Part shown: positions 1 through 64,000 of the stretch, one piece after another
Layout: every line of letters starts with the position of its first letter
Numbering within the stretch: the first letter of the stretch is position 1
Assembly (NCBI GenBank): GCA_030770425.1
Contig: JASJFT010000001.1
Span: 620,001 to 684,000, forward strand
DNA length: 64,000 nt
Direction of reading: 5' to 3'
Origin: Darksidea phi
Lineage: Eukaryota; Ascomycota; Dothideomycetes; Pleosporales; Lentitheciaceae
Notes under the pieces: generated by a model
The model's input: only the letters and a program-made list of their open reading frames with translations
What the model was told of the DNA's origin: nothing
The model's database searches: none
Program-made: the position numbers and the translations under genes

Positions 1-1054
1 TAGTCGTCAGCCGGAATAACACAACCCCAAGTCAGACCGCGTACCTTATACCATATTGCTTGCCGAATCGGGTAGTAGCCATCATCCTTGGCTGCGGCTG
101 ATACTCAGCCTTAACGACCGCAGAAAAGACTAAATTCGCCGACCAACTTGAGCTAGCTCTCTAGGGCTAAGTTCCTTAGCGTTGGTGAGCTGTGTACGCA
201 TAACATCGCCCCTAAATGAAGTCTTCCCCTTGACGTCCGGCTAAATTAGTCCAGCGCAGAGATAAAGAAGTCTGAGTTACTCGTACAACCCGGAGATTGT
301 TAAGTCCTTCTATTTCCATTGTCAGCCTTAAAGCACCAAGAGCGATGTACCCTTGTCGCAAGACGCTCTTTATTAGGTCTTTTAAAAATGGCCAAGCTGA
401 AAAGGCTATCTTTGAGCGTTGGACGGCAGGACGGATTTCATCGTCTCGGATGCTAGGTTTGATTAGTCCAATCAAGTGAATTGCTCCGGATGAGCTTACG
501 TAGTGAGGGTGATCAATGGGTTAGAAGTTCCAGGGACATGGTGTGATCGCTTCAAAAGCTTTCTACTTCGCAGTTTTGCAGCAACCAAGCTTAGATGCCA
601 TCAGAGCAAAGCATTTGGTAAACCCTTTGCGAGTAATGTTTATTTTGAAAGTAAGTCAATGCTCGGTCGCGTTGCTTCTTGACTTCCCGACGAAATAGCA
701 GCCAGAGGCTACTTGAGTGCTGTCATTGGCCTTACTCGCCACCCCAATCCAATACCGGTTCCCGATCCACATGGTAAGCCTGGCGATCCTCACTAAATAT
801 TGGTTTGGCCGCCTGGACCCCGCTTGCCAGATTTCTCCGTTGCGGAGCAGTTCGACAATAGCGATAATCTAGCATCGAATATATCAGCTCGATGGCGAAA
901 ATCGTAGCCAATTCTTTGGTGTCTCTTTTAGGTATACAAATCAGCCACCAGGGGTATATTTCCTCAAATCACGACCAGTACAAGTACAATCTAGGGGCAT
1001 AGAATAGGTCCAATTCATTCTCTTCTTGCATCGCCCGACTTCCATAGGGCTCAG
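1..1054. other. Left-edge region without a recognisable gene
   Basis: No gene is supported in this stretch. On the minus strand an 87-codon open frame (475-212) and a further open stretch of about 30 codons running off the left edge (about 100-1) have protein-like composition, but no family was recognised and stops separate them. They may be remains of a decayed gene. The part next to 1055 is the 3' flank of the OTU gene. Confidence 0.4.
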
Positions 1055-2038
1055 CTAGCTCGCCTCTCCGAAGTCTGAATGCCCGGTCTCTTCTGCATGC
1101 TGTACTGCGCCCTTTTCACCAGCACCTTTCCAGTCACACAGGTTGCACTTAATGCTGAACTTTTGTGTGTCTGTGTAGTAATGCTTCTGTCTCAACTCTG
1201 CACACAGCTGCCTCGCCCCCTCTAGTATAGTATCGTCGGACGAGTCGAACAATTTGATATCGTTCTCGGTGTCATAAGTCAACGAGCCGTCCGGGACAAA
1301 GGCCACGGTGTCGTAGTGTATGCCGGAATACACGAGTATACACCGCTTTGGCCTGCCCTCATTGAATCTGTCCACTCGTAGATCTTGAACGTTGATACTG
1401 CAAATCTCAATATCGAATTCCTGTGATAGTATGCTGAGCTCGATTCCACCGCCCCATGAGTCAGAGTACGATATCCATTGACAGTACTCGTCCGGCTTCC
1501 TCTGCAGTATCGCTTCGTTGAATCGTTCTGGATCCGCTTGTATAGCCTGAGCAACGAGCGAGCGCAATTCGGTCATGGAATCGAGGGAAGATGACAATAC
1601 AGCGCTACCGAGTGCTCGAAACATGCAGGAGTTGTCGTCGGGCATGACCCGTAGGACCATCGTACCGCCGCGTGCTGGGATCGGGACCTCGGGTGTCTCT
1701 TTCTCCAACGCCTTGTTCTGTTTCCTCTGAAGCGAGAGAGGCGCGGACTTGGATGGTTCGGCCTGCTCGACTTTACGGCTCTCAGACGGGTCTCCGGTAG
1801 CCTGCGCAATCACAATGAGCTGAGACCCGTTCAGCTTCAGGGCGGTGTCGGTAAGGAGCGTTGACAGCCCATATAAGGACGGATCGAGCGGTTGGGGAGG
1901 AAACCCCCATTTCAGCTCGAAAAGCGGTAGATCTGTGACATTCGATATGGTAGAAAGTAGGTCGGAGACCGCAGCGTTATCGTCTAGTGTCACCGTGTGC
2001 ATGCCGTTCGGCGCTCGGAGCCGTATGCGGATCGGCAT
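1055..2038 (-). CDS. OTU1: OTU-type deubiquitinase, Otu1/Yod1 family
   Basis: Single-exon gene of 327 aa. Seen: an N-terminal UBX-like beta-grasp segment (about residues 1-80), a basic/polar linker, an OTU cysteine protease domain with the DDNSC motif placing the catalytic Cys at 138 and the SGIHYD motif placing the catalytic His at 241, and a C-terminal C2H2 finger (C298, C301, H314, H320). This UBX-like/OTU/zinc-finger order and the length match yeast Otu1 and animal YOD1. In those systems the enzyme binds the Cdc48/p97 ATPase and trims ubiquitin chains in ER-associated degradation; the same role is inferred here. The first in-frame ATG is at 2038 on the minus strand. The gene is divergent from the RSC subunit gene across 547 bp. 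Confidence 0.93.
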   Translation of the reverse strand: MPIRIRLRAPNGMHTVTLDDNAAVSDLLSTISNVTDLPLFELKWGFPPQPLDPSLYGLSTLLTDTALKLNGSQLIVIAQATGDPSESRKVEQAEPSKSAPLSLQRKQNKALEKETPEVPIPARGGTMVLRVMPDDNSCMFRALGSAVLSSSLDSMTELRSLVAQAIQADPERFNEAILQRKPDEYCQWISYSDSWGGGIELSILSQEFDIEICSINVQDLRVDRFNEGRPKRCILVYSGIHYDTVAFVPDGSLTYDTENDIKLFDSSDDTILEGARQLCAELRQKHYYTDTQKFSIKCNLCDWKGAGEKGAVQHAEETGHSDFGEAS

Positions 2039-2585
2039 CTTGTGAAGAGAGGTGAGGAAGCAACGTTCGACCGGAGGCGATAAGAGCCCAATATGTAGAA
2101 CACTTTTGCTCTTGGATAGCTAGCTGGGTGATAGACTACTGCGGTCGTGGTTCGAAGAGAGGCGACAGATGCAGTGCCAGCGAAGCAAGGTTAAGGTAAT
2201 CCGGCCGGGCGTTCGGAACGGTGACGTGAGCTCGGAGGTGGTTGGAAGGCGGATATACAAGCAACAAGACGAAGGGAACGTGGCAGACTGTGACGCGTCA
2301 CGGAGAGGGAGCAATCAACGAGGCAGCGACAAGTGAATGCTTGTGGTGCAGTGTGGAGGAGTGGCGCATGGCAGGTCAAGGTTCCGGAACCTGCTACCGA
2401 GGCCGGAAAGGCCCATAGATCTGGATCATCTATTTCTCCGCTCCACCGAGGAACGGCGCACGGACCCAGGCACCGTAAGTCGCGACTGCTGCTCCTGCCG
2501 ACGCGCCCTGTACTTGCGGAATGAGAAGCTAGCGCATCGCATATACACGATTGTGCTAAACACCACCACAGCAATAGGAACCATC
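2039..2585. promoter_or_regulatory. Divergent intergenic region, OTU1 / RSC1-2
   Basis: 547 bp between the start codons of two divergently transcribed genes, so it must carry both promoters and 5' UTRs. No clear TATA box was picked out. Open frames in it show no family resemblance. Confidence 0.5.
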
Positions 2586-5384
2586 ATGGCGTCCGGGCGC
2601 GCTCCCAGCCAGACGCCGGTGCCGACAACGGAAACAGCCGACCTGCCTGCCCACGATGGCGCAAAGTCGACTGTCACCGACGAGGAACTGAAGGCCATGG
2701 CGACTGCACTGGCGAATGTATATGCCTACAGAACTGAGGAGTGAGTGCGGCGCATCGACACCCGAGCTCCGGTGCGATGCAATTGCTAACGCGACACTAT
2801 AGCGGCTACGACCCCACGAAACTCTTCCAGCGCAAAGTGAACAAGCGCTCTCTGCCCGACTACTATGAAGTCATCAAAGAGCCCATGGCCCTCAGCGAGA
2901 TCAAACGAAAAGTTGCAGCGCAAGAGTACAGGTCCTTCGCTGAATACGTGCGCGACTTTGCGCTCATCCCTCACAACGCCCAGGTCTATAACAGGCAAGA
3001 CTCGCAAGCTTACGTTGATGCGCTCGAAGTCAAGAAGGCTCTGGAGCAGGAGCTCAAGAAACTAGTAGATGCTAAAGTCATAACGGAGGAGGTTGCGACC
3101 CTACCGTACCTGGGCGAGATCCCGGAGCAAGATCCTCTCTTGGCCGAAGAAGAGGAAGAGGAGGAGGAGGAGGATGACGAAGAAGAGGATGAAGAGCTGG
3201 AGTTGGAGGACGAAGATGAGGAGGACGAGGGCAAACGAAAGAGGAGGCGCGGGCCTCGCTCGACCGCCGCAATCACTAAGCGCGAAACCGGTACTCGAAA
3301 GGACCCCAAAGAAGAAGACCCTGAGTCGAGAAAAAAGCGAGGACGGCCGCCGCGGGTTGACACACCCATGGAAGCCAGAATCAAGGCTATTATGAAGGCC
3401 ATCCGAAAGCCTAGGAACCAGGCCAACAGGCTCATGGTGAGCGCCTTCGAAAAAGTCCCAGACAAGACCGTCATGCCTGAATATCATGCCGAGATTAAGA
3501 ATCCAATGGCCATGGATATCCTGAAGCGAAAGCTCAAGCGGAAGAAGTACAGTTCGGTCGATCACTTCATGCAGGATGTGGAGCTCATGTTTGAGAATGC
3601 CAAACAGTACAACGAGGAAGACAGCCAAATCTATCAAGACGCGGAATACCTACAGCAGGAAGCGCGTAAAACCGCGAAAGCCGAGAAGGAGAAGCCTGAC
3701 TCTAAGTTCGTCATGGAAGAAGGCCGCATACCCATGCCGAACGGCATTCTCCACAACGGCGAGCTGTGGAAGGTTGGAGACTGGGTTCATATTCAAAACG
3801 CAAACGATCTCACCAAGCCAATCGTGGCGCAAATATACCGAACTTGGCAAGATTCGGAAGGCAGCAGATGGGTGAACGCATGCTGGTACTATCGGCCAGA
3901 GCAGACAGTGCACCGCTTCGACCGGCATTTCTTAGAGAACGAAGTGGTGAAGACCGGCCAGTATCGCGATCACCCCATCGACGAGGTTGTAGACCGCTGC
4001 TTTGTCATGTTCGTGACTAGGTACAACAAGGGTCGCCCTCGAGATTTCCCGCCGGACAAGGAGATCTACGTCTGCGAAGCGCGGTACAATGAAGAAAACC
4101 ACAAGCTAAACAAGATTAAGACCTGGGCCAGTTGTCTGCCAGACGAGGTCCGAGACAAAGACTACGTTATGGATTTGTTTGATGCGCCACGGAAACTGAA
4201 GAAAGTTCCTAGTCCGATCGCTTACCTTCTGAAGGACGAGCAAAAGGAGGACGACGATCTTCCAAAACCCGAATGGGGTGCTGAAAACGCGCCTCCCAAG
4301 ATTGGTGCCGTTCACCGTCGCCCGCGTGATCCCAAGGTACGTCCAAACTTTTACTCGACCTTTATCTCTTAGGAAGTGAACAGTTGCTAAGTCTGCGGAT
4401 CAGGACTCTCCACCGCCAGAACCGACACCATCTCCACCACCGCCACCCCCGGTACCAGCAATGCCTACTCCAACTATTCCAACACCACAAGCCAATGGCT
4501 ACGGCGACGCTCAAAGGAGTTACCCACTCGCGCAGGCACCAACTGCGTCTCCTATGCCTGCACCAACACCCCAGCCACACCATGGGCAGGCCGCATACAC
4601 TCCGAGTCACTCAACACAATATCACACTCACTCGCAGTCGCCTGCTCCTCATATTACTCACCAAACCACTTCTCAAGCTCAAAGCTACCAGCCAATAACC
4701 CCGCACTTACCCTTTTCCACTCCACAATCTTCGGCACCCATTCCGCAGTATGCCACACCACGTCAAGCGCCATCATACCAGCAGCCTCTTGTTCACCAAG
4801 CACCGGTTGGGTATAAGGCACCCCAACCGGTGGAGGTGTACGTTCTGCCTGATCACGCCAACGCCTCCATTCCTACAGATATTCGCGAGCAGTTTCAGCG
4901 TGACGAGCAAGGTCGAGTACTTTTCTTCACGGCGCCGCCCGTAAATAGCTCAAGGATCGTGAAGAAAGAAGGGCAGGCTCTCGGTCACTCTGCAAGGTAT
5001 CTTGCGCTAAAGGCAAAGCGTGACGCTGAACGCGCTGCCAAACGCAAAGCCGATGAAGCGGACACTGCCGAGCGGGTAGAAGCCGCAAAGAAAGCACGGA
5101 TTGAAGCCGAACAAAAGCTTCAAAAGGACGTCGCTCAGCTCCGCATCAAGGCTATGCATGCGCTCGAGGACCAGCTCAGACTGGCCACAATGGAAGATCT
5201 ACAGATGTTGATGGGAAACGTGGAAAATGCAGATATACTGACGAAGAGCTTGGATCATCTGGTAGAGGTGCAGGAAGCAACAATTTCGAAAAACCAGGAG
5301 CGCGAAATTAGGGGGCAGCAGCAGAAGAGCAGTTGGCAAATACCCATCACAGGTATGACTGCGAGACTGGAGGAGAAAATTTGA
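2586..5384 (+). CDS. RSC chromatin-remodelling subunit, Rsc1/Rsc2-like (double bromodomain + BAH)
   Basis: Three exons, 2586-2740, 2803-4336 and 4404-5384, giving about 889 aa. The introns (62 and 67 nt) have GTGAGT and GTACGT donors, TAG and CAG acceptors and CTAAC/CTAAG branch-like sites. Domains in order: bromodomain 1 (about residues 35-150, with PDYYEVIKEPM), an almost pure Glu/Asp stretch (about 165-195), bromodomain 2 (about 240-345, with PEYHAEIKNPM), a BAH domain (about 370-510, from the GDWVHI motif), a Pro/Gln-rich linker, then a basic coiled-coil-like tail. This layout is that of Rsc1/Rsc2, which tether the RSC nucleosome remodeller to acetylated chromatin in the nucleus. In Pezizomycotina there is usually one Rsc1/2 gene, so no yeast paralogue name is assigned. 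Confidence 0.93.
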
Positions 5385-5801
5385 GTTTTGACTTAGCGCA
5401 AGACTGTATTTTCGCATTCATTGGTTTCGAGTGGCATCTTCGGGTTATGTGAGTATATGGACATGGGCGTTTCAGAAGGCTAGGTGATTCAGAACGGCAA
5501 AAGCCGCCTTTAGTTAGGTGCTAAGTATTGAACTGTTTGAGCATGTGAAGGATCCAGCGTGCAAGCGCGTTCAAAACCAGCCAATCGGAGTCCCAGCAAA
5601 ATCGCTGATGAGCCTCGGCAGCTACCCCAGCCCAAGCTCCAAGCATTTCACCCTCCATGGACACGACTCCGGGGGGCGGTCCAGTCTACCGAGGCCAACT
5701 CTACTAGAAAACACAACCATGTAGCCCGCCCTCATCTCTTTACCACTCCACCATACTCTCTCCCCGGGAACCTGCTCTCGCCGTCGATTCCCACCGCCAC
5801 C
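5385..5801. other. Intergenic, 3' of RSC gene and 5' of ACAD gene
   Basis: 417 bp. The frame of the downstream gene stays open upstream of its ATG, but it contains no earlier ATG and the translation there is low-complexity. It is read as terminator of the upstream gene plus promoter/5' UTR of the downstream one. The context around the ATG at 5802 (CCGCCACCATG) is a strong Kozak-like match. Confidence 0.5.
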
Positions 5802-7508
5802 ATGCCTCACGCAACCCTTAGCCGCGAAGCCGTCGCTTCCCACAACAAGGCTGACGACCTGTGGTGCATAATAGACCACAAAGTCTACGATCTTACAGAC
5901 TTCATCGACGCGCACCCCGGCGGCTCCGTCGTCCTCGAGCAGGTCGCTGGCACCGATGCCACGGCCGCGTTCTACAACCTGCATCGGCAGGAAGTGCTCG
6001 AGAAATACTCCTCGCTATGCGTCGGCACCATCCAGGGTGAAAAATCGGAAGTCGTCACGATGAAGGCTGGCGATCTGAGCACTGTTCCGTACGCAGAGCC
6101 ACTATGGTTACGTCGGCAGTTTAAGAGCCCATATTTCAAGGATAGTCACCGCGCGTTGCAGAAGAAGATTAGGGAGTTTGTGGATATACATGTTACACCA
6201 GAGGCGCAGGAGAAAGAGAAGACTGGAGAGTACATTTCGCAAGAACTGATAGATCGTATGGCGGAAAACGACTTGTTGGCTATACGACTCGGTCCTGGAA
6301 AACATCTCCATGGCAAAAACCTCATGGGTGTTGTTAAAGGAGAGGATTTTGATTACTTGCATGATCTCGTACAGGCGCAAGAGTTCTCCAGAGCGAATGC
6401 CCGCGGCTTCCAAGATGGCAATATGGCGGGGATGATGATCTCGCTCACTGCAATAATGCAGTGGATGGGCAATGAGCGGCTGAAGCAGAAAGTTGTCGCG
6501 GAGGTATTGAGCGGAAAGAAGAAGATGTGTCTCGCTATCACGGAGGCGTTTGCGGGTAGCGATGTTGCCGGGCTGCGGACTACGGCGACCAAGACACCAG
6601 ATGGAAAGCATTATATCGTGAGAGGCACAAAGAAGTGGATCACCAACGGCATGTGGTGCGATTACTTCGTCACGGGCTGCAGGACCGAGAAGGGCTTCTC
6701 AGTCGTGCTTATCGAACGCGGCGACAATGTTGAAACGAAACTTATCAAGACGGCGTATTCGACTTCTGCGGGGACAGCCTTTGTCGAATTCAACGATGTC
6801 AAGGTGCCTGTTGAGAACTTGCTGGGCGAGGAACACAAGGGATTCGCTGTGATTAGTAAGTGTTGCATAGCTCCCGTTCGTGTATGGTGTGGTGTATGTA
6901 TATTAATTAAGCCAAATGCTGACATGGGATGATAGTGTCCAACTTCAATCACGAGAGGTTTATGATGTGCTGCGGTGTGATCCGTATGTCTCGCAGCGTT
7001 GTGGAGGAATGTCTGAAGTGGTGTAACCAACGCATTGTATTCGGCAAGCCGCTTATTGAGCAACCGGCCATCAGGCAAAAGTGAGTCTCTCCCTTCAAAC
7101 CTAGCAAGAATGATTCATGTCCAGCCGTCAGACGTGCTTTTGGCTACTCTCGACTAACATGTTGACAATAGGCTCGCCAAGATGATCTCGCTCGTCGAAG
7201 CCGACCAAGCCTGGCTCGAGTCCATCGCCTACCAAATGTCGCACATGAGCTACGCGGAGCAGTCAAAACACCTCGGCGGCCCCATTGGCCTTCTCAAATC
7301 GCACTCTACACGTTCGGCACACAAGATCGCTGACCAAGCCGTCAACCTGTTCGGCGGACGGGGCATCACGCAGTCTGGAATGGGCAAGTTTGTCGAGATG
7401 TTCCATCGCACGTACAAGTTCGACGCCATCCTTGGTGGCACGGAGGAAATTCTTGCGGACCTGGGGGTTAGGCAGGCGATGAAGCAGATGCCCAAGGCGA
7501 TGTTGTAG
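5802..7508 (+). CDS. Cytochrome b5 / acyl-CoA dehydrogenase fusion protein
   Basis: Exons 5802-6855, 6936-7080 and 7172-7508 encode 511 aa. Residues 1-75 form a cytochrome b5 domain with the heme motif HPGG (axial His38) and a second His at about 61. The remainder is a full acyl-CoA dehydrogenase: an N-terminal helical part, a flavin/substrate beta-domain with the AITEAFAGSDV signature, and a C-terminal four-helix part with NHER and FGGRGITQ. Such fusions are known in fungi and are thought to pass electrons or link the flavoenzyme to a heme domain; substrate is unknown. In the C-terminal loop the sequence is GGTEEI, where medium/short-chain enzymes carry YEGT. The usual base Glu at that spot is therefore absent, as in clades that place it elsewhere. 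The C-terminus KAML is not a standard peroxisomal signal. Splice phases agree at both junctions. Confidence 0.92.
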
Positions 7509-8889
7509 TAGTAGTAAAGGGGACGTTTGGTGTAGGATAGGAGATGCTACAATGCAGACACCATGTTGGATCAAGATGTCTATAAACCATCTTGGAACAC
7601 CTTCTGGAACAAGATGCAACAACGACAGCGTCCGAAAAAGGCTCCATCCCTACCCCAAATTGCAGTGTGTCGTCCCAAACAGGCAACGCATGGAAAACCC
7701 ATGGAAGCGCAACACGATGGTGTAGCCGCACAAGCAGCAAGCACCACGCACCAAGGACCACCCCTCGCACGCCTTGCCACAATAGCCACGCACAACGTGA
7801 GCGTTTATGCAGCCTACACGGACGTGTAAGGCGGCTGGGCCCATGCGCGACCAATCACAGGGACTCGCTTGTGTCCGGTTGGGGAAGGACAGCGCTTGTT
7901 CGTCCCATGTGCGACATCATGTCCGAGCCCGTAGCCGGGCGGCTGTCCTGCCGTGCATCAGACGCCATCGGACGCCAGCAGACGCCATCAGACCCCATCG
8001 AGACTGAACCGACGGCGGCGTTTCCGCGTATGCGCTGCACGGTGCCGTGGAGACGAAGCCTGGGGATATGCTGCAGCGGCGGCATCGCTACGTGGCACGA
8101 GGGCAGGTGCGGCGAGGACGGGCATCCGCAGCTGTCCTCGGCCATCCCTAGCCATCCCCAGCCATCATGTCTTGCGGCAGTCGAGGCGGAAAACGGGCAT
8201 GGCATTGCGGCCGTGGCAGACGTGTGAAGCTCTCAGTGAACCATGTCTCGTGTTCCTGCATGGGGCGAAAGCCATGGAAACAAGGACGGTTAGTCAGACA
8301 CTTTGCCATCAGGTGAAAGGCGAGCACACGACCACGGGGGGCATCGCAGCGGCTCGAGCGGGATTGCTTTTCGCCTGACCTGTCTTGTCCTGCCGCCGGT
8401 GCATTGTTCGGGGCCGCCAGGGCCTGGTCCTTGGGGCGACAGCGCGTTGTCAAGTCGCCGAACCTGGGCGATGCCCTCGCCTCTCTCTCTCTTTATAAGA
8501 CGCCTGGAGAAGCGCCGGCCTGCGTCACCCGCCTCTCACCCGCCTCTCATCCGCATCTCATCTGCATCTCATCCCCCCAACCGCCTACCCTTCCCCTTCA
8601 CGCCGCACACCTCTCCGCACCGCACCGCACCGCACCCTCACCGCTCGCTCTTTCACCGCCAGACCTGCGCGCTTCTCGACACCCTCTCGACACCCTCTCG
8701 ACACCCTCTCGACCCTCCTTTACGGCTTCACATCGACGGGAACGGAAACCCTATACATAGCGCCATCTCCGTTGCCTTATCTACCACCGCAACGCCATCC
8801 GTCTGCCGAACCATCCGGCGCCACACACTGCCTCCTCCGCCATCACCCCCTCGACACCGCGCAACTCAGTCTTCACACAAGCCGCCGCC
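7509..8889. other. GC-rich intergenic region with short degenerate repeats
   Basis: 1.38 kb without a supported gene. It holds degenerate repeats built on GACGCCATCAGA (about 7956-8000), three GCCATCCC-like units (about 8141-8168), CATCTCATC-type repeats (about 8520-8570) and a C/T-rich 11-mer array (8674-8716). The right part is the pyrimidine-rich promoter/5' UTR of the UBL-AN1 gene. Long open frames here are explained by high GC content. Confidence 0.5.
8674..8716. repeat. 11-bp tandem repeat, unit TCTCGACACCC
   Basis: About three perfect copies plus a partial fourth of the 11-mer, in the pyrimidine-rich 5' flank about 175 bp before the UBL-AN1 start codon. Likely transcribed as 5' UTR or part of the core promoter. 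Confidence 0.8.
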
Positions 8890-9518
8890 ATGCGCCGCAC
8901 AAGCAGTGTCAGTAGCATCAGCTCCATCTCCTCAGAAGAAGACAGCATGCAAATCTTCGTCAAGAGCGTTTCCGGCACAAGCAGTACGTAGTGACCCGAA
9001 AGCGTTCCGACCCTCGGAACGAGCGCGAGGCCCGCAACAATGGCCGCGCCTGGCCCGCAACCACATCCGCGAGCAACAGTGTGCTAACAGTTTGCCCGAC
9101 AGCGATACCACTCTCTCTCCCATCAAACACGTCAATACACACCCTCGCATCCCTCCTCGCGCTCCGCCACAACCTCCCCGCCACCGACCTGCGCCTCGTG
9201 CACGCCGGCAAGCACCTCGCGACGCCCTCGTCAACCCTCTCCGATCTAGCCATCCCGCCCAACGCTACCCTCCACATGGCGCTGCCCCTGCGCGGCGGCA
9301 TGCCCCCGAAGAAGATCCGCTGCAGCTTCAAGACGTGCAAGGACCCGGCGCAGCGCATCGTCGGCGACTGCGGTTTCTGCTCGGGCCACTTTTGCGGCAA
9401 GCATCGCCTGCTCGAGGACCACAAGTGCGAGGGCTTAGAAGACTGCAAGAAAGAGAGTCATGAGCGGAATGCGGATAAGTTGAATAGTGAGCGGACCGTG
9501 GCTATCAAAGGCGTGTAA
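8890..9518 (+). CDS. Ubiquitin-like domain fused to AN1 zinc finger
   Basis: Two exons, 8890-8983 and 9103-9518 (intron 119 nt, donor GTACGT, branch GCTAAC, acceptor CAG), giving 169 aa. Residues 1-19 are a Ser-rich leader. Residues 20-97 form a ubiquitin-like fold that starts MQIFVKS as ubiquitin does and ends in LRGG. An AN1 finger follows with all eight ligands in the expected spacing: C105, C110, C121, C124, C129, H132, H138, C140. AN1 proteins act in proteasome, Cdc48 and stress pathways. The LRGG followed by Met resembles a deubiquitinase processing site, so the UBL might be released as a modifier or might stay as a docking domain. The second ATG (8947) coincides with the UBL start and is an alternative translation start. 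The splice joins the UBL beta-strands correctly, supporting the model. Confidence 0.88.
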
Positions 9519-12500
9519 ATTGTAGTAGTCTGTTAAACGATCCGCCGTTTTATAGGCTCAGGACGGTGAGGTGAGGGGGAACTGCTGGTTTTTGGCAGTG
9601 TAATTTAGCCCTACTCGCCGCCTTTTTTTTTCTTTTCCTTCTGCTATGCAGCACTTGGAGCATGGCGTTTCCTACTGATGCGGGACTGGTGGCTTTTAAT
9701 ATGGGTAGGTAGGTCTAGGATATATATATATTCATATTCATATTTGACTCGCTTTTTGGATGGCTACTTTCATGCTACATGGCTGTTTCTTGGATGAAGG
9801 TGCTGCGATGGTGTTGGTTGGATATAGCATTAGGTCACCCTCCTCCACTCGTGTCGTTCAAGACCATCCATGGACCCACGGGTTTTTCCGAAGCCGAACA
9901 TGTATCAGAATACATAGACTGATAACATACACCCGACCCAAACTCAACATAACCCCCTTCCCCTTCCCCTTCCCTTCCGCCCCTGCATCTATCCTCCTCC
10001 CTCCCGTCATGCACGTACAACCCCAACGTAGCAAACTATCCAAAACAACCCTTGGTATATAGACGTCATCTAAACCGTCGCGTATACGTATAGAACCTGC
10101 GCCCCCTTTTTTTTTAACACTTGCTGGTGCGGAATAACGCAGAGCTTTTCTACATCTTGCTGCTGAAAGGATGGTGTATCAACGCGGAGTGGTGCAACAT
10201 GGTGATGGCATAAGCTCTTACTTGCTCTTGCGGGAAATGAAGGGGATGTCGGGGGCGGTGGCGGTGGCGGTGCCGATGAGGGAGTGCGAGGAGGAGGGGA
10301 GGAGGAGGCGCTGGAGTACTAGTGGTTGACGGGGCAGATAGTGTGAGGTTGCGGCGTACGGTGTAATGGAATGGAATGGAATGGAATGGAATGAGATGAG
10401 ATGAGGTGGCGCTCTAGCTCCTTTTTTTTTTTTTTTTTTTGTAGAGCGAGGTCTGGGGGGCGGTTTGGGATGGGTTGGTGACGAGTGGGTTGTGGGTGTT
10501 TTTGGGGAGCTGAAGGAGGAGGGTTCTAAGGGAGGTTGGAAGGAGGGTCTAATGGCGATGGTAGGCTTCCTGAGGATGAGGAGGTTCGAGGAGGACTGAG
10601 TAGGTGTGAGGGAAATGGGGTGACTGGAAAGGGAGCGTTGATAGAGGGCTGCATTGGTAGAAACCGCGTCAGCTGACTTCTGCAGCGAGGGCAAGTAGTG
10701 TTTTGTTCGCTTGGAATTGGAATCTAGTGAGGTTCGCGATTTATGGATCGCTTTGTGTTGGCTAGACTTGACGATGATTCTTCGAGACGGGTCCTTTTGG
10801 TAATCTTGCTTTAGAGTATGGCTCATAGTAGCAACCCATCGAGTGTGCACCGATCTTGCACTGCACATAAAATTTGATAGAGTTGTTGGGTATGAGAGTG
10901 CTGGGTCGGTCGGTGAACACACTTTGTGCTTTAGGAGGACGTCCTGTAGCGGCCTGTTTGTTATGGTTAAGGATGTCGAGATTCTTACCTCTATAGTAGG
11001 TAGCGATGATGATGGGTGTTATAGAAGGGTGCTTGTTGAGTCTGGCATAATTGGGCATCTACTGTAATCTCGCTAACGAGTAAGCTTGCACAAACTTTTT
11101 ACGATTGTGATGCTTGTCTTGTATGGAACCTGCTTTTTCCTTCTTCGCCACGGGTCTCCGCCGGACGGCTTTGGGTTGCTGGGCCATGCTCCGGCCGCGA
11201 CGTCAGCCCGAACTATGGCCTGTGCACAATCTGAATAATTTCGCTGTTCATTTTATTCCCGTGCCAAGCTGGTATTGACTTTCCGTATCGATTCGATGAA
11301 CCTTCAGGACTTGACAGGTCGTGTTGCCAAGGGGAGGCGTGAGAAGCTGAGCGGATGCGATTCAGATACCATGCGCAATTGCAACGCTCAGCAGGTACGC
11401 GTTTGTGAGATGTCGTGCATGTGGCTGTGGCAGGGCAAAAAGGAGGTATAGCGATCTTTGGGAGGGTTGAAAGGAGGGCATCGCGTTCAAACACAGGATT
11501 CCCCTGCGTGCTGTCTCTGCCATGCGTCATGATGAGTTGCTCGCGGCCTTATGCAAGGATATGCTAAGACTCAGTCGCTCGAGGTAAACTCCACCTGACC
11601 GGCGAGCTGGTAGTCAGCCAAGGCGCCTTACGAAGGCGCTTCTCCACGCATGGTCGATGGGGATGAGGAATTGGCTTCCTTTTGATTTCAAATCTGAATC
11701 GCGATACGGGCCGATGTCGATGAATAACACATCTTGTGCCCATCCCGGAGAGCCTGCGCCTCAGTCCAAGAAGATCGCCGTTGCGCATGTCAGATTTCCC
11801 GGACCGACACAGTGGCAAACTTCGAAGAAGTATCTTAGTACATTATAGTTTCGTTGGCGTTTGTACGAGTAAGTTTGCTTTTGAAAGGTGATGACGGTTT
11901 GTCAGCTCAGGCATCGCTCCCAACATTGCTTCTGATCTGCTACCAGGGGATCTGCAGTTTTGAAACAGGGTACTGGGATGGGATCTGAGACTCTAGACGA
12001 ATTTTCGTTCCTTGAAGGATGAATGAAGTGAGATCGTAGGGATCCGGTACGGCTAGTGATCTGCGCAAGGGGCTCGATGATGCGCTCTTGGCAAGCCTCA
12101 ACACCAAAGACTCATCCCTCTCTCCTCTCTTGTACAAGGACTCCTGCTCCACTGCAGCGCATTCCACGCCACGCCTGCTTGGGTGGCTCCCTCGGAGCAA
12201 ACCGGATGGGCACACACATGTCGTCATCGTTGAACGGGAGTCATTGGCACTGCAACTTGAGAGTCGCAACGTATCACCTAGCTCTTTCAGCGCTCTCTGC
12301 CACGACGCTTCTCGCGGTAGCCCTTCAGCGTCATGTTGATGCGTCTACCGTGAAAAGGCGCGCGTGTACTCATCTCCTAGAAGGCGCCGAACGCACCGGG
12401 GCTCGGCATGGGACACAACTATATTGTGCCAAGGGTCGCCGCTCCTTGGACCAAGAACTCCACCTACGGCACACGGGGACTTATGCATCAGCGGTTGAGG

Positions 12501-13903
12501 CTGTGTTAAGATAACGAAGCACCTTTCCAAAAGAGACGCCAATTAGGCGTCGCTTGGCTTGGGTAGCGACACGTTTGGAGAAGCTAAGAGTTCCCAGATT
12601 GTTTCATCCAACCTTCCACGGATGATCTTCTTTTCCCTAACCTCTTTCAATACCTCTAGACGGCGTTCGTCTTGGTGGCATGCAAAACGAAAGAATGCAG
12701 CACGTCCTGGTCTTGGTACCTCTCACTTTCTTTCATTGGCTCCGCGAAGTGCCCAGCAGCGCACCCGATGCCGCTATGGCTCTCAGCGGTTTCACGGTCC
12801 GCAGTCGGAGAGTAGGACAAGGACACAATGATGAGCGCATGGGTGGGATGAATGTGCGCAACGCTTTCAGCGTTTGCCTGTGGAACCCTTGACGATGCAA
12901 AGACCCGCGTCCAATTGGACCCTGGGTCAAAGTCCCGCTGGTCCTCGTACCCACCAAGATCGAAGTGGTGGGCGAGCATCGTCCCGCTCCGCCATCTCTC
13001 GCGCCTTACGCTTACAGGCATCGACTAGCATCATCAGACCTCTTCAGTGCAACACGTCAAAGCATAATCAAGACGACTAACAAACAGCCTAACGATGATC
13101 CTCTATTTACGCGATTCCTTTCATCGAAGGATTGGAGATTGGCCGTCCCGAGCCCTAACAGGCATCTCCCATGGTAGGGCCGTGGGCGAGCAGCCTGCAG
13201 AGCCCCTATGTGCGCAATATGAGCAAGTAACACAGCCCGCTATATATTCCGCACGGGCACAAACAAGACTACCTCATCTCGAATCGCCAGTGTGGGCGGG
13301 ATGAACGTTAGGTCCCTTCAACTTCACACACCCTTCCCCATCGGAGTACGCTACTCGTGGGACCTTTGGGCCACATCCAGCTTGGCAATCACTAGGGGGC
13401 CTGATCGCAGACAAACACCCCGAGACTGGCGGAGTGTATCATTCCGCATCGGCTACGAAGCCTCTCGTCTTGGCTGTCCTTGGACCCCGGTCTCCTTGCG
13501 TTGCTTGTGCGGCCGCCCTATCCAATTCACCTTACACGACCGGTTGGGCTACCACGTCACCATGGAGGGCGGTAGCCACCCAAGCCTCCACGGGGGCCCG
13601 ATAATGCGCGTGCTTGCCAGGTGGGTCCTCCAAGGCAGCGAACCACCAATACATATACGGCTTCCCCGGGTCTGTCACGGCATTTGAGAACGTTGTTTGG
13701 ATACTTAATACTTCGAGAAGCCCTTCTGAGCCGTTATCGAGTCAGTTCTCAGTTCAAAGCGTCCACTTGAACGCGCCCTCTCCAACACCCTGAAAGTGTT
13801 GAGCACCTGCCTATCCCCCCCCATTGCACGTCAAAATTTGCCTGTCGTCACTTCCTTCCTATCGACTCGCCTCTCGACCTCATCAGCGCCACTATCAGTT
13901 ACG
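9519..13903. other. Long gene-poor region before the MFS gene
   Basis: 4.4 kb in which no gene is supported on either strand. Open frames up to 234 codons (10922-10218, minus) read through simple repeats, poly-A/T and low-complexity sequence and show no domain. The segment at 12825-12860 partly resembles 13285-13310 (both contain a GGGATGAA core), a possible old local duplication. The last few hundred bases serve as promoter and 5' UTR of the transporter gene. Confidence 0.45.
10365..10440. repeat. Microsatellites: (TGGAA)n, (TGAGA)n and T19
   Basis: Five to six copies of TGGAA followed by TGAGA units (about 10365-10405), then a run of 19 T (10422-10440). Simple-sequence repeats in gene-poor DNA. 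Confidence 0.9.
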
Positions 13904-15601
13904 ATGACCCGCAGCACTTTCGACGCAGAAAGTCAGAAAGACAGCAGACTGGGCCTGCCAATGTCCAACGCCAGCACGGAAACCGCTTCGATGCAGAATC
14001 ACTCCATCGTTTCCTCTCCTGTCTCTGGCGCCGACGAGCCCAAGTGGCCCCGCTCATGGCGGGCCTACACTTGCTGGCTCGGGTGCTTCTTCCTTATGTT
14101 CAACTCGTGGGGCCTCGTCAACGCCTATGGTACCTTTTCATCGTACTATGTCGGCCACTCGCTTCGATCAGTCGACCAGCTAGAACTAAACCTCATCGGA
14201 TCTACCCAGTCATTCATCGTTCTTCTCTTTTCGGCGGTGGCTGGTCGCCTTCTAGACGCTGGCCACTTCCGATGGGTCATCGGCACTGGTGCATTCTTTG
14301 TGCCTTTTGGCATGTTCATGCTCAGCATTGCGCATCCCAACAGCGAAACCGATCTCGGAAACTTTGCGAACATCTGGGCCACCCAAGGCCTTGTCGTAGG
14401 CATTGGCATGGCCTGCTTCTTCGTCTCCAGTTCGCAAGGTTAGTACCCCTTGCTAAATGATACTAAATACGTACTAACAGTCGCAGTCGCAGCCACCTGG
14501 TTCCCTAACCGCAAAGCCCTCGCAGTCGGCGTTGTTGCTTGCGGTGCCAGTATCGCCGGAGTGGTGTATCCCACCATGACTCGATACCTCGTCACTGCGC
14601 TCGGATTCAACAACGCTGTTCGCTGCGTGGCAGGTCTTGTCACTCTTACTTCTATCTTTTCGTTGATATTCGCGACACCAAATCCGGCCCACACGCATCC
14701 AAGGCCACAGAGTTATCGTTCTCTGAAGACCTGGGTGGACATGGAGGCCTTTCGCAATCCGGCTTTCTGTTGGTTTACTACTGCTGTGGCATTCTTGTTC
14801 CTTGGCTTCTATCCCGTTTTCTTCAACCTTGAAGAGGTATGTACTGTGCACGGCTGTCGCATCGAATCACATGTACTAATCCGTCCGTAGTGGGCGGCAG
14901 TCTCTGGCTTCGGCACACGAGATGGAACGACTACGCCCGTCAAGAATGAGTCTTCGACCAACAAACCATTACAGACCTTCTGGCTGCTCACGATTATGAA
15001 TGGTGCCTCCACCATCGGACGCCTTACCATGTCCGCCTTCGGCGACAGGACCGGCGCACTCAACATGCACATCGTCTCGCAGATTGTTTCATCGTTTCTC
15101 ATCCTGTTCTTGTGGGTGTTCACTGACAGCATCATCGCTGCCATCGTTTTCTGCGCCATCTTCGGCATGTTCTCCGGCGCTGTTATCGGCCTTCCTCCTG
15201 CATCTGTCGGCAACATCCTCAACTGCACGTACAACACACCTGAGACCAAGCATATCGGTCACTCGAAGCTCGGACAGTGGACCGGCATGATGTACAGCGT
15301 CGCCGCCATTCCATCGCTTGTCGGACCTGTTGTCGCCGGCCATCTCGTCACTGAATACTCAAGATACATCACTGTGCAGATGTGGTCAGGCATTAGCTTG
15401 CTCCTGTCAGCCGTCTGCATGTTGGTCGCCCGATGGTACCTGCCTCTCTACAACGGCGAGTCTGTCAAGACGAAGTTCAATGCCGGCGTCCAAAGCGACA
15501 CCGATGTTGGAAACAGTTTCTCACAGGCACCGACACGTGTGCCCAGCCACACCGTCTCACGAGCGGTGTCCGATGAAAAGGTCTACGCTATGCCTAGATG
15601 A
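13904..15601 (+). CDS. MFS transporter, monocarboxylate-porter (MCT/MCH) type
   Basis: Three exons, 13904-14438, 14487-14836 and 14891-15601, about 531 aa. A polar N-terminal tail of about 45 residues precedes twelve hydrophobic segments separated by a central loop, the usual major facilitator layout. WGLVNAYGTFSSYY in the first membrane segment and the NRKALAVGV loop are typical of fungal monocarboxylate-porter homologues (Mch family). Substrate cannot be read from sequence; fungal members include carboxylate, riboflavin and secondary-metabolite transporters. The first intron's acceptor is ambiguous because three AGs lie within 13 nt (14480, 14486, 14492). The middle one gives VAATWF and suits the branch point at 14471-14478. 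The start is the first in-frame ATG. The C-terminal tail (about 45 residues) is cytosolic and Ser/Thr-rich. Confidence 0.9.
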
Positions 15602-18600
15602 GGGTAATTATCTTTTAGCTGCCAGTTTGCGTATCGCGTCTTATGGCATGGCGTTCGGGAGTTTTCGGAATATGGGGGTGTCATTATGATTATGGGTGGC
15701 GCTGTGGCTTGAAAATTCTCCATCTTTTCATTGCCCTTTCTTGCTTTTTATTATTTTTATTTTATTTTTATTTTATTTTTATTTTATTTTTATTTTTATT
15801 TTATTTTTATTTTATTTTTATTTTATTTTTATTTTATTTTTATTTTTATTTTATTTTTATTTTATTTTTATTTTTATTTTTATTTTTATTTTTAGTTATA
15901 CTACCAATCATCTTTCCCATTCCACGCTGGGGACAAAAACCACACGTAGTCGCAAGGCGCTCCTCTATGGCTGAGTCGAGCATCCATCTACGAAGAAAAG
16001 TAAAAAAAGGAAAATGCAATCCAATTTCAAAACCTCGTTTGTCCCTACCCCCCTGTCTACGTCTATGTGACACTTGGGCAGCAATGCGTAGGCAGCTTTG
16101 CCAGTTGACGCACATGGTGTTAACGTTTCGGTGTCGCACAGAGCGCATATAGCATGCAGTCGGGAAATTTGCTCGCCTAGAACGTGAGTCGATGGCAGGG
16201 ACCCTGGTATATGGCAAGACTCCCCCATCAGAGCCACATCAGAGCCACACAACATCCACCGCCGAGTCTTGCCAAACAGCTTGACGGGTCGGCACAAGCA
16301 AATCGCCCCCCAGCCCACTTACCTTCTGCAACCGTAGCATCAGAAATCTTCATTCTTTGGACCTTGGACATCGCAGGCCCCCCAGCTCAGCATGTCGAAC
16401 CTTGTACCACGTCCAAGCCTTGGAAGCTCCCCTTGGGATCTTGGACTGGGACGAGGCTGAGTGCATGCATGTTTCGGTGTAGGGAACCGGCAGTCGAGCG
16501 AGATCGATATACGTGGTAACAAGGAGCCATCGTTTCATGGACCAGTTGCTCGGAACAGCTTGACGGGATTGCGGGAGGGCGGAGCCGGGCTTGGGAAGGC
16601 TTTTTCTTGTGCCAGTTGTTGGGATGGGTACTTGTCCATGAGATACGCCCTTGGTTTGGGCGCTGGATCCGGTGGCTGAAAGGGAGTTCTGGGGTCCTGG
16701 GGTAACGGATTTTTGGGGACTCTGAGTTGGGAAGATTGGCGAGGGTGAGGAGCCTGGATGTGTCTGTTCGGCAGTTGATGGGTGAGGGAAGGGTAGGGGG
16801 GTGTTGCTGTGTGATGACGGCAATCGTTACTTGCTCACTCGTATCCGCGCATGTCGATACGTCTAAATCGAAAACATCATTCTCAATATCGCGCACATGC
16901 TTTTGCAAACGTCGACACTAGGGCGCCAAACCTGCTACCTGGTCCGTAGACAAAGTGGCATGACTTTACCGGAATATTGGACAAGACGGAGGATCCACCG
17001 CCGGGATCAAATTGGCGTTCTGCGGCTGGAAGCGGCGGATACGATGCATGGGGATCTTAGTGATCCATCGCTCATCGTGGTACGCAGTGTTGCTGGTAAA
17101 GTGGACTGATTCTCAATCCCATTAATCTGGGACTTGGAAGATCTTCTTTGGGACAAGAGATACTAGAGCTTGGCCACGAGGCCTGTGTTTTGAGAGAAGA
17201 TGTAACTGGCTGTGTGAGGTTTGAAGTTCTAAAATGTAGCAAGACGCTGTTACTGACTAATGTCCAAGGCGAGGACACTTTGCCTTGACCGGCAGTTGCT
17301 GTGCCGCACCGGTGTTGGCCAGAAATGACTTGGTAGGGGTGTGAGCTATCAGTGCTCAGAGCATGCTGACACCATCTAAAGCGCCGGGCTTCATGGCGAG
17401 TGCGGTTCTACAGCAGATCTGGCTGCATCTACAAGGCATGCCATTATAGGCAGGGTTGGGCAGTGCGTACCGTGATGGAGATTGAATCAACTCCGGGTTA
17501 AGCGAAGTACGACTTGTCGGTCGGTAGTTCAGATGCAAGATAGCCATAGCGTCTCGTGCGTGAGGAGCAATAGGAATGCGGCTGATAGGATACTAAGTAA
17601 TGCCGTAGCCAGAACAAGCAAGACAAATATCCCAATGCTTTTGCTCGGCTATACTACGCCCGTATCTGCAAAGTTGGCTGGATGGCTGGCGGCGAAGGTC
17701 TAGGCCGGCTATCAGACTATGTTCTTGAGCCGAACGACTCTAGGTATTTGTCTATGGAAATCTTTCACCTTCGATAACTCGAACCATCCGATAGAATCAT
17801 ATGCTGCAAACGGCGATATCATGGGACTGTTCCCGATCTCAGGCATCACGAATTTTGAATGCTTCAATACCATCAGCAAACAAAATGACAAAACAGTAAA
17901 ATCCACAAAGACAAACTCGACTCACTATACGAATCATCCTAAACATAAGGCAAGAGCCCACCAAGCCGGGACAAGTCCTGGACCACGCACTAGTCTCTTG
18001 AGCAACGCTTGGGTCGTTAGTTGACTTCGTGCAGCGGGAGCCAAGTCAGGATGAGAAGTGCCACCAGTCTTTTCACGCTAGCATAGGGATGCACGAGCGG
18101 CCGTGCGTCTCGGTCCTGAAATCCCTGGGATATAACGTAGTTGTAGTTGCGACGTAACCCACGAAGCTACGAAAGGACTCCGGAATGCTGACCGGGTAGG
18201 GGATGGTGTGCATGTGACATTCCAAGTCTCTGGGCATCCTTGGCGTGTACCTTCTCGATCGGTATAGGTGTCCCATGTCGCTGGAGATGCAATATCCCTG
18301 TTCAGCTGATCAAGATACCGTCCGCAGAGTTTAGATGGGCGATGCATGCTGTTTCGGTATTTCGATGCGTTCCATCCATGAGTTGTCTCTCCCGATCGAT
18401 TGGTACGCGCCAAGGGGAAGGCACGCCTGAGCAAGTTTCAAGACATGAAGATAAAAGTACGATTGATTAACAATATGGTGTGCAGCTGAAATCGAACTGA
18501 TTAGAGAAGCCTGAATAAGAAAGGGGTGCCGTGTGAATGCGAGATGGAACGGGAGTACACAAGAACGCTCAATTTCGCCTCAAAACGCCGACCATGCTGA

Positions 18601-18797
18601 TGCGATTAGATGACTGGAAGAGAACAAGTAGCCTTACTGGCGGAGAGTCAAACAGAAAGTCAAACCTGGTTGCTCAACGCTTCGACAATGGCGGATCGTG
18701 GAGCCGGCAAACGCCGGGCGATAAACCGAACCGGACAAGCTGACCTGATTCAACGGACAAAAATGACCCGAATGCCCGCGCAACACGTAGCCACTTG
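15602..18797. other. Gene-poor region after the MFS gene
   Basis: 3.2 kb. Apart from the T-rich microsatellite nothing recognisable was found on either strand. Open frames of 100-173 codons (for example 16908-16387, minus) lack domains and splice support. Confidence 0.45.
15745..15894. repeat. (TTTTA)n/(TTTTTA)n microsatellite
   Basis: About 150 bp made almost only of TTTTA and TTTTTA units on the plus strand. It starts about 145 bp after the MFS stop codon, so it may lie in or just past the transporter's 3' UTR. Confidence 0.95.
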
Positions 18798-20394
18798 TTA
18801 TCGAACGATATCTTTTCCTCGGCTAGGTGTCTGCACTCCAGGCTTCTCGGTGTGGGAGGCGACCTCAAGCACGCTAGTCGCACTCTCTCCACCTCCATCC
18901 ATACTCATACCAAGCATGCGTCTCGCAACCTCCTTTTGTCCATTTCCTATAACATTGTCAATTGGTGACTGTGTAGCACTGCCATGTCCGTTTGTTTTTG
19001 ATGCATCGATTGTTCCAGTAGCTAAGAGTTGTAACCAGTGCACAGCAGTACAACGTTCTACAAGTCGTTTCGTGGTGTCATCAACGGGTGCAAAATGATT
19101 GCCACTTGTGACCAAAAGGTGGAGTAGTCGTAGAATTTCGTCTTTCTTGTAGTATGGAGGTTTGCTGATTTGGCTGTTGGTCAAGATAGGATGGAGAACC
19201 CGGAGATAGGTGTGCCGTAGAGCGTTGGTGGCTGGGGAGTCGGAGGGCAGATCGATCAAGTTACGGAGAATGACATCGACGAGGACGTGGAGGTCGTTTG
19301 TGTAGAAGTATTCGGCGGTCTGGGCATTGCCGAAGATGAGGTACAGTGCTTTGAGAATTAGTAGCTGAAGAATGGTCTCAGACTCCCGGTTCAGAAGAAG
19401 AATCAAATTGCAGCCGAAGGTCTTGTAAGTCATGCCATGGGTGGACAGCGCCTTTATTACTCGATTCGTGATCGGCGACCGGCCGTCGTTTTGTTGGGCG
19501 GTGGACTCTACAAGATATTGCTCGTTCAGGACCAGCTGCGGTACATTAGCAAAGGAAGAGTGACTAGGGACCACCGATCATACCAGAACGCGAATTACCG
19601 AGTAGTGATACGGATCTTGGGCGTCATCAGAGACGCCTTCTATGATTTCTAGAAGGTAGAGAATGAAAGAGTCATCGATCGCCACTAGAGCGAGTCCTGT
19701 TAGTGGTCGTTCGCCAGCTTGTAATGCCATTGTCTAGGTTGCAACGTACTAAAGTCCTCCCATTTGAGGCGTTGTATTCGCGAAGATTCGTACATGAGTT
19801 CCAAAAGCATCTGATGCAGCCGCGCATCCTCCCGCACACTTGACGCCTGAACCAGAGATACGAGGCGTGGGAAGGCGCCCTCCTCCATCATGTTCTCAAA
19901 CGTGGGATCATTTTCATTTGCGCGACCGTCAAAAAGGAGGAATGCAGCGACCATGTGAAGCGTGGGATTATCATCTTCCTGCAAGCGAGTTAGCCAGCTC
20001 TCTCCCTCGACCCGATGGAGCTCCACGCACTTGGAGAAGGCAATATATCAACTGTCGCCGCACATATTCTTTGTGGGCATTGAACAGGTCGCCCTGTATG
20101 AAGCGGTAGGTGCATTTCGCGATGTTGTAGTCGGTCTCGAGGTACTCGGCTATCTGCGGTCAACACTACGAGCGAAGTCGAGGATAGAGGAGGCAGTACA
20201 CTTGTAGCTGGTGGTGACGTTGAGGTATGAGCGCAGGGCATTGTCTATGATCTCGTGCTCCTGGCACCGCGTCGCGACGATGTCGTCGAGCTCTGTTGAC
20301 GCATTAGCTATGGCCCACGGCGGCGGGGCTATTTCAACTCACCATCCCAGAACTGCTGCTCATTCTCGAGGTTGTACGACACCTCAAACGCCAT
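18798..20394 (-). CDS. Ldb17/Dip1/SPIN90-family actin regulator
   Basis: Six exons on the minus strand: 20394-20343, 20292-20200, 20149-20031, 19978-19750, 19684-19584 and 19535-18798, giving 443 aa. Introns are 48-65 nt and all phases agree. The helical-repeat body carries the family blocks: NEQQFWDELDDI at the N-terminus, HKEYVRRQLIYCLLQ, LHMVAAFLLFDGR, DPYHYSVIRVLLVLNEQYLV, and NRESETILQLLILKALYLIF. This is the SPIN90/Ldb17 leucine-rich domain (formerly DUF2013). In fission yeast the homologue Dip1 activates Arp2/3 without a pre-existing filament and seeds actin patches at endocytic sites; Ldb17 in budding yeast acts in endocytosis. The same role is inferred. The second intron was chosen (donor GTACTG, acceptor ATAG) because it alone restores the frame. 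The C-terminus is short, without a long proline-rich tail. Confidence 0.9.
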
Positions 20395-20697
20395 GTTGAG
20401 GTCGCGGGTCAGCCACCAGACTCATCCTCACCAGCGGGTGCGAGCTAAAGCTATGCGGGGTGTAGCGCGGCGATGGCGGTCGTGTGTTGTCGGCTTGGTG
20501 ATTCGGAACCGTGATGCCCGGAATTTTCCCGGCAAGGTGCGTCACTGCTTCAGCCATGCCACTGCCCTATTCAGCCATGGCCCCATATTCATGCGACATG
20601 TACCGTACTAAATTGAAGATGCTTGTATTGGGGTTGGAAGAGGACATTCACGTTTATTTACTATATTAAGTTTAGACTAATAAAGATATATTGGTTG

Positions 20698-21882
20698 TCA
20701 TGAAGCAACATTCTTCTTCTCAATCTCCGCAAGAGTCTCCATAGTATGATCCCAAACTCTCTTCGCCGTATCACTCTTCCGCTCTTTGACATAGCTTACA
20801 GCTTTACTATCATCTCCCCTCTGGCCCACGCCATAGGCGCCACCTCCCAGCTCACATTGAGTACTATACGCCACACCACCAACAACCTGAGTCTCAGCGC
20901 CCATCTTCAGAGTCCCCTTTGCGGGGTATCGCTGTGTGGCAAGATACAACATGACCTTACCGCAATCCTCGGGCGAGGTCATGTACCAAAAGAACAACGG
21001 CTTCAGCACCCACCACATGATCCGGAACCACAACGGGTTGACGTCGCTGTAGAACGAGGGGCCGTCAACGAGCCCCGGGTAGATGTGCGTGAAGCTGATC
21101 TTGCCCGCATGCTTCTCTGCTAGCTCCTCGAAGAAGAATGTCTTCATGAATGTCGTGTGCTTGCGCACAGCCATTACGCCATAGCTTGTCGGTGGGGGAG
21201 TGCCGATCATTGCTTCGACGGGCTTGATACTGTCTTCCATGCTGCCCGCGAAGATGGAGATGACATGTGCGGTGTTGGGCGCAGCTGTTAGTAGAGGTGT
21301 GAGGTTCCGAATAAGCCTCATTCTCGAATAATACAACAGTGACATTTGGGCGTCGAGGCCCTCTTTAGTGGCTGTAAGGACGGTTAGCTAACTAGATGCA
21401 ACATGGCTTGGGGATACTATACTCACGATTTGACTCCTGAAGCGGCGAAAGTGCCTGGCTCATATACAACAAATCCAATCTCGATGGCCCCTTAGCAAAC
21501 GGCACCGCCTCCTCTCGCTTGATAATCTCCTGAGAGATGCGGTCCACATCACTGATCAGTGACATGTCTGACGCCTGGACAAACCGCCAGTCCGATCCGG
21601 GACTGGTTTCGCGGCCATAGTTGAGCAGCGTCTCTGCCCGAGCGGCATTGCGGCCAACAATATACACACGAAGCTTGGAGCCGTGGTTCGCGAAGGTTGT
21701 TGCGAGGGCCTTGGCGACATATGATCCAATGCCTGTTGTGGCGCCTGTGACTAAATGTGAAGGTACGATTAGCAAGTGGTGCAGAAGTGATGTGTACTCT
21801 AGGGTTGCTCACGCGCGACCACAAGTGGAGCGCCTTTCGGGAGTTCGGCGATGCCGGTGCGGATGGTTTGGAGGTTTGGCAT
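20698..21882 (-). CDS. Atypical short-chain dehydrogenase/reductase
   Basis: Three exons on minus, 21882-21813, 21750-21427 and 21371-20698, encoding 355 aa; introns of 62 and 55 nt with GTGAGC/GTGAGT donors. The Rossmann motif TGATTGIG spans the first splice junction and marks NAD(P) binding. The middle block TKEGLDAQMSLLYYSRMRLI is typical of a fungus-specific SDR group. Downstream of the usual Ser position no YxxxK was found (the segment reads SYGVMAVRKHTT), so the standard catalytic Tyr-Lys pair is not evident. The HIYPGLVDGP block is the expected post-catalytic loop. Substrate unknown; it may be a non-canonical dehydrogenase or a ligand-binding relative. Confidence 0.87.
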
Positions 21883-22697
21883 GGTGATATGGTGTTGAAG
21901 TTGATATCTGGGACTCTCGCTCGAAGGACTTGCGGAGGGATTAAATAGCTTACATTCTGAAGGAATCTCGGGTATGACTGATGCAACGTTTCTTGAAAAA
22001 GACTGACTTCAACTTAGTAGGGCAGCACACATACAGATGGTCGAACCTCTAAGGTGTTCCTGCGCTCGGAGTTTAAACGAGGTCGCATACGGACTTAGGA
22101 CGATCGGTGCTGCAATCTCGCCGACATTCGTACTCAACGAATGAAACTTAAGCGGCGCGAGCGAAGGATACGAACAAGAGTATAGCGCCAAAGTTACACT
22201 CTTGTACAATTTCCATTCCCGACAAATGCTAAATAATTCCATCACTATTGCCTTCCAAGAGGCTCTTTTAGAATCCAGGGTCAGTAACATCGAAGGTCAA
22301 GCCTGCAGCTCAAAGTCTACAAGTGTACTCGTTATAATCCGATAAACTGAACCTGAACACCAGTGCTTGCAAGTAGAGTCTGCACATTTCAAGTCGGGTC
22401 TAAGAAGACATGCGAAGACAACCAATGATAACCAAGAGAGATTGGCAGCAAGGTGGAACCAGAAAGAATGCGACAGAGAAGGCGGCAGCGACAGTGGGAC
22501 AACAAGCATCAGTAATAAATCCACGATTAGATTCTTCCTGTTTCCTGTAAGACATCCAGTAGATGCCGCGGATTGATAACGTAACAATAGCATGAGTATC
22601 ATACATAAACGCCTTGAAATGCCCCTAGAACCTCCCCATTGCTGGGAACTCAACTCCTCTTCCCCAAACTCCAAAAAATCACATTGCAAAACGACGT
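21883..22697. other. Intergenic region
   Basis: 815 bp between the SDR start and the stop of the next minus-strand gene. Promoter of the SDR gene and 3' flank of the co-chaperone gene. No gene is supported. Confidence 0.5.
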
Positions 22698-24339
22698 CTA
22701 AAAACCGAAACCGCCACCAGGAAAGCCGCCCTGTTGGAACTTAAAGCTGCCACCGGGGAAGCCGCCTGGGAAGCCGCCACCGCCCCCTTGTCTGAAGAAG
22801 AACTGTTGCCCACCGCCCTGTGAACCGAATGGTGAGCCATGGAAAGGATTACCCTGTTGCTCTTGGCTATTAGGGTCGTCGCCGTTGTCGAAGCGCTGCC
22901 GGAGCTCCGGATCGGAGAGGACCTCGTAGGCTTCGTTGACTGCGGCCATCTTCTTCTGGGCTTCCTCGGGGTCAATGCCGTTCGCTGAAGCTTTGTCTGG
23001 GTGATATTGCTTGGACATCGTACGGTAGGCCTTCTTGATCTGGCGCTCGTCGGCTTCACGGTCAACGCCGAGCACCTTGTAGTAGTCCTTTTGCTTGGAT
23101 CGCTTGAGTAGGGTGTGCGCCTTATGGAGAAGATCCTGGATCTTTTGGTGCTGGTGCTTCTCTTTTGCGGCGTCCAGAGTGCGGATAGCAGCTTCGAAGT
23201 CGTCAGCGTCAATTTCCCGCTGCGCTCGATTAAGAAGACCGTGAAGGGAAGAAGGGTTCAGTTGCAGGGCTTCTGTGCAGTATGGCGTTCCTTTCTTGAT
23301 ATTGTTCATCTGGGAAGTGGTTAGCTACGGTGGGGGGTTGATATGCGAGTCGTGTCCTTACCTCATTGTAAGCTTCGCAAGTCATCTCGATCAAGTTCAG
23401 ATATAGGCCCTGGGGAGAGTTCTTGAAGATGTAACCCTTATTTAGGTAGTCATTGAAGTCCTGTTTGACTTGCTTGAGCAGGCCAGGGTTCTCCTCGCCG
23501 CGATCTACCAGAAGCCTTGACCCGGTAGCGAACTGCTTCTTCTCAAAGAATTGGCGGACCTTCTTCAAGTCCTTCTCCAAGTTCTTTTCTCGTCTTCGCA
23601 GCTTCATGCAGGCCTTGGAATCCGGATCTGACTGCAGACACTGCGCAATGTGCTTGAGGCCCTTCTCTGTTTCGCCGAGCGAGTAGAAAGCCATGGCAGA
23701 GCTCTGGAGATGCGGCTCAATATCGCCCGTGTTGATCTGGAGAAGATGCTGTAGGTCACTGATACCCTCGACGACCTCGCCCTTCTCGAAGCGGCAGCGC
23801 GCGCGCGTCTTGCGGATATCATAGGCGGCGCCAGCTACCATGATAGCAACACCGGCGTGAGTGACACATGCCTCCCAATCGCCCTTGTCAGCAGCCTCCT
23901 GTGCCAAAACAGCAGCTCCCTGTGACTCTTCGAGTTGTGCAATCTCATCTGTCTTGCCCGCAGCCTCGTAATCTTTCCGCGCCGCAGCCCAGTCGGCCTT
24001 CCTCGCCCGAATCCTCGCCCTCTGAATCAATGCACCCTCAAATCCAGGCTTCAGTTCCAGAACCTTGTCGAAGTCATGTTGCGCTTGTACCGTCTTGCCT
24101 AACGAGAGGTATGCGGCGCCGCGCTTGAAGAATGTGAGATAGTTGCTGGGGTCGCGCGAGATGGCCGCGTCGAAGTATGTGAGGGCATCTTGGGCATTGC
24201 CAGTCGCAAGCTTTACGCCTGCATCTTTCAACAGCTGTGACACGGGTGTGTCTGTTGGTATATCTGACGTGGACAGCGCATTCGTAAGGGGCGCAGTGGA
24301 GAGAAGGCCCAAGGCCAGGGAAGAGAGGCGGAATATCAT
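22698..24339 (-). CDS. ER TPR/J-domain co-chaperone, P58IPK/DNAJC3-like
   Basis: Two exons on minus, 24339-23362 and 23309-22698 (52-nt intron), 529 aa. The N-terminus is a good signal peptide (hydrophobic LSSLALGLLSTAPLTNA), then TPR repeats fill about residues 35-395, then a J domain (about 401-468) with HPD at 429-431, then a Gly/Phe-rich tail ending GGGFGF. The TPR-then-J order with a signal peptide matches P58IPK/DNAJC3, which holds unfolded clients and passes them to the ER Hsp70 BiP. No HDEL/KDEL retention signal is present at the C-terminus, so ER retention must rely on partners, or the protein may leave the ER. The ATG at 24339 is the first in frame and sits right at the signal peptide. 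Confidence 0.93.
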
Positions 24340-24678
24340 GGTCGAGGGCAGACGTGGCAAATGAGCGGCAGGGGGTGGGCTGGCAGAAGGAGAAGAGGGG
24401 GAAGAGTGCCCTAAGGCATGGAAGGTGCAGGTTTATATGAGGGCGCTGAAGTGAACAAGTAACAAGTACCAGTGCAAGTGCAAGTTGTCCTTTCATGAGA
24501 ACGCCAGAGCGCCCGCAGGCCGGAACGCCGCATCCTTGTCAATGCGCTAGCGCGTGCGCCAACCGATGACATGGTTGCCGCGTCTCCCAAGAACTACTAC
24601 TAATAGCGGAGTCCACCCTCAGCCGCCTTTATTGCTACCCTTCACTTTCCCGAACCTCCTATACTCGTCACAGGATCC
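24340..24678. promoter_or_regulatory. Divergent promoter, co-chaperone / GH5
   Basis: 339 bp between the start codons of two divergent genes, so it carries both promoters. No specific site was identified with confidence. Confidence 0.5.
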
Positions 24679-27090
24679 ATGGCGCCGCTGCGTCTGCGCA
24701 TTGAAGGGCGGACCTTCCGCGACAACGAGGACCGCGAAGTCACTCTCCACGGCATCAACTGCGCCGCCGACGCCAAGTTCCCCGCAAACCCCGACCAGCC
24801 CTCATACGTCGCCGACAGGTTCTTCGATGGCGATAATGTCTCATTCGTTAACAGGCCTTTCTCTGTACAAGATGCGGCGACACATTTCGCGCGGTTACGC
24901 AGTTGGGGCTACAACACGATACGCTACGTCTTTACCTGGGAGGCAATAGAGCATGCTGGGCCAGGCCGATACGACGAGGAGTGGATAGATCACACCATTG
25001 CCGTCCTCCGGCAAGCCAAAGAGTTTGGGTTCTACATCTTTATGGATCCGCATCAGGATGTTGTATGTAGTCCTACCTGTCAATGCACTGTAATGTTCCT
25101 TCTGATCCTCGCCAGTGGTCACGATTTACCGGCGGCTCAGGCGCACCTATGTGGACCCTCTACGCATGCGGGCTGGACCCGACCTTTTTCGACGTCACTG
25201 AAGCCGCCCTCGTTCAAAACGTATACCCCGACCCTGCAAAATTCCCCAAGATGGTGTGGGCAACGAACTACACGCGGCTCGCCTGCCAGGTCATGTTCAC
25301 CTGCTTCTTCGCAGGCAAGGAGTTTGCGCCCAAGGCAATCATCGACGGCAAAAACATTCAAGATTACCTCCAGAACCACTACATTGGTGCAATCGAGCAT
25401 CTGGCGAAGCGCCTCCACGAGGCTGGCGACCTCTGGCACGATCCGCTCGTCGGTTGGGAAAGCCTCAACGAGCCCAACCACGGCCTAATTGGCTGTGAGG
25501 ACATTACTATCATCCCTAAGGAACAGAAGCTACAGAGGGGCACCTCTCCCACTGCTTGGCAGGCAATCCTTACCGGATCCGGTAGGGCTTGCGAGATCGA
25601 CACATGGGACTTTGGAGGCTTAGGGCCGTATAAGTCGGGCTCGTGTTTAGTAGACCCCGAAGGTAAGACGGCATGGTTGTCACCGGATTACGATGACGCC
25701 AAGTACGGCTGGAAACGCGACCCTGGGTGGCGGTTGGGTGAATGCATATGGGCACAACATGGTGTTTGGGACCCTGCCACTGACACTGTTCTGAAGAAAA
25801 CCTACTTTGAGAAAGACCCCCGCAATGGGGCAGTTATTGACTATGAATATTTCACCAATCACTGGTACATGGACCATTGGCGGAGGTACAGCAAGGCAGT
25901 CAAGTCAATATTCCCCGACTCCTTGTTGTTCTTCCAGCCCCCTCCATACGAGATTCCACCAACAATTAAAGGCACCGAGGACGACGACCCCAACATTGTA
26001 TTCTGCCCGCATTTCTACGATGGCATTACACTTATGACCAAGAAATGGTGAGCCTGACTCGAAGTTCTAAAGTCTTCTACTTACGTAGAATAGGAGCCGC
26101 GTGTGGAACATCGACGTTTTTGGTGTTCTCCGGGGAAAGTATCTCACCCCAGCTTTTGCCATCAAGATTGGAGAGACTGCCATCCGGAATTGTTTCGCGC
26201 ATCAACTTGCTGCCATGAAACAAGAAGGTACAGACAACATGGGCGTTCACCCGTGCATCTTCTCCGAGATCGGCATCCCATATGATATGGACGATAAGTA
26301 CGCATACAAAACGGGCAATTATAGCAGTCAAATTGCTGCAATGGACGCCAATCATTTTGGACTGGAAGAGGCGAAAGTCAATGGTTTTACATTATGGACC
26401 TATGTCGCCACTGTATGTGTGTTCTTAGCTTGCGTCACACACCGCTGACAGGTCTAGAACAACCACTACTGGGGTGACCGGTGGAATGGCGAAGACCTCT
26501 CGATTTACTCAATAGATGACAAGCCTGTGCCTGCCGGCGCATTCTCAGAAGCAGAATCGCGCGCGTCACTCGACACAGGTTCACCCTCCTTCTCGAACGC
26601 CCAGTCTTCGGAAACGCTGAATGTAAATCCCACCAATCTCAGGAAGACTCTATCCACAGATCGGATGAGCTCCAAGTCAGGAACGGGTGATGTTCGTGGT
26701 CTGCGCGCTGCAGAAGCCTTCATTCGACCAACACCGATCTCCACACACGGAGATCTCACTTCTTTCGGCTTCGACCTTCGGAACTGTGTGTTCAAAATCA
26801 TGCTTTCGGCGCCAAGCTCTACGAGAGAAGACGCGCCTACTACTATATACCTTCCGGAGTTCCACTTCCCGTGTGATCAATCGTTCGTCGAGGTCAGCGG
26901 TGGTAAATGGACTATCAGCTCGGAAGAGACGAACGGTGCATTACAACAGATACTGCGATGGTGGCATGCTGAAGGAGACCAGACGATGACAGTAAAGGGC
27001 GTGGTGCGAAAACAAGACAGCGCTCTGAGTACTGAGGAGGATGAAGGATATCTTCAGCAGTGCCAGAAACAGGCGTGTGTTGTCATGTAA
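24679..27090 (+). CDS. GH5 (GH5_12-like) glucosylceramidase / sterylglucosidase-like enzyme
   Basis: Four exons, 24679-25062, 25116-26047, 26094-26412 and 26458-27090, encoding 755 aa; introns 45-53 nt with consistent phases. The TIM-barrel landmarks of glycoside hydrolase family 5 are present: LHGINC near the start, MDPHQD, the acid/base Glu247 in SLNEPNHG, and the nucleophile Glu497 in FSEIGIPYD. Overall resemblance is to fungal EGCrP2/Sgl1-type proteins, which hydrolyse glucosylceramide and ergosteryl glucoside inside the cell. There is no signal peptide, in keeping with that. A C-terminal beta-sandwich-like region follows a Ser-rich linker. The last four residues, CVVM, fit a CaaX prenylation box, suggesting membrane anchoring. 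It is divergent from the ER co-chaperone gene. Confidence 0.92.
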
Positions 27091-27674
27091 GAGTGGAAGT
27101 GAAAGGCGCCGCGGAGTTTCCTCTTTGGGACCGGCGAGGCATAGTGATGTAATTGGTCATTGGCTATCAGGTCACGCAGTCAGCATGTATGGGTTGCATT
27201 TCTTTGGCGATTCGCAATAGGCAGCATTCTGGCGGGATGCTACGACTGCGCAAATGGCGTACGGGAGTCAGTTTTAGGGAGAGTGTGGTCCATCGCCTCA
27301 TAGCAATACACAGGTGCAATACTGCAGCGCAACAGTCATCACTATAACCACCCGGCACCTGACACCGCGCAGACGCGACTCTGCACGCCGGCGGCAGCCT
27401 GCTAAGCGCGTCTGTGAGACGCTCACGGTGATTAGTGGCTGCTGTCCTTCGCGATATTCACTGTTGATTTCTGCACCTGGCTCCTTCTAGGGCCGGCTAC
27501 GTATTTCCCGCACGCCCTCTCACCGACTCACTCACCATCAAGTCTAAGGTAGGCCGCCCCGAAATTAGCTCTCGCCCTTCAAGCCATCCGCGACTCCTCA
27601 GCCTTGCCCACCGTCTCTGTTGACCGCTCCCGACTCTGGCATAGCTTACTGGATCTGGCAGAGCCGCCTGCAAG
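27091..27674. other. Intergenic region
   Basis: 584 bp holding the GH5 3' flank and the exportin promoter. Nothing else recognised. Confidence 0.5.
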
Positions 27675-30600
27675 ATGGATGCTGGGGCGCCTAAAGCGGC
27701 TGTCTTCGCGAACGGCCACGCCGGCGGCGGCGCACACCTCAACCACAATTCCACCGACCTCACCCAGGTCCTGCAAGCATTGCAAGCCATCTACGACCCC
27801 GCGTCGAGCAACGACACCCGCCGCCATGCCACCCAGTACCTCGAAGAAGCCAAGCGCCACCCCGAGGCACCCTCCCACGGCCGCACACTGGCCCTCGATC
27901 GGTCGCAGCCCGCACAGCTCCGCCACTATGGCCTCACCATGCTCGAATACTCGATCAAATACAACTGGGAAGAGTTCACGGTAGAGCAGGGCGAGGCGCT
28001 GCGGAATTATGTCGTGGAGCTGGCACAGAACATTGCAGAGGAAGATCCGCTCTATCTCCGGAACAAAGTCGCGCAGCTGTGGACCGAAGTCGCAAAGCGG
28101 TCATGGGGCGCCGACTGGATGAACATGGATCAGCTGCTGGTGGAGCTGTGGCAGACGTCGCTGCACCATCAGGCTGTCGTGCTGTATGTACTCGAGGCGC
28201 TCTCGGAAGAGGTCTTCAACCGCGAGGACGCGACTGCGGGGCTGCGGGGGAGCGACCTGGGACGGGCATGTGTCGACATCTTCACACCGACTGCGGTGCT
28301 CACCGAACATCTCCCCACGCGCGACAAGAATCTGGACGTGCGGTATGGGGAGGAGGGCTGGCTCAAAAGGCTATGTGACAACCTCGCATGGTGCCTGTCT
28401 CAGGACTACCAGAACCAGGAAGTCGTGCGGTTATGCGCCGTGAAAACCATGGCAGCCCTCCGAGCATCCATGACCTGGGTCATTCCGAAGGCGATTGCGG
28501 CCGTTCAGGTAATTGAGCACGTGTGCAAGGCGCTTGCGGTGCCAGTAGTCGAACTACAACTGGTATGGTCTTACCTCACCGACATTCATTGCACGTGCTA
28601 ATTGCGCGATGCCAGGCTGCTGTTGAAGTGCTACAAGCCATCTACAGCCGGCACCATCTCCATGACGACGAGTTTGTTGAGCTCGTGTGCCCAATGTTCA
28701 CCCCAGGGAGTGTTTCGCTGCTACGCGAGGTCTACGGCTGGACGCTATCAGACATGAACATCCATGATCTGAACGAGCAGAAGTACACTTTGTGCAAAAA
28801 GCTTTCAGAGGCATGTCTCATCTGGTCTTTGCCCCTTGGTTCTTACTAATCTAAGTAGCTGGCCAATAGCCTTGCCTTGTTCATCGAGCAGAAGCCCCAG
28901 CACGTGCCGGAGGGCAGCGATCTGCCCGGCATATTCCAGCTGCTTTTTGATATTTGCCGCAACCCTAGCCTCGTCGTCTCGATCCCCGTTCTTCACTGCT
29001 GGAGTAAATTGCTCCGCTCCCGCATCGTTCGCGATTCTTCTGTTGTGTCGTCGATGGTTGGCGGTCTTCTAGAGATATGCTGTGCGCGCTTAATTCGCTA
29101 TGAGGTTTTCCCCGAAGACTCCCAGGATGTCACTATTCTCTTTCTGAACGAGGATATTGACACGGTTCCGGAGCGACATGCCTTCCTAGGTAACTATCGG
29201 AGGTTCTGCGCTGATGTGATCGATGTTCTCGTGCGAAGGACGCCTGTTGAGGCCATGGAGCACATTCTCAGTCAAGCGACAAGCACATTTCAAAATCTCT
29301 ACAGTGATCAGCCTCCCTTTCAACCCCAAAATTTCACCAAGCACTCGACGCCGGCTCTCCGCGTCGATGCTCAAGTCACCGTCATCGATGCTGCCCTGAA
29401 AGGCTATCTGAAGTGGTTATCAACTCATGGTTCGGAGCCACAGGAAGACGAGCGGAAACGCACCGCCATGGAAGACTCCTTTGAGCAATGGTCGAGGCAG
29501 TTGCTGCAAGCTCGGTTCGAGGACCCTGAAATTGCGAAGAAAGTCATCCAGCTCATGTCGACGTTCTCAACGAAAGCCCTTGCTGAACGTCCTGCCTTTG
29601 CTCTCAACTTTCTGGAATATATGCTCACTATCAGGCTTGCGGACAATCCAAACTACGCACAGTACTCGGATGCTGTCAAGGACTTGGAACGTATCTGTAG
29701 TCTTGAGATGCAGAAACTTGCCATGAAATTTGCCGACGATTTCATGAATGTATACGACAACCTGGAGCGGAAGATCAACGAAGTAATCGCTGATCCGTCG
29801 TCAGACGAACGTCAGAGGTTAGCCTACTCCGCTTTTCTATTCATTATCATCCACCGGTGTACGACATTGGATCGCGAGACCCAGGAAAATCGCATGCGGC
29901 AGATGCTGGACCAGGTCAAGGATGCCTGGCGAAATGATGAATTCTCCAAAGCGATTTCTTCGTTTCAATCATTCTGCGGCATTTTGGGTATGGAGCATCT
30001 ACCGGATTTCCTGTTAACGAACAACTTCCGAGGTGTACAGGACTGGACTGAACAGCCACTCAGCAGTGATGGCCAGGCTCTCCAAGCCGCCATCGTTGAG
30101 CGCTCGCAGCAGCTCCCCCTTCGCTTGACGAAAACTCTACTTGCTGCATCGACTGAGAAGTTGCGGGATGGCTCGGCTGCCTACGAAACCGCTACGGCGT
30201 TGTGGGCGGAAGCTATTCCTGTCATACTGCCGAACCTTCTCCAGCTTGTCAGTCATGCGCAAGCGTTCAACGACATTGACAGCAACTGGTCCTATCTTCC
30301 GTCGGAGCTACAACAAGTCATTCGTAGAGTGTTGACCGACCGCTTCTGGCAAGCTGGCATTTCCACTGAGAGTCGAGACGACTTTTTCGCTCGTGTGAGC
30401 GGATCGAAGTCAACATACGAAGGATTCGCATCCACTATACGAGGTACCATTCGACAGATTCGTGAGAGCTCTTACTACATACTCTACTCTCTTACGCGCT
30501 TCAAAGAGTTCTTTTACGGCATCCCCGACCTCCCAGGACCATTAAGCCAGGCATTGTTCGGCCATGCTCATGCTTTAACTGCCCACCACCTGTCCGTCTT

Positions 30601-31596
30601 GTTGACCGTTTCCACCCATCTCATCGAAGGCTGTCCATCGCAATTACGCCCACAGTTCTTACCTGCGATGATCGAAGGATTGTTCCGCGAGCTAAATAAA
30701 AAGATCTCTACCGAGTGGGACGAGCTTAGCCGCCAGATTGCGAACTCGGGTGGCAACGACAATTTGACGGATGAGATGAAGACGGAGAGTATTTTGCGTC
30801 AGCTCACATACTCTTCGGTCTCACTTGTTGCTGTTTTGCTGGATTCAAGGCAGGGTAAGTGCGATATTTCTATGGTGTGCGAAAAAGGTTTCGGCTGCGA
30901 GCTGGTCGTTCGATCACGAAGCCGGCTTCTACTCCTAGAACCTTTGATCAATCAATTGCTAACCAACGCGCAGAATTTGCCCGCCAAGATGAGTACAGCA
31001 AGAAGGAAGGACCTCCCATGTGCGAATTCATCCTCAACGCACCCGAAGTGCTTGAGCCGATCCTGCTCTTCTGCACCTCGTGCATACGCGTGCGCGACAC
31101 TAGATCCGTGGTCACCATGATCCGAGTTCTACGTACGCTACTTCCTCGGTTCAAGGAGAAGAGCCCCATTCGCGACTACTTCTGCAACGACATCCTCAAG
31201 AACGCGATCACCAGTTTACACGAACCCTATTTCGTCGATTGCCAAAAGGATCTCGCCTCGCTCATTGCTGGTATCATCCATCTCGACGAAGAGATACCAC
31301 GTAGCATTATCCTAAGTTTACCTGGCATGGGTGACCCGTACCGCACCGATAAGCGGTTATCCAAACTTCGAAGTGCGAACCGCAGCGATGACCGAATGCA
31401 GCGCTCCATCGTTCTGGACCTTCTATCAAGCGTCCGCGGTGTCGGCATCCACGAGCAGGGCAAGATTGAGCGTCCAAAACCCAAAAAGAAGACCGCATTT
31501 CAAGAGCAGTATATGAGTGTGGATGAGCCAGCAACCATCGTTCGCGGAACGTCACCGGAGTTAGCGGGCGTGTCGGACATGTTTGGCGATTCTTAG
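27675..31596 (+). CDS. Karyopherin, Msn5/exportin-5 family
   Basis: Four exons, 27675-28508, 28616-28810, 28859-30854 and 30974-31596, encoding 1215 aa. The protein is helical throughout, with an N-terminal importin-beta-like/Xpo1 region (EDPLYLRNKVAQLWTEVAKR) followed by the long exportin-5 HEAT array and a Lys-rich tail ending MFGDS. Length and sequence style fit Msn5 (KapJ in Aspergillus), which exports phosphorylated transcription factors from, and carries some cargo into, the nucleus with Ran-GTP. The second intron (28811-28858) starts GCATGT and ends AG, with a TACTAAT branch site. It is a GC-AG intron, since no GT donor restores the frame. The first intron is 107 nt and the third 119 nt. 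Confidence 0.93.
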
Positions 31597-33175
31597 AGAG
31601 CTGCCGGTCCCAACAGTGATTGATTGCATTCAACAAGAACGAAATTTTGATGGAGTTGAGATATAGCATAGCATAGCATTGCATCATTCGTCGCGGGCAT
31701 GTTTAGATTTTACTTTGCATTGCTAGAACCTCTGCGATCGTGCTTTGGCATTTTCTTCCCGTCTCGGTTCCTCTAAGGATAGATTTAAGAAGATAACTAG
31801 CCGAACGTGGGCTGCTTTGCTGCAGTCAGGGAATGGAAGTACCGTAGAGAGTGGCAATTTGTAATGACTGACATCGCTTACGCTAACAGAGAGAGCCTCT
31901 TCCATGCGTGATCATCAACATCATTTTTCTTCAGGCCATCCATGTAGTGTAAGCAACACAGTAATAGTAGGAAGGGACTTGTTCACGCGCAGGTCAATAA
32001 ACTATTCTGGAATAGGTTGACGCTATCAATTCGGCTAAGTGGGTACTGGAGCTTGCATGATATAAGGAATCAACCTACTGATCTAGTCTACATAGCGCTC
32101 CGTTGGCGGTAAGGAGCTGGTGCTATTGGAGCAAACAGAGCAACTGGAGCATCGTTAGGGGACTGGAGGACGAAAGTCGGGGATCGTACAGGGTGGGCTA
32201 ATTATAGGTTCTTGCATAGCTCACACACTGGTGGTGCATGTCGTCACTTGAATGGTCGAACGAGGTTCGCCGTCGCGTCTTCAACGGAAGGGCTTGAATT
32301 TACTTTCGACTTGTGTTCATCTAACGCGAACCGCCGCTTGAGCCAGCAATAATACAAGACTCAACGTCACTCCTTGTCGAAGCATTCCTTCTTATCACCA
32401 CTGTAGTTTCCTTTATCTTCTTTCGAATCGACGTAGCGAGCGGACGGTTGAGCCCTCAAATGAAGACAGTGTTCGCACCCCACCACCCAGGCATTGCCTA
32501 GTTGACATTTCTCGATTATATAAGATCTGCCAAAGGGTCTTTTCAATTGCACTCAGGTCATCTTCCGAGCGTCTGCCCACACATCTACCCATCTGTCTTC
32601 TTCAAATTCAGTATTTGAAGAGTGAAGCTCGTGGACCTCCTGAGAACTGATAATTCCAGAACGGTTTGCGATAAGGGAGAGTCTGAACGCCGGGAGGGTC
32701 CAAGCAGATAAAGAGATGATTTATTCTGCCTTGCGCCTGGCAGTTTTCTGGAGTGGGATAGGCGCCGCTTTGAAAAGGATTCAAGGCTGTGCTATGCTTC
32801 AAGGCTGTGCTATGCAAACAAGTTTGAGGGGTCGTTGGAGTTTGGTTATGTCGTGTTGTGTAGCCAGATCGACGATGAGGGACGCGCGTGACGGCCTGCG
32901 GTGGCGGACTTTTAGCCCCGGGATGCGGGATATTCTAGCAAACGCCTACGTGCTACGTTTTTACTGGCTGTTGGAGGTTGCAAATGTAACACGGCATCAT
33001 CGCTGCATGCATTTGCGTTCAACAGCCTGCATCTTGTCGCTTATAGCCAACCCCACTTTTCGCTACTTCCTCCTCTTTCACCACTTCTCAACCCCTACTT
33101 CCAATCTTTGAAATATTATGATCAGAGACTCATTTCCCAAATTACATTAGACCGAGAGTTAGAACACGCGTCGAC
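31597..33175. other. Intergenic region with a short tandem duplication
   Basis: 1.58 kb with no supported gene. It includes a perfect 18-bp direct duplication (32780-32815). A 61-codon Cys-containing open frame on minus (32552-32367) has no signal peptide or family and is not called. The right end is the promoter of the SET gene. Confidence 0.45.
32780..32815. repeat. 18-bp perfect tandem duplication
   Basis: Two adjacent identical copies of TTCAAGGCTGTGCTATGC (32780-32797 and 32798-32815), about 360 bp before the SET gene. Confidence 0.95.
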
Positions 33176-34927
33176 ATGCAGCGCATAAGTGGCGGCTCAA
33201 TGTATGCCTTAAGAGATGTACCAGGGAAGGGCAAAGGCCTCGTCGCTATGGAAAATATCCCCAAAGGCGCGCGAATTCTATCGGAGCAACCAGTCATCAC
33301 GACACCCGAACGCCAGTGGGATGATGAGTGGCTAAAGACACACATATCCAAGCAAGTTGATTGCCTTAGTGAGCACCAACGACAATCGTTCCTCTCCATG
33401 TACAACCTCTATCCATACCAAAATGTTACCGAGCAGTCTCTCGGTATCATTCGAACGAACAGCCTCCCCATCGAGGCCAATGGAATTGGCGGGGGGGTCT
33501 TCCTTGAGGCCTGCCGTATCAACCACGCCTGCGATAACAATGCACAGAAACACTGGAATCAATCTATCGAACGACACACAGTCCATGCTTTGAGGGATAT
33601 TCCCAAAGGCGAGGAAATCACAATATATTACCTGGGTGTCAATAGCAGCCGCACAATCCGCCAAAAGAAACTCCAGGACAAGTTTGGATTCCTGTGTTCC
33701 TGCCGTCTGTGTTCCTTACCAACAGAACAGAGCCAAGAAAGTGATAAAAGGCTGGAAAGAATTGCCAAGCTGGATGACCTCATTGGCCGTGACGGCATGC
33801 GGATGAACTTTTCACTACGGACCCTTCGCTATGTTGATGAACAAGTTCGTCTCTACAATGAACAAGGACCAGGCGACGCTGGTCTGCCACGCGCGTACCT
33901 CGATGCCGCTCAGATCGCCATCGCCAATGGCGACTTGGCAAGAGGACGCACCTTTACAGAGAGAGCAGTGGAAGGATGGCGGACGGCCCAAGGCAGTGAC
34001 AGCAAAGAGGTGATTGAATACGGTTCACTAGCACGAAACCCTGGTAAACTCCCGCTATACGGACTTTCCATGAAGTGGAAGACATCGCTGGATGACGTTC
34101 CGGAGGGCCTTGACCTGAATGACTTCGAAGACTGGCTCTGGAAGAGAGAGAAGCCAAAGAACTTTGAAAAATTGGAACAGTTGGCAGATCTTCGCAATCG
34201 TGAGACCTTTCCTGGCTTCGCTGCCCTCCCAAGCAGCGACAGTGATTTGGACTTTTATGAGGAAGTTAATGGTACCTACCAACCACTACGTCACTGGTGC
34301 TTCCTGGGAGAAATTGTCAACTCCATCACACTTCATCATCTAGAGTTAGAGCTCATGGATGTCGATGATAAGAAAATTCTACTGCACTTCTACACCGATG
34401 GCCGAGGGAGCGAATTGGCACCTGCAAAGATTCAAAAGGGGTATACGGTTGCCGTTCTGTACGCAAAATGTCGCGTATTTATGTATGAGGATCCTGGTAT
34501 TCGTCATGAGGATCCCCAGAAGCTCAAGGTACGTTCTGCCAATCCTTACAATCAAGCTTCGTTAGGTTTACTGACCAAATTCGACGCTACGAAGATCTTC
34601 CCAGTGTCCCTGAAGAAGTTGCTAGAGTTAAACGACCAGGTTCAACAGTTCTCGACGAAAGTTGATGGAATTAGAACGTGCCATGGGTGTAGTAAGAAGG
34701 CATCCGCCTTGGCCCGATGCGGAAAGTGCTCGTTCTTCTGGTATTGTGATAGTGTAAGACCGCCATCCATACTCCCCGTAATTTTTGAGGAAAGCACTAA
34801 AATTTATGGCAAGGGCTGTCAGAGAACAGGTTGGAACGAGAGAGGTCACAAGGCTGTTTGCAAGCTGCTGAAAGACCCTGATTTACGAGGGTTGTTTGGA
34901 CCTGGAGGGACGCATCTGCATAATTGA
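33176..34927 (+). CDS. SET-domain protein with C-terminal MYND finger
   Basis: Exons 33176-34753 and 34814-34927 encode 563 aa. The SET domain (about residues 5-180) has the first block YALRDVPGKGKGLVA, the cofactor motif NHAC (116-119), EEITIYY and a post-SET zinc cluster (C174, C176, C179). A middle region of unknown fold follows. The C-terminus is a MYND zinc finger whose Cys/His ligands (CHGC, CGKC, YC, CQ, GHKAVC) are joined only when the 60-nt intron is removed. In SMYD enzymes MYND lies inside SET; here it is at the end, as in several fungal SET proteins. Likely a protein-lysine methyltransferase or a methyl-independent adaptor; target unknown. The intron is a multiple of three without a stop, so retention would yield a longer protein with a broken finger. 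Confidence 0.88.
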   Translation: MQRISGGSMYALRDVPGKGKGLVAMENIPKGARILSEQPVITTPERQWDDEWLKTHISKQVDCLSEHQRQSFLSMYNLYPYQNVTEQSLGIIRTNSLPIEANGIGGGVFLEACRINHACDNNAQKHWNQSIERHTVHALRDIPKGEEITIYYLGVNSSRTIRQKKLQDKFGFLCSCRLCSLPTEQSQESDKRLERIAKLDDLIGRDGMRMNFSLRTLRYVDEQVRLYNEQGPGDAGLPRAYLDAAQIAIANGDLARGRTFTERAVEGWRTAQGSDSKEVIEYGSLARNPGKLPLYGLSMKWKTSLDDVPEGLDLNDFEDWLWKREKPKNFEKLEQLADLRNRETFPGFAALPSSDSDLDFYEEVNGTYQPLRHWCFLGEIVNSITLHHLELELMDVDDKKILLHFYTDGRGSELAPAKIQKGYTVAVLYAKCRVFMYEDPGIRHEDPQKLKVRSANPYNQASLGLLTKFDATKIFPVSLKKLLELNDQVQQFSTKVDGIRTCHGCSKKASALARCGKCSFFWYCDSVRPPSILPVIFEESTKIYGKGCQRTGWNERGHKAVCKLLKDPDLRGLFGPGGTHLHN

Positions 34928-36553
34928 GGATTGGTTGTTCAGAAGTCCCCTAACTAGGCGCCCAAACCAGAGCACGTGCGCGTAAAACCGCGACACTCAC
35001 GTGAATGTCACGGGCATTTCAACGTAAGCAAGACCAATTTCCGCCGGGGGAAGGTGGGGCTTAAGCAGAGACAGAAGAACCAACCCGCCTTGCGGTTTGG
35101 CAAAGGAGCCTGGAGGAACGAAGGCAGAAAATCAGAGGAAATGCAAAATGACAAGTAGTTAGAACTGGTCAGAACAGAAATGAGGGGTAGGAATTGAGTA
35201 AGAGCCAAAGTTAGCTAGGGTATGATTAAATTTAGGTAGGCCAGGGATTAAGACTTTGTCAAACTTTGGAAAAACGTCATAAACCCGCGCTACGGCCGTT
35301 CTAGCACGATCTGACTGCTATCCACAGCTCTAAACTATTTCTAATGACCTCGAAAGCCCATCGCCAACCAACGACTTTCCCACTCTTAGACCTCAACTAC
35401 TCCGGCTTTGTCCAATGTCGAACACTTGCCAGCGGGGAGACAACTCATACAAGCTGGGCCTTCTGATCGCGCACCCAAGGAGTCCCTAAGACATCCACCC
35501 AGCCACCAACTGCGGACTTTCCAATGGTCTATGTCATACAATATCGTCGAGCCAGATTATTACACTGGCATAGCAACTCCGCCTTGCTCTGACGTTACAA
35601 CGCATAACAGCCAGTTGTGAGGCTACGTCCTCCACACCGCTTACTCTGCAGCACACAACCACGACGGGCGCGAATAGATTTAGATCACTATGGCTTCGGG
35701 ATCCATGCGGCACTCATGTGCGCGACATCATTGGCTGTTTTAGGATCGAGCGTTGTAATAGGGTGATGGTGCCTGTTGCAGCTTGGTCTGATGCTCGGCT
35801 ACATCAGATAGAATCAGGCTAGCTAATCAAGCTCTAAGTGCTCGGAACCCCAACTTTCGATTCTTGATGTTCGCCAACTATAACAAATTTCTATGAAGAC
35901 GTACGATCCTATCTGGGAACCCTCTTATCAAAGATCCATTCTCATAAGCCTACAAATGAACCATATCGTACACTCCCTCCGACAGGATATTGGTCGCGAT
36001 AAGCTTCGCCGCACCCGCAGACCGTCGTAGGCTCCAATAGTGGTAGCGAAGAGTAGTGCAGCCTAATTACTTAGTATAAAAGAGATAACTATAGGTATCA
36101 GAATAGTAGTTCCGGTACTAAGGAACTCTATATTTCTATAAGCTAGGGTCATATATAGGTCGATCAGGCGCTACTATATCAATCGTACCCTTTTGATTGC
36201 AACAACCTTCTTGTGTTTCAAGGTATTCGGGACGAAATACTTTTTAATGTTATCTCTTTAAGCTATTCCGCCAGTTTGACGATGCGATGGCTGCTACTCA
36301 TTCGATCTAGCGTATCCCAATTGAGCTTACTAATTTACGCCCTAAACCAATTTACGCCCTAATGCTTATTTACCAGCGCGTGAGCAGGCCTCTAATAGGA
36401 AGCACCGGAAATGTGTGTGCTGACACCATCAGACCGATCAGTGAATTGCCCCGCTTATCGATAGACTAAATTGCCTGTCAACTGCCTCTTTTCTTCCGCT
36501 CATCTTACTTCTTTTCACCGCGGTCTAGCGGTATTACTCTCGCAGTGAACGAA
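34928..36553. other. Gene-poor, partly AT-rich region
   Basis: 1.63 kb without a supported gene. The part at about 36060-36240 is rich in TA steps and stops, as in sequence worn down by repeat-induced point mutation, but no repeat family was recognised. Two copies of CAATTTACGCCCTAA-like sequence lie 17 bp apart at 36332-36362. The right end is the promoter of the oxygenase gene. Confidence 0.4.
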
Positions 36554-37813
36554 ATGACTTCGGCGCACGGGTCTGCAGCGGATATCCCGGTTGTGGATTT
36601 CGGCACGTTTCTGAATGGCAGCGAGGAAGGGAAGAAAGATGTAGCGAGGCAAATTGACAAGGCGTTTCGGGACGTAGGCTTCGTTTACCTGAAGAATCAT
36701 GGCGTGAAGAAGGAGGTTGTTGAGGAGTGCTTTGAATGGGTATGTAGTCCCGCTGTTGCCCCTAGCTTTCCTCAGGCGCATTTCTGTACTATATGTAAGG
36801 CGAGTATGCTGATTGTTCCATATAGAACAAGAAGTTTTTCGCTCTCCCGACCGAGACGAAGATGTTGGCTCCACATCCACCGGGCCACTCGCATCATCGC
36901 GGGTACTCAGCGCCAGGGTTGGAGAGAATAAGCCAGCATGAGTACGATGCTGAGAAGCTTACCAAGTTGCGCGAGGTACACTAAAAGAAAACCCTTTTCT
37001 TTCCCATGCCTAATGCGTGATCGATTTGAACGTAGACTTACACACACCCGACAGGTACCAGACTACAAAGAATCCTACGAATGCGGCAACGTCCACGACG
37101 AAGCCCAACCAAACATCTGGCTCCCCGAAGATAAACTCCCCGGCTTCCGCGCTTTCATGGAATCCTACTTCACCACTTGCACAGAGCTCGTCCACCACAT
37201 CCTCGACGCGCTCAGCATCGCGCTCAACGTACCCGCCCCAGGCCTCTCGCCCACGCATAAAGATTCACATTTCCAGCTCCGTCTCCTGCACTACCCGGCC
37301 ATCTCCGCCTCTGAGCTCAAAAACAACGCCCGCTCCCGCATACATGCGCACTCCGATTTCGGCACCCTAACCCTCCTCTTCCAAGATAGCGTCGGCGGCC
37401 TCGAAGTCGAAGATCCCCATCAACCAGGCAGTTTCAGACCGGCTCCTCCGATCGACGATACCGTGCTCATCAATATAGGCGATTTGATGGCGCGCTGGTC
37501 GAATGATCGATGGCGCTCTACTGTTCATCGCGTAGGATTACCTCCGAATCTTTCTGAGGCGGTGGAGACAAAGATTCCGGGGCCGGGTGTGAATACGGAA
37601 GGGCAGCGGATGGAGAAAGTGGTGGAAGGAGAGCAGATGGTTCCAGAGCGGTATAGCATTCCTTTCTTTGCGACGGCGGACATGGACACTATCATTGATG
37701 CGCTGCCGGGGTGTTGGGATGAGGAGAGACCAAAAAAGTATGAAGCCGTTACGGCGTGGGGTTATGTGCAGATGCGTATGGCCACATTATTTGAGTCTCG
37801 TGGAAACAGCTGA
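36554..37813 (+). CDS. 2-oxoglutarate/Fe(II)-dependent oxygenase (isopenicillin N synthase-like)
   Basis: Three exons, 36554-36739, 36826-36975 and 37055-37813, encoding 364 aa; introns 86 and 79 nt. The N-terminal DIOX_N domain begins IPVVDFGTFL and has the VGFVYLKNHGV block. The C-terminal jelly-roll carries the iron triad H211, D213 (AHSDFGTLTLLFQD) and H270 (STVHRVG), with the 2-oxoglutarate Arg311 and Ser in RYSIPFF. All cofactor residues are present, so the enzyme should be active. The substrate cannot be told; fungal relatives include gibberellin-type, thymine/ethylene-forming and secondary-metabolite oxygenases. No biosynthetic neighbours are visible. Confidence 0.93.
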
Positions 37814-37899
37814 ATGAGGCCGATAGATATAGTAGGTCGGCCTAGATCCGTAGCAGGTAACTATTATGTTGACTACCGATATGGCTGATTTACTCATCT

Positions 37900-40800
37900 C
37901 TAAGCACTCTGCAAACACTCCGTTAACGTACCCCAACCATCTTTACACCAAGGCGCTAGCACAACAGCCCGCTGCGCATCCTTCACATCTCCCGTCCCGG
38001 CAAAGGCCCTTCCAAGAGCCATCGCATTCAGTGTCCCATGGGGCGGCGCACTTCTCCTGGCCGTTTCTTTCGCCATCCTAGCTGAAAACGCATCGCCACC
38101 AGCAGCATCAGCGAGCTCCGCCCACCCCGTATGTTTCCATGGCGTTAGCATAACACTATACCTCGCCTCATCAAGCTCACTCTCCTTGCCACCAAGGAAG
38201 GAGCCTATCGCCTCAATGATCTTCTCCACGCGGGCGAGCTGCTCAGTTGTCAGCTCTTTGTTAGTGCGCAGGGAGTCGAGATCTTCTTTGACGGCTTCCA
38301 TCGTGTCTATGTCCTCGTCTACGACTGCCATAGCTCCCAAGAGCGTGACAACGCCGACGTGGCGGTCGTGTGCTTCAACCGCAGCGAAGAGCTGCTGTCT
38401 TGCTACTTCTTTCTCGTTTTCTCCACCTTTGGCCCAGAGAACCTCGGCGAGCAGGCAGATGATGTCTGGATTAGAACCTGTAGCTTCGAGCGACGTGCGA
38501 AAGTAAGGTATTGCAGCGTCGAGATCGCCCTGGAAGTAGTGGGCAAGACCGGCTGTGAGCCGTGTAGACAGTCTTATCTTCGATAGGGTGTCGGCACTCA
38601 AAATTGAATTGTTCGATTCGGTGTCGAAATCAGACAGCAGACCTAAGGCTGTTTCAGCCTCGTTGACTGCGGAACTGTCGGAGCCAGTGGCGAGCAAATT
38701 CCTAGCGAGATCATTCTTGGCCTGAGCGTATCGTGCAAGCGCAGATATTGATTCAGAAGTTTCATAGTCCTGCTCCGCCCGGTCGCAAATGGCAGTCAAG
38801 GCCCGAATAGCAGCATCGTGATTGCCTAAGCGCTCGAGGAACAGAGCTGCCAGATGCTGGTGAGGAATGTCGTATGGGGCTTGGAATATTAGTTGGTGAA
38901 GCGCAAACAGCGGTTGGATGAGGTTGGTAATGTTGCTGGATGCAGCCGGAGATGAAACCAAGAAATCAAAGGTGGATGTCGCATACTGGCGTTTGGGAAG
39001 CAGAGGTGAGGAGTCGGACAGCTCGAAGGCATGTGTAAAGTGTGATAAAGCTTCGTTAAATTCACCGTAAAGTAAAGCAACAATGCCTTCGCCCACCCAT
39101 GCCTGAGCGTAGTCGGGATCAGTTGACTGGGCGCGGGCAAACGCTTGATGGGCAAGTGCGTGGTCGTTCTGAAGCAGGTACAGTGTTCCAAGATTGGTCC
39201 ACGTACGTGCACTCCGCTCATTGAGATGTAGAGCGCGAACGAAAGCATGCTGAGCGACCTTTGGGCTCAGAGAAGTCGTGATAACTCCAAGTGAGTTCCA
39301 AAACTCGGCATTGCCTGCTTCTAGCTCGATAGCGCGTTTGAAGCACTTCATAGCCGCTCGTAGGAATATCGTAAGATGTTGTCCTTGCTCACTCTCCTGT
39401 TCTAGACATACGTGAGCGCGATACTCGGTCCAACCTAGGTTGTACCACGCAACTGCCTGAGCGTGAATGTCCCCCGTGCAACTCGCTATCGCCCGTTTCT
39501 GCGCAAGGATCGCGGCGTGAAGTATTCTCGTTAACAGTGGGTGCTCCTCTGAAGGGAGCTTGTCCAGATCGTCTGCGCCAACGCCATCTATAGACTTGTG
39601 GGTGTCGTAATCGATTTCGATATTTGACTTGCTGTGGAGGAGTTCCGCAACAACAGTTGTCGGAAACTGATCAATCTTCTTTTGGATCCATGTGAACAGG
39701 CCGCATGCGTCACCTACCGCTTTCCAGAGATTGAAAGCATCCGGCTTGTATTCGATGATTGTCATGGCCACTTGGATAGCTCGTAGTGCACTGTCGGCTG
39801 CCTCTCCAAAGAAACCGGTCTCAATGCATCGCCACCCTTTCTCGACAAGTGTTTGTGTAAGCGCGATAGATACTCCAAACTCTTGAGGCCTGTCAGCCAT
39901 AACATCTTCGTATCCCTTGATAGCCTCATCAAACTCGCTTAGCTCACGATTGACGTTTGCTAGCATATACTTTGCGAACCAACTTTCACCGTCGAGCTTT
40001 TTCATGACGACACCGTCGGTAGGATTCTGGGCATAGTTGAATGCTTTCGCTGCAGAGTTGTACCGCCCCGAGTGGTGGTAGCTTTCGCCTAGGCCGATAT
40101 ATGAGTGGTAGTCATTCGGGCTAAGGCGAAGAGCTGATAGGAAAGAAACGATGCTCTTCTGATACTCCTGTTTGTTCATTTGGACAACACCCAGAGCGGA
40201 GAACGGCCAGCTGACGCCCTTTTTCCTTGAACCGGGTGTGGGACGGGCCTTGCCTGAATCAACGACACGCTGGGATATGACTTCGACAATGTCCCAATCG
40301 CCCTGGTCAGCGAACAGACGAGCAAGACGTTCAGCTGCAACAAGCTCGGAAGGCGACAGCTCGAAGGCTTTCTGAAAACACTGCCTAGCTCGCTTCTTGT
40401 CTTTGCTGTACACTTCGTAGTATATCCCTAGCTTCGTATATGCTGGTGCAAAGTTTGGATTTGCTTTGATTGCCGCAAGAAATTGAGCATAGCCACCCTG
40501 ACGGTCTCGGCGAGCCGCTTTTGATGAATCGAGCTCCCATATACAGACACCGATTCTATATAATGTTTGAGCGCGGAGTTCTCGGCCTCGTGGCTTCGTA
40601 GCATCTAATTGTGGGTAATCCAGATATTCTCGCAGTCTCGTCAAGCCTGTCTGATAGTCGCCGCTGAGTGCCTGACACCAGGCAGCTTCTGCACCAATGC
40701 GTCCATTTGATGGATCCTGCTTGAGTGCTTGCTCAAGAAACTCGACAGCATGCGCATGCTCCTCTTCTTCCTCTAGAATTAGACCTATACCGATCAATGC

Positions 40801-41461
40801 TGGAGTAAATTGAGGCGTGCGCTTGAGAATGGACTGAAATATATCTTTCGCTTCTGAGTGATTCCTTGGTGCTTGATAGTATACTAAAGCGGTAGCAAGT
40901 GTGCTGTTGAGAGCATCTCGAATCCTGTGCCTTGTTAGTATGTGACCTGATCTTGACCACTGCCATGTGACTACCTCTGGAAAGGCAGGTCCGTTTTCTT
41001 GGACTCAGCGGCCGCGAGCTTCAGCCCCTTTCGAGTTATCTCTACGGCGCTCTCATATTCTTCCAACGAGAGGTAGTAGTCTCCGAGCAAACAATGTGCC
41101 AGGGTAGAGTTTTTTGCCTCCAATATACCTTCCTATTCGTCCGTTAGCAAGCGGTCTTCATGCTTGGTAAATAAAAGAGTAACTAGAGCAGTGCAGATGC
41201 ACGCGTACCCACCGTCATCAGCATCAAGCAGTCCTCTTGCGAAAGCGGACCATCCTGAAATAGAGCTACCCCACCTTCGCTCAAATCTGGTGTACCGGTC
41301 TCTTCTCCATCCACCGTAAGCGGATATTTCGATATTCCGCTGCTCAAATAGCCAGTCAAGACTTTGGATAGTCCCTCGTTCGGAAAGAGCTCGACGAACT
41401 GCCGTAATGTGTGGATATCTAAATCTAGCAGATCGTGCGCGCTGTCCGCGCGCGACGCCAT
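37900..41461 (-). CDS. SKI3 (3' part): Ski3 C-terminal part (superkiller TPR protein), separate gene
   Basis: Three exons on minus, 41461-41213, 41132-40975 and 40924-37900, encoding 1143 aa; introns 80 and 50 nt. Seen: many TPR repeats, plus Ski3-specific blocks such as YYEVYSKDKKRARQCFQKAF, SWPFSALGVVQMNKQEY and AWVGEGIVALLYGEF, and a C-terminus typical of Ski3. Ski3 is the scaffold of the Ski2-Ski3-Ski8 complex, which feeds mRNA to the cytoplasmic exosome. The family's first roughly 290 residues are missing here. Homology begins only after a short novel leader (MASRADSAHDLLD), at LDIHTLRQF. The missing part is encoded head to head on the plus strand at 41767-42685. The ATG at 41461 is the first in frame after a stop. 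Confidence 0.9.
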
Positions 41462-41766
41462 CGGAACACAACGAGAGAAAGTCACTCGACTGATGCCGCA
41501 ATTTTCGAAATAGGCACAGATCAAATGTAGTGTGACGACGCCAAAGGAATGCCGTGGGAGAGATGGTGGTGGGATTTTTGGAGGGGCACAGATGTGATGT
41601 TTGTGCCTCTCATAAGGCTGATTTAAGCTTTCGCTAAACGCGGGACGTCATTGTCTGCCATCCCACTTTGTCCCTCCTCAATCTTTCACCCTCAATGGCG
41701 GATACATAGCGTTAATGTGCCTCTCAGGCCCATGCACATCTGCAAAAACATACCTACCCTGTAGCC
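41462..41766. promoter_or_regulatory. Bidirectional promoter between the two Ski3 halves
   Basis: 305 bp separating the divergent start codons of the Ski3 C-terminal part (minus) and N-terminal part (plus). If the gene was split by inversion of its 5' end, this would be the original SKI3 promoter now firing in both directions. No known factor site was identified with confidence. Confidence 0.6.
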
Positions 41767-42685
41767 ATGTCTACCAAGGCCGCACTCAAGGCGGCGAAGT
41801 CAGCGATCGATTCGAAGAAATGGGACGAGGCGAAGGAGCAAGCAAACGCGGTGCTTGAAAAAGACGCCCAGAACTACTTCGCGAAGCTGTTTCTCGGGCG
41901 TGCGAACGATGGTCTAGACAGGCTGGAAGACGCGGCGCAGGCGTACAACGACGCGACGAGGATCAAACCTGACGACCCACAGGCATGGCTGGGTTTGCGG
42001 GGCTTGTATGAGAAGCAGGGTCCAGTCAAGGTGGATGAGAATACAGAAGTTGGTTTGAAACTGGCGCAGATCTACGCAGAACTGTATGCTATACAGTCCA
42101 TCTAGTATGACCATGTACACTGTAGCTTATGCGTTTAGGGACGATGCCCACAAGTCTCAATCCGCGATAGACAAGCTCGTCGATCACGCCCGTAGGCATG
42201 CGACAAAGCTGCAATATGCGCGCGCGCTCGCTACACAGCTTCCGACATCCCCTATCTACTCCTACCTTGAGGGTCGGCTTCCCCAGCCCGCCACTGTCTA
42301 CACCCGCATCGCCGAGATTCACGAAACCGAAGAGGCGCAGACGATCAAGCGTCACATCGACGAACGCAAGACACGCCTCGGTGCGACCATTGAAGGCACA
42401 ACGTCGCAAGTCAAGAACGAGGTTTACGGCGCGAGTCCATTGGAGGGCATATACCAGAACATCATTGACTGGACAAACGATGACGGGCTACGGAGGGAGT
42501 ACGAGGAGAAGTTGCTACAGAGGGCTTACGATACTTTGCTCGCTCTACCAGCTGGGAAGAAAGCGGAGAAAAGGGACAAAGTGATGAAGCTGGCACATGA
42601 CATGGTCATCATTCGGCACCCCTTCTTGCTTGCGTGGCAGATAGAGTTGGAGTGGAGGTCAGAGTTGGAGATTAAGGCTCATTGA
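41767..42685 (+). CDS. SKI3 (5' part): Ski3 N-terminal part (superkiller TPR protein), separate gene
   Basis: Two exons, 41767-42083 and 42139-42685 (55-nt intron, phase consistent), encoding 287 aa. The N-terminus MSTKAALKAAKSAIDSKKW and the first TPR (NYFAKLFLGRANDGLDR, IKPDDPQAWLGL) match the start of fungal Ski3 proteins. The C-terminal block KVMKLAHDMVIIRHPFLLAW matches the segment about 265-290 residues into full-length Ski3. It then stops after SELEIKAH, just where the minus-strand part takes up the family sequence. It has its own start, splice sites and stop, so it looks like a working gene, not debris. Together with the other half the residue count (1430) equals a normal Ski3. Inferred role: N-terminal arm of the Ski complex scaffold, supplied in trans. 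Confidence 0.88.
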
Positions 42686-42886
42686 GTGTGCATCATTGGT
42701 GCTGAATCACATTGGAAGGCGTTTGAGGCGACAGTACCGTTGGGTAATAAAAGGCCCATTTCTTCTATTTTCTGTTATGATATCCATAGAGGCATTGCTA
42801 GCCTAGTACCAGAATGAATCACAGACATTCCTGTAATTCATATCGATTCCCTAAACGCCATCCATGCAATGCGCTACGCTGATCGC

Positions 42887-43501
42887 TCATGAACCTGCAG
42901 CGTTCACAACCCTCCTCTTCTCCTCTGCCGAATACATGCTTCCTCCCTGCTTCAGCGCGTGGATAAGCATAGGAAGACTGCTACTCTTGAAATCTTTCGC
43001 CTCGCGAACTTTGTCAAGATCGTCTGCTAGTTCTTCCGTCACCTTGCGCAAATAAATGGACGCAAAGTCCTCCGACTCCTTGGGAGAGGATTTCGCCTGA
43101 GGCTTTGACGTCGACGCTAGGGCTGGTGTTGCATCTGTATCATTCATTTGGACATCGCTTTGAGTCTCTTGCTTTGATGCCGTTTTCGCAGTTTTTGCCT
43201 TCTTCGACTTTTTGGCGGGTCCTGGAAATGTAGTCGAAGCGTTCTAACCCTTTCTCAGCACAGCTCTTCCAACCCAGCGCAATTACAGAGAAAAGCATAC
43301 TTCTTCGCTCACCGCTTTCGACTTCTCAGTTTTCGCATCAGAGACATCGCTGTCGCTTTCCGAGGAGGAAATGGAGACTGCCGAGTTAGCGTTCCATCAC
43401 AATTTATTGAGAAGACATTGCCCACCAACCGTCCGACTCTTGCTCTTCTTCGACCCCGGTCTCATGCGCTTCTCTGAGCTGTGCGCTTTTGATGCCTCCA
43501 T
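42887..43501 (-). CDS. RSA3: Ribosome assembly protein Rsa3
   Basis: Three exons on minus, 43501-43426, 43377-43301 and 43243-42887, encoding 169 aa; introns 48 and 57 nt. A basic, Ser-rich N-terminal half (SISSSESDSDVSD, then Lys-rich stretches) leads into the conserved Rsa3 domain: FASIYLRKVTEELADDLDKVR, KSSSLPMLIHALKQG, EEKRRVV. Rsa3 is a nucleolar factor for 60S ribosomal subunit assembly, working with the Dbp6 helicase group in yeast. An alternative second donor (43312) would keep phase but would not reach the domain frame with a good acceptor. Its 3' end faces the stop of the Ski3 N-terminal gene about 200 bp away, next to the proposed inversion breakpoint. Confidence 0.88.
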
Positions 43502-43899
43502 GACTGTGCGTAGAGTTAGGGGCGGTGGAAAAAGTTGAAGGTGAATGTTGGGTTATCTTATCACCACGTGAGTGACTGATTAGGTCTAGTTGATTTATGG
43601 AATTGATGCAGCTTGAAAAAGTATGCTTGAACACTTCTAGTATCGACATTGACGAGTCTTTCGATTCTCGAGTCGATATGCGCTTGTCAAGGGTTCTTCC
43701 GATAAGTTTTGCTGATGAAGTGTTAGTGGTTCTGGTCTGGCAATCGTTACATCAAGCAGGCATCTTGGCATCGCTGAACAACCCAACCCTGAGCGCATTC
43801 AGAAGGCAGCCGACCTTATTACAATGTATTGCTACACTTTTCGTGGTATCCTATTAGGGATGCTTAGGAATGGGAGCATCCATTTAATATCTCGACTCG
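43502..43899. other. Intergenic region 5' of RSA3
   Basis: About 400 bp; promoter of RSA3 (minus) and sequence leading into the HET relic. An 86-codon open frame here has no family resemblance. Confidence 0.4.
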
Positions 43900-44850
43900 A
43901 TGAGCGCGATCGCCCCATCCGTTCCACTGGACCTCGAAAGTAGAACAATCCGATTCCCCAGCTTGTCACGCAACAAGCCGAATACCATGATAATTTGCGC
44001 CTTATATATTATGACTTCCAACTTCAGAAGCGGTACCGTGGTCTTTTCACCTGAGACGAACCGACTAATACTATAACCATCCTCCTGGAGGGACGGGCCG
44101 TTTGCAGTGCGCTAAAATATTCAAAGCTCTCTTGACTAGGAGTGACCATCAAAGCATCCTATGTGCTTTTAGGCAAATGCTATCTACTCAATTAGCCAAA
44201 CAACACCGAACCCGGACATCAGGTCTCGCTCATAGGCGACATCTATTCCAGTGCATTCAAGGTTGCCGTGTGGCTCGGTTCGGCAAAGAAAGACCTGACT
44301 CTCTTCTTTTGTGCGCTGCAGTGCATCGCTAAATGGAAGGAACTTGGATTCAACAACGGTGGCTATGAATCAAGCTTCACGATCTACATAATAGAGAAGT
44401 GCCGCCGCCCGTACTGGCTCCGCGTTTGGATCGTATAAGAGTTGTGCTAGTCTTAGAGATGGATGTTCATTGAGGTGTCCAGGAACTAGAGGAAGAATGT
44501 TGGGCACTTCAAGTGCTTAAAAAAGTAATGCGGGTGGGGACGTGGGTTTGCATGCTGGGCCATTGACGACAGAGGTATATCAGAGATAGCTATGCGCATC
44601 CTCGACTCCGTGATTAGGTGGCATGGGTAGTTTAAGGAGACCCGCGAGTTTTCTTTGTAACGCTTCTGAATACCTTTGGGGTCTGCAGTGCTCAGACCCA
44701 CGTGATCGCACTATGGCTTCAAATGTTGCTGGCATTCGCCGATCCTGCCGAACTTCGGTCGCTCAATATCATGGCAAACTAGTTAAAGCCTTCCATGGCG
44801 CCATTCGAAGGATTCGGCTAGAAACTACGACATCATGTCGTGTACGTGGA
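43900..44850 (+). pseudogene. HET-domain (heterokaryon incompatibility) gene relic
   Basis: Recognisable pieces of a HET domain lie in order on the plus strand but in shifting frames. About 44176-44205 reads NAIYSISQ, where intact proteins have DAICINQ. About 44212-44275 reads HQVSLIGDIY then AVWLG. About 44405-44435 reads PYWLRVWIV followed by a TAA stop where the family has Gln. About 44690-44820 reads CSDPRDR then YHGKLVKAFHGAIRR. Several differences from the family (Asp to Asn, Cys to Tyr, Gln to stop) fit C-to-T/G-to-A changes as in repeat-induced point mutation. HET proteins trigger cell death when incompatible strains fuse; this copy cannot make one. Ends are approximate. Confidence 0.72.
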
Positions 44851-46262
44851 TGAACTTAGGTTGAGGGATCACGCTTCTTCTCGCGCTACCTGCGCAAATC
44901 TCCCCTAGAGGATGCAATGGTTAAGAAGATAGTTCCTCCTGAGAAGAATAAGAGTGGGCCCTGTTGGATTTCGCTATTGCGAAAGAAGCTGAAGTGGGTG
45001 GCTATGCTAAATTGACATGGGTATGGCCTCGCTCAGTGCTACTATACCAGACGCAGGTGCCTAACGAAACAGGCAAAGGATTGCGAATACTCATGGCTGA
45101 GCTCTGCTGGGAAATAAGTGGTATGATCTCTATTGATTACTGGTTAGATCTGCTTTGAGGGACACCTTCCATGCCAAGTTCTCCTTCGGAAGTGAAGCAG
45201 TAGGCCGGTGAGAAATGAAACAATCCTTCACGTACGACTGCCTGTCACGAACAACCATGTCAAAACCTCACGACCGAGTTAACATTCGATATAAGCTCTA
45301 GTAAGCTCATTTGCCTTGTTTCAATTTGCACAACGCGGATGAGTATTCCCATGGTAAGCCGGGGGACGTTCATCACCGTTCGGTCTTTTATGCAGGTGAC
45401 CTCGAAAGAACTTCGCCTTCGCCCGTCGGATGCACCTTTCCTATTGCCAAACACCTCGTTTCTAGGCCATCCGTCAGCCAATATCGTATCCTCCGGCAGC
45501 TGCCTCCCTAAACATCGTTTGGTTGGCCTGTAAGCGAGACGCCTTGCCACGCGGAACACCTGCAGTAATCGACACTCCTTTTGAAAATTCCCGCATTTAG
45601 GTATCTTACTGGACGCTACGGACCTTGCATGCATAAGCGACAAAGCCATCATTCAGGTCATGGGATAAGTAACCAATAGCCTTAGGGGACTAAAGGAACA
45701 GGATCATCACTCATTAATGCTTGTGTTGGATGGATGTTAGTACCGTGCTCTCACTCCATACGAAATAATAGAGACTGACGCCCTATTCGACATAGTAGAT
45801 AACCATCTCACTCGACGCATACACTTTTTATTCTCTTACGGACAGGCGCTGCTTCCGCAAAGACACATGATCTCGATCATTACGCCCCAATCCTTATGAA
45901 TAGGGCCCATCCACCCCCATTCGCCCTTCAAACAGTGTTTAATTATCGGTGAGTATGTAGTCAGGCTTTACGCCCGTCCACTGTCAACTGAGCGACCAAG
46001 GGGTCGTGTTGGACGCCTGAGGCTCAGTCTACACGCCTCTACGATTATGCTCTCACTATCTTACGCATCCTTCCATGTCTAATGTCACCTCGCCATTAAT
46101 GTCACGAGAATCTCGCACGGAATTCCGTCTGTTGCCTTTTTCTAGACGTATTTATAGTGAAGAGATGGCTCTACCTTTTGTTTCCTATCATCAACCAGTT
46201 CTTACCACTATTCTTATCAACTCCTCTTGTTCACTGCAACAGACTATTAGAACCACCCCAAA
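44851..46262. other. Intergenic region before GH16
   Basis: 1.4 kb with no supported gene. It may include further decayed sequence from the HET relic up to about 45160. A TATA-like TATTTATAG lies near 46149-46157, about 105 bp before the GH16 ATG, and is a plausible core promoter. Confidence 0.4.
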
Positions 46263-47355
46263 ATGCATTCTTCCACTCTTTTAGCAACTCTTGCCCTTGC
46301 GTACCCATGTCTTGCCCAGTACGGTTTGAAATGGAATTATGATGCAACAAACCTATTCGATAATTTCGACTTCATCAATGAGCCCGATTCATCATTTACC
46401 TCCGGCTTCGCACAATATGTCTCTAAGGACGAAGCACTGTCATCAGGGCTTGCAAAATACACCAACAATAAGGTGCGCCTCGGTGTCGATACCAACAACA
46501 CGTACAGCCTAAGCAGCACGGGACGGAAAAGCGTACGCCTCCACAGCAAAGAACCCTTCAACAATGGATTGCTCATCGCCGACTTTGCACATGTCCCCGT
46601 AGCTGGATGCGGCATGTGGCCTGCCTTGCAAGTCCCCCTTTCATTTCCACGCGCTCGTCAAACCCCAATCCAACTGCGCATCTCTGGGGAAAATAAATAC
46701 TAATTATATGTAGTTGGGTTTACACAGGCGAACAATCCACCACCGCAGAGTACTCTGAAATTGATATCCTGGAAAACGTAAACCAAGCCACTGCCAACAC
46801 GCATTCCTTTTACACAGGGCAACAATGCACCATCGACATCAAGAAAGGCGAGCCACTCAAGACCGATAATTGCCACTATGAGCTCGGCATGGACAACGCC
46901 GGCTGTAGTTTCATGGCTGAAGAGGGCACGTTCGGCAACGCGTTTAACCAGAACGGGTACAGAGTTGTTGCATTACAGCTCGAAGCCGATGGGATCAAGA
47001 TCTGGCATTTCAAGAATGGACAAGTGCCGAGCGATCTTAATTCTGCCCGTCCGGATCCGTCTAAGTGGGCAAATCCGACTGTGCATATTACTCCGAAGAG
47101 CTGCGACTTTAAGAAGGCGTTCAGTCGGTTCCATGTGGTATGTCACTAGTGATCACAGTTGTAAAAGCAACACTGACCACAGAACAGATCATCAACACGA
47201 CATTTTGCGGCGGCTGGGCTGGCGGCGATGATTGGAATCTGAAGTGCGCTGCGCAGACAGGCCAACCGACATGTAATGCTTGGGTTGCGGGGAACCCTGA
47301 CGACTTCAAGGATACTTATTTTGAGATTAACTCTGTTAAGTTGTTTCAGAAGTAG
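46263..47355 (+). CDS. Secreted GH16 endo-beta-glucanase
   Basis: Three exons, 46263-46627, 46714-47137 and 47188-47355, encoding 318 aa. A signal peptide of about 18 residues ends at CLA. The GH16 active-site motif EIDILE places E137 (nucleophile), D139 and E142 (acid/base). GCGMWPAFW, HSFYTGQQC and TTFCGGWAG are typical of fungal GH16 mixed-linkage/1,3(4)-beta-glucanases. The enzyme should act on wall or plant beta-glucans outside the cell. The first intron (46628-46713) has a GCAAGT donor. Only this GC-AG splice restores the PAFW block, since the nearby GT gives the wrong frame. Clusters of putative N-glycosylation sites are visible. Confidence 0.92.
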
Positions 47356-48304
47356 TGCGGCAGCTAGAGGCCATGTAAGAGTTAGTGGGTTGAGGCGCAG
47401 GTAGATACCTTAAGTACCTATGGTAAGAAGAAAGTTGTAAGAATACAGAAAATAAAACTGTTGAAGAAGATTGTACAAAGACTGAGAGGCTACAGTTTAT
47501 TGGCTAGCTCTAAACATTGCCTTGTGACTGATCTTGCGTTCCCCCAGTTCTATGACAAGCTCTGGTATCTGAAAGATCAAGACGCCGGATATTTTATTGT
47601 GGTCGGGTTTCTTGCCGACGCGAACCCGTCACGTAGGATGATGAGCGAAGCTTGAATAATTACAATCAGCTAGTATGGAGGCACACTTACCTCATGGCGC
47701 TACCTCGTAACGTAAACTGTGCCTAGGCTGGAGCCATTGTAGATATGTAGCGATTGTGAAGCGGCTGAAGTGATAAGTAGCAGAAAGAGGACGGTAAATC
47801 CGCATCGACTTATGAAGAAGGCGCGACCCTGAACATCAACCTATATACGCTCAATAATGCGCATGACTAGCGCTCGCACATCGCTACAGAATCGCGGTTT
47901 GCAAAGCCTTTCGGTTCACCGCTACAGACGGATCCTGCTGTGTGAAGTTGATACAGCTTATCGAAGGCGATCAAGATGAGTGTTACCGCATACCGGCGCC
48001 GACTGGCTCGGTCGGAGTCGTCACTCTGCGGCAGCGCGGACTTGTCTGTAGATGATGCTGAGAGTATCCTAGAAGGCCTATCCTTCGTCAGTGTCTAGCC
48101 TTGCCGAATTATCCTAGCAACCAGCATCCAAGTTGTCGAATGTGTGCTTCGAGAGCCTCAGCGAGGAGCGGGAGATTGTTATGTTTACTGATGACATTCA
48201 TGAAAACCATGTAGAAGAGGGTACATTGCGACGGCAAGGAAAGGGTATCTACCATACAGCCCCACCGGAAAGGAAACCTAACACCGCCCAAATACGGTCA
48301 CTCA
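47356..48304. other. Intergenic region between convergent genes
   Basis: 0.95 kb between the 3' ends of the GH16 gene (plus) and the DUF726 gene (minus). No gene, repeat or RNA was recognised. Confidence 0.45.
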
Positions 48305-51079
48305 TCACATCAAACCATAATCATTTTCATCCATAGGCAACGGTTCCACCATGCTCAATTCCCCAAACTCACTACTAACCTCATCATCACTACTCTCACC
48401 CTCGTTGGTCGCAACCTCCGTAATTACAACAGCAGGGACATCTTTCGGTGCCCTAGAAGTATCCATCGTCGAAGGCACAACCAGCGGACTTTTCGGCATC
48501 TCTTTCAAAGACGGGGAGACTTTCTGGGTTTCGAGATCCCGCATCTTGATCTTATATTCTTCCTCTTCGTCGGACGAAGTAGGCTCTGTGAAGTTCGTGC
48601 GTTGGCGAGGTGCTGCGGGAGTGGGATCCATGTTTGAGGGAGCCTGACGTTGGTGCGAGCGGGAGGATACTGGAAAGCTAGATTGTCTAGAAATACTCGA
48701 AGGCCGACCTTCCGTTTTGATGGAGCCAGACAGCGGATCCATCGCCACAGATGATGCATCATGGGGCGGTTGTTGATTCGGGGTCGTAGATGCCGGCATT
48801 GTCACTTGCCTCCGTATCTGCGGTTGTTGCGCAGACCTTGATTGCGTCATGATTGGTCGTCGTAATGGCGACTGCTGGCTGATGCTCTGATTCGGCGAAG
48901 GTGTTAGCGGGCCGGACACGTTGACCAAAGTATTCGACCGGTCTTGTACCACAATCATTTCCGTTGCGCCTTGAGCTGATGGGTCCGGCTGATGGTTCTC
49001 CTTGTGCTTCTTGACATGCTCTCTAACCTGTTGTTTCTTCCTCTCGGCTACCTCCAAAGCTCGTTCCTGTTCAGCGACTCGGTTGAAGTCGATGTCACCA
49101 AACCCGATCTTAGTCAGGATGGTGCCGACGAGGTAGCGATACTTGTCATGACCATTGACGAGCGCGCTCATGTCGACGTTTTCAATTCCGTAAATGTCTT
49201 TGATATCTTGTAAGCCTGCAACGCCGAATTCGAGCTTTGCTGAACGATAGAGAAAGCCAAGTATATAGTCTTCGGTGCTGTACACGTTCACCACACGGGC
49301 AGCAACGACCGATCGTATGAGTCTCCAGGACTTGCTGTCGGAAGGGGCTGGTGTTCCCATTAGAACCACGGACTCCACGAGGCCGAAGGCGTGCTGTTCA
49401 GCAAGCTCGACTAGACAAGAATAGATTACTCTTGCTCCGATTGAGTATCCCATCAAAGTCACTGGACGTTTGCCTTGTACGCCGTCGATAAGGGCATGAG
49501 CTAAAACTTTTCCGGCCTTGTCCGCTCGGGCAAGCGCCACGCTGAATGGATTGTCGAGAACACTTGCAACTTTCACCAACCCGAGAGGCCAGAGTCCGGC
49601 GTATAGCGCTCCAAGAAGGGTGCGACTGACGATAGTATACGTGACACCGTCCCAGGCGTAGCTGAAGAGCACGTCATTGAGGGAATTGCCCAATCGGAGC
49701 ATGGCGTCGAGTTCGAAGCGAAGCGCAAACGGCTCAGTCCCAGCGGCATCGATGACCTCCCATGGTTTGCTAACGTCAGCTGGGGCGCTGAGCCAACCAC
49801 TAATGCCAATAGAGACGCGAAGGCGATGCTGCTCACGCTTCATAGGATCACGGGCGTCTTGCTCTTCAGCCCACTCATGATCACGCTGCGCTGATGGCCG
49901 TTCCGGGTCTGCAATATTTAGCGTGAGCCTAATAGCTGGACATTTTAACCTACCCTGAACAGGAATGAACTCAAAGTCTTGGACTTCTCTGGCATATTGC
50001 TCCATGATTCGTCCCGTCATCTTCGCACCGTAAGCTCCAAAAAGGGATCCAACAAGAACAGAGCTGCCAGCAAGAGCTCCCAGATAGGTTGAGACCACAC
50101 CGAGGCCCAGGCCGCCCATGACGGTACCAAGTCCCGCAGCTAGAAGCGGAGCCGCAAGACCCCCAGTAACACCAATAAGGACGGCGCCACCCACTGCCGC
50201 TAAGCCGACTTTCCACTTCCTTGATGCTGCATCGTTAGAAGTTTGCTTCTTGGCGGATTCTTCGGCATCCATCTGTGAAGCAGCAGTGGCGAGGAGGCCT
50301 TGAGCGACCGACTTCTCATGCTCGGAAAGGATATCCGACTCTAACTCTAGACTGCTTGCAAGATGGAGGAGTAGGACCCGCGAGTGTGCAGGATAGTGTT
50401 CCAAGCTGAGGAGGAGCAAGAGGAGACAGTGCAAGATCAGCACCCTTTTCTCCTCGTGGAACGCTAGGAGCTTAGTCTCAATAACGTCGTAGTGCCCAAG
50501 CTTTGTCTTCCCGCTCTTTGCATAAGTCTCGCTCCTGAATGGATCTCCCTCAAAATCGATCAGCAGCGAATTGCCCTGTTTCTGCCTCGTCGCCTCTTCT
50601 AGCATCTGCTTTCTCTTCGTTTTCGCTTGTCGGACGACCTCGCCTCGCACGCAGAGAACATCGCAGATCCGGTGCATGACGCCAGCTCGCCATTTGTCGA
50701 AGAAGGTGAGAGCGCTCCTTCGCAAACCCTGCATCTGCGTCGATTCCACCTCCATCCGTCTCGCCCGTCTAGCCCTCTCCGCGACCATTGTTGCCTCATC
50801 TTGCGGCTCATCGAAGCTTATAAGATCCTGTGCGGGGCTCTTCGGCTTTGGCGAGGGTGTAGGGATCGCAGCGGCAGAGGATGCCGTCTCGTGCGTCTTG
50901 TCAGGGTCGAAGGTGGCAATCAGATCGCTGCGCATTGCATCAGTGCACAGCAGCACCAGCAGGGCGAGCTCGACGCGAAGGGCGGGGGTCTCGAGAACAG
51001 AGGTGAGCGAGGTGCCTTCATCTTGTTTGGAGGCATCGGAGCCGGCACCCGTAATGACATTGGCGACTTTGAAGAGCAT
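48305..51079 (-). CDS. DUF726/TMCO4-family alpha/beta hydrolase (Mil1-like)
   Basis: The ATG at 51079 begins a frame of 924 codons; a probable 45-nt intron (49909-49953, GTAGGT...CAG, in frame) would give about 909 aa. Features in order: an N-terminal helical region with a mixed-charge stretch, a cluster of small-residue hydrophobic segments (VGGAVLIGVTGGLAAPLLAAG and the next 50 residues) that are likely membrane-embedded, an alpha/beta-hydrolase core with the nucleophile-elbow GYSIG (49452-49436), then a long disordered Ser/Pro/Gln tail ending in acidic residues. The family includes yeast Mil1, which binds the clathrin adaptor AP-1, and animal TMCO4. A lipase-like role in Golgi/endosome traffic is inferred. 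The frame is open upstream to a TAA near 51187 without an ATG, so an upstream exon cannot be excluded. Confidence 0.82.
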   Translation of the reverse strand: MLFKVANVITGAGSDASKQDEGTSLTSVLETPALRVELALLVLLCTDAMRSDLIATFDPDKTHETASSAAAIPTPSPKPKSPAQDLISFDEPQDEATMVAERARRARRMEVESTQMQGLRRSALTFFDKWRAGVMHRICDVLCVRGEVVRQAKTKRKQMLEEATRQKQGNSLLIDFEGDPFRSETYAKSGKTKLGHYDVIETKLLAFHEEKRVLILHCLLLLLLSLEHYPAHSRVLLLHLASSLELESDILSEHEKSVAQGLLATAASQMDAEESAKKQTSNDAASRKWKVGLAAVGGAVLIGVTGGLAAPLLAAGLGTVMGGLGLGVVSTYLGALAGSSVLVGSLFGAYGAKMTGRIMEQYAREVQDFEFIPVQGRLKCPAIRLTLNIADPERPSAQRDHEWAEEQDARDPMKREQHRLRVSIGISGWLSAPADVSKPWEVIDAAGTEPFALRFELDAMLRLGNSLNDVLFSYAWDGVTYTIVSRTLLGALYAGLWPLGLVKVASVLDNPFSVALARADKAGKVLAHALIDGVQGKRPVTLMGYSIGARVIYSCLVELAEQHAFGLVESVVLMGTPAPSDSKSWRLIRSVVAARVVNVYSTEDYILGFLYRSAKLEFGVAGLQDIKDIYGIENVDMSALVNGHDKYRYLVGTILTKIGFGDIDFNRVAEQERALEVAERKKQQVREHVKKHKENHQPDPSAQGATEMIVVQDRSNTLVNVSGPLTPSPNQSISQQSPLRRPIMTQSRSAQQPQIRRQVTMPASTTPNQQPPHDASSVAMDPLSGSIKTEGRPSSISRQSSFPVSSRSHQRQAPSNMDPTPAAPRQRTNFTEPTSSDEEEEYKIKMRDLETQKVSPSLKEMPKSPLVVPSTMDTSRAPKDVPAVVITEVATNEGESSDDEVSSEFGELSMVEPLPMDENDYGLM

Positions 51080-52430
51080 ACTGGAGTCTTTGCAGTCTGC
51101 GGGCAGATTGACGTGGAGCTCAGTGCTGCGATTGCGGAATGGCTGCCTTATGGAGTGGAGGTACAAGCTTCGCCCGTTTGGGGCTTAGATGCTATGGAAC
51201 CTGGAGGATTCGGCCCCCATTTATCGATTTGCCACCCATGGTAAGGTACATGCTGGGAAAGGCAGGTCTTTAACATGACGGTAAGGTTTGATATGTCTCG
51301 TGGAGCGTGTTTGTGATACTAGACGCTGAGGACGGCATCCTCAAGCGCTGTGGGCCGTCGCGAGAAGACGTGACTTGGTGTTAGCGTGTCGGTAGCGCCA
51401 TGTTCCCTATCTCGCATTCCCCCGACTTAACAGACGCAACATCTCCCCGGACCATTGCATCCTTATGCGCGCTCAAATTTCCTTTCTTTTTCTCCAAGGC
51501 TGCTGCCATCGCACTCACTCATAGCTGCAATACCCTGCATCCCTGTACCACAAAATACCAAGAGCAGCATGGTCCGAATGTAGCGACGACAAGGATACTT
51601 CGAAGAGCACGCCTGTAAATATCAAAACCTGAGACGGTCCACATTACTCTCTTCCCCTTTCAAAGCCTTGTCCGCAAGGGCCTTTAGTGAAAAAGTCGAA
51701 TTATCGTTGAAAACCGAAAAGTAAGAGAAAAAAAAAAGGGAAAAAGAGGAGGGGAGGTTAGGTACCGATTGACCCCCTTGAAAACATGTCGGCCAGTACC
51801 CTCTACACCCCCAGAGCGTAAAAGGGTTTGGTGGCCCTACGCATGTCTATAAAGTTTGCCATACCAAGATAACATCTCTGAAGAGAAAGTGTTGAAGCCT
51901 ATATAGACATCCTCGAAAGAGAATTTTAAAGCTTTAGGTGCACGGGTTGGTGGGATCGATCAACTGCCGGAAATAGCCTGAGTCCAGCCGTTTCCTAGAT
52001 GTGCTAGTTCGGTGCTTTTGGGCATCACATCCCTAGGGTAGGCGTAAGTGCAACATGGCCAGTCTTTACGAAGACGGACCTCATTGCCGACTAGTGAGGT
52101 ACAAAGGGTGTGTCAACCGGGGCCGCAGCCTAGGCCATGGCGTGGAAGAGCAAGCTCCCTCCTCTCCCTTGGACTTATCGCCCCTAGCAGCACCGGGCAG
52201 TTCGCGCTTAAACATCGGCCCGGCCAGCTACGTAATTTCGATTGCACAGAATATAAGAAGAAAAGAACAGATAGTGTTAAGCGGTTTATCCCGCAGTTGA
52301 GGTTCAGCAGAGAGTCGGTTTCCAAGATCCCCGGCCATGCCATGTTATAATGTCAAAAAGCGATGATTTCTTCTGCTGCCGATTCTTAATACTTCGCCGT
52401 TCTACCTAAATGCCGGGGTGATGCGAAGTA
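51080..52430. other. Intergenic region
   Basis: 1.35 kb. It contains the promoter of the DUF726 gene and a purine-rich stretch with A10 (about 51728-51755). No gene is supported. Confidence 0.45.
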
Positions 52431-53885
52431 TCAAACCCCCTGCCACATAATTTCAAGTTTGGTACCATGGTCTGCGCCCGCATACACCTTCTCCTGCGTG
52501 GTTCCACTCGCAACCTTATCTGCACTCCATATCGCGTTTCCACCGGCCGCTAACTTCCCATCGCTACTCGTGAAGGCCGTCGGCGTACGCACACTACCAC
52601 CACACGTAAACACGCCGGACACAACACCGCACTTGCCCTTGGACGAGCTCAGTGTGAAACCATCGCCGGCTGAGGTAGCGGTGACAGTGGCGCAGGTACC
52701 GGATGTAAACCATGTGCCTGCTGTGATGATACAACCTTTCTTTGCACCGTCGACGTTGACGTCAAGAAACCCCCTTCCAGTGAACGGGGTGCCGGGGGTG
52801 CTAGTCTGTGTAGGTGCGGGACCGCCTGTCGTGGTAGGGACAGAGGTCGGACTGCTACCCCCGTTCTTGGGGAGGTATTTGATACCAGAAGCTGGGCAGG
52901 AAGACTTCATGCCGTCGGGATTCGAGGGCACAAATTCACCGGTTTGAAGGGACCCACGGACATCATAGTGGTACCAGATTTCGTTGAAGACGCCGGACTT
53001 GCAACCAAGGGTCACAGTGACGCCAGGACGTTTGGCGGCGAGTGCTTCTTGGATTTGCTGTGAGGTGTAGGTTTGCGAGGTCGAAGGCGTGATACCTGCT
53101 GCTGCGAGCCACTGCTTTGTGTTAGCCTTCCGTTTCGTGCAACAGTGATTTTTAGCGTACCTCGTAGCTGGGTAAGCCCTTGAACAAATCGACCGCTTTC
53201 TGGAAGTAATCCACCACCTCTTCGGTCGCTTTGTGCTCCGAATAACACTTCGGCTCCAGCGTGCTAATGCATGTGCCGTGCTTACTCCACTCATGCTGCC
53301 AAAATGACTCATCATCGCCTTTGTAATCTTTCCAATACGTGCTCATATAGTCCAGCAACTCGGTCTTGCCAAAGCTCGAAATGATGGCCGAGATGTTCTT
53401 GTATACGCGAGAAGGGTCGCAGTTCGCATCGTAGGAGCCGTCGCAGCGGTCGGGCCTGGCGAGCATCATAAATTAGCACCGGATCGTATTAAACCTTTTC
53501 CCACCCATGGGAAGAGATGAAGGACCTACCACAGACCATGTAACGTCCAACTATCATCCGGCCCCGTCGCCGGCTGGGTATCCCAAAACTGTGTCTGCAG
53601 TAATTGCCCGCCCGGCGCATTGAAACAGCACAGGTTCTCCACTATGGTTGTATTATGGCAACTCAACTGCGGGTTTGAGCAAGCTTGCGGCGTGCCACCC
53701 AGCACTGTCTGCCCACTGCCCAGGAGCATCTGCGCACCGCCTAGAGCGAGCTTCGAGAGCGATCGTAAGGACGGGATGGAGGACGCCATGCTTTCTGGTG
53801 TCGGGATAGAAGCCGGTGAGAGGGCGGACGAAGCATCTTGACTGCTGCTCTTTATAAGCGTAGCTAGGGAGTGCAGTATCGCCAT
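52431..53885 (-). CDS. RNase T2 family ribonuclease with C-terminal domain (Rny1-like)
   Basis: Three exons on minus, 53885-53530, 53455-53161 and 53111-52431, encoding 443 aa; introns 74 and 49 nt. Both catalytic segments are present: CAS I (SWTLHGLWPD, across the first splice) and CAS II (FWQHEWSKHGTC). A Pro/Thr/Ser-rich linker (about residues 290-320) leads to a C-terminal domain of about 110 aa, as in fungal Rny1-type enzymes. T2 enzymes cut single-stranded RNA in the vacuole or outside the cell. The first ATG (53885) gives a poor signal peptide. An internal in-frame ATG at about residue 33 (MASSIPSL...) is followed by a more hydrophobic stretch and may be the real start. Confidence 0.9.
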
Positions 53886-54727
53886 ACTAATGGCCGTTTA
53901 TCGTCGCGCAGCTCCGAGATCCCAATATCCAATACCACGTCTCCGTCGGACCTGTGACAAGCTTCGCGGGGCGATCCTTAGCAGACAGATCAATTCTTGT
54001 TTGCACGTTTACCGTTCCTCTTCAGCTAATTCGCTGCCTTCGAACTCCTTGTAATACACTGCAAACACGGCTGTCCTAAAGCGGGAGGTCGTAAGGTACG
54101 GTAAGATGGTAGGTCAACCTAGCTTCCGAGGACGCGCCCGGTGGATATCGCTCATATATGAAGGGGACAAAGCGCTGAGCCACTCAAGGCGCAGCACCAG
54201 GCATCACGCAGCCCAAGGTCACGCCGCCAGGCTGGCGTCAGAAGGTTTGAGACATGGATGAAGATCACTGGGCGATGGGCCAGTGATTGTCGTGGCGGCG
54301 AGGGCGTGGATCAAGGCACGTGGGGATGGCTAATGCAAGGGTCGTGTCCCTGCTGCACGATTTGCGGCAGCTTTGCTAGTTTGGGATGGCGCGTTTTGGG
54401 TTGGCGAGGGCATGGCTTGAGCCTCTTGATTGAGGACTTGGTGTTTATCTCTGATTCATTGATACAAGAAATTGGGTATCTATTGGTCGCTCTTGGTACT
54501 GAAACAAATGACTATATCCTCTCCTGATGAAATAGTCATCCTAACGTGTCGACAGTCGACAGTCGACGAGCTCCAGCGCAACGACATAGGTGACCGCACC
54601 GAGCTTATCAAGTCAACCAGAGGAATCCTTGCTTTAGCGGCGGAGAGCATCATGCTTTTACCTTAAACGCCACTGGTCGCAATGTCTCTCAGGATCATAT
54701 GCGCCTAACCTGCCAAAAAGATGTTGC
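53886..54727. other. Intergenic region
   Basis: 0.84 kb between the RNase T2 start and the 3' end of the next minus-strand gene. It holds a short GTCGACA tandem (54548-54567). No gene is supported. Confidence 0.45.
54548..54567. repeat. GTCGACA tandem repeat, nearly three copies
   Basis: Heptamer GTCGACA repeated twice plus GTCGAC. Short simple repeat in intergenic DNA. Confidence 0.9.
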
Positions 54728-56468
54728 TCAATAGTAGCGGTCCGCATCGTCGTAGCTTGGTTGACCATAGTTCCTGTCAACATCATCCAAGCTTCTATAC
54801 TGAGACGGGCCGCCGCCTCGACCGCGTCCTCTGCCACCTCCGCCTCGGTCTCCGCGATGTCCACCCCCACGTGCTCGTGCCCCATACGATGGATTCCGGT
54901 TTCCTCCGCGACCGCGGTCTCGGTTACCGCCGCGGTAGTTGTTGGAGGGACCATTCTGACGCCTGTCTTCGTATGAGCGCGGGTGCTGCGGCCTCGAATC
55001 TCGTGAGTATCCGTTGTCCTCCTCTTCATCCCGGGTTCTCCGCTGGTGTAACTTGTTTGGAAAGTAGCTCTCCCACCGGCTTTCGTTCGCCTGCTCTTCC
55101 TCTATCCTCAACACCATCTTCTCACCGACAACAGTCTCAAACATGTACGACTCTGCATCCGAGACGGGCTGCCAGTTGTTGATTCGCGCTGCGTCTGCTG
55201 GCCTCCCACCTTTGCGGATGGCAAGAACTACTGTAGGCGTAGGATTCTCCGAGTAGATTTTCGTTGACTTGGGAACTGGCTCCACTTGTGCTGCCCACAG
55301 CTTGTTCTCGAAACTTGCGATCCCAGTCACCTTCCAGACGACCTTGTTGCCAATGCCGCCCACTTTGTCGAGGATGCTCTTCGGACAGGGCTTCGGGGTG
55401 ATGAGTATGCTGTTGGCGAGATAGCGGATGTCGCCGTCTGGTGCATTGATATAACGCTTCGCAAGCTCGACAAGCTTCTCTGTCATGGCACTAGGGATCA
55501 TGTACCCCGTGTAGAAAACCGTCTTCTTGATCTGGTATGGCGGCATCCCCGGCGGGGTATTGCCGGCCTTGACCTGAAGGTTGTGAGAATTGATTATGCG
55601 TTGGATCTGGGCGATTTCGGTGACGGGTTCGAGCTGTGTCGCGTTCTCTGGTACTTGCATAACTTCGGCGACGAGTGGTTTGCGCGTTGTGGGCAATGAG
55701 TTTGCCATCAAGTCCTTGTTGAACTGGAAGAAGAAGTCGCGGAAGCCTTTGGTACTGGACAATGTTAGCACGCATAGTGAGAAGGCCTGCGGCGACGTAC
55801 TGCTTCACCCGATCCTCGTATATCCGTATCTCCTCTGCGTCCTTGTATGTGTACACAATCTCCTTAAGCAGCTCTTGCTTGAACTGCATGGTCGACTTGA
55901 ACTTCTGGCCGGCCGGGCCGACGCTCGGCTTGAGGCAAACCATATGGAAATGGAGGTTCTTGCTCCGCACCATGCGCTTGATGAGGTCGGCAAAGCCATG
56001 CTCAGAGCGGCCGGTGAGCAGCACGTTGAGCGCATCCTTCTGTTGCATCGACAGCTCAACGAGAGCGACGATCTGCTCGTTCCACCAGCCTTTCCACGCG
56101 CGGGCCTCCTCTTTATCCGCGCCCTCTCCCGTCGCCGCCAGTATGCTCGAGTCGTGCCACCAGCCGCCGTTGGTGAACATGTCGGGCGATGCGAGCTGGC
56201 CGACCGTTACGCCGTTCCATATCTGCTTGTTCGGAAGCGGGCTGGCAAACAGCGTGTTGTCGAAGTCGTAAACGTGGATCGATTTGACGTCAGCGACAGC
56301 AGGGAGGTCGTTGTCGTCGCACGACCACCGCTTGAGCGCAGTCACAGTGTAGTGGGCGTGCTTTCCGTTAGGGCCTGCATTGGACCCAGGCCGGGTCGAT
56401 GTCGCAAGCATGGTAGGTAATGAGCGGAGGACCGACGGCGAAGAGAGGCGCCTTGCGACGAGAAGCAT
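54728..56468 (-). CDS. HAD-like Swiss-army-knife RNA-repair family protein with RGG tail
   Basis: Two exons on minus, 56468-55801 and 55754-54728 (46-nt intron), encoding 564 aa. The HAD motif HVYDFDNTLF (D68, D70) opens the domain, followed by LLTGR and IYEDR typical of the HAD_SAK_1 family, which was named from predicted links to RNA repair. The middle part carries a second conserved region (FYTGYMIPSAMTEKL; HITPKP-like strand). The last about 110 residues are Arg/Gly-rich with many RGG boxes, a common RNA-binding tail. A nucleotide- or RNA-end phosphatase role is inferred from family naming only; no direct activity is known to me. A second ATG at 56411 would trim a basic leader. The gene is divergent from the RING E3 gene. 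Confidence 0.85.
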
Positions 56469-56845
56469 AGAACAAGATAGATTTCAGATTAGTTACAGAG
56501 AGGCCATGTGACCGAGGTGAACATTGAAGGGAAAGACCGGCAGCACGACAGACAACAGGCAATGTGTAATGGCTGCAGTTCTGTCCACGCCAACTGTGGT
56601 TTCTGGACAATCTTGGTGGCCCGTGCGTCCATAAGTCTTTTGCGCTTCCGATCTTTCGGAACTACTTCCTCATCACAGGATGTACACACTCACTCTTTCA
56701 TCTAAACTACAGTGTAGTCCCACGAGCCCAGTCGCAGAGAGATCGCATTGTTGCTGCCTAGCGGTAGAAGTCGCCCCTTAGGGTCACCACTCCTCCGTCC
56801 GCCTTCACGCCACCATCCGATCAACGCCACACTCCTCACCGTCGC
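56469..56845. promoter_or_regulatory. Divergent promoter, HAD-SAK / RING E3
   Basis: 377 bp between divergent start codons, carrying both promoters. No specific motif was identified. Confidence 0.5.
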
Positions 56846-57694
56846 ATGGAAGCGGACCCAGCATCGCATCAAGACGACGATGTCTGTGTCATCTGTCTTT
56901 CATCCCTTACCGAGCGAGCTATTACAGTTCCGTGCAACCATTACACGTTCGACTTCATCTGCTTGGTGAGCTGGCTGCAGCAGCACTCAACTTGTCCGTT
57001 GTGCAAGTCTCAAGTCACTGCTGTCCAATACGACTGGGTCTCAGCTACTGACTTCAGAACCTACACTGTTCAGCGCACACACCAACCCGCCGCTTCTGCC
57101 CAGGGTAGCTTCAGATACCCTCGCCATGAGCTTCCAAGGCGGATCCGAACATGGACCCGTCCATACCAGCAACCGCAGCCTGACATAGCAATTCTACGGC
57201 GTCGCCATGTATACCGAAATAAGTTATACTCGCTACACGTGGGCAGCAACCCGTTTTCGGGTTACCAAGATGTGTCGCCGGAGATGTTCGCCACTTCGGT
57301 GGAGCTGCAGTCGAAGGCAAGGACGTGGATTCGTCGCGAATTGCGCGTGTTCGCCTTCCTACAGACCGACCCCGAGGGTAATCCATCTAATGGCGCTACT
57401 ACTAGCAGTAATGCCGAGTTTTTGCTCTCGTATACCGTCGCTGTTTTGAAGAAGGTAGACTTGAAGGCAAGCAATGGCCATGCTGAAGAACTGCTGCAAG
57501 AATTCCTAGGAAGGGAAAATGCTCGGCTGTTTCTGCACGAACTCAATGCGTGGCTGAGAAGTCCATACTCGAAGCTTGGAGAGTGGGATCGAAATATGCA
57601 GTACAAAGAGGAGCTACGTCCACGGTTTGGCGAAAGCGGCTCATCGGACGGTCGGACAAAGCCAACAACACCACAAACCACACATGACGGATGA
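56846..57694 (+). CDS. RING-type E3 ubiquitin ligase, Topors-like
   Basis: Single exon, 282 aa. An N-terminal RING finger has C14-x2-C17, C30-x-H32, then Asp36 in place of the usual Cys, C39, and C50-x2-C53 (PLC). This Asp-containing form is seen in other fungal RING proteins, and Asp can bind zinc. Downstream, the IRRELRVFAFLQTD block and the helical C-terminal region resemble the part after the RING in Topors/ICP0-like ligases. Likely a nuclear E3; substrates unknown. The ATG at 56846 starts just 13 residues before the finger, normal for the family. Confidence 0.87.
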   Translation: MEADPASHQDDDVCVICLSSLTERAITVPCNHYTFDFICLVSWLQQHSTCPLCKSQVTAVQYDWVSATDFRTYTVQRTHQPAASAQGSFRYPRHELPRRIRTWTRPYQQPQPDIAILRRRHVYRNKLYSLHVGSNPFSGYQDVSPEMFATSVELQSKARTWIRRELRVFAFLQTDPEGNPSNGATTSSNAEFLLSYTVAVLKKVDLKASNGHAEELLQEFLGRENARLFLHELNAWLRSPYSKLGEWDRNMQYKEELRPRFGESGSSDGRTKPTTPQTTHDG

Positions 57695-58868
57695 CCTAGA
57701 CTTCATTCGAGCATTGCGCAGAAGCGCCCTTGAATATGTGCTCAAACCTCTACGGGGATAACAAAGCCTATAAAGCTTATTCTCGTGGTGTTAGTGCCTG
57801 CTGTTTCATTGAAACCGCGCGGTCTTGAAAACTGGAACACAGTTTGTACTGCAGACTCCCGTGGAGGCCTTGGACTTGGCAAGTAGGAACATTGATCGGC
57901 CACATTCGCTTTCCCAAGTAGAAAGCAAAACTGCTCCTTGAAAGCATGGGCGTCTTGGTGCATGCGAGAATCTATGTGCCGTAGTCGCTCTGATCTCAAG
58001 ATCTCGCGGCAGAAAGACTTCGCTGCACCTTCGACTCCATCCTATTCCCCATTAAAATTCAAGATCTGGCACGGCTTGATACCACCATAGTGCAGTCCCA
58101 GTATCTTGTTGGGTAAGCAAGAGGGGTCACTTACCTCAATACCCAACACCCAGCCAGAAGCTCTGCGCACCTGCTTCGCGTCGAATTATTCTGGCCTCTA
58201 GCACTTGCACGATTCCACTATTGTCCGCGAGATCGAGGGCTTTTGCCAACTCCCTCTTTAATTCTTTCCTGTTAGCGGAGGGAAACGAAGATGCAGCGCT
58301 CAAGACCGTCGTCATCGTTATTATCGTCGAAGAACAAGAGAGAAATGTTGACGAGAAGGTGATCACATGGGCGCATGAGCGTGGAAAGAGATGCGCATTG
58401 CTGTTTCAGCTTATTGTAGATTTTACCTCCTTTTGAAGTATGTCTGTCACTTGAACTCTTTCAGCGCAGGATACATCGGAAGCGATCCGGATGGCCGACT
58501 CCCATGACGATAACGACAATGTCCCGGCTATCCCACCCATTCCCCAAGTCGCCCAGACTAGTGAAGACTCGCCTCTAGCAACTAGAAAGGAATGAGCGAA
58601 AGACTACACCACAACGTCACTCGCCCCTGATCCATAGCCTATATAATATTCCGTTATCAATATACCCCAATATATGGACTACTTATTCGGGTGCGTCGAC
58701 AAACAATATTTCGACTTTAACACGCTGAAGGTTACCGCTCAGTAGGCCACATAAGTCTACAGACGTGGCTGCCATCGCTAAGACAGAACAAGCATACGAC
58801 AGGAGCACTGAAAAGGGTTTTGTCAAAACACCATTACGCTAATTAGCTGTCTCCGAGATTCCTTCGCT
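57695..58868. other. Intergenic region
   Basis: 1.17 kb without a supported gene. A 34-codon frame starting at 58489 (MADSHDDNDN...) looks protein-like but cannot be spliced in phase to the BTB exon downstream. The rest shows many stops on both strands. Confidence 0.4.
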
Positions 58869-59632
58869 ATGAAAGTCCTTACTGCTAAGGCGGAAGCTCA
58901 TAGGTAAGGACAGCATCACCACGGTCGAAGAATGCTAACTATCTCAGCTATTTGGAGGGCACGACAGTCGAGGTTCGTGTGGGCAATGGTGACGACCTCA
59001 AGACTTTCATCATCCACAAGGAGCTCGGGATCTCGCGCTCGCCGTTCTTCGCCAACGCGTTACGGGAGGGCTCACCGTGGGCATCAGCCGAAGACGGTGT
59101 AATCCGGCTATGGAAGGAGGATCCAGAGGTGTTCGCTGTCTACATGCAGCTCATATATCACAATCGAATACCAGTGATTGGGGTTATGGCAGAGCCTCCG
59201 TTCAGGAAGATGTACGTGGAGTGCGCGGATCCTAAAGATGCTCACGATGCCTACATCGATCATGTCAAAGAGCAGACTGCAAAACGAGGCGAACTGCTCG
59301 CTAATTTGTACGTCTTCTGCGACATGATGCAAGATATTCACGCGAAGAATCAAGTGATATCCGCTTTCACAGAAGAGATATCATTCATAGCCGGGCTTGC
59401 TGGTGGGAAATGTATCGCTTACCCGTATCCTTCCGCTATTCGTATTGTATACAGCCACACGCAAATATCCGACCCACTCCGAGAGCTCTTCGCTGGCAGA
59501 TATATTTCCGCAGCTTCGGGGTTTTGGTTCACTGGCGATGCCGCGAAGAACTTCCCAAAAGAATTTCTATACGACGTTATGGTAGGCATGGCTAGACGTC
59601 GTAATTTACCGATGTCTGGCTCTAGTATGTAG
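58869..59632 (+). CDS. BTB/POZ-domain protein
   Basis: Two exons, 58869-58903 and 58948-59632, encoding 239 aa. The 44-nt intron (GTAAGG donor, GCTAAC branch, CAG acceptor) joins a 12-residue leader to the BTB fold: TVEVRVG, FIIHKELGISRSPFFANAL, and DPEVFAVYMQLIYHNRIP. The C-terminal half is the helical extension (LANLYVFCDMMQ) common in the large fungal BTB family. These are protein-binding modules, some acting as Cul3 adaptors; the role here is unknown. The intron phase (2) and branch point make this start more convincing than the upstream alternatives. A decayed BTB copy lies 3 kb downstream on the other strand. Confidence 0.85.
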
Positions 59633-60079
59633 GATCATTGAGGCAAGGGGGTACCATCAGGAATCAGAACAACTAGGGCGTACGTAGAGATAGGTAATAC
59701 TGTTCGGCACAGAAGAGAATACTAGGTTAGTTGAGGGACTAGATGACAGCAGATGACACTTGCTTATCGGTATGGTGCTCTCCTCGTAGTTAGATAGCTA
59801 ATGTCGTATGTGTCATTTTAAGTTGCGCAGAGGGAATGACACTAGCGTTCACATTCACTAACGCAACATGGAATGGTAAGCACCAATAGACCCTGTAGAT
59901 TAATGCAACCAATCAACAACCGAAATGGTTGGACTATATTTAGCCCACCGTGTCAATCACTCCCGGCGGAGGGGTTTTTCTCTTCCCGAAAGGAAGATTT
60001 AGGAAAATCAACTACGAATTTTCTCTCTTGTTTTGTCATCGAAGGGACGTACGGTTGCAATCGTTGAAGCGTACGCGCA
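59633..60079. other. Intergenic region
   Basis: 447 bp; 3' flank of the BTB gene and promoter of the monooxygenase gene. Nothing else recognised. Confidence 0.5.
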
Positions 60080-61983
60080 ATGGAAGAGGCAGATCTCGTT
60101 GTTATCGGGGCTGGTACGTCGTTTCCCCACAGCCAGTGTCGCGAATTCCCGGCTGCTTGTATCGCCAGATTATCTAGGGATCACAAGTCTAGTCGTTCTT
60201 CAAGCTTGCGTCATAATTCTCACAAAATGGCACAGGTCTATACGGCATCACATCGGCCGCCACATATCACCGCCTGCACCCTACAGCACGCATCCTGCTC
60301 GTAGAAGCAGCACCATCAATTGGTGGACCATGGGCAACGCACCGTATTTTCCCAGGCCTAAAGACCAACAATTTATGGGGTACCTACGAGCACCCTGACT
60401 TTCCCATGAATGAGATGAGATTTGGGGTTAAGAAGGGTGAGCACGTCCCTGCTGAAAAGGTCTCCGAGTACTTGCGCGCTTTCGTTGAAGAGGCTGGAAT
60501 CTTAGACTGTGTGCGGTTGAACACGAAAGTCGAGATCATTGAGAAGGCTGAAAGAAGGTGGAAATTGTACTGCAAGTCTACTCTTCCGGATGCAGATACG
60601 AAAACCTTCGTGATCAACACGGCGAAACTCATAATCTCGGTCGGACTAGCTACCCAGCCATCTATGCCTCGCTATCCAACGTCGCCAAGTTTCACACCAA
60701 AGATCATCCACTCAAAAGACTTCCCTGCTCACTTCTCCGAAATTGTCAGGCCAGGCACTCACACTCTCATTATCGGCGCGGGTAAGTCTGCATGGGACAT
60801 TGCCTATGCATGCGCCACGCAGCCCAATTCAACCGCAACGATGCTAATTCGACCTTCCGGCAACGGGCCTGTATGGATGTCCCCACCATATGTCACTCCA
60901 CTAGGTCTTTGGCTTGAGAAGCTTGTGTTCACCCGCTTCTTCGGGTTTATGTCGCCGTGTCCATGGGCGGAGACATCAGGATTCGAAGGCTGGATTCGAA
61001 GCTTTCTCCACGGCACATGGCTGGGGCGAAAGATAGTGGGCGCGTTTTGGGGTGCTCTCGGAGAAGACGTGGTTCAATTAAACAAGCTCAACGAACATCC
61101 CGAGACGAAGAAGCTGCGGCCTTGGAGAGGCGCATTCGAAACGGGGAATGCGCTGAGTATCTTGAACTATCCCACCAACTTCTTTGATCTGGTCAAAGAA
61201 GGTAAAGTCAAGGTTGTGGTTGATGAAGTCGATAACTTTGAAGGAGAGCAGGTGTTGCTGAAAGGCGGTCAGAAGCTCGAAGTTGATGCAGTGGTATGCG
61301 CCACTGGCTGGGAGATTGGTAGTAACATGAGATACAAGCCTGATGGGTTGGAGAAAGAACTCGGATTACCGACAAGAGATCATCCTGACATCGACGATGT
61401 GGCACTCATCAGAAAACTCGAGAGAGAGCTATATGACCGCTTTCCGTTCCTCAAGTCTCGCGATATGAGCAGGACCCATCACCCCGATCCAACCCTTCGA
61501 CATACGCCAACCGTAGACCCTACTCAACAGCCCTACCGTCTCCATCGCTTCATGGTTCCGACATCGGACCTCGAATGCCGCTCCATCGGGTTTGCAGGTG
61601 CACTGATGACTCTTGGTCACGCATCTTGCGCATATTTGCAGTCGCTATGGCTGACAGCATATCTCGACGGCACACTAGCGCTCCCATCTACTCCGCCCGA
61701 GCAGCTGATGTACGAAGCATACCGCGATACGCAGTATTGTGCTTTGCGTAACGCGATGGGCTACGGGAACAAATTTCCAGATCTGGTGTTTGATTCGCTT
61801 CCGTACTTTGACGCGCTGATGCGGGACCTTGGTTTTGATGGAAAGAGGAAGGGAAATTTGTTGGGTTTGAGAAACTGGGTCGCAGAGTGTGGACGGAGTT
61901 ATGGACCGGAAGATTACAGGGGGTTAGTTGATGAATGGAAGAAAAAATTGGAGAAGGAGGGGGAGAGGAAGAAGACACTTTGA
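60080..61983 (+). CDS. Flavin-containing monooxygenase (FMO / Baeyer-Villiger-like)
   Basis: Two exons, 60080-60113 and 60236-61983 (122-nt intron), encoding 593 aa. The tiny first exon gives MEEADLVVIGAG, and the splice completes the FAD-binding GAGLYG motif with GL-YGITSA. GGPWATHRIFPGL and NNLWGTYEHPDF are typical of fungal FMO-like enzymes. A second dinucleotide-binding motif GAGKSAWD (NADPH) and the late ATGWEIGSN motif are also present. The enzyme should use FAD and NADPH to oxygenate a small molecule; many fungal members sit in secondary-metabolite or detoxification pathways. No biosynthetic cluster is visible around it. The C-terminus is rich in Lys/Glu. Confidence 0.92.
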
Positions 61984-62189
61984 TAACCTCCTTGATATCT
62001 GTTTAGAACCTTATTTCATACATTCAATATTTGGCTCGGTTTATGTAACCTCTTGCTTCAGCCGGGGCACTGACGAGCTCGATCGGCCATTAGCCCATTT
62101 CACAGACACTGATGCAGCATCGATTTACACAGCCTCGTGATAGCGACTCTTCTGAGCCACGCACCTGTTTCTATTCTGCGGGCATCACT
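61984..62189. other. 3' flank of the monooxygenase gene
   Basis: Short intergenic stretch without recognisable features. Confidence 0.4.
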
Positions 62190-62735
62190 TGTACAGCTTG
62201 CGAACAAGCTCTGCCACAAACTCAAGGTGCTGGTCTTTGACGGCAGAAAAGAAAATTGATTGCGCGCGCGATGACATGCAGTCGCAACTCTTCATCTGTC
62301 TGGAAACAATCCATAAGCGTACCTAAAATGGCGCTTCTGGCTTCTACGCCCTGACGCGAAGACGTATAGCATACATAAAGCGTCGTTATCAGCATTGAAT
62401 AGCGCGAGGATGGTGTCTGAGGTGTTGAGACCAGTATCGGGACCCGTTATCTTGTCATCGTCGTCTTAATCGTCGGGATGGCCCTTGTCGATGCCGTTGG
62501 GTTTATCCTTTTTGTATATGGGCATTTTCTTTAGCGATAGATCTTGATAAGGCATGAGAACTCCCGGCTCATCTTCAGTCATGTCGAAAATCCGGTCTAC
62601 ATATTCCTTTCAACACTCCGTCAAAGCTGCTGAGCAGAACTTCTGGCGTTTGGCAAGTAGCGCAGCCGGTACGACATATTCTTCTGTATCGGCACTGGCA
62701 CCCACTCGCACCTGTACCAGCGTTGTGAAATTCAT
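62190..62735 (-). pseudogene. BTB/POZ-domain gene relic
   Basis: Reading minus from an ATG at 62735, the frame gives TTLVQVRVGASADTEEYVVPAALL then KFCSAALTEC and a TGA where the family usually has Trp. The same frame then continues with KEYVDRIFDMTEDEPGVLMPY and NADNDALCMLYVF, interrupted by another stop in an Asp-rich run. The last part (ARSAILGTLMDCFQTDEELRLHV) is in a shifted frame. The order and blocks are those of a fungal BTB protein, so this is a broken copy with two stops and at least one frameshift. The TGG-to-TGA change fits a G-to-A transition. It is only distantly like the intact BTB gene at 58869-59632. Confidence 0.65.
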
Positions 62736-63688
62736 TCAATTAGCATTGCGAAGAAGGATAACCGTCGCGATGCTTGGTCAGATTTACTCAAGCAGGTAGG
62801 ATAGATGCATAGGCTCTTTCATGTCGTCGCACACGGAGATTGATTTGTGAAGTTGAACCGCGATATCGGCGCGTCTGGAGACCTAACAAGCTTCATGGCT
62901 ACAAGCAAATACGGCATTGCGTACTAAAATCATATGGTGATAGTGACAGCTCGTGGCTCCATGCATTTAGTCATACACATCACCTCCCCAACTCTCCTGG
63001 TTCAGTCTGGAAGGGCGCCCCAGAACAAAATTCACCACAGATATGGAACAGCTTCCATTATCTCTCAACATTAAGGGTTAGAATGATTGGTTCAATAGCA
63101 AGTTTTATAACGTGAATGGAGTATTAAACCGAATGATTCGTATGATTTTGAAAGCTTAATTTCTTAATCAAGCACAAAGATCAACGAAACTGTCCTCTAT
63201 GTTACCCTGTTAGAATAAAAGCTGTAGTAGAATTTCTTTCTTCTCCGAGAAAAAGCTGCTTTGCGCAACTATACTATTGTAGGGGGTGTACCCTATACGA
63301 AGCTGTAACTATCTGAAAACCAACACTGAGATATTAACCTGTACATGACACGAGTGGAACGCTTGACGTCGGCCACAACCGGTCGCACAGACGCCGCGCA
63401 CGCGGCGATGAAACAGTGTAGTAGATTAAATTACTCTAGATCTAGATACTAACAAAGCCATTAAGGCACAGCAGCTGTTGGCCCATCAGAATTCTGATGC
63501 TCTCATTTGTCAGCACGTCAGAAAATTATCTGCGGCACTGCGGCACTACGGCACAGTAGCATCTCGTGCCAATAATCCTTGTGATCATTTGCGAATAGAT
63601 TATCCTAAGATAGATATAAAACCAATACTTAGCTACAAGTTTTCCCAGACCTAGTCCTGTCAGTAGGAAACCGAGCGGATATCCAGTT
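62736..63688. other. Intergenic region
   Basis: 0.95 kb, fairly AT-rich around 63100-63250, no supported gene. The end is the promoter of the hydrolase gene at the right edge. Minus-strand frames over 63526-63886 are antisense to that gene. Confidence 0.4.
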
Positions 63689-64000
63689 ATGGCGCTCCCA
63701 ACGATGGCTCTGCCTAAATCGCCGCCACCACTCAACATCCCCCCGTCGAACCACACAGTCAAAGTGTCGATAATCGATAATACCACGATGATAGACATAC
63801 CAATAGGCATGGTGGTCAAACCGGCGGTCCTCCGCGGCTTCGCACGGTGCAACTTGCCATCGTACAGCTTCCTGATCGAGCACCAATCGGGACGAAAGCT
63901 ACTCTACGACCTAGGCGTACGCAAGGACTGGGAAAACCAGGGCCCATGCGCGGTGAAGCAAGTCAAGGATGCCGAATGCGATATTCACGTGGACAACGAT
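63689..64000 (+). CDS. Metallo-beta-lactamase-fold hydrolase, 5' part (runs off the window)
   Basis: An open frame from ATG 63689 to the right edge gives 104 codons with no stop. LNIPPSNHTVKVSIIDNTT, LPSYSFLIEHQSGRKLLYDLGV and RKDWEN are the N-terminal blocks of a fungal metallo-beta-lactamase-like family related to lactonases. The zinc-binding HxHxDH motif would lie beyond the window. A second in-frame ATG at 63704 is an alternative start. No intron is needed in the visible part. Function beyond a probable zinc-dependent hydrolase cannot be read. Confidence 0.82.
   Translation, partial: MALPTMALPKSPPPLNIPPSNHTVKVSIIDNTTMIDIPIGMVVKPAVLRGFARCNLPSYSFLIEHQSGRKLLYDLGVRKDWENQGPCAVKQVKDAECDIHVDND

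Follow-up and report, generated by a model that had tools for sequence, protein, structure and literature searches.

In the genome assembly of Darksidea phi, Ski3 was found to be encoded by two back-to-back genes on opposite strands, whose start codons are 305 bp apart, and the sequence suggested that a small inversion had split the protein into two chains. Ski3 is the scaffold of the helicase complex that delivers mRNA to the RNA exosome, and the complex consists of Ski2, Ski3 and Ski8. The gene models were rebuilt from the sequence of a 64,000-nucleotide stretch of one contig, hereafter the window.

Homology of the two genes to Ski3

The product of the plus-strand gene (the N half) aligned over residues 4-280 with residues 5-293 of yeast Ski3. 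The product of the minus-strand gene (the C half) aligned with yeast residues 295-334 (its residues 9-48) and 405-1336 (its residues 73-1031). The preliminary description had assigned the first 290 or so residues of Ski3 to the plus-strand gene, which this alignment upheld, and had proposed searching for a gap or an overlap against full-length Ski3. In the comparison with yeast neither was found: the halves were exactly complementary, the N half ending at 293 and the C half starting at 295. Yeast residues of about 335-404 and the last 96 or so lay outside the aligned stretches. The lengths of 287 and 1143 aa sum to 1430 aa, compared with 1432 in the solved yeast chain 5mc6_i, in agreement with the earlier statement that the pieces add up to about one whole Ski3. 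The yeast and human Ski3 chains matched by the N half were each a single chain, whereas here the roughly 1430 residues were divided between two genes instead of forming one polypeptide.

The N half carried the Pfam domain TPR_22 (PF18833) at residues 141-228, with a score of 96.8 bits against a cut-off of 27.2. The first block of the C half scored only 2 bits with HMMER, and 4.8 bits with a shorter query. In an ungapped test the same block scored 65, a value reached by none of the 20,000 shuffles (mean -37.7, sd 14.2), and the best placement of the yeast 295-334 block across both halves was residue 9 of the C half. These results indicated that the minus-strand gene does open with the next family block, as had been claimed, but after a leader of about 8 rather than 13 residues in the HMMER alignment; the non-homologous tail of the N half was 7 residues long. 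AlphaFold modelling of the N half from its single sequence gave a mean pLDDT of 43 and no usable structure. Searches via the C-half exon yielded no relative among viral contigs (16 pattern matches) or bacterial and archaeal genomes (37).

Organization of the locus

The features of the locus are listed in Table 1. The 1430 codons of both halves contained no stop and no frameshift, and all three introns joined in frame. The neighbouring RSA3, noted before from the sequence, was confirmed by its Pfam match. No Rfam family matched the window at gathering scores.

Table 1. Positions of the two SKI3 genes, the candidate breakpoint zones and the adjacent genes in the window.
Feature	Position	Strand	Details
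SKI3 N-half gene	41767-42685	+	exons 41767-42083, 42139-42685; 287 aa; C-terminus ...LLAWQIELEWRSELEIKAH-stop
SKI3 N-half intron	42084-42138	+	55 nt
SKI3 C-half gene	41461-37900	-	exons 41461-41213, 41132-40975, 40924-37900; 1143 aa; N-terminus MASRADSAHDLLDLDIHTLRQF
SKI3 C-half intron 1	41212-41133	-	80 nt
SKI3 C-half intron 2	40974-40925	-	50 nt; contains a CTAAC branch-like site
Region between both SKI3 start codons	41462-41766		305 bp; by its position, the putative old SKI3 promoter, now common to both halves
Left breakpoint zone (putative)	41437-41461		C-half homology from residue 9 (41437); 8-residue leader upstream
Right breakpoint zone (putative)	42659-42886		N-half homology stops at residue 280 (42659-42661); RSA3 frame ends at 42887
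RSA3 (ribosome-assembly protein 3), partial gene, right neighbour	42887-43243	-	PF14615, 71.8 bits
2OG-Fe(II) oxygenase gene exon, left neighbour, convergent with the C half	36932-37813	+	PF03171, 62.1 bits

Copy number in the assembly

The whole assembly (51 Mb, 477 contigs) was searched. The main exon of the C half and both exons of the N half each had one match, and no TPR_22 domain was present in the assembly beyond that of the N half. Since every searched exon was single copy and TPR_22 occurred at this locus only, no intact SKI3 was found elsewhere in the 51 Mb; a second intact copy had been named beforehand as evidence that would speak against a split.

Proposed inversion and shared promoter

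The halves were complementary, single copy, adjacent and on opposite strands, as expected for gene fission by inversion. Inverting a segment of about 1.2-1.45 kb converts an ancestral minus-strand SKI3 into the present layout, which bears out the 1.2-1.4 kb proposed earlier. The first breakpoint would lie immediately past the EW motif that closes the first 280 or so residues of Ski3, and the second would separate the SKI3 promoter from the 3' end of RSA3, so that the 5' coding part would have flipped along with its promoter. The N half would have retained the old start codon, and the start of the C half would be a captured in-frame ATG, 8 codons before the homology. The start contexts were GCCATG in the N half and CCGATG in the C half, the former being the better one under the Kozak rule; a weaker context is what would be expected of a captured ATG. 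Because the promoter would have flipped with the 5' part, it would now lie between the two pieces and could fire in both directions. Such a bidirectional promoter would remove the usual obstacle to gene fission, namely the lack of a promoter for one of the pieces. We infer from this arrangement that both halves are expressed from a shared promoter.

The preliminary description had also taken the proper starts, introns and stops as a sign that neither gene was decayed. The frames were indeed intact, but they carried little weight as proof, since in about 33% of random trials a broken frame in the window acquired an upstream ATG in frame, and 24% of random frames met a stop within 8 codons. Intact frames are equally expected from a very recent, non-functional inversion.

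According to the available text of a study (PMC3516569), the genomes of Dothideomycetes, the class of Darksidea phi, rearrange mainly by inversion, and young breakpoints have simple repeats nearby. At the present locus, Tandem Repeats Finder (score of at least 30) reported a single weak array of a 14-bp unit in 2.2 copies at 42679-42709. A 12-nt exact inverted match (41664-41675 and 42572-42583, E 0.056) lay inside the segment, away from the breakpoints.

The GC3 of the two halves differed (0.68 versus 0.53), and this contrast was considered as a sign of separate histories. It was rejected, since 5' gradients of similar size occurred in a control of 30 further long frames (difference: mean 0.031, sd 0.069, maximum 0.199, compared with 0.158 here); the contrast thus gives no date for the split and is no proof of independence.

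Ski complex partners and proposed function in trans

A SKI2 gene with the Ski2_N domain (PF17911, 132.9 bits) was present on contig C135. It scored 878 bits with yeast SKI2 and 463 bits with human MTR4, and it looked intact, its frames running to the stop codon.

According to the available text of a structural study (PMC8860381), the N arm of human SKI3 (TPR 1-8) was flexible throughout the data, and the contacts described for the SKI2 N-terminal domain and SKI8 were on the C arm. By analogy with this human arrangement, a break at the SKI3 junction should be tolerated. The 1143-aa protein would keep the arm to which, in human SKI3, the SKI2 N domain and two copies of SKI8 are bound, and it would be the working scaffold. 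The 287-aa protein would be a free N-terminal TPR arm that docks in trans, most likely by stacking against the first helices of the C solenoid, which are exposed. That both chains work in this way is a proposal to which we give slightly less than an even chance. Budding yeast does not retain the SKI3-SKI7 contact of human (PMC11540850), and the N arm may be more important in fungi than in human.

Alternative explanations

The split may be an artefact in which about 1.3 kb of one collinear SKI3 was flipped in the assembly. Undoing the flip does yield a one-piece gene of normal length, and the assembly is in 477 contigs. Nevertheless, the DNA of each junction was found once in the assembly, the window contained no gap letters, and exact inverted matches between the junction zones did not exceed 8 nt, a length reached in 59 of 300 shuffles. 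The lack of a long inverted repeat at the junctions made a repeat-driven assembly error unlikely. We therefore consider an artefact improbable and the split very probably real in the genome. If it is real, the N half could still be dispensable or dying, with the C protein doing the work of Ski3 alone or the whole Ski complex being lost in this strain. The flexible N arm and C-arm partner contacts described for human SKI3 are compatible with dispensability, and decay would not yet be visible after a recent event; against this stand the fully open N frame, its in-frame intron, the strong TPR_22 score and the intact appearance of SKI2. This explanation is rather unlikely.

Complementary divergent halves would likewise arise from an inverted duplication of the whole SKI3 after which one copy lost its N part and the other its C part. 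There was no large inverted repeat, and tblastn detected no convincing remnant of either half in the flanking stretches of 305 bp and 201 bp (best E 0.34; within the 305-bp stretch, 41462-41766, best E 0.43); because remnants were lacking, this very unlikely route was set aside. Trans-splicing, as in the split genes of Giardia, could join the N transcript (donor GT at 42658 or 42664) to the opposite-strand C transcript (acceptor ending at 41442), giving one chain such as ...EW-SAH-DLLDLDIH.... Both GTs restore the frame with a single in-frame AG (one of three tested), the first at a yeast-like length. A donor and acceptor pair of this kind, however, occurred in 28% of 5,000 shuffled junctions, the predicted pairing of the RNA ends was weaker than in shuffles (-64.9 versus -74.0, sd 6.8), and GTCAGA is a poor fungal donor; a home-made tally of donor sites gave no usable signal. 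Trans-splicing is highly improbable. The best explanation as a whole is fission of SKI3 by a small inversion, with a C-terminal scaffold and an N arm docking in trans; we hold it tentatively, at not quite even confidence.

Discussion

The two genes resemble Ski3/SKIC3 (TTC37) in their collinearity with most of yeast Ski3, in carrying TPR_22 and in sharing a genome with SKI2 bearing Ski2_N, but they differ in lying on opposite strands, with the break in the N-terminal TPR region. As in the fungal gene fissions treated in the available text of PMC2557144, one ancestral coding sequence would have become two genes. In that text inversion is given as a possible cause and a missing promoter as the obstacle, whereas here the pieces are adjacent and point away from each other, probably with a promoter in between. 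The trans-spliced Hsp90 of Giardia is likewise a conserved eukaryotic protein made from two separate ORFs; in the available text of PMC8494341, however, 777 kb separate the ORFs and their RNAs are joined, whereas the SKI3 halves each possess a start and a stop and showed no sign of RNA pairing. A search of open-licence PubMed Central articles found none joining Ski3 with gene fission.

The locus may encode a natural two-chain Ski3, although we regard this as somewhat less probable than not. The complex would consist of Ski2, Ski3C, Ski3N and two Ski8, with one inversion-made bidirectional promoter and an N arm that can come and go. In the human structures considered here the N arm is flexible or just partly modelled. 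If both chains work, the locus would be a natural experiment that separates the Ski3 N arm from the rest of the scaffold, and the role of that arm could be tested directly. The locus would then also illustrate clearly how gene fission can come about through an inversion that by itself leaves both pieces with a promoter.

Gene models of the two SKI3 halves

The plus-strand gene carrying the 5' part of SKI3 (N half) and the minus-strand gene carrying the remainder (C half) are listed in the table with other features of the window. Their intron positions were set by eye on the basis of reading frames and homology rather than RNA, and all three introns (one in N, two in C) showed GT-AG borders and joined in frame. 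The two start codons were divergent and separated by 305 bp. Together, the halves comprised 1430 residues versus 1432 in the yeast Ski3 chain, in agreement with the preliminary description, which held that the pieces add up to about a whole Ski3.

Coordinates of the SKI3 halves and other features of the window
Feature	Position	Strand	Structure	Basis or likeness
SKI3 N half	41767-42685	+	1 intron, 55 nt; 287 residues	six-frame translation and intron placement
SKI3 C half	41461-37900	-	introns of 80 and 50 nt; 1143 residues	six-frame translation and intron placement
Bromodomain/BAH stretch	2738-4369	+	two bromodomain stretches and a BAH domain	resembles Rsc1/Rsc2
Low-complexity frame	15619-16152	+	long F, L, I, Y run	DNA simple-repeat-like
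TPR protein	22698-24432	-		next frame DnaJ-like by eye; resembles the P58 co-chaperone
Exportin-5 family exon	28859-31117	+	probably one gene with neighbouring frames on the same strand	PF19273, 210.7 bits
DUF726 domain in long frame	48305-51181	-		382 bits

Homology to Ski3 and position of the joint

The best PDB alignment of the N protein was to yeast Ski3 (N 4-280 to 5-293; whole-sequence E 1.1e-20), and a TPR_22 domain was detected in it (96.8 bits). The C protein aligned to residues 405-1336 of the same chain (E 1.3e-99). HMMER placed C 9-48 on yeast Ski3 295-334 with 2 bits, or 4.8 bits with a shorter query. The ungapped comparison of the same blocks scored 65, with 13 identities over 40 residues, a score reached in none of 20,000 shuffles, and the best position of the yeast block across both halves was C residue 9. 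These placements indicated that N ends at yeast Ski3 293 and C begins at 295, leaving neither the gap nor the overlap for which the preliminary description had proposed checking. About 7 residues at the N tail and about 8 in the C leader lay beyond homology; the C leader was shorter than the approximately 13 residues first proposed. Yeast Ski3 ~335-404 and the last ~96 residues were not covered by the aligned stretches. The layout of the split SKI3 is exact and unusual, and no report of a split SKI3 was found in a search of open-licence papers.

Copy number and partner genes

A six-frame search of the single, possibly incomplete assembly (51.35 Mb, 477 contigs) returned one match for the C main exon and one for each N exon, all at the SKI3 locus. 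TPR_22 was found at the N half locus only. A second intact SKI3, named beforehand as a refuting observation, was therefore not found in this possibly incomplete assembly. The left junction with intergenic DNA (41380-41800) and the right junction (42600-42950) likewise matched only their own locus. Two loci, on contigs C135 and C147, accounted for the three matches of a DSHCT search. The C135 main exon scored 878 bits to yeast SKI2 versus 463 to human MTR4, a Ski2_N domain was present, and later frames extended to a stop codon in a partly spliced gene model; judged by sequence, this locus is SKI2. The C147 match reached 912 bits to yeast DOB1 and 933 to an FRQ-interacting RNA helicase chain, compared with 478 to human SKI2, and is identified as MTR4 by the same kind of evidence. 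GC3 was unusually high in the MTR4 main exon (positions 2558-4585 of stretch L010 of C147), at 0.84 in the first 286 codons, versus 0.53 in SKI2. The assembly also gave one weak match to 5.8S rRNA (49 bits; 39 of 1495 candidates scored), and the rDNA repeat may therefore be absent from it.

Origin of the split

Re-flipping the segment from ~41.45 kb to 42.66-42.89 kb yielded a single minus-strand gene adjoining RSA3, which was confirmed as the SKI3 neighbour by PF14615. This bore out the earlier proposal that inversion of the promoter and 5' coding segment gives the present layout, and the layout suggests such an event. The inverted piece would include the promoter, which would consequently now lie between both halves. 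Fission is described as less easily achieved than fusion, since a promoter has to be gained for one of the products (PMC2557144); the inversion geometry would overcome this obstacle by supplying one. In Dothideomycetes, inversions are frequent and simple repeats lie close to young breakpoints, according to PMC3516569. The introns and protein similarity of the present genome suggest a filamentous ascomycete. The sole tandem repeat reported in 37-45 kb, an array of 14-bp units at 42679-42709, was weak and fell within the right breakpoint zone. Gene fission by inversion is the most likely origin of the split SKI3.

False inversions in assemblies usually require inverted repeats. The two junction zones (41390-41480 and 42640-42900) shared no exact inverted match longer than 8 nt, a length attained in 59 of 300 shuffles. 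The longest inverted repeat listed in 37-44 kb (26 nt, 81% complementary) lay away from the junctions, and an exact inverted match of 12 nt lay inside the presumably inverted segment. The window contained no gap letters. A Pfam scan of 18 other exons or frames (16 from the window and 2 from SKI2; 12 with a family match, 6 with none) showed no second domain divided between strands, which is a weak check and no survey. These repeat, gap and domain checks argue against an assembly artefact, although they do not replace reads. Joining of the N and C transcripts by trans-splicing is a long shot: splicing from the GT at 42658 to the AG that ends at 41442 would give an in-frame join (EW-SAH-DLLDLDIH) of near yeast length, and a second GT at 42664 is also frame-compatible, but a comparable pair occurred in 28% of 5,000 shuffles and pairing between the two RNA ends was weaker than in shuffles. 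These sites might instead be remnants of an old cis intron severed by the inversion.

Gene ends and age of the split

After a random break in the window, an in-frame upstream ATG was captured within 60 codons in ~33% of trials, and random frames reached a stop within 8 codons in 24%. Proper starts and stops are therefore no evidence of selection. The preliminary description had concluded from proper starts, introns and stops that neither half looks decayed; the ends are indeed clean and the frames open, but clean ends are no sign of selection. By the Kozak rule, the start contexts (GCCATG in N, CCGATG in C) fit an old N start and a captured C start. No stop or frameshift occurred in the 1430 codons; either the event is recent, or N and C have both been kept, and open frames do not discriminate between the two.

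The N half had the higher GC3 (0.683, compared with 0.525 for C) and the higher GC at fourfold sites (0.617 versus 0.481; Fisher p 0.006). The control comprised 30 other open frames of at least 450 codons, not annotated genes, from 200 kb of contig C1, the window, and the SKI2 and MTR4 stretches. The 5' GC3 excess averaged 0.031 in these frames (sd 0.069, max 0.199), compared with 0.158 for the SKI3 halves, and fourfold-site GC was as high as in N in 13 of 55 control slices. The contrast as a sign of separate N and C histories was rejected, since control frames show a 5' excess too; it is on the high side yet inside the local 5'-gradient range, and gives no date for the split.

Structural reading of a possible two-chain Ski3

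A 2022 study described the human SKI3 N arm (TPR 1-8) as flexible throughout its structural data, with TPR 9-40 holding SKI2N and both SKI8 copies (PMC8860381). In a 2024 paper, the SKI7 helix was located at TPR 29-30, in a contact that budding yeast does not share, and the 40S was contacted at TPR 39-40; several N-terminal TPRs could not be modelled in one map (PMC11540850). The firm anchors on the human chain 7qdr_B were N 3-135 to 31-163 and C 254-435 to 479-650; thus the break falls between 7qdr_B 163 and 479, most likely inside the N arm as judged from these alignments. A two-chain Ski3 is proposed here on anatomical grounds. In the likeliest arrangement, the C protein would be a working scaffold, with the N arm presumably docking in trans on the exposed solenoid end. 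If the break lies inside the N arm, the C protein would retain all the contacts described above.
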